Part shown: in pieces, positions 1 to 36,661 of the stretch
Position numbering within the stretch: the first letter of the stretch is position 1
How the letters are laid out: every line of letters begins with the position of its first letter
DNA from: an uncultured Peptococcaceae bacterium
Lineage (GTDB): Bacteria; Bacillota; Dehalobacteriia; UBA4068; UBA4997
Direction of reading: 5' to 3'
Assembly: GCA_947647555.1 (NCBI GenBank)
Contig: CANSKT010000009.1
Location: forward strand, 1-36,661
DNA length: 36,661 nt
The notes under the pieces: generated by a model
What the model saw: the letters and a program-made list of their open reading frames with translations, nothing else
Database searches by the model: none
What the model was told of the DNA's origin: nothing
Translations under genes and position numbers: made by a program

Positions 1-31
1 GCTTTATGGCCTGTAATTCTGCTCTGTCCAT
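1..31 (-). CDS. Partial 5' end of gene downstream of yabP (possibly yabQ)
   Basis: An ATG at 31-29 on the minus strand opens a frame reading MDRAELQAIK to the window edge. It starts 10 bases after the yabP stop and is preceded by a G-rich run (GGGGGCG) that could serve as RBS. In spore formers yabP is normally followed by yabQ, which encodes a membrane protein needed for the spore cortex, so yabQ is the expected gene. Ten codons are too few to confirm it; the name rests on position only. Confidence 0.4.
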   Translation of the reverse strand, partial: MDRAELQAIK

Positions 32-40
32 CAGCGCCCC

Positions 41-325
41 CTATTTCGTCAGTCGCTTGAAAAAACTGCCCTGTTTTTTCGGCTTCGGCTCCTCAAAACA
101 AACGGAGCAAATCTCGCCCTCCACCGCCAACTCCTCGTTTTCCAGCAGCAGCTGCGCAATATGCAGTTCATGCCCCTTGATTACCAACGGCCCCAGATTG
201 GTGTCCAGATTAATCTCGTCCTTATCAAAATCCTCCACCCTAAGCACGCCCTGCATCTGCAAAAAATTGCCGTCCTTGATTAAAATACTGTTTTGCTTCT
301 CATTATTGCCCCGGTTGTTGCTCAT
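41..325 (-). CDS. yabP: YabP family sporulation protein
   Basis: The 94-residue protein matches the YabP/YqfC small beta-rich family. It has the pattern LQMQGVLRVEDFD, then an acidic stretch, then LGPLVIKGHELHIAQL, ending with a short basic tail (KKQGSFFKRLTK). YabP family proteins are made in the mother cell under SigE control and are needed for spore cortex and coat assembly. B. subtilis YabP is about the same length. The start at 325 is an ATG after a purine-rich region. The next frame begins 10 bases beyond its stop, as expected for a yabP-yabQ operon. I could not find a convincing SigE promoter in the AT-rich upstream sequence. This is one of two independent signs that the host sporulates. 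Confidence 0.85.
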   Translation of the reverse strand: MSNNRGNNEKQNSILIKDGNFLQMQGVLRVEDFDKDEINLDTNLGPLVIKGHELHIAQLLLENEELAVEGEICSVCFEEPKPKKQGSFFKRLTK

Positions 326-529
326 ATTATATCACTCTGCCTTCTTTAGTTTTTTATGCCTGCTAATTTTATAATAATTATATGCAGGCGGCCGGGCTGT
401 AATGAATATCAAGTGAAAAAATATCGTATTTATCAACCCCAGGCAGGTTTTGCCCCCAATGACAACGAATATTACAACCTAATAACAAGTATGCAGATTT
501 TGGCCAGACCAAAACCATGGTGACCTTTA
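326..529. other. Divergent intergenic region yabP / uridine-kinase-like gene
   Basis: About 200 bases separate divergently transcribed yabP and the P-loop kinase-like gene. The left part is very AT-rich and should hold the yabP promoter. The right part is more mixed. I see no RNA gene, riboswitch or strong hairpin, and no clear Shine-Dalgarno sequence before the ATG at 530. Confidence 0.4.
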
Positions 530-1594
530 ATGCGATTAAATTTTTTAGAAATTTTGCAGACCCACGCTGCGCGCTATCCGCTCATGCAGCCGCAGGATTA
601 TGCCAAACTACTCTATCAAAGCGAGTTTGGCCCTCGCCACCTGCTGACGACGCCTGATAATTTAGAACAGGAGTGGCAGGCGCTGCCAAACAGTTTATCC
701 CTGCCTGATACGCAGCCAGAAATAATTGGCGGCGGTTTTTGTCGTTTCCATTTAAACAGCAATTATCCGCCGGCCGCTATATCGCTGCTTAACCAACTGT
801 TTCAGTTAACCGCCAGCCAAAGTCAGGGCAATATTGCCGGCTTGCAGCAAAAAATTGAACAGCTGAAAAAACTGCCCCAGGCCGCTCATTTGCCTGATTT
901 CCCAAACTGGCTGGCCAACTGGCAACAGCAGGGTTATCCGCCGGTACACCACAGCGCCATTTTTCGCCAGGCCTATAAGCCACATTATCGGGTGCTGCGC
1001 AGTGATTATGCCGGTTTTTTTCCGGCTCTTTGGGCCTGCACCCAGCTGGCGCAAACCGCGCCAAAGAATATTATTGCGGCGCTGGACGGCCGCTGCGGCA
1101 GTGGCAAAACCAGTCTGGCTCAATTAATCAGCCAGCTTTTGCCGGCCAGTCTGTGTCGGGTGATACACATGGACGATTTCTATTTGCCGGCCGAAAAACG
1201 CCCGGCCGACTGGTTGGAGCAGCCCGGCGGCAATCTGGATTTAGCGCGCCTGCAAACCGATGTTATCCAGCCGGCAAAAGCCGGAGCAACTATCACCTAC
1301 CAGCCTTATGACTGCCAAACCGCCTCTTTACAGCCAGCGCGGCAACTGCCGCCGGCCAAACTAACCATTATTGAGGGCAGTTACGCCCTGCACCCAACGC
1401 TGGCTCCCAATTATGACCTGAAAATTTTTCTAACCGTCAGCCCAGCCGAGCAGGCTGAGCGTCTGCAAGCCAGAGAGGGCGAATATTTCCCCAACTTCGT
1501 CCGCCGCTGGATTCCGCTGGAAGAACAATACCTGCAAAAATGCAATGTCACCGCTAACGCCGACCTGATAATAAATACAGACCAGTTATTTTAA
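530..1594 (+). CDS. Uridine kinase-like P-loop protein
   Basis: The 354-residue protein has two parts. Residues 1-165 or so are an uncharacterised N-terminal region, with motifs such as SEFGPRHLL and GGGFCRFHLN. Residues 180-354 are a P-loop NTPase of the uridine kinase / phosphoribulokinase type, with Walker A GRCGSGKT at 187-194, HMDDFYLP around 213-220 (phosphate-acceptor loop), a tyrosine-rich YQPYDCQT segment and IIEGSYALHP (Walker B-like). It probably phosphorylates a nucleoside or similar small molecule in the cytoplasm; the substrate is not deducible. Classic uridine kinases are about 210 residues, so the N-terminal extension marks a distinct subfamily. The last codons lie inside a perfect palindrome shared with the convergent gene, with which it overlaps by 9 bases. 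Confidence 0.75.
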   Translation: MRLNFLEILQTHAARYPLMQPQDYAKLLYQSEFGPRHLLTTPDNLEQEWQALPNSLSLPDTQPEIIGGGFCRFHLNSNYPPAAISLLNQLFQLTASQSQGNIAGLQQKIEQLKKLPQAAHLPDFPNWLANWQQQGYPPVHHSAIFRQAYKPHYRVLRSDYAGFFPALWACTQLAQTAPKNIIAALDGRCGSGKTSLAQLISQLLPASLCRVIHMDDFYLPAEKRPADWLEQPGGNLDLARLQTDVIQPAKAGATITYQPYDCQTASLQPARQLPPAKLTIIEGSYALHPTLAPNYDLKIFLTVSPAEQAERLQAREGEYFPNFVRRWIPLEEQYLQKCNVTANADLIINTDQLF

Positions 1595-1613
1595 CTGGTC
1601 TGTATTTATTATC
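1567..1613. terminator. Bidirectional terminator inside overlapping gene ends
   Basis: A perfect inverted repeat has arms at 1567-1588 and 1592-1613 (22 bp each) and a 3-base TTT loop. The outer stem is AT-rich, so both strands end in a U-rich tract. The stop codons of both convergent genes lie in it (plus strand 1592-1594, minus strand 1586-1588). Because the arms are coding, both proteins end in IINTDQL plus one residue. It should terminate transcription from both sides. Confidence 0.85.
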
Positions 1614-2776
1614 TTAGACCATATCAACTTTTCATATTGCACCCAAACTTGCGGCAAAACCTGCGCCAAACTGTACTGCTCCACATTACTTTTAGCTTTA
1701 ACCGCCAGTTCCTGCGCCAGCTGCGGCTGCTGCCAAAGTCGGCCAAGCTGTGCCGCGCAGGCCGCCGCATCACCGTAAGGATAAAGCAGACCGCAATCCG
1801 CCAGCAAGTCAGCATGCCCCTTAACGTCGCTGGCTACCACCGGCAAACCGGCATACATGGCTTCCATAATATTAAAAGGCAGTCCCTCGCTGCGGCTGCT
1901 GGAAACAGCCGCGTCCGCAGCCGCATACCAAAGCGGCATATTCGGCTGCTGACCGGGGAAAATTACCAGCGGCCGCTCCGAATTTGCCTGCATCAACCCC
2001 TGCTCCGCCGCCTGCCGCCGGCAATCTTCCAACAAAGCGCCATGACCGGGCAGCAACAGCACCAAACGACCGCCAACCGGCAGATTATGCGGCTCGGCGG
2101 CCAACCGGGACAGGGCTTGCAGCAATACATTTTGGCTTTTACGCCCTGAAAACTCCGCGGCATAAATCAGGACAAAATCTTCCGGGCGCAAACCCAACTC
2201 CGCGCGCAAACGCTGACCGTCCGCCGGCTGCACTGCCGCGAAACGGGCAAAATCAACCCCCACCCCGGGAATAAAATCAATCTGCCGCCCCAGCTGATAG
2301 CGCTGCGCCGCCGCCAAATCCCAGCGGTTCATTGTCAGCAGCAAATCCGTGCGCCCAGCCGTCATTTTCTCCGCGCCCAGCAGTAAACTGCGCTTGGCCG
2401 GAGAGGTCTGGTCATCAAAAAGATAACCATGCACCATATTTAAGACCAGCGGCCGTTTATGAATATTGGACGCTAAAGCCAAACGCGTAAAAAATGCCGC
2501 CAGCGAAGTATGCGTACTGATAAGCGCATACTGCTCGGCAGCAATTTTTTGGTGCAGAAGCTGAACAGCCTTAAAATTACCGGCCGCCAGCATTTTTTTC
2601 TCCAAAGGCAGGGCAAAAATCTGGTCTGCTTCAACAATCTGCGGCAGACTGGTCGCCGCCGAAGCACCGCAGGCCACATGCACCTGCCAACCCAGTTGCT
2701 TAAATTTGCGCAGATATGGCAGATGAAAATTGAGAATATGCGAAAAGGTTGAAGCCGTAAACAGCACCTTGGGCAT
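1586..2776 (-). CDS. GT-B glycosyltransferase (family 4-like, EpsD-like)
   Basis: This 396-residue cytoplasmic enzyme transfers a sugar from a nucleotide donor to a lipid-linked or polysaccharide acceptor. The N-terminal domain opens with VLFTASTFSHILNFHLPYL, as in EpsD-type enzymes of exopolysaccharide loci. The C-terminal donor domain has GRKSQ at 211-215, which binds the nucleotide-sugar phosphate, and the retaining GT4 signature EGLPFNIME with glutamates at 297 and 305 (EX7E). Length is typical. It is the last gene of a leftward operon after the sugar-1-phosphate transferase (38-base gap), which fits a role in adding the second or a later sugar of a surface glycan repeat. The sugar specificity cannot be read from the sequence. 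Confidence 0.85.
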   Translation of the reverse strand: MPKVLFTASTFSHILNFHLPYLRKFKQLGWQVHVACGASAATSLPQIVEADQIFALPLEKKMLAAGNFKAVQLLHQKIAAEQYALISTHTSLAAFFTRLALASNIHKRPLVLNMVHGYLFDDQTSPAKRSLLLGAEKMTAGRTDLLLTMNRWDLAAAQRYQLGRQIDFIPGVGVDFARFAAVQPADGQRLRAELGLRPEDFVLIYAAEFSGRKSQNVLLQALSRLAAEPHNLPVGGRLVLLLPGHGALLEDCRRQAAEQGLMQANSERPLVIFPGQQPNMPLWYAAADAAVSSSRSEGLPFNIMEAMYAGLPVVASDVKGHADLLADCGLLYPYGDAAACAAQLGRLWQQPQLAQELAVKAKSNVEQYSLAQVLPQVWVQYEKLIWSKIINTDQLK

Positions 2777-2814
2777 GGCAAACCTCCATTTAAGCCTGCA
2801 ATCAAGCTATAAGC

Positions 2815-4206
2815 TTAATTCAGTGCTTCATCATTCATAAATTTAGCCTTAAAAACGGTTATCCACAAAATCTTCAAATCAAACAGCAGCCGCCAATGCT
2901 CAATATAATAAATATCATACTCCACCCGGGCTTTAATTGAGGTATCCCCACGCAGGCCGTTAACCTGCGCCCAGCCGGTAATCCCGGGACGCACCTGATG
3001 CTTCACCATATAAAGCGGCACCTCGTCCTTGAACTGGTCGACATAAAACGGCACCTCCGGCCGCGGCCCAACCAGACTCATATCCCCTTTCAGAACATTA
3101 AAAAACTGGGGGAACTCGTCCAGCGAGCATTTACGCATGAAAGAGCCAAATTTGGTTTTGCGGTCGTCATGCTGGCTGCTCCAGCCGGTATCCTGCTGCT
3201 TATTAACACGCATGGAGCGGAATTTATACATATAAAACGGCTTTTTATTGCGCCCCACGCGCTGCTGTTTGAAAATAATCGGTCCCGGCGAGGATAAACG
3301 CACGCCCAGCGCGCAAAACAGCATAATCGGTGAAGTGCAGATTATCAGCAACAGTGAGCCGACAATATCAAAAGCGCGCTTGCAAAAGGCATTGCCCCAG
3401 TTATCCAGAGGTATGCGGCGGATATTTAACAGCGGAATACCATTTAAGTCATCAAATTCCGGATTGGAGGGCATGTAATCGGCGTAAAAGGGAATTATGG
3501 AAAGCTTGGTGCCGGTTTTTTCACAGGCAGCGATAATATGCGGCGTGCGCTGATAATCCACCATATCAATCGCCGATATAACCTCGTCTGGCCGCAAATC
3601 ATTCAACAGATTTTCCAGCTTGTCATAATCGCCCAGATAAAGCAGGCCGGGCAGTGGCTTTGCTCCGGCAGGCGCCACATAACCCATGGCGGAATAGCCC
3701 AACTCCCGTTCGCGCTGAATGGCATCAAGATAGGTCTGCGCCATCTTACTGCTGCCTACAATCAGCACATGCTTCTGGTTATAACCAAGCTGCCGGTAAC
3801 GACGCAGCAACCGGCGCAGCACAAAACGCTTGGCGCTTAACACCGCCAGCACCAGCAAATAGAAAATAGCCAGCGTCCAACGGGAATAATGCTCGTCATG
3901 CTGCACAAACAACACACTCAACAGCAACATAATATCCAGCGTGCTGGCGCGCAACAGCCGGGAAAACTCGTCCATAAGCGAGTTATTGCGAAAAGAACGA
4001 TACAGACCAAAGGCCGCAAAGCTGAACAGAAACAGCGCCGTTATCAGAAAATCCAGCTTCAGGTACTCGCCCAGAGTGATATTAATAACACCGCCCGGCA
4101 ACACATAAAAACGCAGCCAGAAAGCCAGCGGCAGCATGGCATAAACCAACAGTCCGTCGCTGACCACATTAACCTGATTAAGAAGTTTTTGATTTTCTTT
4201 AATCAT
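2815..4206 (-). CDS. Polyprenyl-phosphate sugar-1-phosphate transferase (initiating)
   Basis: The 463-residue membrane protein belongs to the exopolysaccharide polyprenyl glycosylphosphotransferase family (WbaP/WcaJ/EpsE-like). Order of parts: about four N-terminal membrane segments (residues 15-125), a CoA-binding-like Rossmann region (HVLIVGSSKMAQTYL, 146-160), a membrane re-entrant helix after CKRAFDIVGS (275-284), then the catalytic domain. This contains SSPGPIIFKQQRVGRN (305-320), MYKFRSMR (326-333), the catalytic SLDEFPQFFNVLKGDMSLVGPRP (361-383, Asp363-Glu364) and GITGWAQVNG near the end. It moves a hexose-1-phosphate from UDP-sugar to undecaprenyl phosphate, starting glycan repeat synthesis. 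It lies between the ligase and glycosyltransferase genes, with 30-40 base gaps. Confidence 0.92.
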   Translation of the reverse strand: MIKENQKLLNQVNVVSDGLLVYAMLPLAFWLRFYVLPGGVINITLGEYLKLDFLITALFLFSFAAFGLYRSFRNNSLMDEFSRLLRASTLDIMLLLSVLFVQHDEHYSRWTLAIFYLLVLAVLSAKRFVLRRLLRRYRQLGYNQKHVLIVGSSKMAQTYLDAIQRERELGYSAMGYVAPAGAKPLPGLLYLGDYDKLENLLNDLRPDEVISAIDMVDYQRTPHIIAACEKTGTKLSIIPFYADYMPSNPEFDDLNGIPLLNIRRIPLDNWGNAFCKRAFDIVGSLLLIICTSPIMLFCALGVRLSSPGPIIFKQQRVGRNKKPFYMYKFRSMRVNKQQDTGWSSQHDDRKTKFGSFMRKCSLDEFPQFFNVLKGDMSLVGPRPEVPFYVDQFKDEVPLYMVKHQVRPGITGWAQVNGLRGDTSIKARVEYDIYYIEHWRLLFDLKILWITVFKAKFMNDEALN

Positions 4207-4236
4207 ATTCGCCCTCTAAGCCTGCCAGGCAACCAA

Positions 4237-6678
4237 TCAGCCTGCCTGCCGCGCCACAAACTCCTGCGCAGCCGCGTCCAGCTGTATCTGACCCATGTTC
4301 TGCTCATTCCAGTTATTCATAATTTCCACAATGCGCGCCGAACCCTGGCGGAAAGATGTGGTATTCTGCTCAAAATTAATCAGCATGTTAAACACATTCT
4401 GCCAGGCCGAAGCGTCAGAGGAAACATAATTTACATATTTTTCCAGCATGGCAAAGGCTTCTTCCTGCCGGTTATTGCCAAAATAATACTCCGCCAGATA
4501 AAATGGTATGGTGTTGGAGTTCACCTTGGCCAGATGCTCGGCATACTTGTCCGCCTGCTTTTGAATATCCGCATTAATATTGGAAACCAGCGTGCTGCGC
4601 ACATAAGAAAGTTCATAATCCGCCCACTCATATTTGTCGATAGCCGCCGCGGCCGACAGCGTTTCAAAAGTCGGCTTATTATCCACCATACGCGCCGCCG
4701 CCAGATTGCCGCCCAGCAGCACGATAAACAGCACCAGAAAAGCCGCCGCGCCAAACATGCAGCCGGTGCGCACTTTCAAAGACAACTCCGGCATTGGCAG
4801 AGTTTTATCACAGCAAAGGATAAGCAGCGCCAAAACGCCAAAGGCCATCGGCAGATAAGGATAAGATGAGAAAACAACCTCCGTAGCGGCATGGCCGGCC
4901 ATAAACACCAGCGCCGCGCCCAGCGCCGGCACCAGTGGGTGAATTTCGCCCTCGCCGCGCCCCTTGCGCGTCATTAGCACAGAAACAGCCCCGACCAGCA
5001 GCATACCAGCAAACAGCACCAGACCGATTATACCGGTTTCCACCAAAGACTGAATATAATGATTGTGCGCGTATTTGGTTTCATAATAGAAACTCTGCAC
5101 ACTCTTAATGCCATTTTCATACGCGCCGATACCCAAACCAAAAATCGGACTGCGCTGCCAAAGCTTAATACCGTCATCGAAGAATACCAGACGCTGAATG
5201 GCGTTTTCATTGGCCCACAAGCCCTGTAAACGGTTCGCCATAAAGCCCGGCAACAGCGGATAACCCAGCGGAATATCATCGGAGCCGTTCTCCCCCTGAT
5301 AAGTCAGGGAGTCCAAGGTCACAGAACCGCCATCTGCCGGCTGTGCCAGCGTGAAATAAACCACAGAACTGCCCTCCGGCACGTCAAACTGCGCGCCGTG
5401 CAATGCCCCACTATAAAGTACAGTACTGGTATGCATCATAGTTTCCTGCTGGTTCTGGCTTTCAATGGATACCTGTATTGCACTACTATCCATGCTGGCA
5501 TATTCCAGCGTATAATGCCCCGGCTCCGGATAAGCCGCCCGGCGCAGACTCTCGCCCGGTTGCAGTGTAGCCGCGCCGTGCAGGTTATAAGCCAGCATGA
5601 CAAAAACTACCAACAGCGTCAATGTGGCATACATTACCGCCTCCACCAGCCAGGCGCGACGGTTCAACACATCAGACAGCGGCCGGCCAACATAGTTATC
5701 CAGCACAAACAGCAGCGCCGGCCCCAACAAAGCCAATAGCAACGGCACAGGCCGCACGCTCTGCCAAGCGTCAAAAGAGGTCACCGAAACAATACCGGCG
5801 GCCAAAACAGTCAAAATCAGCGTTTCCAGCATTAATATCAACAGTGAGGCGCGTCTGGTTTTAACTTCCAAAAGCAGATATACCCAAAAGGCCAGCGCAA
5901 TCATACCACTGGCGCCCATACTAAAGGCCAGCATAAAGCCCATGGCGTTCACAAACAGGCAGAATATATGCAGCGCTTTTTCACCCTTGCTGCCAGCCGA
6001 CTGCACCAACCCCAAAGACATCAACACGCCAATGCCCACACAGCCGGCGAAGATATTCGGATTACCAAAAAGCGAAGTCATACGCACGCCAACTTCCAGA
6101 CCGTCCAGTCCGGTATAATCCGGCGTAAAAGCGCCCAACAATGCCAACACAGCACCGCTGACCCAGCGTGTGGAAATCATATCAATGCTGACCAGCGCCA
6201 TCAGCGCCGCCGCCATGGACAGCACCATAGCCAGCCGACGTCCCGGCTGCCAGCCGCGGCCGCGCGCCAAAGCCAGCATAATCAACAGCAGACAAAAGGA
6301 AATGATAACTTTCAGAAATTCATACAACGCAAATTTGCCGGATATGGCATAAAGCGTGGAGATACCGTCCAGCAACACCCAGGCCGCCACCAAACCCAAC
6401 AGCGGCCCGACATGGTCACGCAGAACTCCCATACCAAAAAATACCGTGGCCACACCCACAATCAACAACAGCATTGCCATGCCCTTGACCGTGGCAACGG
6501 AACTTAAACAAACTGCCAGAAAGAACAAAACGGCCATTAAACCGGTCAGCAGCAGCTGACGCACCGACAGCGCTTCCGCGGCCATACCCTGCGCGCCGCT
6601 TGCAACCCCAGCAGGCGAACCAACGCCCCCCGGCATTTTATTAACGGCTGGTTCTCTGCTTTTCTTTTGCTTCACCAT
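4237..6678 (-). CDS. O-antigen ligase / polymerase-like membrane protein
   Basis: The 813-residue polytopic membrane protein resembles the Wzy_C/WaaL O-antigen ligase family. About ten hydrophobic segments span residues 30-330. A large extracellular loop follows, with beta-like sequence near 370-470. The characteristic YAHNHYIQSLVETGIIGL (about 531-548) comes after RSPIFGLGIGAYENG. Further membrane helices and a soluble C-terminal helical domain with TPR-like character (residues 660-800) complete it. It probably polymerises or ligates undecaprenyl-linked glycan at the outer face of the membrane. At 813 residues it is about twice the size of simple ligases, because of the inserted extracellular domain and the C-terminal repeats. 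ATG at 6678 has GAGGTG 10 bases upstream. It is the first gene of the operon. Confidence 0.8.
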   Translation of the reverse strand: MVKQKKSREPAVNKMPGGVGSPAGVASGAQGMAAEALSVRQLLLTGLMAVLFFLAVCLSSVATVKGMAMLLLIVGVATVFFGMGVLRDHVGPLLGLVAAWVLLDGISTLYAISGKFALYEFLKVIISFCLLLIMLALARGRGWQPGRRLAMVLSMAAALMALVSIDMISTRWVSGAVLALLGAFTPDYTGLDGLEVGVRMTSLFGNPNIFAGCVGIGVLMSLGLVQSAGSKGEKALHIFCLFVNAMGFMLAFSMGASGMIALAFWVYLLLEVKTRRASLLILMLETLILTVLAAGIVSVTSFDAWQSVRPVPLLLALLGPALLFVLDNYVGRPLSDVLNRRAWLVEAVMYATLTLLVVFVMLAYNLHGAATLQPGESLRRAAYPEPGHYTLEYASMDSSAIQVSIESQNQQETMMHTSTVLYSGALHGAQFDVPEGSSVVYFTLAQPADGGSVTLDSLTYQGENGSDDIPLGYPLLPGFMANRLQGLWANENAIQRLVFFDDGIKLWQRSPIFGLGIGAYENGIKSVQSFYYETKYAHNHYIQSLVETGIIGLVLFAGMLLVGAVSVLMTRKGRGEGEIHPLVPALGAALVFMAGHAATEVVFSSYPYLPMAFGVLALLILCCDKTLPMPELSLKVRTGCMFGAAAFLVLFIVLLGGNLAAARMVDNKPTFETLSAAAAIDKYEWADYELSYVRSTLVSNINADIQKQADKYAEHLAKVNSNTIPFYLAEYYFGNNRQEEAFAMLEKYVNYVSSDASAWQNVFNMLINFEQNTTSFRQGSARIVEIMNNWNEQNMGQIQLDAAAQEFVARQAG

Positions 6679-6760
6679 AAATCGTTTTCACCTCAATAAA
6701 ATCTTTTCCCAGTAAAAAATTTTTTAACCTATTATTAAGCATAATTTTCTATATTAATTT

Positions 6761-6789
6761 AGTATAACATAAACCAATCGTAAAGGCAA
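6761..6789 (-). promoter_or_regulatory. SigA-type promoter of the polysaccharide operon
   Basis: On the minus strand, TTGCCT (6789-6784) is followed after exactly 17 bases by TATACT (6766-6761), 83 bases before the ligase ATG. It matches SigA consensus at 4/6 and 5/6. No other leftward promoter is obvious before the three-gene operon. Confidence 0.65.
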
Positions 6790-6821
6790 TAAAATTACCT
6801 TATTTTTCCCGAAAAGCACAT

Positions 6822-6854
6822 AAAAAACCAACGCTCATTTTTAAGCGTTGGTTT
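6822..6854 (-). terminator. spoIIID intrinsic terminator
   Basis: An 11-bp perfect stem (arms 6825-6835 and 6844-6854; AGCGTTGG core) has an 8-base loop. On the minus strand it is followed by a run of six T (complement of 6822-6827). It lies just beyond the spoIIID stop codon at 6864. Confidence 0.85.
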
Positions 6855-6863
6855 GCCAAAAAA

Positions 6864-7148
6864 TCAAATATTGCCGGCAACCTTAGCCAGCCGCCGCTGC
6901 CCGGCCTCCGCATATTTGCGTTTGGTCGCCATACCGCCGCGCAAATGGCGCTCTGCCTTGTTGTTCTCCAAAATCTCCTTGACCTGCCCTGCCACCACTT
7001 CATTAAGCAATGGCAGGCGTTCCGTTATGTCTTTATGTACCGTGCTTTTGCTAACCCCAAACACCCCAGCCGTCTGCCGCACTGTTGATTTGCTCTCAAT
7101 TATATAATTGCTGATTTCCAACACTCTTTTTTGGATATACTCCTGCAT
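6864..7148 (-). CDS. spoIIID: Sporulation transcriptional regulator SpoIIID
   Basis: The 94-residue protein is a clear SpoIIID, the small mother-cell DNA-binding protein that represses or activates many SigE-dependent genes and helps switch to SigK. It has an N-terminal helical region (MQEYIQKRVLEISNYIIES), a helix-turn-helix (TVRQTAGVFGVSKSTVHKD, residues 26-44) and the family hallmark LRGGMATKRKY, followed by a basic tail. ATG at 7148 is preferred over upstream in-frame codons because GGGGAGG stands 7 bases before it, and because the longer 17-residue extension would be encoded by promoter sequence. Its first half is duplicated at 21999-22130. A terminator follows directly. Confidence 0.95.
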   Translation of the reverse strand: MQEYIQKRVLEISNYIIESKSTVRQTAGVFGVSKSTVHKDITERLPLLNEVVAGQVKEILENNKAERHLRGGMATKRKYAEAGQRRLAKVAGNI

Positions 7149-7214
7149 AAAAAGGCCTCCCCACTTGTGCCACAAACTTTTGTAAAGTATATGACTCAAG
7201 CGGGGGATTATGCC
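7034..7214. repeat. Left 181-bp direct repeat (DR-L), island boundary
   Basis: This block matches 22016-22196 in the same orientation and without gaps. There are only five differences, all transitions. It contains the SigE-like promoter, RBS and codons 1-38 or so of spoIIID. Outside it the two loci diverge. The defence genes lie between the two copies, so the repeats behave like the ends of an inserted or duplicated segment. Confidence 0.9.
7186..7213 (-). promoter_or_regulatory. SigE-like promoter of spoIIID
   Basis: The minus strand carries GCATAAT (7213-7207, -35 like) and CATATACT (7193-7186, -10 like), separated by 13 bases. This resembles the SigE consensus (KMATATT, 13-15 bases, CATACAMT). 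SigE control is the known regulation of spoIIID. The same elements and spacing are preserved in the second repeat copy. Confidence 0.7.
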
Positions 7215-7232
7215 AGCGAAAAAATTAAAACA

Positions 7233-8300
7233 CTATGCAGCAATATAAACACTGCCATTTTTATCAACATAATATTCCGTTATTTTAGAATGTGCATACA
7301 GCGCCAAACGAACTGATTCACGCATATCAGATTCTTCGCCGTTATTTAATGAATCAACCAATGTATTTATTTGCTTTTCAATTCCATACTTTTTCTGCTT
7401 TTCCAGCGGCCATACTTTCAAATATTTAATATTGCCTTTAAGAGCAGCAAAACAAGTTAATATTCGTTTATCACATTTGTCAATATATGTTACTATATCC
7501 TTTTCAATAGCGCTTAAATATTCCTTATCCTGATTTTGTGCAAAAAATACTTCCATCATGCTACTCATAACAAAAAGCTGCTGTGATAATTTAAGGCAAT
7601 CTTTAATTTGGAAACATTTTCTTGTTCTTGATTTCAATTTTTCAAAACTATCTATTTTTTTAGATATATTATATTCTAAATCATATATATAAAATTCCAT
7701 ATCTTTCATCGCAATTTTTCTGGATTGTTGCAGACTTGTTAATGTCGCAATTCTTTGCGGTTCATGCAACATAATAGAATTGTAATTTTCATAAGCATAT
7801 CGCACAAAACTCATTTCAGCAATTAATTCTGCTTTTTTATCACCATACAAAAATTTCAAAATATCATCTAATTTCATATTTATCATCTGCATTTCTTTAT
7901 TAATTTGTGCAAGAAAATACTGACCAGAAACAACTGACATAGCAGTGAACGCACCCATTATTACAGCCTGCGTCTGAAGCGAATAAAATGAGGCATGACC
8001 AACAATTTGCCCATTATCTCCTTTAATCATAGACCCCACCCCACCTTGCTTAAGTGAAGTCAGCGTATGCGGTAATCCCTCTGGGAATCTTACAATATAT
8101 GAATTAGCCATAACCCCTGTCGCTACCGCAGGTAATACGCCTTGTGCTAATGCACTAAAATGTATTTTTTGTTCTGAACTCAATTTTAATTTAGTAAATC
8201 TACTTGAATTCTCAAAATCAATATCATTCTTAAATGGTTCAATTTCAAAACAAGCATCTGTTTTTAATGTTTGCAAAATTTCATTAACATTTTCATTCAT
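7233..8300 (-). CDS. Hypothetical membrane-associated protein of the defence island
   Basis: I do not recognise a named family for this 355-residue protein. ATG at 8300 has AAGGTG 5 bases upstream. Residues 48-72 and roughly 105-134 are hydrophobic, with the small-residue-rich GVLPAVATGVMANSYIVRF and VIMGAFTAMSVVSGQYFLAQI. A coiled-coil-like segment follows at once (INKEMQMINMKLDDILKFL), then a long charged helical region up to the C-terminus. The layout of a hydrophobic core followed by a KLDDILKFL coil resembles uncharacterised accessory proteins seen in Firmicute genomes. It is AT-rich compared with hsdR and is the last gene before the left direct repeat. It could be a membrane effector or partner of the neighbouring restriction genes; this is inference from position. 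Confidence 0.6.
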   Translation of the reverse strand: MNENVNEILQTLKTDACFEIEPFKNDIDFENSSRFTKLKLSSEQKIHFSALAQGVLPAVATGVMANSYIVRFPEGLPHTLTSLKQGGVGSMIKGDNGQIVGHASFYSLQTQAVIMGAFTAMSVVSGQYFLAQINKEMQMINMKLDDILKFLYGDKKAELIAEMSFVRYAYENYNSIMLHEPQRIATLTSLQQSRKIAMKDMEFYIYDLEYNISKKIDSFEKLKSRTRKCFQIKDCLKLSQQLFVMSSMMEVFFAQNQDKEYLSAIEKDIVTYIDKCDKRILTCFAALKGNIKYLKVWPLEKQKKYGIEKQINTLVDSLNNGEESDMRESVRLALYAHSKITEYYVDKNGSVYIAA

Positions 8301-8389
8301 TTTTTCACCTTCATGTCATTATTAACAAACTTGAAACAAACAGGTCGTCAACAAAATATAACAAAAAAATAGCTATTAATAAAACTTAG

Positions 8390-9921
8390 CTAGTCAATAT
8401 AAAGCAATCTGCGGATTTTATCGGCTAACAGCAGTTTCCTTTTTTCATAAAAATCGCCAAAGTTACTTATTTCCAAAGAAATATCTTCAGGAATCATAGC
8501 TTGCTTATGAAATGCCAACTTTTGCTCCTCATTCATATCGTTATAATAATCAATTAACGACATACTATTTTTACTGCCATTACTCCGCCCCTCAAGCAGC
8601 TGTAAATTAGGCAGCCTATTTCTATTGCCCCTCCACCTTTTCCATTCTTCCATTGATACAGCCACAGGCTTGCTATCATCAAAACGCTCGTATGGATGCA
8701 GATGGTCTTGTTCATATTTGAAGTTTTGATTTAACCAATCAAGGCTAAGATAATACAATGCTTCTCCAGCTACTCTGCTGCCCTTTTCAGAATTAAGAAT
8801 ATCCTCTATCTTGCCATCAGTTACCCGAAGGTCAGAAATTTGTTCAAGCATATCAACGGTAATTTCATAATCATAATTATTGATATAACTCTTCATTTGT
8901 TGCAATTTACTCGTTGTTCCTGATTGAAAATATGTAAATAAAATTGCCCTCATCAAATAAGCTCTAATATCTTTAAGATTATTTAAATAATCTGATTATA
9001 ATATATAAAATACAATATTGGTAAAAGTACATTCCAACTGCTTGCAAAACGACTCACTTCAATATGTATTTTCTTCAAAACAGCCTCCAAATTTTCCAAG
9101 GCAGTTTTGAATTCGTGCCAATTATTTTTCATTTCTTCTGCTACTTGCTTATTAATATTAGACTTAACAACATCACCATACAGCATAAGAGCAGCTCGAA
9201 TTACAAAATCAGAACCAAACCCGGCATAAGCCCCCACGAGCAGCTTGCCAAATTCTGTTTTGGCGCTGGGCCAATATGCTTCCAGAATGGACATTGTTAT
9301 TTCAGACTTTTTTAAGGACCTGCCACCACTATTAAAGCGCACGAACATTTCCAAAGCATCGCTATGATTCATATCATAAATTTCTGTATATCTTATCAAT
9401 TTTTCAACAAATATCTTATTATAAAGTTTGTACAAAATGTTGCGGGCATACTCTTTGCTATCAGATGGAACATTAATAATGGCCGCCTCTATAGCCTTTT
9501 CCCGTGTGATTTCAGATTGAAATTCCGGCTTTAATATATTTCTTATCTCAAATTGAGTAGGACTCAGCCTGGCAACTTTTTCACTGAACTTTATATCATA
9601 TTTTTTACTATTATACTCTTCCTCATCAACATCCAACCTATTTTTATTCAATTCAATCAACAGTTTCGTAAAAAACTCTTTGGAATTCTTTCTTCTGGCA
9701 TATTTTTGCCGCATAAAAGAATCCCCAAAAAGAGATAGATAAAGCGAGGTTAATCTTTGCTGTCCATCAAGCACTGCCGTATTTGTAATCCTTATATCAA
9801 TACTTGTCAGTTCATAATTTGTACTATCAGCTTGCTTCCGGCTATCAAATGTTACTTTTGCTAAAAAATTACAAAAATAAGTATCTCCTGATACATTATT
9901 TTCATTCGTAACTTTCTCCAA
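8390..9921 (-). pseudogene. Frameshifted, N-truncated DUF262/HNH (GmrSD-like) gene
   Basis: Two frames encode one decayed protein. The upstream frame (9921-8983) has the DUF262 motif AVLDGQQRLTSLYLSLFGD and FVRFNSGGRSLKKSEI. The downstream frame (8956-8390, TTG start only by default) has an HNH-like centre, EQDHLHPYERF, followed by RLPNLQLLEGRSNGSKNSM. Reading back the second frame gives DYLNNLKDIRAYLMRAILF, which joins smoothly to ILYFIYYNQ of the first. A one- or two-base indel near 8990 is therefore the break. The IPxxQRxYxW segment that normally begins DUF262 proteins is absent, because the frame begins only 70 bases after the end of hsdR. Family members are NTP-dependent Type IV-like restriction enzymes. 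This copy should be inactive. Confidence 0.8.
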
Positions 9922-9991
9922 TAATCTTATTACTTATAAACGCCAAACTTCCTTTTAAACCTAAATATCCCTTGTAAACGCCCAATCCACC

Positions 9992-12900
9992 TTAAGCTAT
10001 TATATTAACAGCGTTATACCTCACCAGCTCAATAGTTGTCAACAACAGGCCCCGAGTTTGGCTATCAAAAAGTCGCACAAAGCTTATCGGCTTGTCAAAT
10101 GGCGGCCGCTGCAAAACCGCCACGCTGTCAATATAACCATTTTGCTCAATATACTGGATAACTTTATGTACAAAGGCAATCTGCTGCTGGTTTAGGCTTT
10201 GGTCGCTAATAAAATCAGAAAACGCCTGCATTGCCGCCCCATGCTCCAGCTTGGCAATTTTGCGCACCAGCAAACCAAAAGGCGTATCGCCAAACTCTCG
10301 CTCATAATCCTCCCGGCTGCCCAATTCGCAGGTCAGCATACGCTCCAACTCAGTGTAATCAGCCTGGGTTAGCGGAATATTATGAGTCAGCTTATATATC
10401 GACAAAGCATCACTATGCTCATTTATATAACGATTAACCTTGGCCCGATAATCCGTAAAATCGTAAGCGGCTTCCAGCTGCCGTCCCTCCTGACGCTCAA
10501 TAATCGGATCGGCTAATTTTGTTATAATTGCAGGCGCTATGCTGTTCTTTTCAAACAAAAACTTAATCAAACTGCGCAGCTTTCGGCGCACCTGTTCAAA
10601 CTGCCAAACATCGCCAGTCTGCCAAAAGCTATCCTCCGCCAGCTCATTGATAACAGCAATTTCTGCCTGCACCTGCGGGATATTTGCCTTGCCTCGCAAA
10701 AGAGCGGCTATCTCTCGCAACTGTTTTTGGACATACCCCACAGTGGGTCGCTGTTCCATATACGTCAAAATCAGCCCATACATAAAATTGTCAAAACGCA
10801 GAGCGAATTCATCTTCATCTGCTATATGAACAAGCGGCGCAACATTGTGCAGCAGCTCGCTTTTTGCCGTTTCGCTTAGGCAGCTGAATATTTCCGCATT
10901 TTTATACTTGTCCACATATTGCCGTCGCTGTCGCACCTCAATCAAATCGTCGTTTAAGCCATTAATCTGCGCCCTGACAGACTGCACCACTTCCGCGCGC
11001 CATTGCTGATAATCCACGCCAGTGTAAGCCACATCCTGCAACTGCATTGCCAGCCGCACCTGCTTGCCAAAAATATTTTCCGAAAGCGTTTTGGCTTCCC
11101 TAGCCGCATAGCCCTCCTTATGCTGGCGAAAATAATCAAAATTGCCGCAGTAATCGAAAATCAAAAAACGCCGCTTGTCCGTATATTCACCGTCAATCTG
11201 ATCCAAGCAGGTCAACCCCTGGCATAGGCGAGTGCCCCGGCCAATCATCTGCCAAAATTTAGTTTTAGAGCGTACCTTTTTGAAAAACACCAGGTTCACG
11301 CACTCCGGCACATCGATGCCGGTGTCCATCATATCCACCGAAACTATAATATGCGGCGCTTTTTCCGCCAACTTAAAATCATCAATAACCGTCTGGGCAT
11401 AACTGTCGTCACATATCACACGCTGAGCAAAACTGCCCTTATATTGCGGATAAAGCTTGTTAAAGCGCTGCAATATGAATTCCGCATGCAACTTGTTCTG
11501 GGCAAATATGATAGTCTTGCCAATGCGTTCGCCACCGGCCACCTTTATGCCACGCTCCATTAAATCCTGAAGCACCTCGTCAACCGTAGTTTCATTGAAA
11601 ACAAATTTGTTTAACAGTGCAGACGGGATAAAATCTGGCACGCTGTCATCCTCCGCAAAATCCGCCTCGTAGCGTTCCTTATCCGCCTCGGACAGCTCAT
11701 CATACTTAATGCCCTCCTCCAAAAACTGCGTTTTTACCTCGTAATTATAGTAGGGCACCAGCACATGGTCCTGCTGAACCGCCGTTTCATAATCATAAGC
11801 ATAGGTGGGCACGCCGTGCTCCATTTCAAAAAAGTCATACGTGTTGCGATCCACATCTGTTTTAGGCGTGGCGGTCAACCCAACCAGCAAAGCGTCAAAA
11901 TACTCAAAAATCGCTCGATATTTCCTGAATATGCTGCGGTGGCTTTCATCAATAATTATCAAATCAAAATGAGCCGGGGTAAACAACGGTTGCCGGCCGT
12001 CCTCCTTTAGCCCCTCAATAGCATTTAATATGGTAGGATAAGTGGAGAAAACAATGCGGGCGTTGCTATCCGCCTTGTTTTGGCAAAGATTGCACAAAGA
12101 CATGTGCGGTAGATAATTTTTGAAATCGTCCCTCGCCTGCTTCACCAAGGCCCGGCGGTCTGCCAGAAAAAGGATATTTGTCACATATTTACCCCGGCTC
12201 AGCACATCTGCCAAACTGGCCGCCGTTCTGGTTTTGCCGGTGCCGGTGGCCATAACCAGCAAATGCTTGCGAAACCCCTTTTCAATCTGGCCACAAACCG
12301 CCCGAACAGCCTCCTTTTGATAATATCGGTCGGTTATTTTATCATCAATAGCCACCGTCTGCAGATCCAGATGTTCTGCTCGGCGATTCATCAGCTTTTG
12401 CAAATCGTCCTTGCTAAAAATGCCGCTGACCTGCCTCTGCGGACTGCTCAAATCGTCCCAAAAGTAAGTTTCATAGCCATTGGTGGTAAACAGTATTGGC
12501 CGCCGCCCAAATTTGCGCTCTAAACAATCTGCATACAAAACCGCCTGCTTGCGCCCAGTGTTGGGATCCTTGCTGGTGCGTTTTGCCTCCACCACCGCCA
12601 GCGGCAGACCGTCCTTGCCAAACAGCACATAATCCACATAGCCCTTTTGGCCTGCAACCCCGGCCATACCCTCCACCAAATATTCCTGCTGCACATCGGC
12701 GTCCACGCCAATCAAACGCCAGCCCATTTCCTGCAAATCAATGTCAATATACCTTTTGCGCGTTTCAAACTCAGTTTCAGCCGCCACCGCAAAATGCCGC
12801 TGCTGTATATGCTGCTCCTTGGCTGCTGTGTACTGCTCCGCCATTGCCGCAATCTGGCTGCGCAGTTCCTCAATTTCTGCTTCCTTTTCCTCTAGCAGGC

Positions 12901-13366
12901 TGGCCTGCTCCCGAATTTTTTTGCTATCCACCGCCAGCTTTTCCGTCGGCAAAAGTTCCTCGGCAAATTGCCGCTCTATGTAATCCTGCCCATAGCAGTA
13001 ATCTATCCACTGCACAAACTCAAACAAACCGCGCAAAGCCGCCAGCGCGTCGCCAGCCTGCACAACAACCCCAGTATGCACTGCCGAATTGCCCAACTTA
13101 ACAATAAATCGCAGCTTACACCAAGTGCGGTTATCCAAGGCATAGCGAAAAGACGGCTCGTGCAGCAGGGATTGCAAATTATCCTTGTAGGGCATTTGCA
13201 TTGTGTTATCCGCCGCATAAACCCATTTAATTGCTAATTCCAGGGCTTTGCGGCAGCCGACTGCGCACAGTGCCGGAGCAGTGGCGTAGATTTTTTCGGC
13301 TTCCTTGCAGGCATTGGCGAAAAGGGTGTATTCTGGTTTAGTTTGGAGGAAAGAGAAGTTAGTCAT
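9992..13366 (-). CDS. hsdR: Type I restriction endonuclease subunit R
   Basis: The 1124-residue motor and nuclease subunit translocates and cuts DNA lacking the cognate methylation. Order: DUF4145-like N-terminal helical domain (residues 10-130); coiled coil (150-190); the HSDR_N nuclease with Asp at about 245 and the EAK motif at about 260-262; helicase with ATGTGKT at about 373-379, DESHRS and LTATPK; helicase C region with SVDMMDTGIDVPECVNLVF and MIGRGTRLC; and a C-terminal EcoEI-type helical domain. Length is typical. ATG at 13366 is chosen because AAGGAT lies 8-9 bases upstream; a TTG three codons earlier would overlap that site. It is the last intact gene of the hsdM-rhuM-hsdS-HAD-hsdR operon, 15 bases after the HAD gene. 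Confidence 0.95.
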   Translation of the reverse strand: MTNFSFLQTKPEYTLFANACKEAEKIYATAPALCAVGCRKALELAIKWVYAADNTMQMPYKDNLQSLLHEPSFRYALDNRTWCKLRFIVKLGNSAVHTGVVVQAGDALAALRGLFEFVQWIDYCYGQDYIERQFAEELLPTEKLAVDSKKIREQASLLEEKEAEIEELRSQIAAMAEQYTAAKEQHIQQRHFAVAAETEFETRKRYIDIDLQEMGWRLIGVDADVQQEYLVEGMAGVAGQKGYVDYVLFGKDGLPLAVVEAKRTSKDPNTGRKQAVLYADCLERKFGRRPILFTTNGYETYFWDDLSSPQRQVSGIFSKDDLQKLMNRRAEHLDLQTVAIDDKITDRYYQKEAVRAVCGQIEKGFRKHLLVMATGTGKTRTAASLADVLSRGKYVTNILFLADRRALVKQARDDFKNYLPHMSLCNLCQNKADSNARIVFSTYPTILNAIEGLKEDGRQPLFTPAHFDLIIIDESHRSIFRKYRAIFEYFDALLVGLTATPKTDVDRNTYDFFEMEHGVPTYAYDYETAVQQDHVLVPYYNYEVKTQFLEEGIKYDELSEADKERYEADFAEDDSVPDFIPSALLNKFVFNETTVDEVLQDLMERGIKVAGGERIGKTIIFAQNKLHAEFILQRFNKLYPQYKGSFAQRVICDDSYAQTVIDDFKLAEKAPHIIVSVDMMDTGIDVPECVNLVFFKKVRSKTKFWQMIGRGTRLCQGLTCLDQIDGEYTDKRRFLIFDYCGNFDYFRQHKEGYAAREAKTLSENIFGKQVRLAMQLQDVAYTGVDYQQWRAEVVQSVRAQINGLNDDLIEVRQRRQYVDKYKNAEIFSCLSETAKSELLHNVAPLVHIADEDEFALRFDNFMYGLILTYMEQRPTVGYVQKQLREIAALLRGKANIPQVQAEIAVINELAEDSFWQTGDVWQFEQVRRKLRSLIKFLFEKNSIAPAIITKLADPIIERQEGRQLEAAYDFTDYRAKVNRYINEHSDALSIYKLTHNIPLTQADYTELERMLTCELGSREDYEREFGDTPFGLLVRKIAKLEHGAAMQAFSDFISDQSLNQQQIAFVHKVIQYIEQNGYIDSVAVLQRPPFDKPISFVRLFDSQTRGLLLTTIELVRYNAVNIIA

Positions 13367-13381
13367 TAATATCAATCCTTA

Positions 13382-14557
13382 CTATTCTTCATTTTCAATT
13401 TCTTCTTTTACTTTTTGAGCACTTTCGGATAAATGCTTTTGGCCATTTAAAAGTTTTTTATAAAAACTTTTTACATCTAAATCAGTCAAAATATATAGAA
13501 TCTGGCTATTATTAATTGCTATATTAAATAATGTTTCTTTTTCGTCATTTGTCCAATTATTTATTTTTTGTAAATCACTAATCACAGAATGTGTACTCGC
13601 AAAACTACGACTATTTTCTAAAGCAATCATTAAATCAATTTTTTTTAGCTCTTCCTCATTACTTTGCTTATCAGCCATAATTAGTTCATTCTGATTATCA
13701 TAATGTAAATTCTCCAATTTTTCGTTTAATGCCGTTCTATTAATAATATATTTAACCAAATTATCTAATTCTGTTCCTTCAGAATAATTTGCTGACGCAA
13801 AGTATTTTATTCTTGCATCTCTCATCATTTTGTAAACTTTGGTTTTATCCATAGTATCTGGATTATAAACACCAATAGAATAACCGCCATATGTATTAAC
13901 AAGTTTCATACAAGGAATATCAGTATCACTATCACCAATATAAATTATATTACGAAATGGCACCCTAATTTCCTCTGGTGAAAACGATTCGTTTACCATT
14001 GGGTCATTAATATCCAAAACACCCTTTTCAATTCTAAACAAAAACTGCGTTTTATTTGTATAATTAACAACTTGAGCCGGCCAAACTGCTACACCTTTAT
14101 CGTTATAATAAAATGAACTTGCATAAACTTTTTCAAAAGCACCGACTTTGGCAACACTAGTTCCGTCAATCATTTCTTTAAGACCTGAAGAGATAATATA
14201 GTGTTCAACAATTACACCATTGTCTTTGCCATATTTACGTATTCTTTCAAACCATTCTTCTACACCCGGAAATAACTGAATATTTGAACCATATTCAGCT
14301 AATTTTTCTTTAGTAAAAACAACTTTACCCTCTGACTCTTGTTTCATCATATACATATAGGCAAGATTTTGATCCATATCATTACCAGACGCAATCGCAT
14401 TTGATTGTTTCCAGAAATCGGAAACATCATATCCAACTGATTGGATATACCCCTGCGCTTGCATATCATCAGGTGATAAAGTTTTATCAAAATCATAGCA
14501 AATTGCAACTACTGGTTTATCTTCTTTCTGCTTCCTTATATATTGTTTTTCAGCCAT
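13382..14557 (-). CDS. HAD-superfamily phosphatase-like protein in R-M operon
   Basis: The 391-residue protein has all four HAD motifs: nucleophile motif DFDKT (Asp22, Asp24, Thr26), motif II Ser in IISSG (121-125), a likely motif III lysine near TNKT (169) and GDSDTD (208-213). A C1-type cap is likely between residues 30 and 90 (MQAQGYIQSVGYDVSDFW). The last 130 residues are helical and highly charged, with no family I recognise. HAD enzymes remove phosphate from small molecules or proteins in the cytoplasm. ATG at 14557 has GAGGTG 5 bases upstream, and the gene sits 9 bases after hsdS and 15 bases before hsdR. It must therefore be co-transcribed with the restriction genes. Its AT-rich coding sequence contrasts with hsdR. 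Its role in restriction is unknown. Confidence 0.85.
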   Translation of the reverse strand: MAEKQYIRKQKEDKPVVAICYDFDKTLSPDDMQAQGYIQSVGYDVSDFWKQSNAIASGNDMDQNLAYMYMMKQESEGKVVFTKEKLAEYGSNIQLFPGVEEWFERIRKYGKDNGVIVEHYIISSGLKEMIDGTSVAKVGAFEKVYASSFYYNDKGVAVWPAQVVNYTNKTQFLFRIEKGVLDINDPMVNESFSPEEIRVPFRNIIYIGDSDTDIPCMKLVNTYGGYSIGVYNPDTMDKTKVYKMMRDARIKYFASANYSEGTELDNLVKYIINRTALNEKLENLHYDNQNELIMADKQSNEEELKKIDLMIALENSRSFASTHSVISDLQKINNWTNDEKETLFNIAINNSQILYILTDLDVKSFYKKLLNGQKHLSESAQKVKEEIENEE

Positions 14558-14566
14558 AAAATCACC

Positions 14567-15670
14567 TCACCCAAAATATTCCTGCATTAAAGATTTTTTT
14601 AGTGTTTCCAGTTTTTCAAGACTTTGTTTAACTATCAATTTTTGTTTCTCAACTTGCTCAACAAAATCAGCAAATTGTTGCTGTTCTTCAAACATTGGTA
14701 ACAAAATTGGTAATCTTTTAAGTTGTTTCATGTTTATGCTTGCTATACCAGTAGTTTGTTTTGCACAATCTAAAAAGTATAGCTTAGCTTTTGAATGTTG
14801 CAAATATTCTTCTAAATATTGTGGGAAAATCCTTTTTTTATCAACACGAACTCTAAAAATATGATTCTGATGTATGCAATTAAATGGTGGCATATCTATA
14901 ATTGCTCCACGTCCCAACTTATCTGGGTCACCTCCCTCTGTCATAAGAATATCAAATGGTTGCAATCTATATTGGTCTATTTCTGCCTTAGTTGCTTCTA
15001 TTGTTTTAATATTCGTCCAATCAATATATCCGGCCTTTACATTTGAAACTGCCATATAAGGCACCTCAAAAAGTTCTACATTATTAGTTTTACGTCCCTT
15101 AGTAATACCAGAAATAATATCAGCAAGTTCGTCAAGTGATACATTTATTAAACATTTAGGATTTAAAACCGGGTCCCCAAACATCTCCACAAACCTTGCT
15201 TTCACCAGCTCGTCCAGTTTAGCAAGCTGCTTTTTGCGCAAAGCAATCAAATCGCTAACCTTGTCCAAAACAGCGGCAATATGGCGTTGCTCATTCAAAT
15301 CAATAAGATTTATTTCTTCTTTTTTATAATCTCTAAAATATATATGAGGAATAGTAGCTCCTGTATAGTATTTAGCCAAATTCATATATTCCATTGCATA
15401 GGCCAAATAACTAATATCAACTTTTTCATTTGGCAAAATATATTGCATTGTGCCAATAACAGAAGATTTTGCAGGCAATTTCATAATACGCCCTATACCT
15501 GCACCATCTTTAACAACCGCAATATAGGGCTTCTCTTGTTGATAAAAGTCTACATTTGAAATAAAACCGGCTGCACCATATATTGGATAATCACCAGTGC
15601 AATTTTCTAAATCCTTTTGAGCAATACCTGATGTTCCCTTATCGCAAACATCTCCCAATTTCACTTTCAC
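14567..15670 (-). CDS. hsdS: Type I restriction-modification specificity subunit S
   Basis: The 367-residue subunit determines the bipartite DNA target recognised by the HsdM/HsdR complex. It has two target-recognition domains: residues 1-120, opening VKLGDVCDKGTSG, and residues 175-330, opening VSLDELADIISGITKG. Two conserved helical spacers separate and close them: LNEQRHIAAVLDKVSDLIALRKKQL (about 125-150) and FEEQQQFADFVEQVEKQ near the C-terminus. GTG at 15670 follows GGGGAGGGG and lies 3 bases after the rhuM stop. The two halves are dissimilar, so an asymmetric recognition sequence is expected, which cannot be predicted here. The TRDs are AT-rich, as is common for exchanged specificity domains. 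Confidence 0.95.
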   Translation of the reverse strand: MKVKLGDVCDKGTSGIAQKDLENCTGDYPIYGAAGFISNVDFYQQEKPYIAVVKDGAGIGRIMKLPAKSSVIGTMQYILPNEKVDISYLAYAMEYMNLAKYYTGATIPHIYFRDYKKEEINLIDLNEQRHIAAVLDKVSDLIALRKKQLAKLDELVKARFVEMFGDPVLNPKCLINVSLDELADIISGITKGRKTNNVELFEVPYMAVSNVKAGYIDWTNIKTIEATKAEIDQYRLQPFDILMTEGGDPDKLGRGAIIDMPPFNCIHQNHIFRVRVDKKRIFPQYLEEYLQHSKAKLYFLDCAKQTTGIASINMKQLKRLPILLPMFEEQQQFADFVEQVEKQKLIVKQSLEKLETLKKSLMQEYFG

Positions 15671-15672
15671 AA

Positions 15673-16698
15673 TTATTCCCCTCCCCCTTTCAAATACTTT
15701 TCCATAGCCCTATCAAATTCGGAAATATATTTTTCGTCCTGACGTTTACGAAATTCATTGTAAATTTCACTAACTTTTTTTGTAGCCATATCGTGCGAAA
15801 TCATTCCCTTACCGCTTAAAACCTTACGCCGATTATTGGTCAAAAATCGGTCGGTTTCCGCCAGCCAATCCTGCATACTCATAGCAACCTCATCTTCAGC
15901 CATAAGTTCAGCATAATCTATAAACATTGTCACCAGTCTGTTCAATCTGGATATTTCCTTTTCGTTCAAATAATTTTTGGCAATCAAAACATCACTTTTC
16001 AAAATCTTGCCATTAGGCGCACCTTTCCAGGTCGTCAACCCCATAGTAGGACTATCAACATCTGCTCGCTCATTTAAAATCTCCGCTGCTGTTTTGCCAG
16101 TAACCGCAAAATGCAGCTTGTTTTGGACAAAAGCATAAAATTTCTTAGTTGTTTCACTGTTTTTATCATAATCATAACTACATTGTTCAAATATATCAGC
16201 AATTTTTTGGTAGGCTCGCCTTTCACTAGCTCTAATTTCCCGAATACGCTCAAGTAATTCATCAAAATAATCCCGGCCAAAACTGCGCCCCTTTTTCATC
16301 ATTTCATCATTAATGACAAATCCCTTAGTGATATATTCTTTGAGCATTTTAGTCGCCCATTGCCTAAATCGAGTTGCCTCCTTGGAGTTCACCCGATACC
16401 CAACCGCAATAATCGCATCCAAATTATAGAAATCAACCTTGCGCTTAACCTGCCTGCTTCCCTCCTGGCGAACTATCGAGAATTCCTCGACAGTTGCTTG
16501 ACGTTCCAACTCATTATCGTTATATATGTTTTTTAGATGTAAAGAAATATTATCAACACTGCACCCAAACAACTCAGCCATTGAACGCTGCGTGAGCCAA
16601 AATGTTTCATCCTTAAAATAAACCTCAACATAAACCCGATTATCATCGTAATTATAAAGTAAAATTTTAGCAGTTTCAGCAAGCAAATCATCCATCAC
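15673..16698 (-). CDS. rhuM: RhuM family protein within the R-M operon
   Basis: The 341-residue protein matches the RhuM 'virulence protein' family. It has EVYFKDETFWLTQRSMAELFGCSVDNISLHLKNIY near the N-terminus (a winged-HTH/KilA-like DNA-binding segment), then KVDFYNLDAIIAVGYRVNS and RFRQWATKMLKEYITKGF. Family members were named from a Salmonella pathogenicity island and often sit inside type I R-M operons, but their function is not established. The start (GTG 16698, or ATG 16695) overlaps the hsdM stop, so translation is probably coupled. It may regulate or modify the system; that is inference. Confidence 0.88.
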   Translation of the reverse strand: MMDDLLAETAKILLYNYDDNRVYVEVYFKDETFWLTQRSMAELFGCSVDNISLHLKNIYNDNELERQATVEEFSIVRQEGSRQVKRKVDFYNLDAIIAVGYRVNSKEATRFRQWATKMLKEYITKGFVINDEMMKKGRSFGRDYFDELLERIREIRASERRAYQKIADIFEQCSYDYDKNSETTKKFYAFVQNKLHFAVTGKTAAEILNERADVDSPTMGLTTWKGAPNGKILKSDVLIAKNYLNEKEISRLNRLVTMFIDYAELMAEDEVAMSMQDWLAETDRFLTNNRRKVLSGKGMISHDMATKKVSEIYNEFRKRQDEKYISEFDRAMEKYLKGGGE

Positions 16699-18221
16699 AG
16701 CATTTCCTCCAACTCCGCCAGCCCCTTGCTAATCTCCATTTCCAGCGCGTTTAAGTCGGCCAAAAGCTCACTGGTTGGCGGATATTCCACCGGCACATAC
16801 TCAACCTCTTTATACTTATTAATCGACAAATCATAATCATTATCGGCAATATCCTGCTTCGGCACCAAAAAGCTTTGCTCGGTGCGTTGCCGCTCCTGTT
16901 CCTGCTCAAGATTATGGAATCGCTGAATAATATCGGGAATATCATTGTCAGCAATCTCGCTACGCTTATCGTCCAGACTAAAGCCGTCCGCCTGCATATC
17001 ATAGAACCAAACCTTGTCCGTGCCGCCTGCCCCGGTTTTGGTAAACACCAGAACCGCCGTGGAAACCCCAGCATAAGGCTTGAACACCCCAGAGGGCATA
17101 GAGATAACCGCCCGCAGCTGATGATTTTCCACCAACTCCTTGCGCAAAGCCTTGTGCGCCTTGGAAGAGCCAAAAAGCACGCCGTCCGGCACAATGCAGG
17201 CGCAGCGGCCGCCCTTTTGCAGCATACGCAAAAACAAAGCCACAAAAAGCAACTCGGTTTTTTTGGTGTTGGTAACCGCTTTCAAATTGTCGTTAATACT
17301 TTCCGCGTCCACCGTACCCTTAAACGGCGGATTAGCCAGGCAAACGGTGAATTTATCGCTGATAGCGTTTTGCTTGGAAACGCTGTCCAGATAATCAACC
17401 TCAGGCGTGTCAATAGAATGAAGCATTAGGTTCATAGCTGAAATGCGCAGCATAGTCCGGTCCGTATCAAAACCGGTAAACGCCGGGCCAGCAAAATGCG
17501 CCCACTGCTCCGCCGTCATAGTTGGCTCAAAATTTTGCCGGATATACTCCGCCGCCGAAACCAGAAATCCGGCCGTGCCACAGGCAGGGTCGCAAATCAC
17601 ATCATCAGGCGTGGGCCGCAGCAAAGCCACCATCATCTCCCGGATATGCTTTGGCGTGCGGAACTGCCCATTCTGTCCGGCCGTGGCCAGCTTGCTCAGC
17701 ATATACTCATACAAATCACCCTGCATATCCAATCCGGTAAGGTCGTGCTCGTATAAATCATCAAGCCCGGTAATAATCTTCTGCAAAACCTGCGGCGTAG
17801 GTATCAAAAACATAGCGTCGCTCATATACCTAGCAAAAGCAGTATCAGTCGCCGAATCATCAGGTGTTTGCGGCTCAATCATCTCACCCTGCGCAGTAAA
17901 ATCCGGTAAACAACCATTTTTCATATTTTTAATAGCCAGAAAAACCCTTTGAGAAATCACAGCGTAAATATCCCGCGGGTCATTATTTTTGAATTTGCTC
18001 CAGCGCATAGCCTGCCCCTGTGCAGACTGGGGAAAAATCTTCGCCAGCTTCTCACCTGACGAATGCTCTAATTCCTCAGTTTCCAGCTCCTTTTCGTCTA
18101 AGGAACGGATAAACATCAAATATGTAAGTTGCTCAATAACCGTCAGCGGATTTGTAACACCGCCCGCCCATATATCCGTCCAAATTTTATCTATCTTATT
18201 TTTTATCGCTCCAGTAATCAA
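16695..18221 (-). CDS. hsdM: Type I restriction-modification methyltransferase subunit M
   Basis: The protein of about 508 residues is the N6-adenine methyltransferase subunit of the type I complex. It has an HsdM N-terminal helical domain (WAGGVTNPLTVIEQLTYLMFIRSLDE), the SAM-binding DPACGTAGFL and the catalytic NPPF (about residues 297-300). The C-terminal segment (ALEMEISKGLAELEEML) is helical. The frame has no ATG. TTG, GTG and TTG codons lie at 18236, 18230 and 18227. I prefer TTG 18221 because GGGAG ends 8-9 bases upstream, giving ITGAIKNKIDKIWTD after the initiator. The upstream codons would place the start inside the RBS. It is the first gene of the leftward five-gene operon, with a promoter at 18255-18283. 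Confidence 0.95.
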   Translation of the reverse strand: MITGAIKNKIDKIWTDIWAGGVTNPLTVIEQLTYLMFIRSLDEKELETEELEHSSGEKLAKIFPQSAQGQAMRWSKFKNNDPRDIYAVISQRVFLAIKNMKNGCLPDFTAQGEMIEPQTPDDSATDTAFARYMSDAMFLIPTPQVLQKIITGLDDLYEHDLTGLDMQGDLYEYMLSKLATAGQNGQFRTPKHIREMMVALLRPTPDDVICDPACGTAGFLVSAAEYIRQNFEPTMTAEQWAHFAGPAFTGFDTDRTMLRISAMNLMLHSIDTPEVDYLDSVSKQNAISDKFTVCLANPPFKGTVDAESINDNLKAVTNTKKTELLFVALFLRMLQKGGRCACIVPDGVLFGSSKAHKALRKELVENHQLRAVISMPSGVFKPYAGVSTAVLVFTKTGAGGTDKVWFYDMQADGFSLDDKRSEIADNDIPDIIQRFHNLEQEQERQRTEQSFLVPKQDIADNDYDLSINKYKEVEYVPVEYPPTSELLADLNALEMEISKGLAELEEML

Positions 18222-18254
18222 TGCCAACACTCCCAATTATAATATTACACATTA

Positions 18255-18283
18255 ATTATACTATATTGCGATATAAAATACAA
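18255..18283 (-). promoter_or_regulatory. Promoter of the hsdM operon
   Basis: On the minus strand, TTGTAT (18283-18278) and TATAAT (18260-18255) are 17 bases apart, about 35 bases upstream of the preferred hsdM start. The perfect -10 and the position make this the likely operon promoter. It is back to back with the promoter of the DUF262 gene. Confidence 0.7.
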
Positions 18284-18296
18284 TTATTTCCCAATA

Positions 18297-18325
18297 TTGA
18301 TTTCAGCCGCTGGGAGATGTATAAT
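18297..18325 (+). promoter_or_regulatory. Promoter of the DUF262-DUF1524 gene
   Basis: TTGATT (18297-18302) and TATAAT (18320-18325) are 17 bases apart, 36 bases before the ATG at 18361. Only 13 bases separate its -35 from that of the divergent hsdM promoter, so the two could compete or share control. Confidence 0.7.
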
Positions 18326-18360
18326 TAGGTAATAATAACTGCAAAGCAGAGGTGGAATTT

Positions 18361-20472
18361 ATGAAAGGTTCTGCAACAAAAATGACTGGGTTTATGGAAG
18401 GCGCCGACAAGCGTTTTGTAATTCCTGTCTATCAGAGAAAATATGATTGGAAAAATGATAACTGTAGCCAATTATACGAAGATTTGAAGAAGATTATCAT
18501 TGATGAAAGAGATAGTCACTTTTTTGGCAGCATTGTGTCCGCCGTCGTGCCTAACGGCAGTAAAATCGAATATCACATTATTGACGGACAGCAACGCCTT
18601 ACCACCATTTCATTATTACTCCTGGCTATTCGCAATCAGATTGCCAGCGGCAAGGTGAGCACATCTGAGGAAAAGTTGGACGAACAAATCAGCCAGCGTT
18701 TCCTGATTTCTCCGTGGGCCAGCGAGGATGACAGAATCAAGCTGCGCCCCGTAAAGAGCGACCGCCACGCCCTGGCTAAGCTGTTTGAGAATGAGGAGGA
18801 CTTTGAGCCGAACTCCAACCTCACTATCAATTACCAATATTTTTGTGATATGCTTATAAAGGAGGAAATCCCGGTTGCGGATTTATACGCGGCCATCGGA
18901 AAACTCGAAATTATCAGCATAACTTTAGAACAAGGCGACAACGCGCAGTTGATTTTCGAGAGTCTGAACTCCACCGGCCTGGCGCTCACCGAGGGCGACA
19001 AAATCCGCAACTATGTATTGATGGGTATGCCCACCCAAGACCAAACCAAATATTACGATACCTATTGGGCCAAAATTGAAAAATGCACCAATAACGATGT
19101 AAGCGGCTTTGTCAGAGATTACCTCAGTATCAAACAACACATCACTCCAACGCTGAGCAAAATCTACAACTCTTTCAAAGATTATGCAAAAACTTCAGAG
19201 TTACCTATTGACGCTCTCCTGGCCGATTTGCTTCGCTATGCCAGACTGTTTGAGAAGCTCCTTGTCTGTAAAAGCGGCTTGAAATCACAGGCCTTAGACG
19301 ATTGTCTATATCGTTTCAGCCGACTGGACATCAGCGTTACCCACCCCTTTTTGTTGGAAGTGCTACGGCTTAATCAAGACGGCAAGCTGTCTGTTGACGA
19401 GGTTCTGTCTATCTTCCTGATTACGGAAAACTATCTTTTCCGCCGAAATATCTGTGAAGTACCGCCAAACTCGCTCAATAAGATTTTTGTGAATCTAAAT
19501 CGAGAAATTTTGCGTTACGACAACACCGCGGACAATTATGTCAAAAAGTTTATTTATGCGCTGCTATCTAAAAAGGATAGCGGCCGCTTCCCCGACGACG
19601 CTGAATTCACCAAGGCGCTGACAACAAAGCAGGTTTATCAAATGCGCGGCAGATACAAAGTCTATCTATTTGAACGATTTGAAAATTACGGTACAATCGA
19701 AACCAAAGACGTTTATACCCATTTGGATAACAATATCTATACGATTGAACATATTATGCCCCAACATCTGAATCCGGCCTGGCTGGAAACCTTAGGAACA
19801 AATGCTGCCGAAATTCACGCCACCTGGTTACACCGCCTGGCAAACCTAACGTTGACCGGCTATAACCCAGCTTTAAGCAACAACACATTTTCTGAGAAAA
19901 GAGACGCCAAAGAGGGCGGCTACAAAGCCAGTGGACTGAAAATGAACCAAAAGATAGCCGCCAAACAATCCTGGGGCCTGCCGGAATTGGAAGAACGCAA
20001 CCAGGAAATGATGGCACTAGCTACTGAAATTTGGTCTTATCCGAAAACTGATTTTAAACCGATAGAAAAAGAATTTGATTCTTGTACACTTGATGATGAA
20101 AATACAGAGCTAACTGGCCGCGACATCGTAAAATACAGTTATCAAAATACAGAGCAGCCAGTATACAGTTGGACGGATATGTTTGAGCACATCATCAAAT
20201 TTCTTCATCAAAAGGACAAGTCGGTGCTTACCGGTGTTGTATACGGTAATTCGGAGCTAGCCTCTCACATCAGCAATGAGTCCAACAAACTGCGTAGTGC
20301 AATGAAAATCGACGAAAATATCTACATTGAAAAGAATACCACTACTGCGCGGAAAATATCCCTGCTGCGCCGAATCTTTGCCTTGTTTGGTGCTGAACCA
20401 ACAGATTTAGTGTTCTATTTGAAAGATGAAGAAACTAATAAAAATACAAACGCCAGTTATCATAAAATCTAA
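18361..20472 (+). CDS. DUF262-DUF1524 (GmrSD-like) restriction protein
   Basis: The 703-residue protein combines the N-terminal DUF262 nucleotide-binding module with a C-terminal DUF1524 HNH nuclease. DUF262 shows IPVYQRKYDW (about 21-30), FFGSIV and IIDGQQRLTT (about 74-83), with IFESLNSTGLALTEGDKIRN further on. DUF1524 shows YTIEHIMPQHLNPAW (about 460-474) and HRLANLTLTGYNPALSN. A further domain of about 110 residues follows (SWTDMFEHIIKFLH and on), seen in some restriction proteins. Family members such as GmrSD cut glucosylated or otherwise modified phage DNA using NTP. ATG 18361 is chosen because GAGGTGG precedes it by 5 bases; an upstream GTG at 18352 lies within that RBS. It is divergent from hsdM and ends at a hairpin shared with the TA operon. 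Confidence 0.9.
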   Translation: MKGSATKMTGFMEGADKRFVIPVYQRKYDWKNDNCSQLYEDLKKIIIDERDSHFFGSIVSAVVPNGSKIEYHIIDGQQRLTTISLLLLAIRNQIASGKVSTSEEKLDEQISQRFLISPWASEDDRIKLRPVKSDRHALAKLFENEEDFEPNSNLTINYQYFCDMLIKEEIPVADLYAAIGKLEIISITLEQGDNAQLIFESLNSTGLALTEGDKIRNYVLMGMPTQDQTKYYDTYWAKIEKCTNNDVSGFVRDYLSIKQHITPTLSKIYNSFKDYAKTSELPIDALLADLLRYARLFEKLLVCKSGLKSQALDDCLYRFSRLDISVTHPFLLEVLRLNQDGKLSVDEVLSIFLITENYLFRRNICEVPPNSLNKIFVNLNREILRYDNTADNYVKKFIYALLSKKDSGRFPDDAEFTKALTTKQVYQMRGRYKVYLFERFENYGTIETKDVYTHLDNNIYTIEHIMPQHLNPAWLETLGTNAAEIHATWLHRLANLTLTGYNPALSNNTFSEKRDAKEGGYKASGLKMNQKIAAKQSWGLPELEERNQEMMALATEIWSYPKTDFKPIEKEFDSCTLDDENTELTGRDIVKYSYQNTEQPVYSWTDMFEHIIKFLHQKDKSVLTGVVYGNSELASHISNESNKLRSAMKIDENIYIEKNTTTARKISLLRRIFALFGAEPTDLVFYLKDEETNKNTNASYHKI

Positions 20473-20525
20473 AAGAAATATAATGAATGAACAATAAAAA
20501 TTGCCCATTATAAATTGCCAACTTA

Positions 20526-20573
20526 TTTATACACAAAAAAGCGCTTATCCCTCAACCCAAAGAATAAGCGCTT
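20526..20573. terminator. Bidirectional hairpin terminator, copy 1 of a dispersed element
   Basis: TTTATACACAAAAAAGCGC leads into a 10-bp stem (arms 20539-20548 and 20564-20573) with a 15-base loop. It lies between the convergent DUF262-DUF1524 gene and the RelE-like toxin gene, so it should end both transcripts. The same lead sequence and related hairpins recur at about 21921 and 22210. Confidence 0.7.
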
Positions 20574-20577
20574 ATTA

Positions 20578-20913
20578 TCATTCCATATCAATATACTCAA
20601 GCTGCGCCAACTGTTCACGCCTACCATAAACCACAGCGACAATATTAACTTGGCTATGTTCTTCATCAATCCAATAATACATCAAAAAATTTTTTATCAC
20701 CATTTGGCGCAACCCCTGACTGCGCCATTTTTCTTCCTGCATAAGAGGATGCCTTGCTGGCATTGCGGCCAATGAAATGGCGGCACTTTTCATCGCCAAC
20801 AAAAGATTTTTAGCTGCCATTGGAGCATAAATTTCATCGGCAATATAACGCTTAATTTCTGTCATTTGTTCATAGGCATATTTTGTGATATGCACTTTAT
20901 ATTCTTTCGCCAT
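20578..20913 (-). CDS. RelE/ParE family toxin
   Basis: The 111-residue toxin starts at MAKEYKVHITKYAYEQM, 4 bases after the stop of its antitoxin. The RelE/ParE fold is recognisable from this opening beta strand and helix, the ISLAAMPARHPLM segment and the C-terminal RQMVIKNFLMYYWID...VNIVAVVYGRRE pattern. ParE members poison gyrase and RelE members cut mRNA on ribosomes. The QMVIKNFLMYYWID pattern resembles RelE/ParE proteins in general and does not settle the target. A longer in-frame reading would extend into the antitoxin and is rejected. Likely role: addiction of the island, possibly also phage defence. Confidence 0.85.
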   Translation of the reverse strand: MAKEYKVHITKYAYEQMTEIKRYIADEIYAPMAAKNLLLAMKSAAISLAAMPARHPLMQEEKWRSQGLRQMVIKNFLMYYWIDEEHSQVNIVAVVYGRREQLAQLEYIDME

Positions 20914-20917
20914 AAAA

Positions 20918-21226
20918 TTATAACCCCTGCAACAATCTATCAAAAGCAGCCTCGGCAGGAATTGTTTCACCAGCTTTGGCCTGCTCCAAGCTAGTTTGCA
21001 GCATTTTATCAAATTCAGTATCCGCAATCATATCACGAGTTTTAATCGCCGCTGACGCTGTTGGCAGTTCCACAGCAAAGGGAATACCCTGCCGCAAAAT
21101 AACTTGCCGATACGCCATATTAACAAAAGTAGAAGTAGATACGCCAAGGCTTGCCAGAATAGCCTCGGCCTGCGCCTTAATATCCGGCTCCACACGCACG
21201 CTTACATTTGCACTTCTTCCAGACAT
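20918..21226 (-). CDS. RelB/DinJ family antitoxin
   Basis: This 102-residue antitoxin begins MSGRSANVSVRVEPDIKAQA, a ribbon-helix-helix DNA-binding segment, followed by ILASLGVSTSTFVNMAYRQVI. The C-terminal half (TEFDKMLQTSLEQAKAGETIPA) is the likely toxin-binding arm. ATG 21226 has AAGGTGG 7 bases upstream. It precedes its toxin gene in the usual antitoxin-first order and probably represses the shared promoter in the AT-rich stretch 21240-21310. Confidence 0.88.
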   Translation of the reverse strand: MSGRSANVSVRVEPDIKAQAEAILASLGVSTSTFVNMAYRQVILRQGIPFAVELPTASAAIKTRDMIADTEFDKMLQTSLEQAKAGETIPAEAAFDRLLQGL

Positions 21227-21313
21227 CACAAAACCACCTTTCTTTTTATTATATTATACCAATTTGTATCGCAAAATGCAACACTTTATTCAAGACAAAA
21301 GCATCCTCAATAA

Positions 21314-21592
21314 TTATTTACCCAACAAATCGGCATGGCTTCCAGTTGCCGTAGCCGAGATAATTAAAATATCATCATAAATTTGATACATTAACAACCA
21401 GTCTGGCTCAATATGACACTCCCTGAAATCGCTCAAGTTTCCCGAAAGCTGATGGTCTTTATACTTTGCAGGTAAAGGATTGCCCTCCGCCAGCAAAGCT
21501 AAAACCTTAATCAGCTTATTCATATCCTTGCCACGCTTTTGCATTAGCTTAGCGTCTTTCTTCATACGATTAGTATAAACAATTTTATACAT
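21314..21592 (-). CDS. YafQ family toxin (mRNA interferase)
   Basis: This 92-residue toxin has the YafQ pattern: an opening YKIVYTNRMKKDAKLMQKRG, a middle LPAKYKDHQLSGNLSDFRECHIEPDWLLMYQI and a terminal ILIISATATGSHADLLGK. It contains the His-rich catalytic context (KDHQLSG, RECHIEPDW, GSHADL) typical of ribosome-dependent RNA cleavage by YafQ. The gene follows its antitoxin after 6 bases. This is the second complete TA pair in 1.3 kb and is of a different toxin subfamily from the first. Confidence 0.92.
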   Translation of the reverse strand: MYKIVYTNRMKKDAKLMQKRGKDMNKLIKVLALLAEGNPLPAKYKDHQLSGNLSDFRECHIEPDWLLMYQIYDDILIISATATGSHADLLGK

Positions 21593-21598
21593 CCGCCG

Positions 21599-21856
21599 TC
21601 AATCCTCCAGCATTGAAACCACCGCAGCCTCGGCGCTGTCAAAAGGCCCATGCAGATTGAGGCGATAACGGGTGTCATAAATTGCTTCAGCCAAAGAATC
21701 GGTTTTATGCTGAACAGAAAAAGGTATACCAGCGTGTTCAATAGCCGCATTCAAAAAAATGCGTATTGCGGTTGAGGTATCCAGCCCCAAACCAGCAAAC
21801 AAAGCGTCTGCCTCTTTCTTCAAATTATCATCAACTCTAATTTGTAATGTTGCCAT
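21599..21856 (-). CDS. DinJ/RelB family antitoxin
   Basis: This 85-residue antitoxin has the ribbon-helix-helix start ATLQIRVDDNLKKEADALFAGLGLDTSTAIRIFLN, which is the typical DinJ pattern, followed by an acidic C-terminal toxin-binding segment. ATG 21856 has GGAGGTG 7 bases upstream. It precedes the YafQ gene and should neutralise that toxin and autorepress the operon from the AT-rich upstream region. Confidence 0.92.
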   Translation of the reverse strand: MATLQIRVDDNLKKEADALFAGLGLDTSTAIRIFLNAAIEHAGIPFSVQHKTDSLAEAIYDTRYRLNLHGPFDSAEAAVVSMLED

Positions 21857-21920
21857 ACAAATGCACCTCCGTTGCTATTGTAATATTATTATACTATATT
21901 ATAAATGATTTTGCAATGCT

Positions 21921-22037
21921 TTATACACAAAAAAGCGCCTACTCTCCAGCCGGTGGTAAGCGTCCTTTTCATTCATTTAACAATCCAGAAAAATCGTTCT
22001 ATAATATTACATCTATATGTACCGTACTTTTACTAAC
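21921..22037. repeat. Repeat unit A (hairpin lead plus spoIIID-junction sequence)
   Basis: This unit of about 115 bases starts TTTATACACAAAAAAGCGCC and ends at ATATGTACCGTACTTTTACTAA. It is clearly related to 22210-22323 (start TTTATACACAAAAAGCGCC, end ATATGTACCCACACTTTTGCTAA). The spoIIID fragment lies between the two. The arrangement looks like a tandem duplication of about 290 bases whose second unit is truncated. Confidence 0.65.
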
Positions 22038-22130
22038 CCCAAACACCCCGGCCGTCTGCCGCACTGTTGATTTGCTCTCAATTATATAATTGCTGATTTC
22101 CAACACTCTTTTTTGGATATACTCCTGCAT
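21999..22130 (-). pseudogene. Truncated spoIIID copy (first half)
   Basis: ATG 22130 begins a 43-codon frame whose first 38 residues are identical to SpoIIID (MQEYIQKRVLEISN through SKSTVH). It then diverges (IDVIL) and stops. Three coding differences from the intact gene are all synonymous (two Ser, one Ala codon). RBS and SigE-like promoter are both intact. The second recognition region of the HTH, the LRGGMATK motif and the basic tail are missing, so DNA binding is unlikely. It may be transcribed in sporulating mother cells and yield a short peptide. Confidence 0.88.
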
Positions 22131-22196
22131 AAAAAGGCCTCCCCACTTGTGCCACAAACTTTTGTAAAGTATATGACCCAAGTGGGGGATTATGCC
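22016..22196. repeat. Right 181-bp direct repeat (DR-R), island boundary
   Basis: This is the partner of 7034-7214 in direct orientation, ungapped, with five transitions. It closes the right side of the defence island just after the second TA pair. Confidence 0.9.
22168..22195 (-). promoter_or_regulatory. Duplicated SigE-like promoter
   Basis: The minus strand has GCATAAT (22195-22189), a 13-base spacer and CATATACT (22175-22168), the same as at spoIIID. Of the five repeat differences, two fall in the spacer and none in the core elements. Confidence 0.65.
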
Positions 22197-22209
22197 AAAG
22201 AAAAAACCA

Positions 22210-22323
22210 AACAGATTTATACACAAAAAGCGCCTACTCCAAAATAAAGGATAAGCGCTCTTTCATTTTATCTCCCAAACAAAATGCTCTATAATATTAT
22301 CCCTATATGTACCCACACTTTTG
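22210..22323. repeat. Repeat unit B, truncated spoIIID-junction copy
   Basis: This is the second copy of unit A. Its last part, CTATATGTACCCACACTTTTGCTAA, matches the first bases of the direct repeat and then stops. It therefore holds only about 25 bases of spoIIID-derived sequence, a third and smallest trace of that gene. Confidence 0.6.
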
Positions 22324-22331
22324 CTAATAAA

Positions 22332-22358
22332 AAAACCCCAGTAGCCGCTGGAGGTTTT
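22332..22358. terminator. Intrinsic terminator-like hairpin
   Basis: AAAACC and CCAG pair with CTGG and GGTTTT around a 6-base loop with one bulge. A/T-rich runs follow on both strands (TTTTGCTTTTTTTT on plus, TTTTT on minus). It separates the spoIIID fragments from the HTH array. Confidence 0.6.
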
Positions 22359-22493
22359 CGTTTTGCTTTTTTTTGAAAAAAATGTCTTTGCTCATTTCTT
22401 TCCAATATGATTATAACACCCCAAAAGGATTTTGTCAACACTCACCAACTTAAATTTTCTTTTATCTTAAATATTTTTTAAAATAGGTTACAA

Positions 22494-22521
22494 AAAAATG
22501 CCATTTTCCAACGGAATGGCA
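22494..22521 (-). terminator. Terminator after the leftmost HTH gene
   Basis: TGCCATT pairs with AATGGCA. On the minus strand the stem is followed by seven T, and it lies about 75 bases past the stop of the leftward HTH gene at 22596. This fits a Rho-independent terminator. Confidence 0.65.
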
Positions 22522-22595
22522 GTACCCTGACGCTTCGCTAAAAAATCCACCTTTTATATTTTTTTTGCATAATCCAATTTTTCAAGCTAAAAAGC

Positions 22596-22814
22596 CTATA
22601 ATGTTTTATCAGGAACATACTCGGCTATATCAGATAATTCACAATCCAAAATTTCGCATAGTTTATTTAATGTATGAGTCGTAACCGGTTCATTACGCTG
22701 AAGCCGTTGAACAGTTGCATGGCTCATTTCATGTTTAACTCGTAAGGTATATGTTGTAACTTTCTTCTGTTTCATTGTTTCCCATAATGGTGTATAATCA
22801 ATAATAGCAATCAC
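22596..22814 (-). CDS. Small Cro/C1-type HTH protein (array member a)
   Basis: The protein of about 72 residues contains a single Cro/C1-type HTH: DYTPLWETMKQKKVTTYTLR, then MSHATVQRLQRNEPVTTHTLNKLCEIL and the tail DIAEYVPDKTL. It is a paralogue of members b, d and f, sharing LW-x2-M at the start and DI-x-EYVPDK at the end. It probably binds DNA as a small repressor. No ATG is well placed. GTG 22814 overlaps the AGGGGTG Shine-Dalgarno-like stretch, and member f has the same arrangement, so an ATT start a few codons later is possible. It diverges by 18 bases from a SLOG 5' fragment. Confidence 0.75.
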   Translation of the reverse strand: MIAIIDYTPLWETMKQKKVTTYTLRVKHEMSHATVQRLQRNEPVTTHTLNKLCEILDCELSDIAEYVPDKTL

Positions 22815-22831
22815 CCCTAATTTACAAACCA

Positions 22832-22901
22832 ATGAAAACATGTGTATTGGCCGGTCAACAAACACAAAACCTTTTTATGAAAATAAAAAGGTTTTGTGTT
22901 T
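22832..22901. repeat. SLOG 5' fragment copy 1 with long hairpin
   Basis: On the plus strand ATG 22832 reads MKTCVLAGQQTQNLFMKI, a degenerate copy of the first 18 codons of the SLOG/DUF1273 gene at 25326. A perfect 18-bp inverted repeat overlies it (arms 22860-22877 and 22884-22901, 6-base loop) and lies 15 bases beyond the stop of member b, for which it probably acts as terminator. The right arm is an inverted duplicate of the fragment itself. Confidence 0.75.
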
Positions 22902-22915
22902 GACACTAATAATAA

Positions 22916-23125
22916 TTAGCTTTCCTTATCGGGTACATATTCCATTATATCTTCAACCCGGCAATTCAATATACAACACAAATTATTTATTGTTACTGTC
23001 TTTATAACCATATTATGACGCAATCTATGTAGTTGAGCTTTATCAACACCATAATCCTGTATAAGATTATACTGGCTAATGCCTTTCTGTTTCATTGTTT
23101 CCCAAAGCCTATCAAACTTTATCAT
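22916..23125 (-). CDS. Small Cro/C1-type HTH protein (array member b)
   Basis: The 69-residue HTH protein has FDRLWETMKQKGISQYNL, GVDKAQLHRLRHN, TVTINNLCCILNC and the tail DIMEYVPDKES. It is a paralogue of members a, d and f, with all the conserved positions of that group. ATG 23125 lies within the last codons of member c, overlapping by 14 bases, so the two are translated from one mRNA and probably coupled. Presumed small DNA-binding repressor; operator not known. Confidence 0.85.
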   Translation of the reverse strand: MIKFDRLWETMKQKGISQYNLIQDYGVDKAQLHRLRHNMVIKTVTINNLCCILNCRVEDIMEYVPDKES

Positions 23126-23357
23126 ATTTATTCTCTACCTGCACCTCAATCATATAAACCAATTCACTTGGGCGCATATTCAATGCTTGAGAAATTCTCC
23201 AAATTGTTTCAAAATTAGCTTGCTTACTACCATTCTCTATCATAGTTAAATGAGTACGTGACATTCCAGCTAATCCACTTAAAACCTCTTGAGATATATT
23301 TCTTGATTTTCTTATTTCACGTATGGTTTGCCCAACTGCTTCATTATTAAATTGCAC
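23112..23357 (-). CDS. XRE family HTH regulator (array member c)
   Basis: The 81-residue XRE-family regulator has the standard HTH_3 pattern: IREIRKSRNISQEVLSGLAGMSRTHLTMIENGSKQANFETIWRISQAL. It is from a different branch than the small LW-type paralogues. GTG 23357 has GAGGTG 5 bases upstream. A perfect 16-bp palindrome (23381-23396) lies just upstream of the start, a plausible self-operator. It is co-transcribed with member b. Confidence 0.9.
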   Translation of the reverse strand: MQFNNEAVGQTIREIRKSRNISQEVLSGLAGMSRTHLTMIENGSKQANFETIWRISQALNMRPSELVYMIEVQVENKYDKV

Positions 23358-23380
23358 TATATCACCTCAAATAATTTCTA

Positions 23381-23396
23381 CATAAAATATTTTATG
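23381..23396. promoter_or_regulatory. Perfect palindrome upstream of HTH member c
   Basis: CATAAAATATTTTATG is a perfect 16-bp palindrome located 24 bases upstream of the member c start codon. Position and symmetry suit an operator for a dimeric Cro/C1-type repressor. An AT-rich palindrome of this length could also arise by chance. Confidence 0.45.
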
Positions 23397-23449
23397 AAAA
23401 ATATAGTCTGCGAGGATAGACAAAGCGAATTTATTTTGTTATAATATAC

Positions 23450-23659
23450 TTAATATGTTTTATCAGGAATATACTCCGCTATATCTTCTAACTTACAATC
23501 TAAAGCAGCACATAATTTATCTAGTGTTTTAGTTTCAACATTGTCATTAGCTCTTAATCGACGAACTGTTTTACTATCAATACCACATTTTTCTCTTAAC
23601 CAATATGTTGATACTTCTTTTTCGAGCATTTTTTCCCATAACTTGTTAAATACGATCAT
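23450..23659 (-). CDS. Small Cro/C1-type HTH protein (array member d)
   Basis: The 69-residue paralogue of members a, b and f has FNKLWEKMLEKEVSTYWLREKCGIDSKTVRRLRAN, then TKTLDKLCAALDCKLEDIAEYIPDKTY. ATG 23659 has AAGGG 7 bases upstream. It diverges by 44 bases from SLOG fragment copy 2 at 23704, too close for two separate full promoters, so the spacer may be a remnant. Confidence 0.85.
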   Translation of the reverse strand: MIVFNKLWEKMLEKEVSTYWLREKCGIDSKTVRRLRANDNVETKTLDKLCAALDCKLEDIAEYIPDKTY

Positions 23660-23703
23660 GATATTCCCTTTTTTATATTGTTAAAAGATAAAGGATTATA
23701 AAA

Positions 23704-23757
23704 ATGAAAACATATACATTTGCTGGTCATCGCTCGCAAAACTTTTCATGGAGATAA
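23704..23757 (+). repeat. SLOG 5' fragment copy 2
   Basis: ATG 23704 reads MKTYTFAGHRSQNFSWR and then stops. This is the closest of the short copies to the SLOG start at 25326 (FTGHRPQNFSWK). AAAGGAT lies 7 bases upstream. The homology ends at codon 17, as in other copies. Confidence 0.75.
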
Positions 23758-23810
23758 TTTATAATAATATGATGCGTGTATACACCATAAGCAATTAGAA
23801 AAAACTGATT

Positions 23811-24149
23811 TTATTTTTTCGCTTCTTTAATCTTTTGTAGTTCAACATATTCAATAACTGATTTACGCCCATGCTCACTTAATGAAAGTATATCCTGTAA
23901 CAATTTAGAACTAGAACATTCACGAGTAACATACACCAAATCCAGCGATTGTTTTTCATCAAAAACAGAACGACCAATTAAATAGTCAGCAGAAACATCA
24001 TAGTATTTCGCCAATTTTATAAAATCATATTCCCCTGTTTCATATTTAGAATAATGCTGCTGTGAAATACCTAAAACTGATGCTATTTCGCTTTGTGAAT
24101 AATCATTATCTTCTCGCAATTCTCGAAATAACTCTATCACAGTTTTCAC
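23811..24149 (-). CDS. XRE family HTH regulator (array member e)
   Basis: The 112-residue XRE regulator resembles phage C2-type repressors. It has FRELREDNDYSQSEIASVLGISQQHYSKYETGEYDFIKLAKYYDVSADYLIGR followed by a C-terminal helical segment (KLLQDILSLSEHGRKSVIEYVELQKI) that may dimerise. GTG 24149 has AGAGG 8 bases upstream. The upstream 120-base spacer contains two palindromes with the same ATACATA half-site (24182-24201 and 24227-24248), the likely operators. It is divergent from SLOG fragment copy 3. Confidence 0.9.
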   Translation of the reverse strand: MKTVIELFRELREDNDYSQSEIASVLGISQQHYSKYETGEYDFIKLAKYYDVSADYLIGRSVFDEKQSLDLVYVTRECSSSKLLQDILSLSEHGRKSVIEYVELQKIKEAKK

Positions 24150-24181
24150 AGCATTTACCTCTCTTTACAGGAAAGTTTAAC

Positions 24182-24248
24182 ATACATATATTAGTATGTA
24201 TCATTTTTACTTATTTAATCGCTTTTTATACATATAATTATATGTATA
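24182..24248. promoter_or_regulatory. Two operator-like palindromes (ATACATA half-site)
   Basis: ATACATA-N6-TATGTAT lies at 24182-24201. A perfect 22-bp palindrome containing the same half-sites (TATACATATAA and its complement) lies at 24227-24248 and includes a TATAAT. Both lie between member e and the divergent SLOG fragment. Their shared half-site is the main reason to consider them binding sites of member e. Confidence 0.6.
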
Positions 24249-24270
24249 GATTTAATGAAAGAAGAAAAAA

Positions 24271-24330
24271 ATGAAAACATGTGCATTTGCCGGTCACCAA
24301 ACACAAAACTTTTTTATGAAAATAAGATAA
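24271..24330 (+). repeat. SLOG 5' fragment copy 3
   Basis: ATG 24271 reads MKTCAFAGHQTQNFFMKIR and then stops. It shares the first 18 codons with the SLOG gene. Spacer sequence after it (AAAAGCTGTTGGCAAACTAAATTAG) resembles that after copy 4, so the repeat extends a little beyond the coding homology. Confidence 0.75.
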
Positions 24331-24386
24331 AACAAACAAAAACTGATTAGAAGTAAAAAAGCTGTTGGCAAACTAAATTAGTAAAG

Positions 24387-24421
24387 CTGACCTACCATAC
24401 TTTTGGCAGTCAGCTTTTATT
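24387..24421. terminator. Terminator between SLOG fragment 3 and HTH member f
   Basis: AAAGCTGAC pairs with GTCAGCTTT and is followed by TTATTTTATAA on the plus strand. The other side ends the leftward HTH gene whose stop lies at 24417-24419. It probably terminates both. Confidence 0.6.
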
Positions 24422-24620
24422 TTATAAATCGAACAATATCATTAGGAGTACAATCAATAATATTACAAAGTTTTTCTAACGTAAGTAATGTTATATTCTT
24501 ATTTTTTCTTAGAGCATCAAGCGTCTTATTATCTATACCGGCTTTTATCAGCTTATATTGACTTATATTCTTTTTACTCATTGTATCCCACAATGGACTA
24601 TAATCAATAATAGCAACCAC
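24417..24620 (-). CDS. Small Cro/C1-type HTH protein (array member f)
   Basis: The 67-residue paralogue of a, b and d has AIIDYSPLWDTMSKKNISQYKLIKAGIDNKTLDALRKN, then LEKLCNIIDCTPNDIVRFIK. It starts at GTG 24620, or at an ATT shortly downstream. AGAGGTGG overlaps the GTG and is at ideal distance from the ATT codons, as in member a. The 120-base upstream spacer holds an operator-like palindrome (24671-24694) and a rightward promoter for SLOG fragment copy 4. Confidence 0.8.
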   Translation of the reverse strand: MVAIIDYSPLWDTMSKKNISQYKLIKAGIDNKTLDALRKNKNITLLTLEKLCNIIDCTPNDIVRFIK

Positions 24621-24670
24621 CTCTAATTTACAAAGCCTATGTAAATTATAAGGTGTTTTTTCTTAAATTA

Positions 24671-24702
24671 ATATTGTGAATATATCCACAATATATTATA
24701 AT
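24671..24702 (+). promoter_or_regulatory. Promoter with operator-like inverted repeat (ATATTGTG)
   Basis: ATATTGTG-N8-CACAATAT (24671-24694) overlaps the -35 (TTGTGA, 24674-24679) and spacer of a rightward promoter whose -10 TATAAT is at 24697-24702 (17-base spacing). Repressor binding here would block transcription of the SLOG fragment at 24741. Confidence 0.6.
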
Positions 24703-24740
24703 AGCAATAGCCTATACATTATTCTAAATAAAGGAGAAAA

Positions 24741-24830
24741 ATGACAACATGTGTATTTGTCGGTCACCAAACACAAAATCTTTTTATGAAAATAAAAAAG
24801 ATATCAGCAAACCAAGTTACTACACCAGGA
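24741..24830 (+). repeat. SLOG 5' fragment copy 4
   Basis: ATG 24741 reads MTTCVFVGHQTQNLFMKIKK and runs for some 20 more unrelated codons before stopping. AAAGGAG lies 6 bases upstream and a good promoter precedes it, so a short peptide could be made. Confidence 0.7.
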
Positions 24831-24833
24831 TTT

Positions 24834-25196
24834 TTACTCTTTATCTACCGCCAAGGCTTCTAATAACTTATTCATAATTTCTTTTACAACTCTGTATTTT
24901 CTTGGTGATAAACGAGATAATCTAATTGCTAATAATTGAATTTCAGTCTCACGTTCCTGCTTTTTAATTATTTCGGGTTGACCAAATATTAAAAAATCAA
25001 CAGGAATAGATAAATTTTCACTAATTTGTTTGAGAGTACTTATTGATACGCCAACAGCTCCACGTTCCATAGCTGAAACATGTTTAACACCTCGCCCCAT
25101 CATTTCAGCAAGCGTTTCTTGTGTTAAACCGGCGGCATCACGATAATATCTGATATTTTGTCCAATCTCAATATTTATTGATTTCTTTTCTTTCAC
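24834..25196 (-). CDS. XRE family HTH regulator (array member g)
   Basis: The 120-residue XRE regulator has IGQNIRYYRDAAGLTQETLAEMMGRGVKHVSAMERGAVGVSISTLKQISENLSIPVDFLIFG, a standard HTH_3, followed by a helical C-terminus (ERETEIQLLAIRLSRLSPRKYRVVKEIMNKLLEAL). GTG 25196 has AAGGTGG 8 bases upstream. It diverges by 129 bases from the longest SLOG copy, and the spacer contains a promoter overlapped by a perfect 12-bp-arm inverted repeat, the likely shared operator. Confidence 0.9.
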   Translation of the reverse strand: MKEKKSINIEIGQNIRYYRDAAGLTQETLAEMMGRGVKHVSAMERGAVGVSISTLKQISENLSIPVDFLIFGQPEIIKKQERETEIQLLAIRLSRLSPRKYRVVKEIMNKLLEALAVDKE

Positions 25197-25237
25197 AATA
25201 ACACCACCTTATATTATTATTTTAACTAATAGTGTTA

Positions 25238-25281
25238 TTGACTATAACCATTTATATTTGTTATAATATATAACAAATATA
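25238..25281 (+). promoter_or_regulatory. Promoter with 29-bp inverted-repeat operator
   Basis: TTGACT (25238-25243) and TATAAT (25262-25267) are 18 bases apart. A perfect inverted repeat, TATATTTGTTAT / ATAACAAATATA (25253-25264 and 25270-25281, 5-base centre), covers the -10. This is the strongest promoter/operator pair in the array and precedes the SLOG gene. Confidence 0.65.
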
Positions 25282-25325
25282 ATATTACCAAAGATGCAAT
25301 ATTGTAAATTTAGCAAATGGAGATT

Positions 25326-25589
25326 ATGTTTAATAAAACATGTGCTTTCACAGGTCACCGACCACAAAACTTTTCATGGAAATATGGTGAAACAGCGCCA
25401 GAGTGTATTCTGCTGAAAAATATCATAAATTAGCAAATATCCATACTGACCGATAACGGCTATACCGATTTCCTCTCCGGTATGGCGCTTGGCGTTGATA
25501 CCTGGGCGTCAGAAATCGTCCTGAATTTGCGCAAAAAAATTCCTACCCTGAAACTCCATTATATTCTGCCCTGCAAAAATCAGACGGAA
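25326..25589 (+). pseudogene. SLOG/DUF1273 (YpsA-like) gene, in-frame TAG, truncated
   Basis: ATG 25326 reads MFNKTCAFTGHRPQNFSWKY and on, meets TAG at 25431-25433 and continues in the same frame as QISILTDNGYTDFLSGMALGVDTWASEIV, then LHYILPCKNQTE. FTGHRP, SGMALGVD and LPCKNQ are hallmarks of the DUF1273/SLOG Rossmann family, which binds nucleotide-like ligands; roles are mostly unknown. The second half of the domain (beyond the NQT region) is missing, replaced by unrelated coding sequence. The stop could be a CAG-to-TAG change. Decayed unless the TAG is read through. Confidence 0.75.
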
Positions 25590-26179
25590 ATGATGGACAG
25601 AATGGCCGCCTATATAGCCACAGCCACCGATAGCGAATATGATAAAATTGCGCAGAAGATAAGACATGATTTTATTTTTTTCATTGGGACGAAAGCGCCA
25701 GAGAGATTGTGCAATTTTTGCCCAACACCGCCAGAAAATGCCCAACATGCCGGAGCGATTATTCAGAGCAGGCATACATTATAGCTAACAATAACGGCGA
25801 ATTTTATGCTCTGGATTTAGAAGATAAATTCAGTGATATGTTGGGTACACATGCCTCACTTACTTCTGCTGGCTATGAAGAAATCAGCAAAAGTACTTTA
25901 TATATTACACATAATCTGTTTGACGGCAGCTGTCAGACCTTTTTACATCAGGGCGAGGAGATTTTAAGCGTTCAGCGCATGAAAAAGGTTTTTTGTGATG
26001 AGTGTATCGAGAAGATACTTTCCACGCTTGACGGTCAGTATATAACAACTTTTTCGATTTTCATACCGCAGGAGCAAAAATTTTATTCTATCAATAATGA
26101 ACTGAATATCCAAATTGATGATTACACTTTAACCGCCAGATTAGAATACGAAAATGCTTATATTGACTATTGCCTGTAA
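25590..26179 (+). pseudogene. Unknown cysteine-containing protein, frameshifted, fused to SLOG remnant
   Basis: From ATG 25590 the SLOG frame continues as MMDRMAAYIATATDSEYDKI...HDFIF. At a run of seven T (25675-25681) the frame is lost. The +1 frame reads HWDESAREIVQFLPNTARK, then CPTC and a long open frame to 26179. Adding one T would restore a single protein of about 196 residues. Its features are CPTC near residue 50, CDEC further on (both CxxC, possibly zinc-binding), and a beta-rich ending. I recognise no family. A sequencing error at the T run is possible, in which case the gene is intact. Confidence 0.55.
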
Positions 26180-26186
26180 ACAACAG

Positions 26187-26218
26187 AACGCCGCCGTTTT
26201 CAAAAAAACGACGGCGTT
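26187..26218. terminator. Bidirectional terminator
   Basis: AACGCCGCCGTTTT pairs with AAAACGACGGCGTT (one mismatch), with T runs on both sides. It lies between the rightward unknown gene and the leftward SOD-family gene. Confidence 0.85.
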
Positions 26219-26228
26219 TTGTCAGGTT

Positions 26229-26750
26229 TTACATACCCGGCCCAATTAAACTTTTAATCTCACCACAGGCGATTTTAGTACCAGAATTGCCAGATGGTTG
26301 TGTAGTAAAATCATCAGGGTGGTCATGAATGATAACCGTTCGCCCAACAATCTCATCAACGCTGAAGCGATTGGTCAAAAACGCCGAAATCGCCAGTCCC
26401 TTGTTACCAAACAGCGGCGGCAAATCACCGGCATGATACGGGTGCGCACAATTCGCCAAATCAAAATGCTGCATAGCGTCAGCAAAAGGGTCTTTCATAT
26501 TGCCCTCGCAGTCCGTTCCCTGATGTATATGAAAGCCAAAAATCCCCTCGTAACATGGACGCTGAACATCAGGCAGTCCGCATATCTCGGCAAACACAAT
26601 CACACCCTCATAGGTTTGATAAAACAGCACCGTCCCCAGAACATCAGGGTATTTTTCGCTGCCCCTGATAACAGCCGCCGCCTGCGCCCGGCTGCATAAA
26701 ATTGACGATAAATGCAAATCGGAATGGCTGCAATAAACCTGCTTTGTCAT
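26229..26750 (-). CDS. Cu/Zn superoxide dismutase family protein
   Basis: The 173-residue protein has the Cu/Zn SOD pattern: GFHIHQGTDC (two Cu-binding His), MQHFDL (bridging His), AHPYHAGDLPPL (Zn ligands), VIIHDHPDDF (last Cu ligand) and SGNSGTKIACGEI. It would convert superoxide to peroxide and oxygen. All metal ligands are present, but the active-site arginine of classic enzymes (GxRxACG) is lysine here, which may lower or change activity. No signal peptide is visible, so it is probably cytoplasmic, unlike most bacterial SodC. Single gene, in a shared terminator context. Confidence 0.85.
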   Translation of the reverse strand: MTKQVYCSHSDLHLSSILCSRAQAAAVIRGSEKYPDVLGTVLFYQTYEGVIVFAEICGLPDVQRPCYEGIFGFHIHQGTDCEGNMKDPFADAMQHFDLANCAHPYHAGDLPPLFGNKGLAISAFLTNRFSVDEIVGRTVIIHDHPDDFTTQPSGNSGTKIACGEIKSLIGPGM

Positions 26751-26828
26751 ATAAAAACGCTCCCTTACAATTAACGCTTAATATACCAGAATATGCAGCT
26801 TTATATTAACAGGTTACCGCTTCAGCGC

Positions 26829-27980
26829 TCAACCATTGAATGGTAATTTAACAGCCAACAGAACAAGAACCGCCAGAAAACAGATATTTCCCAGCGTAAA
26901 CAATGCAATATATTTACTTTTACTCTGCGGAATTTCCTTAGCCACCTGCTTATAAGAAATTAAACTTGCCATGGAGGCAATCAGGGTACCAAGCCCACCA
27001 AGGTTTGTGCCGATAATAAGGCCGGCAAAATTCTCCGTAAAACCGGACAAAAGCAGCGCCGCCGGCACATTACTAATAATCTGGCTGGCAATTATAGCGG
27101 TATAAATTTCCCGGCCGGCAATAATATTCTGCAAAAACTCACAAAAAACAGGAATATTGCCAACATTACCAATAAAAATAAAAAATCCGGCAAATGTAAA
27201 AAGCAACGAATAATCAACCTGTTTAAATACCTGCCTGTCAGTTACAAATATAACAATGCAGACAATCGCCAAAACCAGCAGCCAGGGCAGAATATGCCCC
27301 ACCGTCAGCAAACAAAGCGAAAATAACGCCAGATAAACTATTAATGGATACATGATTTCTTTCTGACGCAAAGTATTATCAGTAGTCGAATTATGTCTAA
27401 ATCGCAGCGACAGCGCGCCAATTTTACCCAGCAGCATACTGCAAGCCAATAGCATAACAAATGCCAAAAGCGCATAAGGTAACATCAATAGCATAAATTT
27501 GCTAACAGAAAGGCCGGCTTTACCGTAAAGATACAAATTTTGCGGATTACCTATGGGCGTCAGCATACTGCCAAGATTGGCCGCAATCGTCTGCATCACA
27601 ACCACCGGCATCAGCAGGCGTTTTCTGAGTTTTGTCCCCAACAGATTAAAAACCGTAAATGTAAAAGGCACAAAAGTAATCAGCGCCACATCGTTGGTAA
27701 TCAACATACTGGAGAAGAAACACAGCAAAACCAGGGTCAGAAAAAGCCCTCGGCCATTTTTAACACGCAGCAAAAGCTTTCTGGCCGTCCACTGAAACAC
27801 GCCGATTTTCTGCAAACCGGCCATAACAATCATCAGACAAAACAATATCGCTAAAGTTCTGTAATCAATATATTGCCAATAACTGCTGTTTGGCGGCACA
27901 ATAAACATTGACAATATTGCCAAAATAACCGCAACACATAAAACCGTTTCTTTTTTGAAAAATCCAATTATTCTGTTCAT
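26829..27980 (-). CDS. SLC13/ArsB-type anion permease
   Basis: The protein of about 383 residues is a polytopic permease of the SLC13/CitT-ArsB superfamily, with roughly ten membrane helices. Recognisable parts are YIDYRTLAILFCLMIVMAGLQKIG, then SSMLITNDVALITFVPFTF (the conserved NDxAL region), QTIAANLGSMLTPIGNPQN and, near the end, SNVPAALLLSGF and GTNLGGLGTLIASMASLISY. The two repeated inverted halves and NPQN/GNP loops are typical of Na+ or H+-driven dicarboxylate or arsenite transport. Substrate unknown. The start could be ATG 27980 or 27989. The longer frame would overlap the preceding radical SAM gene, with which it is probably co-transcribed. Confidence 0.85.
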   Translation of the reverse strand: MNRIIGFFKKETVLCVAVILAILSMFIVPPNSSYWQYIDYRTLAILFCLMIVMAGLQKIGVFQWTARKLLLRVKNGRGLFLTLVLLCFFSSMLITNDVALITFVPFTFTVFNLLGTKLRKRLLMPVVVMQTIAANLGSMLTPIGNPQNLYLYGKAGLSVSKFMLLMLPYALLAFVMLLACSMLLGKIGALSLRFRHNSTTDNTLRQKEIMYPLIVYLALFSLCLLTVGHILPWLLVLAIVCIVIFVTDRQVFKQVDYSLLFTFAGFFIFIGNVGNIPVFCEFLQNIIAGREIYTAIIASQIISNVPAALLLSGFTENFAGLIIGTNLGGLGTLIASMASLISYKQVAKEIPQSKSKYIALFTLGNICFLAVLVLLAVKLPFNG

Positions 27981-27990
27981 AAAATGCATC

Positions 27991-28875
27991 TCATCTAGTT
28001 CCAAAATCCCCTAAACTTAACTGCTTCGCCGCAGTCTTTTCCTCAAATGTTCGCAGATAACGAAATATCTGCTCATTATCATAAACCATGCCAGACTCCC
28101 GGCATTTCTGATAAAAAAACTTCATTAAACGCTCATTATCCTGGCTTTCAATTACATACCTATTTCCGTATGTTTGTATATATTTTTCCTTTAATCGCGG
28201 AAAAAAACGGTCTAACTGCGCATAAAAATATTCGCGGTTCCCCTCGCGCAGCGTCAAACCCATACCAAAGCAAATTATCCCATAAACCCTAGCCTCAACA
28301 CACATATTCAAAATCCCGGCAATATTTTCCTCCGTGTCGTTAATAAACGGCAAAATCGGGGACAACCACACAACAGTAGGTATGCCGGCGTCATGCAGGC
28401 GTTTCAAAGCATTAAAGCGCTCCCTGGTCGTACTGACATTCGGCTCAATTTTTCTGCACAAGTTTTCATCATATGTCGTCAAAGTCATTTGCACAACGCA
28501 CTTGGTCTTTTCATTTATCTTCTGCAAAATATCCAAATCTCGCAAAATAAGGGCTGACTTTGTAATAACTGAAAAGCCAAATCCATATTGATAAATTAAA
28601 TGCAATGCCTTTCGGACATTGCCGATTTCCATTTCCAAAGGAATATAAGGGTCAGTCATAGAACCCGTGCCAATCATACATTTTTTTCGTTTATGTTTAA
28701 GCGCATACTCCAACAGCTCCAGCGCATTTTCTTTAACTTCAATATCCTCAAAAGCATGCTCCATATGATAACACCGGCTTCGGGAGTCACAATAAATGCA
28801 GCCATGCGAACAACCACGATACAGGTTAAGACCATTTTTGGCAGATAATATTCCTTTTGCTTTAACAAAATGCAT
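27991..28875 (-). CDS. Radical SAM protein, SPL-like family
   Basis: The 294-residue protein has the radical SAM cluster motif CSHGCIYC (Cys22, Cys26, Cys29) after GLNLYRGCS, and later GSMTDPYIPLE and VITKSALILRDLDIL. This places it with the SPL/Rv2578c-like radical SAM proteins. These are related to spore photoproduct lyase, but many have no known substrate. It is shorter than true SplB (about 340 residues). ATG 28875 has AGGAG 8 bases upstream; the longer frame is rejected. The pair radical SAM plus permease is transcribed leftward. Confidence 0.85.
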   Translation of the reverse strand: MHFVKAKGILSAKNGLNLYRGCSHGCIYCDSRSRCYHMEHAFEDIEVKENALELLEYALKHKRKKCMIGTGSMTDPYIPLEMEIGNVRKALHLIYQYGFGFSVITKSALILRDLDILQKINEKTKCVVQMTLTTYDENLCRKIEPNVSTTRERFNALKRLHDAGIPTVVWLSPILPFINDTEENIAGILNMCVEARVYGIICFGMGLTLREGNREYFYAQLDRFFPRLKEKYIQTYGNRYVIESQDNERLMKFFYQKCRESGMVYDNEQIFRYLRTFEEKTAAKQLSLGDFGTR

Positions 28876-28892
28876 GACACATCTCCTGTTTG

Positions 28893-28943
28893 TTGGTGAC
28901 TTTATCACTGAATAAACAACGATTTAACTGTATAATAAAAAAT
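28893..28943 (+). promoter_or_regulatory. Promoter with possible Crp/Fnr site
   Basis: GTGA-N5-TCAC, centred on 28902, is followed by TATAAT at 28931-28936 with no good -35. The predicted start near 28943 puts the palindrome at about -41, the classic class II activator position. A Crp/Fnr-type regulator is encoded just downstream of the operon. N5 spacing is one base shorter than Crp consensus, so the match is tentative. Confidence 0.35.
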
Positions 28944-28966
28944 AATAAACCCAAAGGAGTTTTAAA

Positions 28967-29164
28967 ATGATTAGAAAAAAAGCTGTTGTCAGCATAAACG
29001 AATGTGTTGCCTGTGGCTGCTGCCTTAAGGTTTGCCCCAGAAATGCAATTTCTATCCCAGCCGGTATCCATTCCGTAATCAAACATGAACTTTGTGTCGG
29101 CTGCGGAAAATGCGTTAAAGAATGCCCGGCAAGCGTTATCTCACTGGAGGTTATAGAAGAATGA
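28967..29164 (+). CDS. 2[4Fe-4S] ferredoxin
   Basis: The 65-residue ferredoxin has two cluster motifs, CVACGCCLKVCP (13-24) and CVGCGKCVKECP (43-54), each CxxCxxCxxxCP. It carries low-potential electrons. AAAGGAG lies 9 bases upstream of ATG. It overlaps the next gene by ATGA, so translation is coupled, suggesting it works with the NapH-like membrane protein. Confidence 0.95.
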   Translation: MIRKKAVVSINECVACGCCLKVCPRNAISIPAGIHSVIKHELCVGCGKCVKECPASVISLEVIEE

Positions 29165-29754
29165 ACAGAAAAAAAAAATGGTATGATTACCTTTGGCTGG
29201 TTTCTCTTACTTATCTGATTTTAGGTTTTTTCAATATCCTTTTTGCCTGGCTGGGACTCTTTTGCTTTTTTATCCCACTTCTCATAGCAATTATAAATGG
29301 CAACAAGGCATATTGCAACAAATATTGCGGCAGAGGTCAACTTTTTGCCCTTATCGGCGGCAGATTTGGCCTTTCATCAAAAAAAGATATTCCCAAATGG
29401 CTGAAATCCAAAACTTTCCGCTATGGCTTTTTAATTTTCTTTCTTACCATGTTCTGCCTTATGCTTTGGAACACTTATCTGGTTTTTGCCGGAAACAACG
29501 ATTTGAATATGATTGTAACCCTGCTCTGGACGTTTAAACTGCCATGGCATTGGGTATATCATGGCATGCTGTTTTCTGCCGGCGTCGCCCAGTTTGCATT
29601 CGGCTTTTACAGCGTAATGCTAACGTCTACGGTGCTGGGGCTGCTCACCATGATTTTATTCAAACCTCGCTCCTGGTGCGTATACTGCCCTATGGGAACA
29701 ATGACGCAGCTTATATGCCAGGCCAAAAACCGTAACACCACACAGGAAAATTAA
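29161..29754 (+). CDS. NapH-like 4Fe-4S membrane protein
   Basis: The 197-residue membrane protein has about four helices and two cysteine motifs of the NapH/RnfB-type membrane ferredoxin family: YCNKYCGRGQ on the N-terminal loop and CVYCPMGT near the C-terminus. These bind electron-transfer clusters. ATG 29161 overlaps the ferredoxin stop. It probably passes electrons between the ferredoxin and a membrane or periplasmic partner that is not encoded here. The role of this pair in Clostridia is poorly known. A Crp/Fnr regulator follows convergently. Confidence 0.85.
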   Translation: MNRKKKWYDYLWLVSLTYLILGFFNILFAWLGLFCFFIPLLIAIINGNKAYCNKYCGRGQLFALIGGRFGLSSKKDIPKWLKSKTFRYGFLIFFLTMFCLMLWNTYLVFAGNNDLNMIVTLLWTFKLPWHWVYHGMLFSAGVAQFAFGFYSVMLTSTVLGLLTMILFKPRSWCVYCPMGTMTQLICQAKNRNTTQEN

Positions 29755-29760
29755 CCCCTA

Positions 29761-30435
29761 TTAAACAGTTAATTCACGCAAACGATTTTTATTAAGGATA
29801 GTAACGCCGCCCCGGGAAACCTCAACCAAACCCTCGCCGGCAAAATATTTCAACATTCTGGAGATAACCTCTCGGGCAGAACCCATATAGCGGGCAATCT
29901 GCCCGTGCGTCATCAGAATTGTATCTGAACCGATCCGAGCCGCTTCATCTAAAAGAAAAATTGCCAGCCTTTTATCTATACTCATAAAAAGTATTTGCTG
30001 CATTACCCACATCACATCGGCAAAACGGCTGATTACCGCTTCCAGCGCAAATATTCTGATATCCGGATTGCGCTGTGAAACTGTGGCAAAGGCAGGCCCA
30101 CTAATAACATAACATTCGCTGTCCTCCTCGGCGTCCACAAAAACGTCAAAAGTGACGCTATCCAATACACAGGAAGCCGATAACATGCATAAATCGTCCT
30201 GATGCAAACGATAAAGCGTAATATCTTTCCCCGTATCAGACATCATATACAATCGCAGACTGCCGGAACGCACCAGTATCACACCGGAACATTTACTGCC
30301 GTCATGAATATTCTTACCCCGGGGATAATTAACAACATAAGAATTTTGACAGATATAGTTTCTGTCTTCCGCTGATATTTTCTCCCAAAAAGGAAAAATA
30401 TCTTTATAAACATCTTCAAACATTTTTTCTGACAT
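29761..30435 (-). CDS. Crp/Fnr family transcriptional regulator
   Basis: The 224-residue regulator has an N-terminal cyclic-nucleotide-binding-like beta barrel (YVVNYPRGKNIHDGSKCSGVILVRSGSLRLYM), a long dimerisation helix (SRFADVMWVMQQILFMSIDKRLAIFLLD) and a C-terminal winged HTH (THGQIARYMGSAREVISRMLKYF). It has no Fnr-type N-terminal cysteine cluster, so it is unlikely to sense oxygen through Fe-S. ATG 30435 is preferred because the promoter (-10 at 30477-30482) would begin transcription near the upstream TTG, ruling that start out. It lies 6 bases from the end of the convergent NapH-like gene, which it may regulate. Confidence 0.88.
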   Translation of the reverse strand: MSEKMFEDVYKDIFPFWEKISAEDRNYICQNSYVVNYPRGKNIHDGSKCSGVILVRSGSLRLYMMSDTGKDITLYRLHQDDLCMLSASCVLDSVTFDVFVDAEEDSECYVISGPAFATVSQRNPDIRIFALEAVISRFADVMWVMQQILFMSIDKRLAIFLLDEAARIGSDTILMTHGQIARYMGSAREVISRMLKYFAGEGLVEVSRGGVTILNKNRLRELTV

Positions 30436-30476
30436 ATCCTGATTATTCCTCTGTTTTATTTTCAGAACCAATAATC

Positions 30477-30505
30477 ATTATGCCTCTATTCGTGCAAAAA
30501 ATCAA
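30477..30505 (-). promoter_or_regulatory. Promoter of the Crp/Fnr gene
   Basis: TTGATT (30505-30500) and CATAAT (30482-30477) on the minus strand are 17 bases apart, about 40 bases before ATG 30435. Confidence 0.65.
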
Positions 30506-30659
30506 GTTCTTAAAAAGATTTTGTATAGTTATTTCATACATACACCAAAGTGCCATCTATACACAAATAAAACTGAACCGAACCTAATTTCTTAAAAATA
30601 TAACAGTAAAAAGTCTGGTACTATCTTGTAAAAGTGTCAGGCTTATATATTAAGTTTTC
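30506..30659. other. AT-rich spacer
   Basis: This stretch lies between the Crp/Fnr promoter and the first recombinase remnant. I see no gene, hairpin or repeat in it. Confidence 0.4.
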
Positions 30660-31870
30660 CTAAATCAGCATTTGCTCAATCTCCACTTCCACATCCCGAA
30701 ACTTGACTTTTATCGTTTCAGCGTCCACCACCTCAATTCTCTCAATCATTTTTCGGGTTATCACATCGTCATATTCTCTAAATCCCACCGCCTGCTCATC
30801 CAGCCACTCCTTAGCTTCTCTCATTCGGGACTGCTTGTTAGCGCTATAAACGCCCTCGTTTTCCAGCGTCTTTATCCATTCCTGAAGCTGTTGCTTTTCT
30901 TCCTTTATTTTTTTGTTCCGCAACCAGCGATTCATTTTCCATATCCTCCAGCACTATATCCACCAGTTTAGCTTGTTTCCTACAAAGATTTTCTAATTTG
31001 TGCTTCAGAGATAATATGCTAACCGACTTATCTTCAATCTCACCTCCCTGCGCCAGATTTCAAACCAGCAGCTCAGTTAAAGCATATTTACTGGAATATT
31101 TACCCTGCTCCGTTTTAACATATTTCTGAGCCACTCGACGTTTACCGAAACGTCTGCTCATCTTCTCCTGTACGCGTCGGTAAATCTCTCTTGGTACAAT
31201 AACCGGATGGTTATCCTGAATATAGTACATTGGCTTTTCACCGTTATTTTTCTTCACCTTTTTGCTGACACAATCGGTTACATAGGTTTTCTGGAGCAGA
31301 GCATCGCCGCAATATTTCTCATTTTTCAAAATGCTTTGAATAACACCAACATTCCACTTCTGGACGCCTAAAGAGGTCGGAACATTATCCTCCTCCAGCT
31401 CGGCTTTAATAATATGCGTACTTGCTCCCTCCAGATAACGTCGGTAAATTCTTCTGATCGTTTCTGCATCCTCTGGCACAATCTCCGGCTTATTATCTGC
31501 CCCTCTGCGATAACCAAGCAGTCTGGTAAATTGGAATACCACATTACCAGCCTCCATACTCTTTTGCATACCCCAACTCACATTCTTACTCAGAGATTCC
31601 GACTCAGCCTGAGCAAAACCGCTGAACAGGGTTATCAGAAACTTGCTGGATTGGGTTAAGGTATTGATGTTTTCTTTCTCAAATATCACCCCGATTCCGT
31701 TGGCCTTAAGCATACGTACCGTTTCCAGACAATCCACCGTGTTTCTGGCAAAGCGAGATAGTGATTTGGTCAGTATCAGGTCAATACGACCTCTTTTACA
31801 GGCGGCTATCATCCGACTGAATTCCTTGCGTTTTTTTCAAACTGGTACCGGAGATACCCTCATCTATCTA
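30660..31870 (-). pseudogene. Decayed large serine recombinase C
   Basis: Coding fragments in three frames: a partial resolvase domain with GISGTSLKK at about 31850, then IAACKRGRIDLILTKSLSRFARNTVDCLETVRML, the recombinase domain (ending KYALTELLV at 31060) and a C-terminal coiled coil at 30935-30660 (RNKKIKEEKQQLQEWIKT). A frame loss near 31812, a stop at 31060, and absence of the zinc-ribbon region make it non-functional. The N-terminal catalytic serine segment is also missing. Full-length relatives are about 500-550 residues and carry out site-specific integration. Confidence 0.85.
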
Positions 31871-32018
31871 ATAGCCCATTTTGATACAATTCTATTTTCC
31901 CTACACTTTTTATTTTGCCTTCAGAGGAGGTTCAAATGCAAAAACAAGCCAAAATTCAATAGATTTATCCTTTATTTTGTGGTATCATATTTTAACAAAT
32001 CGAATTTTAGGAGGTACT

Positions 32019-33002
32019 ATGCAAAATTCATATCTGAAAATATTTGATAATTTGTTCTTTAATGTGGAAAAGCATGATGAAATTAAAGAAATTATTGAAC
32101 AAGCAAGCTATGTATTGGATTCGGTTATTACCAGATTTGGAGAAGTCGAAAATGAAATGATAATAGGAACTTCAAGAATAGATGATTTTGTTGATACCGT
32201 TATTATTCTATTTATAAGAAAAATCATGGAACAACTGGACTCAATCAATGTTTTATATTCCGTAAGTTTATTTGAACCAGCACAAATTATACTACGATCT
32301 CTGATCGAGAACATAGTTGGGCTAGAATTTATATTAAAAGATCATACGCAAAAACGAGCAGCCGCCTATTATCTGGAACATCATTACCAAGAATTAGAAA
32401 AATGCAAAATCTATTTTAATGCAGAATCTGAATATGGAAAACTAATTATTGCTCAAAAAGGGACAGATGAGTTTAATGAAGATTGTCAAAAAATAGAAAA
32501 GAAAAGGCAAGCATTAGAACGATTAATAAAATCAAAAGCGGTTTTTCAAGAAACAGATATAGCTAGAAAAAAGAAATTAGATGCAAAAAAGAAACACAGT
32601 AGAAATAAAAAAAAGGTACATATTCAGTGGTATGAAGTATGCAGCAATATAACAAGCATCTATGGCTTGATGAAAGAAACTGGTTATGAAAAATATTATG
32701 ATGCTATTTATGGAGGATTATCATTCGAATCACATGGATTAAATGCAACAATGGGTATGAGTGTAGATAAAAATGGATATTCATTGAAATGTATTCGCAA
32801 CCCAGAAGGCGGAGGAACCACATTTGTACTTGCATGCACTTTTTCTATTGGAGTATTGCATAAGATATATCAGTATTTGGAAGATGGAAAAAGCGAAATA
32901 GCTGAATTTAATGTTTTTTTTGAGGATTTTATAAAGAAACGTGACATAGCAAGTCATAATCTTAATATGATACGAAGTACTTCTGACAATGGTTCTAAAT
33001 AA
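32019..33002 (+). CDS. DUF5677 family protein with HEPN-like motif
   Basis: The 327-residue protein is in the DUF5677 family: YSVSLFEPAQIILRSLIENIVGLEFIL (about 85-111), AAAYYLEHHYQELE and a long charged coiled coil (DCQKIEKKRQALERLIK). C-terminally it has KKRDIASHN, where R308 and H313 form an RDxxxH motif like that of HEPN ribonucleases. ATG 32019 has AGGAGG 5 bases upstream, so the longer frame is rejected. It is strongly AT-rich and reads opposite to the recombinase remnants flanking it, indicating separate acquisition. Function of the family is not established; a HEPN-type toxin or defence RNase is an inference. Confidence 0.8.
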   Translation: MQNSYLKIFDNLFFNVEKHDEIKEIIEQASYVLDSVITRFGEVENEMIIGTSRIDDFVDTVIILFIRKIMEQLDSINVLYSVSLFEPAQIILRSLIENIVGLEFILKDHTQKRAAAYYLEHHYQELEKCKIYFNAESEYGKLIIAQKGTDEFNEDCQKIEKKRQALERLIKSKAVFQETDIARKKKLDAKKKHSRNKKKVHIQWYEVCSNITSIYGLMKETGYEKYYDAIYGGLSFESHGLNATMGMSVDKNGYSLKCIRNPEGGGTTFVLACTFSIGVLHKIYQYLEDGKSEIAEFNVFFEDFIKKRDIASHNLNMIRSTSDNGSK

Positions 33003-33076
33003 TTGGAAACTGTATATTGAACCGATTGCACCTATCGGTTATGAAGAATAACACAAATTCAAGTTCGTTGTTTAAA

Positions 33077-33105
33077 TCCCCCGCAGCACACTGCTGTAGG
33101 GGATT
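33077..33105. terminator. Strong hairpin after recombinase B
   Basis: ATCCCC and CAGCA pair with TGCTG and GGGGAT with small internal mismatches. It begins at the stop of recombinase B remnant and lies downstream of the DUF5677 gene, so it may terminate both. Confidence 0.6.
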
Positions 33106-34552
33106 ATACTTTAATCTCCATCCCGTTCTTAAAAGCGAACCGCAAATCTTCCTTGCCGTAGACCGTCACAAAATCCACCATGGCGTACCAGGCTCCCTCG
33201 TCAAAATAATCCACCTGCTCCGGCAGGCTCCGCAGCTCCTCCATAAAGTTCTCCATCATTTTCCGCTACGCCTGTTTCTCCGTGATGGCTGCCTGCACTG
33301 CACCTCTTCCAGCCGTGCCTTCGCTGTTTCAAACGCCCCACCAGAGCATCATAGCGTTTTGCGTATTCGCCCTGGTTCTGTGCAACGCGGGCGTTTTCCC
33401 CGATGCATTTCTGTATTAGTTCCACCGCCACGTTCATCTCCCCATTAGGCTGCCGCGCCTCCGCCTCCAGCTCCCCGGTTTCAAATGCCGTGTCCCTGAC
33501 TTCCTCAAAGCCTGAACAGATAAGGTCTTTATCTTTGCCAATGATGCTCAGTACCTTTATGAAAAGCTGCCGGATGGTTTCCTCATCCAGATGTGGTGTG
33601 GTGCATTTCTCCCTTTCGTCAAACTTATGGTTGCACTGCCAAATTACCTTCCGATATTTATCGTTGGAATGCCAGACCTTGTAGCCGTATCAGTCCACGC
33701 ACCGGATTTTGCTGGAGAAAATACTCACGCAGCTATTCCGGCCATTCCCTTTTTCCCGTGATTGCATCAGCACCTGCACGTTGTCGAAAACGGCGGGGGA
33801 TATGATGGCTTCGTGATTGCCCTCCACATAATACTGCGACACTTCACCCTCATTTTTCTTTTCTTCTTGGAAATCCGTGGTGTAGACTTTCTGCAGGAGC
33901 GCATCTCCTTTGTACTTTTCGCTTGTGAGTATGGATTCCACCACAGCCTTGCCCCATATCTTTTTGCCTCCCGGTGTGGGGATGCCTTTTTCCGTCAGCA
34001 TCTTTGCTATCTGGTACGGCGACCTGCCCTGCAGGAAAAAGCCGTAGATTTCCCTAACGATTTTTGCCCGTTCCTCTTTAATGACAAGATTCCCGTACTC
34101 GCCCCGGTCATAGCCCAGAAACCTTCCGAACGGCACCGTGACTTTGCCATCTGCGAACCGTTTTCTCATGCCCCAGGTGCCGTTGTCCTTCATCTTCCGT
34201 ATGGTTCAACGGCTGTCCACCGTGTTCATCGCAAACCGCGATACGCTCTTAGTGATGATGAGGTCGATCTTCCCGTTCAAGGCATCTTCCACCATTTTAT
34301 TAAATCCCCCACGGTGCCGAGTGAAAGTCGCGCTGATGCTTTCATCCAAATACAGCCCGACAAATTCCCAATCCTCCCAGCTCCGTATGTAGGAGGTATA
34401 ATAATCGCATTGGACGGCGTAGCTGGTCTGCTGGTCCTCCATGTCGGTGCTGATGTGGGCATAGCCAGCCACCTTCCGCTTTTCCGGCTGCTGATCGGGT
34501 CCGCCGTGAAGCGGTTCCGGGTGGCCGGTATCGTTGTCACATTTTTTACCAT
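33104..34552 (-). pseudogene. Decayed large serine recombinase B
   Basis: The remnant runs from an N-terminal MVKNVTTIPATRNRF, through a resolvase domain with YAHISTD and NGKIDLIITKSVSRFAMNTVD, to the recombinase domain and the terminal WYAMVDFVTVYGKEDLRFAF. Frames change near 34480. After NTVDSR a TGA stop occurs and about 45 residues of the resolvase domain are missing (it resumes at WGMRKRFADG). A TGA replaces a Trp or Gly-like residue before YGYKVWHSNDK (near 33689), and frames are lost near 33280. It is clearly inactive. It is the second of a tandem pair with recombinase A. Confidence 0.85.
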
Positions 34553-34596
34553 GTCTGCCTCCTCCCTTCCCGAAAATGGTATTCCAAGCTGCCGTT

Positions 34597-35793
34597 CTAC
34601 AAGACGGTGATTTCCTCTATCTGCCTTTCAAATTCCGCTTCCTCAAATTTCTCCAGTCCGAGGATGCTTACGAAAATGTGCCGTAGTTTGAAATCTGCAT
34701 AATTCACATTGTGGCATTCAACGCCCTTATATCCGTACCGTTTGCCGATGCAGTACCAGTACACCCATTTCCCGCCGAAATTCACCCTGTTGTAGGTGTT
34801 CCCGCAGATGGCGCATCGGATTTTTCCCTGGAAGCAGTCCGTAACCGTTGCCTCGTGCCATGCCTGGTGCAGCCGCAGGTTCTTCCAGACCTTTGTGCCG
34901 CCGTTGGAAAAACAGAGCTCCCTTACCTGATCTCCGAATATCTCCCCATCATCGGTTCGTGGCAGTCTGAAATGTAATACTGCGATGGCTCGCCCCGGTT
35001 CTTCACCTTGTTATGCTTGATGGGGGTCCGCCACATAGCGTTTCTGCAGCCGCCTGTCACCGATGTAAATCTCGTTTTTCAAAATAGTATTCAGATGACT
35101 GTAAGTGAAATCATATCCCCGCCAAGACTTTAACACACGCTTTTTTAGTTCTGCAAGAATATCCGATGCCGCCACACCTGCGGCGGTCTGTTCAAATATA
35201 AACCTCACGGTTTCTGCCTCGTCCTCTTTTACCACATATTTTTCACCGTTATAACGGTATCCGAGGACTTTCTTATTCCTCACGCTGTCTGTGCCGTTAT
35301 GACAGGTTTTGCGGATGCCCCATTTAGAATTCTCCGAAAGCGACCGCACTTCCTCCTGTGCGAAGAACGCAAGGATGGAGAGCATCAGCTCCCCGTCACC
35401 AGAAAAGAAATGGATATTTTCCTTTTCAAACCGCACCTCCACGCCGATTTCCTTCATATGTCTGACCGTGGAGAGCAGGTCTACCGTGTTCCTCGCAAAC
35501 CTCGATATGGTCTTGGCCAAAATAATGTTGACTTTCCCTGCCCCGAAGTCCGCAATGCAATGGTTGAATTCCTCACGCTTTGCCGTCCCGGTCCTGTTGA
35601 TCCCGAAATCTGCATACACCACGGCAAATTCCCACTCAGGGTTCGACTGTATCAGATTGTTGTAGTAGTTCACCTGCACGGAAGGGGAATGGGCAAGGCG
35701 GTCCCTTTCCATGGAAACACGGGCATAATCCGCTACCTTTTGCCGCTTTTTCAGAGCCGGGATTTTTGGCTCTATCCTGTTTACTTTAGCCAT
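34597..35793 (-). pseudogene. Decayed large serine recombinase A
   Basis: ATG 35793 begins a nearly normal N-terminus: YARVSMERDRLAHSPSVQVNYYN (catalytic Ser in RVS), KVNIILAKTISRFARNTVDL and the recombinase domain up to about 35040. There the frame shifts: KHNKVKNRGEPSQYY continues in another frame, then CHEPMMGRYSEIR and a stop. The zinc-ribbon region (CAICGNTYNRVNFGGKWVYWYC) and the C-terminus, ending at 34597, are in a further frame. Two or more frameshifts disable it. With its good resolvase domain it is the youngest of the three. Confidence 0.85.
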
Positions 35794-35837
35794 TTTATCA
35801 CTTCTTTCCGCTACCATATATCACTCTGGACAGGGCT

Positions 35838-36014
35838 TTATATCAAGGGTTTTCTGGCCAGTAATGTACCCGGAATTGGGCGGTATTTTTCCAGAAGTTT
35901 TGTATCAATTATGGCTAACACTTCCTCGTCGATGATGCATTTCTCAAGCATGGAGTTTGCGATAAACATGGAAATGTAATACAGCTTTTCCGCTTCAAAT
36001 TCTTTCTCATCCAT
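35838..36014 (-). CDS. Small hypothetical protein of recombinase elements
   Basis: The 58-residue protein from ATG 36014 reads MDEKEFEAEKLYYISMFIANSMLEKCIIDEEVLAIIDTKLLEKYRP. Similar short SHOCT-like proteins accompany tandem serine recombinases in Firmicute mobile elements. It overlaps the end of the upstream sigma-like pseudogene and precedes recombinase A by 44 bases. Function unknown. Confidence 0.65.
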   Translation of the reverse strand: MDEKEFEAEKLYYISMFIANSMLEKCIIDEEVLAIIDTKLLEKYRPIPGTLLARKPLI

Positions 36015-36423
36015 TCCCGCCACATCCGAACCGGCCGGCTATATAGCATTCATGAGAGCAGTATTTCTGTTTTTTATTCCCATAGGTAGTAAACACCTTC
36101 CCGCATTTCGCACAGGTAAATTCATAGACCGCTTTCTACCTGATCCTCTCCGGATGTTCCGTTCACCACTTTTCCCTGCAGGCTTTGCAACAGAACACCT
36201 GTTTTTTCATATTTGGTCGCTGCTTTATCTCCATGCCGCATTCGCGGCATCTGTCCTTATCGTCTGTTACCAGGATGTCTGCAGAGGTGAGGCTGTTCCT
36301 GCAACAGAAGCTCTTGACGGTATCCTTGGAAATGTCAAGCTCTTTCCCTATGTCTGCATAGCCGCGCCCCATGCTGCGGAAACGGATGATCTTTTCTTTC
36401 TGTTCATCTGTCACTATCAGCAC
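36007..36423 (-). pseudogene. Sigma-like HTH/zinc-finger gene with in-frame stops
   Basis: Start 36423: an HTH segment (FRSMGRGYADIGKELDISKDTVKSF) and zinc fingers CRECGMEI...CCKAC. At 36163-36165 TGA follows REKW where relatives would have Trp. A later TAG interrupts KAVYEF. The same frame continues to a second finger, CAKCGKVF...YCSHEC, ending at 36007. Both stops are single transitions. It belongs to the sigma-70-like HTH proteins that precede recombinases in conjugative or mobilisable elements. Confidence 0.7.
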
Positions 36424-36476
36424 CTCCTCACTATACGGAAATTTTGAAACCGTTTTGAGGGGATATAAAAATAATA

Positions 36477-36503
36477 AAAACCACCCGTTAAACGGATGGT
36501 TTT
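36477..36503 (-). terminator. Terminator of the leader RNA
   Basis: AAAACCA and CCG pair with CGG and TGGTTTT around an AT-rich loop. Both strands show T/A runs; on minus TTTTTATTATTTTTAT follows. It closes the hairpin series at 36504-36661 before the sigma-like gene. Confidence 0.75.
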
Positions 36504-36661
36504 TTCAGGCCCTATAAGGGCCTATTACTTGTAGCAGCTCCCTAAAGGGAGCACTAAATTGATCTGACAATCACAATATTTTCACTGGCAGCCCCCTACT
36601 CGGGGACCATTAGGGCATAGTCCTTATTTCACCGGCTCACCCGTAAACAGGTCTATAAATT
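36504..36661 (-). ncRNA. Candidate structured leader RNA (three tandem hairpins)
   Basis: Reading leftward there are a CCCCGAGTAGGGG hairpin (about 36588-36607), GCTCCC-TTTA-GGGAGC (36537-36552), and AGGCCCT-TAT-AGGGCCT (36507-36523), followed by the terminator at 36477. The stems are GC-rich in AT-rich surroundings. It may be a cis-acting attenuator or a small RNA upstream of the mobile-element genes. It is cut by the window edge, and I cannot assign a known family. Confidence 0.5.

Follow-up and report, generated by a model that had tools for sequence, protein, structure and literature searches.

Organization of the HTH-SLOG array

The window, i.e., the whole stretch of DNA analyzed in this work, is 36,661 nucleotides long and comes from a gut-type Bacillota. 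Between positions 22596 and 25592, in about 3 kb, it harbors five 5' ends of a SLOG gene (YpsA, PF06908) in rightward orientation, together with seven HTH ORFs that point leftward (Table 1). A previous sequence-only reading of this DNA had reported seven leftward HTH genes, four LW-type and three XRE, and five SLOG copies starting at 22832, 23704, 24271, 24741, and 25326, and all of them were found, the HTHs being four HTH_26 (LW-type) and three HTH_3-type; the SLOG copies constitute a repeat family (D1) with an identity of 65–90% over 62 nt, and within the genome strong matches to it are confined to the array (E-values from 7e-33 to 3e-7). The alternation of HTH genes and SLOG ends is correct as a layout, even though it is not strictly one-to-one, as X3 and H2 overlap without any SLOG end between them. 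All seven HTH ORFs are open, none of the five SLOG copies is complete (each is either truncated or interrupted), and the rest of the genome yielded no intact SLOG gene.

Table 1. Features of the array and its flanks. G and L numbers denote genomes and SLOG loci used for comparison, C numbers denote contigs.
Feature	Start	End	Strand	Description
Segment missing from relatives	22206	26215		Not present in sister species G005 nor, in G004, between relBE and sodC
H1	22596	22814	-	HTH_26, LW-type; mosaic of H5-type 5' end and HTH1-type body; start codon uncertain
f1	22832	22891	+	SLOG 5' stub, about 17 codons
H2	22916	23125	-	HTH_26, LW-type; 78% identity to lone SLOG partner in G005 (L017)
X3	23112	23357	-	HTH_3; closest to the divergent SLOG partner in L050 (44% identity)
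H3	23450	23659	-	HTH_26, LW-type; 76–83% identity to SLOG partners L028–L044
f2	23704	23754	+	SLOG 5' stub
X4	23811	24149	-	HTH_3 regulator
X4 candidate operators	24182	24248		Perfect 22-bp palindrome 24227–24248 (p = 0.005) and related site 24182–24201
f3	24271	24389	+	SLOG stub with a 1-nt insertion and internal stops, homologous up to about codon 40
H5	24417	24620	-	HTH_26, LW-type; 77% identity to lone SLOG partner in G004 (L018)
H5 candidate operator	24671	24702	+	ATATTGTG-N8-CACAATAT; conserved in G004
f4	24741	24797	+	SLOG 5' stub
X6	24834	25196	-	HTH_3; 63% identity to SLOG partner in G006 (L016)
SLOG promoter-like site, X6 spacer	25238	25282	+	TTGACT-18-TATAAT; conserved in G006 and on own-genome contig C59
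X6-type candidate operator	25252	25282		Palindrome with 14-nt arms, overlapping the SLOG promoter-like site; conserved in G006 and on C59
f5	25326	25592	+	SLOG pseudogene, homologous up to about codon 83, with TAG at codon 36
Membrane-gene remnant	25593	26179	+	SLOG-linked single-TM protein gene; frameshift near 25690
Hairpin	26187	26218		Follows the membrane-protein remnant; terminator call on the - strand, pointing to the array

The copy at 25326 (f5), previously indicated as the longest one, is indeed longer than the others, but it is a pseudogene interrupted by a stop codon and fused at its 3' end to the remnant of a gene for a single-TM protein. This gene is intact in relatives (positions 2008–2760 of L016); here only its 3' part is left, out of frame with respect to f5, and the fusion appears to result from a deletion. 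In the sister species G005 the corresponding site is nearly empty (about 48 bp of other sequence), with flanks 90% (left) and 95–96% (right) identical; this comparison is based on one genome per species.

The Rfam scan of the region 20000–27000 did not retrieve any match; hence, the conserved SLOG 5' end is not explained by any known RNA family. Moreover, the array DNA gave a single weak match of 200 nt with phages and none with plasmids, and the search on IMG/VR retrieved one distant SLOG and no match to the stubs.

Breakpoints of the SLOG copies

Dinucleotide shuffling was used to evaluate the SLOG homology of the stubs: f2 and f4 scored above all 300 shuffles, and f1 gave p = 0.007. The idea that the homology always ends at about the same codon is correct for f1 and f2, but neither for f3, which extends to about codon 40, nor for a further stub on contig C59 of the same genome, which breaks near codon 46. 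According to an anchored comparison, 36–38 of the 72 nt of the f3 extension are identical, against 24 ± 3.5 in the shuffles, with p = 0.002 for three of the five intact or longer SLOG copies. In this comparison f3 is the only stub extending past codon 17; frameshift-tolerant local alignment alone did not reveal such an extension in any of the stubs f1–f4. Aligning the repeats and mapping their breakpoints, as previously suggested, thus gives a divided answer, with a sharp and constant left edge at the SLOG start codon, but right edges that vary (about codons 17, 40, and 83 in the array).

Furthermore, f1 and f4 have an apparent deletion in common with respect to f3, and the three stubs are 88–90% identical and share derived lesions, yet they lie beside three different HTHs. 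They represent a single dead stub lineage, and their position beside different regulators is a trace of recombination.

Spacers, promoters, and candidate operators

The HTH-SLOG spacers of X6-f5, H5-f4, and X4-f3 measure 120–129 bp, within the range of 80–300 bp adopted for a module; those of H3-f2 and H1-f1 are shortened to 44 and 17 bp, respectively. The palindrome test was significant for some spacers only, namely those of X4 (p = 0.005), H5 (p = 0.04), and X6 (p = 0.005). The H5 candidate operator overlaps the -35 box and the spacer of a promoter-like site (TTGTGA-17-TATAAT). No recognizable operator was found in the H1 and H3 spacers; an H1-type operator (TATGGC-N8-GCCATA) occurs in L027 and G004. 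H1 and H3 have lost recognizable operators, and for this reason their expression is uncertain.

Origin of the HTH regulators

The nearest relative of six out of seven HTHs is a lone regulator divergent from a SLOG gene in another genome (Table 1). The H1 body shares 83% identity with HTH1' of G004 and 70% with the SLOG partner in L027, and the H3 relatives belong to Oscillospiraceae and related Clostridia. No close relative of the SLOG-partner kind was found for X4, which counts against reading the array as an accretion of SLOG-controlling units; X4 and X6 gave sub-threshold matches to NCBIfam phage_RstR. One of the lone relatives has lost its SLOG. In addition, a second stack, made up of two LW-type HTHs without SLOG, is located at the end of contig C51 in G004. 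A decayed stub suspected by eye between these two genes was rejected (p = 0.63), the resemblance being due to an H1-type operator.

The four LW-type HTHs are placed on four branches of the tree, and a single clade was rejected (AU p 1e-40). This bears on the hypothesis, also advanced in the sequence-only reading, that one ancestral HTH-SLOG module underwent repeated tandem duplication followed by divergence. The regular layout would fit it, and one local case is visible, in which the H5 5' end together with f4 was copied onto an HTH1 body, giving H1-f1; this H1 mosaic is a trace of recombination within the array. For the array as a whole, however, repeated duplication is rejected, since the LW-type regulators are not one clade and the nearest relatives lie elsewhere, next to SLOG or alone; considering also that two unrelated HTH families are involved, this origin is barely conceivable.

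An assembly or binning artefact, in which repeats of different genomes were joined, can be considered as well. The assembly is fragmented (162 contigs), the GC content of the array (0.28–0.34) is below that of most of the surrounding sequence, and the segment is missing from G005. On the other hand, the closest relatives of four out of seven HTHs belong to the same genus, the mosaics are on the scale of codons rather than of contig joins, and other island parts of the window also have a low GC content, so that an artefact is very improbable.

Exchange of regulators at SLOG genes in other genomes

The intact relatives of the array SLOG match PF06908 (YpsA/DUF1273) at 112 bits and are adjoined by a regulator and sometimes also by the single-TM gene; the array copies differ in being all pseudogenes. 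A divergent HTH located 90–300 bp upstream of SLOG is common among the 80 sampled loci and belongs to many HTH subfamilies. In particular, a five-member SLOG clade (L016, L017, L018, L020, and L025; support 95/91) has five regulator types. The SLOG DNA of these loci shares 67–93% identity over 42 nt from the ATG, whereas the 110 nt upstream of SLOG have no significant similarity unless the regulator type matches (X6: z 14–35). Hence, both the comparison of the SLOG tree with the regulator type and that of upstream with downstream similarity indicate that repressor and operator are exchanged together next to a conserved SLOG, as in phage immunity regions. Across Clostridia, conservation starts at the ATG and covers the SLOG coding DNA, but not the regulator, the putative palindromic operator, and the spacer; these three are replaced jointly and attached to the conserved SLOG frame at its start codon.

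This pattern of unrelated regulator-operator units meeting SLOG at its ATG is what stands of the earlier proposal of cassette exchange. A cassette system proper would use the SLOG 5' end as an attachment-like repeat, at which a recombinase inserts, excises, or exchanges HTH cassettes. The sharp left edge, the high identity of f1, f3, and f4 next to different HTHs, and the regulator swapping seen at intact SLOG genes too are in keeping with it; moreover, integron cassette arrays resemble the array in having short genes in one orientation with similar short sequences between them. However, the variable right edges do not correspond to the constant junctions of integron-like cassettes, and the conserved block doubles as a conserved N-terminal coding motif. 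Searching other genomes for SLOG 5' fragments, using a profile built on SLOG codons 1–24, did not retrieve a second array from 35 genomes of the order, 43 of the class, and 398 of the phylum, nor from the 80 SLOG loci (an extra weak hit within the genus, on contig C15 of G002, lies inside an intergenic hairpin and was judged a chance match). Lastly, no recombinase, integrases included, was found between 21800 and 26600, and the serine recombinases at 31060–35817 are 5 kb from the array, beyond the block shared with G005. As no second array was retrieved from these genomes, the breakpoints vary, and the array has no recombinase of its own, there is no support for a cassette system based on a dedicated repeat, and such a system is quite improbable.

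Discussion

At least six repressors of separate ancestry, each of a SLOG-controlling kind, accumulated in 3 kb while the SLOG copies died. The old regulators were never removed and their ORFs stayed open, whereas the SLOG genes broke; therefore, the array can be regarded as an accretion in decay, made up of repressors that have distinct DNA targets. We consider it likely that repressor-SLOG modules accreted and decayed through ordinary recombination, akin to the swapping of phage immunity regions, rather than through cassettes driven by a machine. The ancestral unit would have comprised two divergent genes, one for a small HTH repressor (leftward) and one for a YpsA-type SLOG (rightward), with a palindromic operator between them overlapping the SLOG promoter; judging from the layout, the operator would be bound by a dimer of the HTH, which would keep both SLOG and the HTH gene itself down. 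Several such units may then have been added next to the locus formed by X6, SLOG, and the membrane-protein gene, by homologous or illegitimate recombination.

In temperate phages, the immunity regions (lambdoid imm; the rstR alleles of CTX-type phages) swap a repressor together with its cognate operators as a unit. The likeness consists in the exchange of a repressor-operator unit next to a conserved gene, which gives rise to several specificities; the array departs from phages in that it piles up several units, and in that the gene under control is a SLOG, now dead, instead of a switch for phage replication.

Decay alone does not account for seven HTH ORFs remaining open after the death of the SLOG genes. 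The array might, alternatively, be a bank of orphan repressors under selection, each HTH silencing those mobile HTH-SLOG modules that enter the cell with an operator of its class, similarly to prophage immunity or anti-addiction antitoxins. The seven open HTH ORFs against five broken SLOG copies, the different candidate operators of different HTHs, and the presence of related modules in neighboring species agree with this. So does the lethality, via division arrest, of YpsA overproduction reported for B. subtilis in the excerpted text of PMC7376506, where a divergent, exchangeable regulator is not described. The anti-addiction idea for orphan type II antitoxins (e.g., PMC7354431) likewise concerns regulator genes kept after the loss of their partner; the array regulators differ in being, by layout, promoter repressors, and SLOG would be only a putative toxin by parallel with B. 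subtilis. Nevertheless, this genome has no intact SLOG to repress, H1 and H3 lack operators, and the low dN/dS of the HTHs (0.07–0.25) mostly records the time preceding SLOG death. A bank under selection is thus unlikely, though still credible. Similarly, this genome has no intact SLOG left for the regulators to serve, and for this reason the idea of a regulator-diversifying locus, previously suggested, does not stand here. A joint reading is rather doubtful, according to which repressor-operator units are swapped recurrently at the SLOG start, and cells devoid of SLOG retain a stack of the repressors displaced in this way as a form of immunity to SLOG modules that arrive with operators of several classes; this would be a repressor bank outside phages.

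According to the preferred reading of a decayed accretion, such swaps have left a fossil record in the array, and a neat alternation of genes and stubs need not imply a cassette machine. YpsA-type SLOG proteins have a wide distribution and are still poorly understood; their modules supply testable repressor-operator pairs, and the fact that closely similar SLOGs are controlled by swappable repressor-operator units of unrelated origin suggests that varied regulation is selected for, similarly to the immunity types of phages.

Structure of the HTH-SLOG array

The seven leftward HTH ORFs and five rightward SLOG 5' ends described in the sequence-only reading are present, according to region and ORF reading, repeat finding and domain calls; since ORFs, repeat family, genome matches and domains agree, the observation is a real one, within limits. 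The five SLOG ends (f1-f5) form one family by repeat finding, whose strong matches within the genome are confined to the array locus. They are of the YpsA type (PF06908), a family detected at f5 in the genome search.

Table. ORFs and SLOG 5' ends of the array (start position for the latter)
Feature	Position	Direction	Type
H1	22596-22814	leftward	HTH_26
H2	22916-23125	leftward	HTH_26
X3	23112-23357	leftward	HTH_3 type
H3	23450-23659	leftward	HTH_26
X4	23811-24149	leftward	HTH_3 type
H5	24417-24620	leftward	HTH_26
X6	24834-25196	leftward	HTH_3 type
f1	22832	rightward	SLOG 5' end
f2	23704	rightward	SLOG 5' end
f3	24271	rightward	SLOG 5' end
f4	24741	rightward	SLOG 5' end
f5	25326	rightward	SLOG 5' end

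For H1 (window 22814) and H5 (24620), the true start may be an ATT that follows a GGGGTG/GAGGTG ribosome site, not the listed GTG. A perfect inverted repeat (22859-22902; 20-nt arms, 4-nt loop), in which the end of the f1 stub pairs with an inverted copy of itself, sits directly past the H2 stop; it could be a hairpin resulting from a template switch.

State of the SLOG copies

The longest copy, f5, is not intact: it carries a TAG at codon 36 and retains homology to about codon 83. Beyond that point the frame-tolerant alignment breaks off, and what follows matches the 3' portion of a single-TM protein gene located downstream. This gene is intact in G006, a genome of the same genus, where it adjoins an intact SLOG gene; its matches in the window are 25608-25678 and 25971-26037. 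A deletion joining the f5 SLOG to the single-TM protein gene would be the simplest reading. The genome search retrieved no other SLOG match above the family cut-off. A second stub, on contig C59 of the same genome (L188, about 1418-1790), extends from the SLOG 5' end to about codon 46 and adjoins a decayed X6-type regulator.

The alignment of SLOG ends from ten places placed their left edge at the start codon, with conservation from the ATG on and not before. The right edge, proposed to fall at about the same codon, varies: f3 continues past a one-base insertion (36-38 of 72 bases identical to three of the longer SLOG copies; shuffles about 24±3.5, p=0.002), f5 reaches codon ~83 and the C59 stub codon ~46. 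The proposal holds for f1 and f2; the same test revealed nothing consistent for f1, f2 and f4. Compared with f3, f1 and f4 have an apparent deletion in common. To a large extent, the seemingly shared endpoint is where the best conserved coding block stops.

The parent HTH-SLOG module

A genome-wide scan returned 80 loci with SLOG relatives, many of which have a leftward HTH gene, from many HTH subfamilies, starting 90-300 bp upstream of SLOG; within the genus, G004, G005 (the sister species) and G006 each harbor intact SLOG genes with one leftward HTH. Five loci (L016, L017, L018, L020 and L025) form one clade of the SLOG tree (95/91) with five regulator types. Over the 42 nt that begin with the ATG they share 67-93% identity, and no significant similarity was found in the 110 nt upstream of SLOG; where the regulator type is shared (the X6-type modules f5, L016 and C59), the upstream DNA is similar too (z 14-35). 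Because the start-side DNA is conserved and the upstream DNA is alike only when the regulator is the same, regulator, operator and spacer are replaced together, with the SLOG start as the joint; we infer a recombination route behind this replacement.

Two tandem leftward HTHs lie upstream of an intact SLOG in L025, L042, L064, L069 and L077, the pairs of L025 and L042 being apparently of different kinds. To the left of the relative of the H1 body in G004 there is a broken Rpn-family (PDDEXK_2) nuclease gene (L185 3071-4152); the X6-type regulator of G006 has an intact one on the same side (L190 6612-7451). In G004, an element of ~170 bp, bounded by GCGGTTAGCC/GGCTAACCGC and carrying a tiny ORF (MPVRLTFHIGRF... 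and MSLRITLRIGTF... in the two read), also occurs directly to the left of each of three distinct HTH or HTH-SLOG modules (L185 4164-4346, L189 105-281, L192 5256-5427).

Candidate operators were found as a perfect 22 bp palindrome in the X4-SLOG spacer (p=0.005), a palindrome with 14-nt arms in the X6-SLOG spacer (p=0.005), and ATATTGTG-N8-CACAATAT in the H5-SLOG spacer, conserved in L018 of G004. The X6 and H5 palindromes overlap promoter-like TTGACT-18-TATAAT and TTGTGA-17-TATAAT, respectively, both reading into SLOG. The H1-type site TATGGC-N8-GCCATA recurs in L027 and G004 (there printed with N9) and is lost in H1 itself; H3 lacks the site TAAGGGGATATAAYCCCCATA of its relatives L034 and L039. 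Taken together, the 28 tested spacers give a mixed palindrome signal, with p <=0.06 in about a third. From this palindrome and promoter layout we infer that the array HTHs would repress SLOG.

Origin of the regulators and recombination within the array

Repeated duplication of one module, one of the two origins initially suggested, is contradicted by the LW-type regulators. Regulators in G004 (contig C51), G005, Oscillospiraceae and G004 (contig C101) share 77-83% identity with H1, H2, H3 and H5, respectively; within the array, H2, H3 and H5 reach only 43-54% identity with H1. The tree gives each of the four its own branch, and a topology that forces them into one clade is rejected (AU p 1e-40). 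X6 and X3 are closest to SLOG partners in G006 and L050, respectively; the nearest-relative comparison retrieved no close SLOG-partner relative for X4. Since the G004 relative of H1 adjoins a second LW HTH, with no SLOG between them before the contig ends, regulator stacking is not confined to this genome.

The other suggested origin, exchange at the SLOG 5' end, finds its best support in f1, f3 and f4, which show 88-90% identity across their first 42 nt and have in common an extra T and other changes relative to intact SLOG genes. Because they carry the same changes yet adjoin different HTHs (H1, X4 and H5, respectively), an already broken SLOG end was copied or converted next to differing regulators. 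H1 matches H5 in its upstream region and first codons, and an HTH1-type body past the conserved LW motif. A dedicated cassette machine is unlikely, given that right edges vary and that copying of broken ends needs just homologous recombination.

The probable insertion site and its surroundings

G005 matches the left flank up to 22205 (90%) and the right flank from 26216 (95-96%), with ~48 bp between; in G004, relBE leads straight to sodC and the array is absent. Insertion in this lineage would be the simplest reading; alternatively, both relatives may have lost the segment.

At the left edge of the array lies a truncated 5' copy (21999-22226) of an intact spoIIID-like gene (6864-7199); the two are 96% identical across 195 bp, and G005 has the copy at this site too. 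The window further harbors a defence-like island (8983-20472) with type I restriction-modification genes, a RhuM-family gene, a HAD-like gene and two DUF262-type proteins (HEC-05 and Orf5/HEC-06-like), and, on the minus strand at 31060-35817, a tandem series of three large genes, or gene pieces, for serine recombinases.

Functional implications

In Bacillus subtilis, overproduced YpsA blocks cell division and proves lethal on plates (PMC7376506), and a role in sensing or processing ADP-ribose-type nucleotides within conflict systems has been proposed for YpsA-clade SLOG proteins (PMC9503650). Given this lethality and the proposed nucleotide role, a repressor on a YpsA-type SLOG gene would make sense.

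The locus is real and unusual. The best reading of the array is that repressor-SLOG modules of independent derivation accumulated here and that their SLOG parts decayed; they come from a parent family in which repressor-operator units are swapped at the SLOG start codon. The HTH dN/dS is 0.07-0.25, a value that mixes the periods preceding and following the death of the SLOG copies. That seven HTH frames have stayed open next to five dead SLOG copies suggests that they may still be in use, for example against incoming modules.
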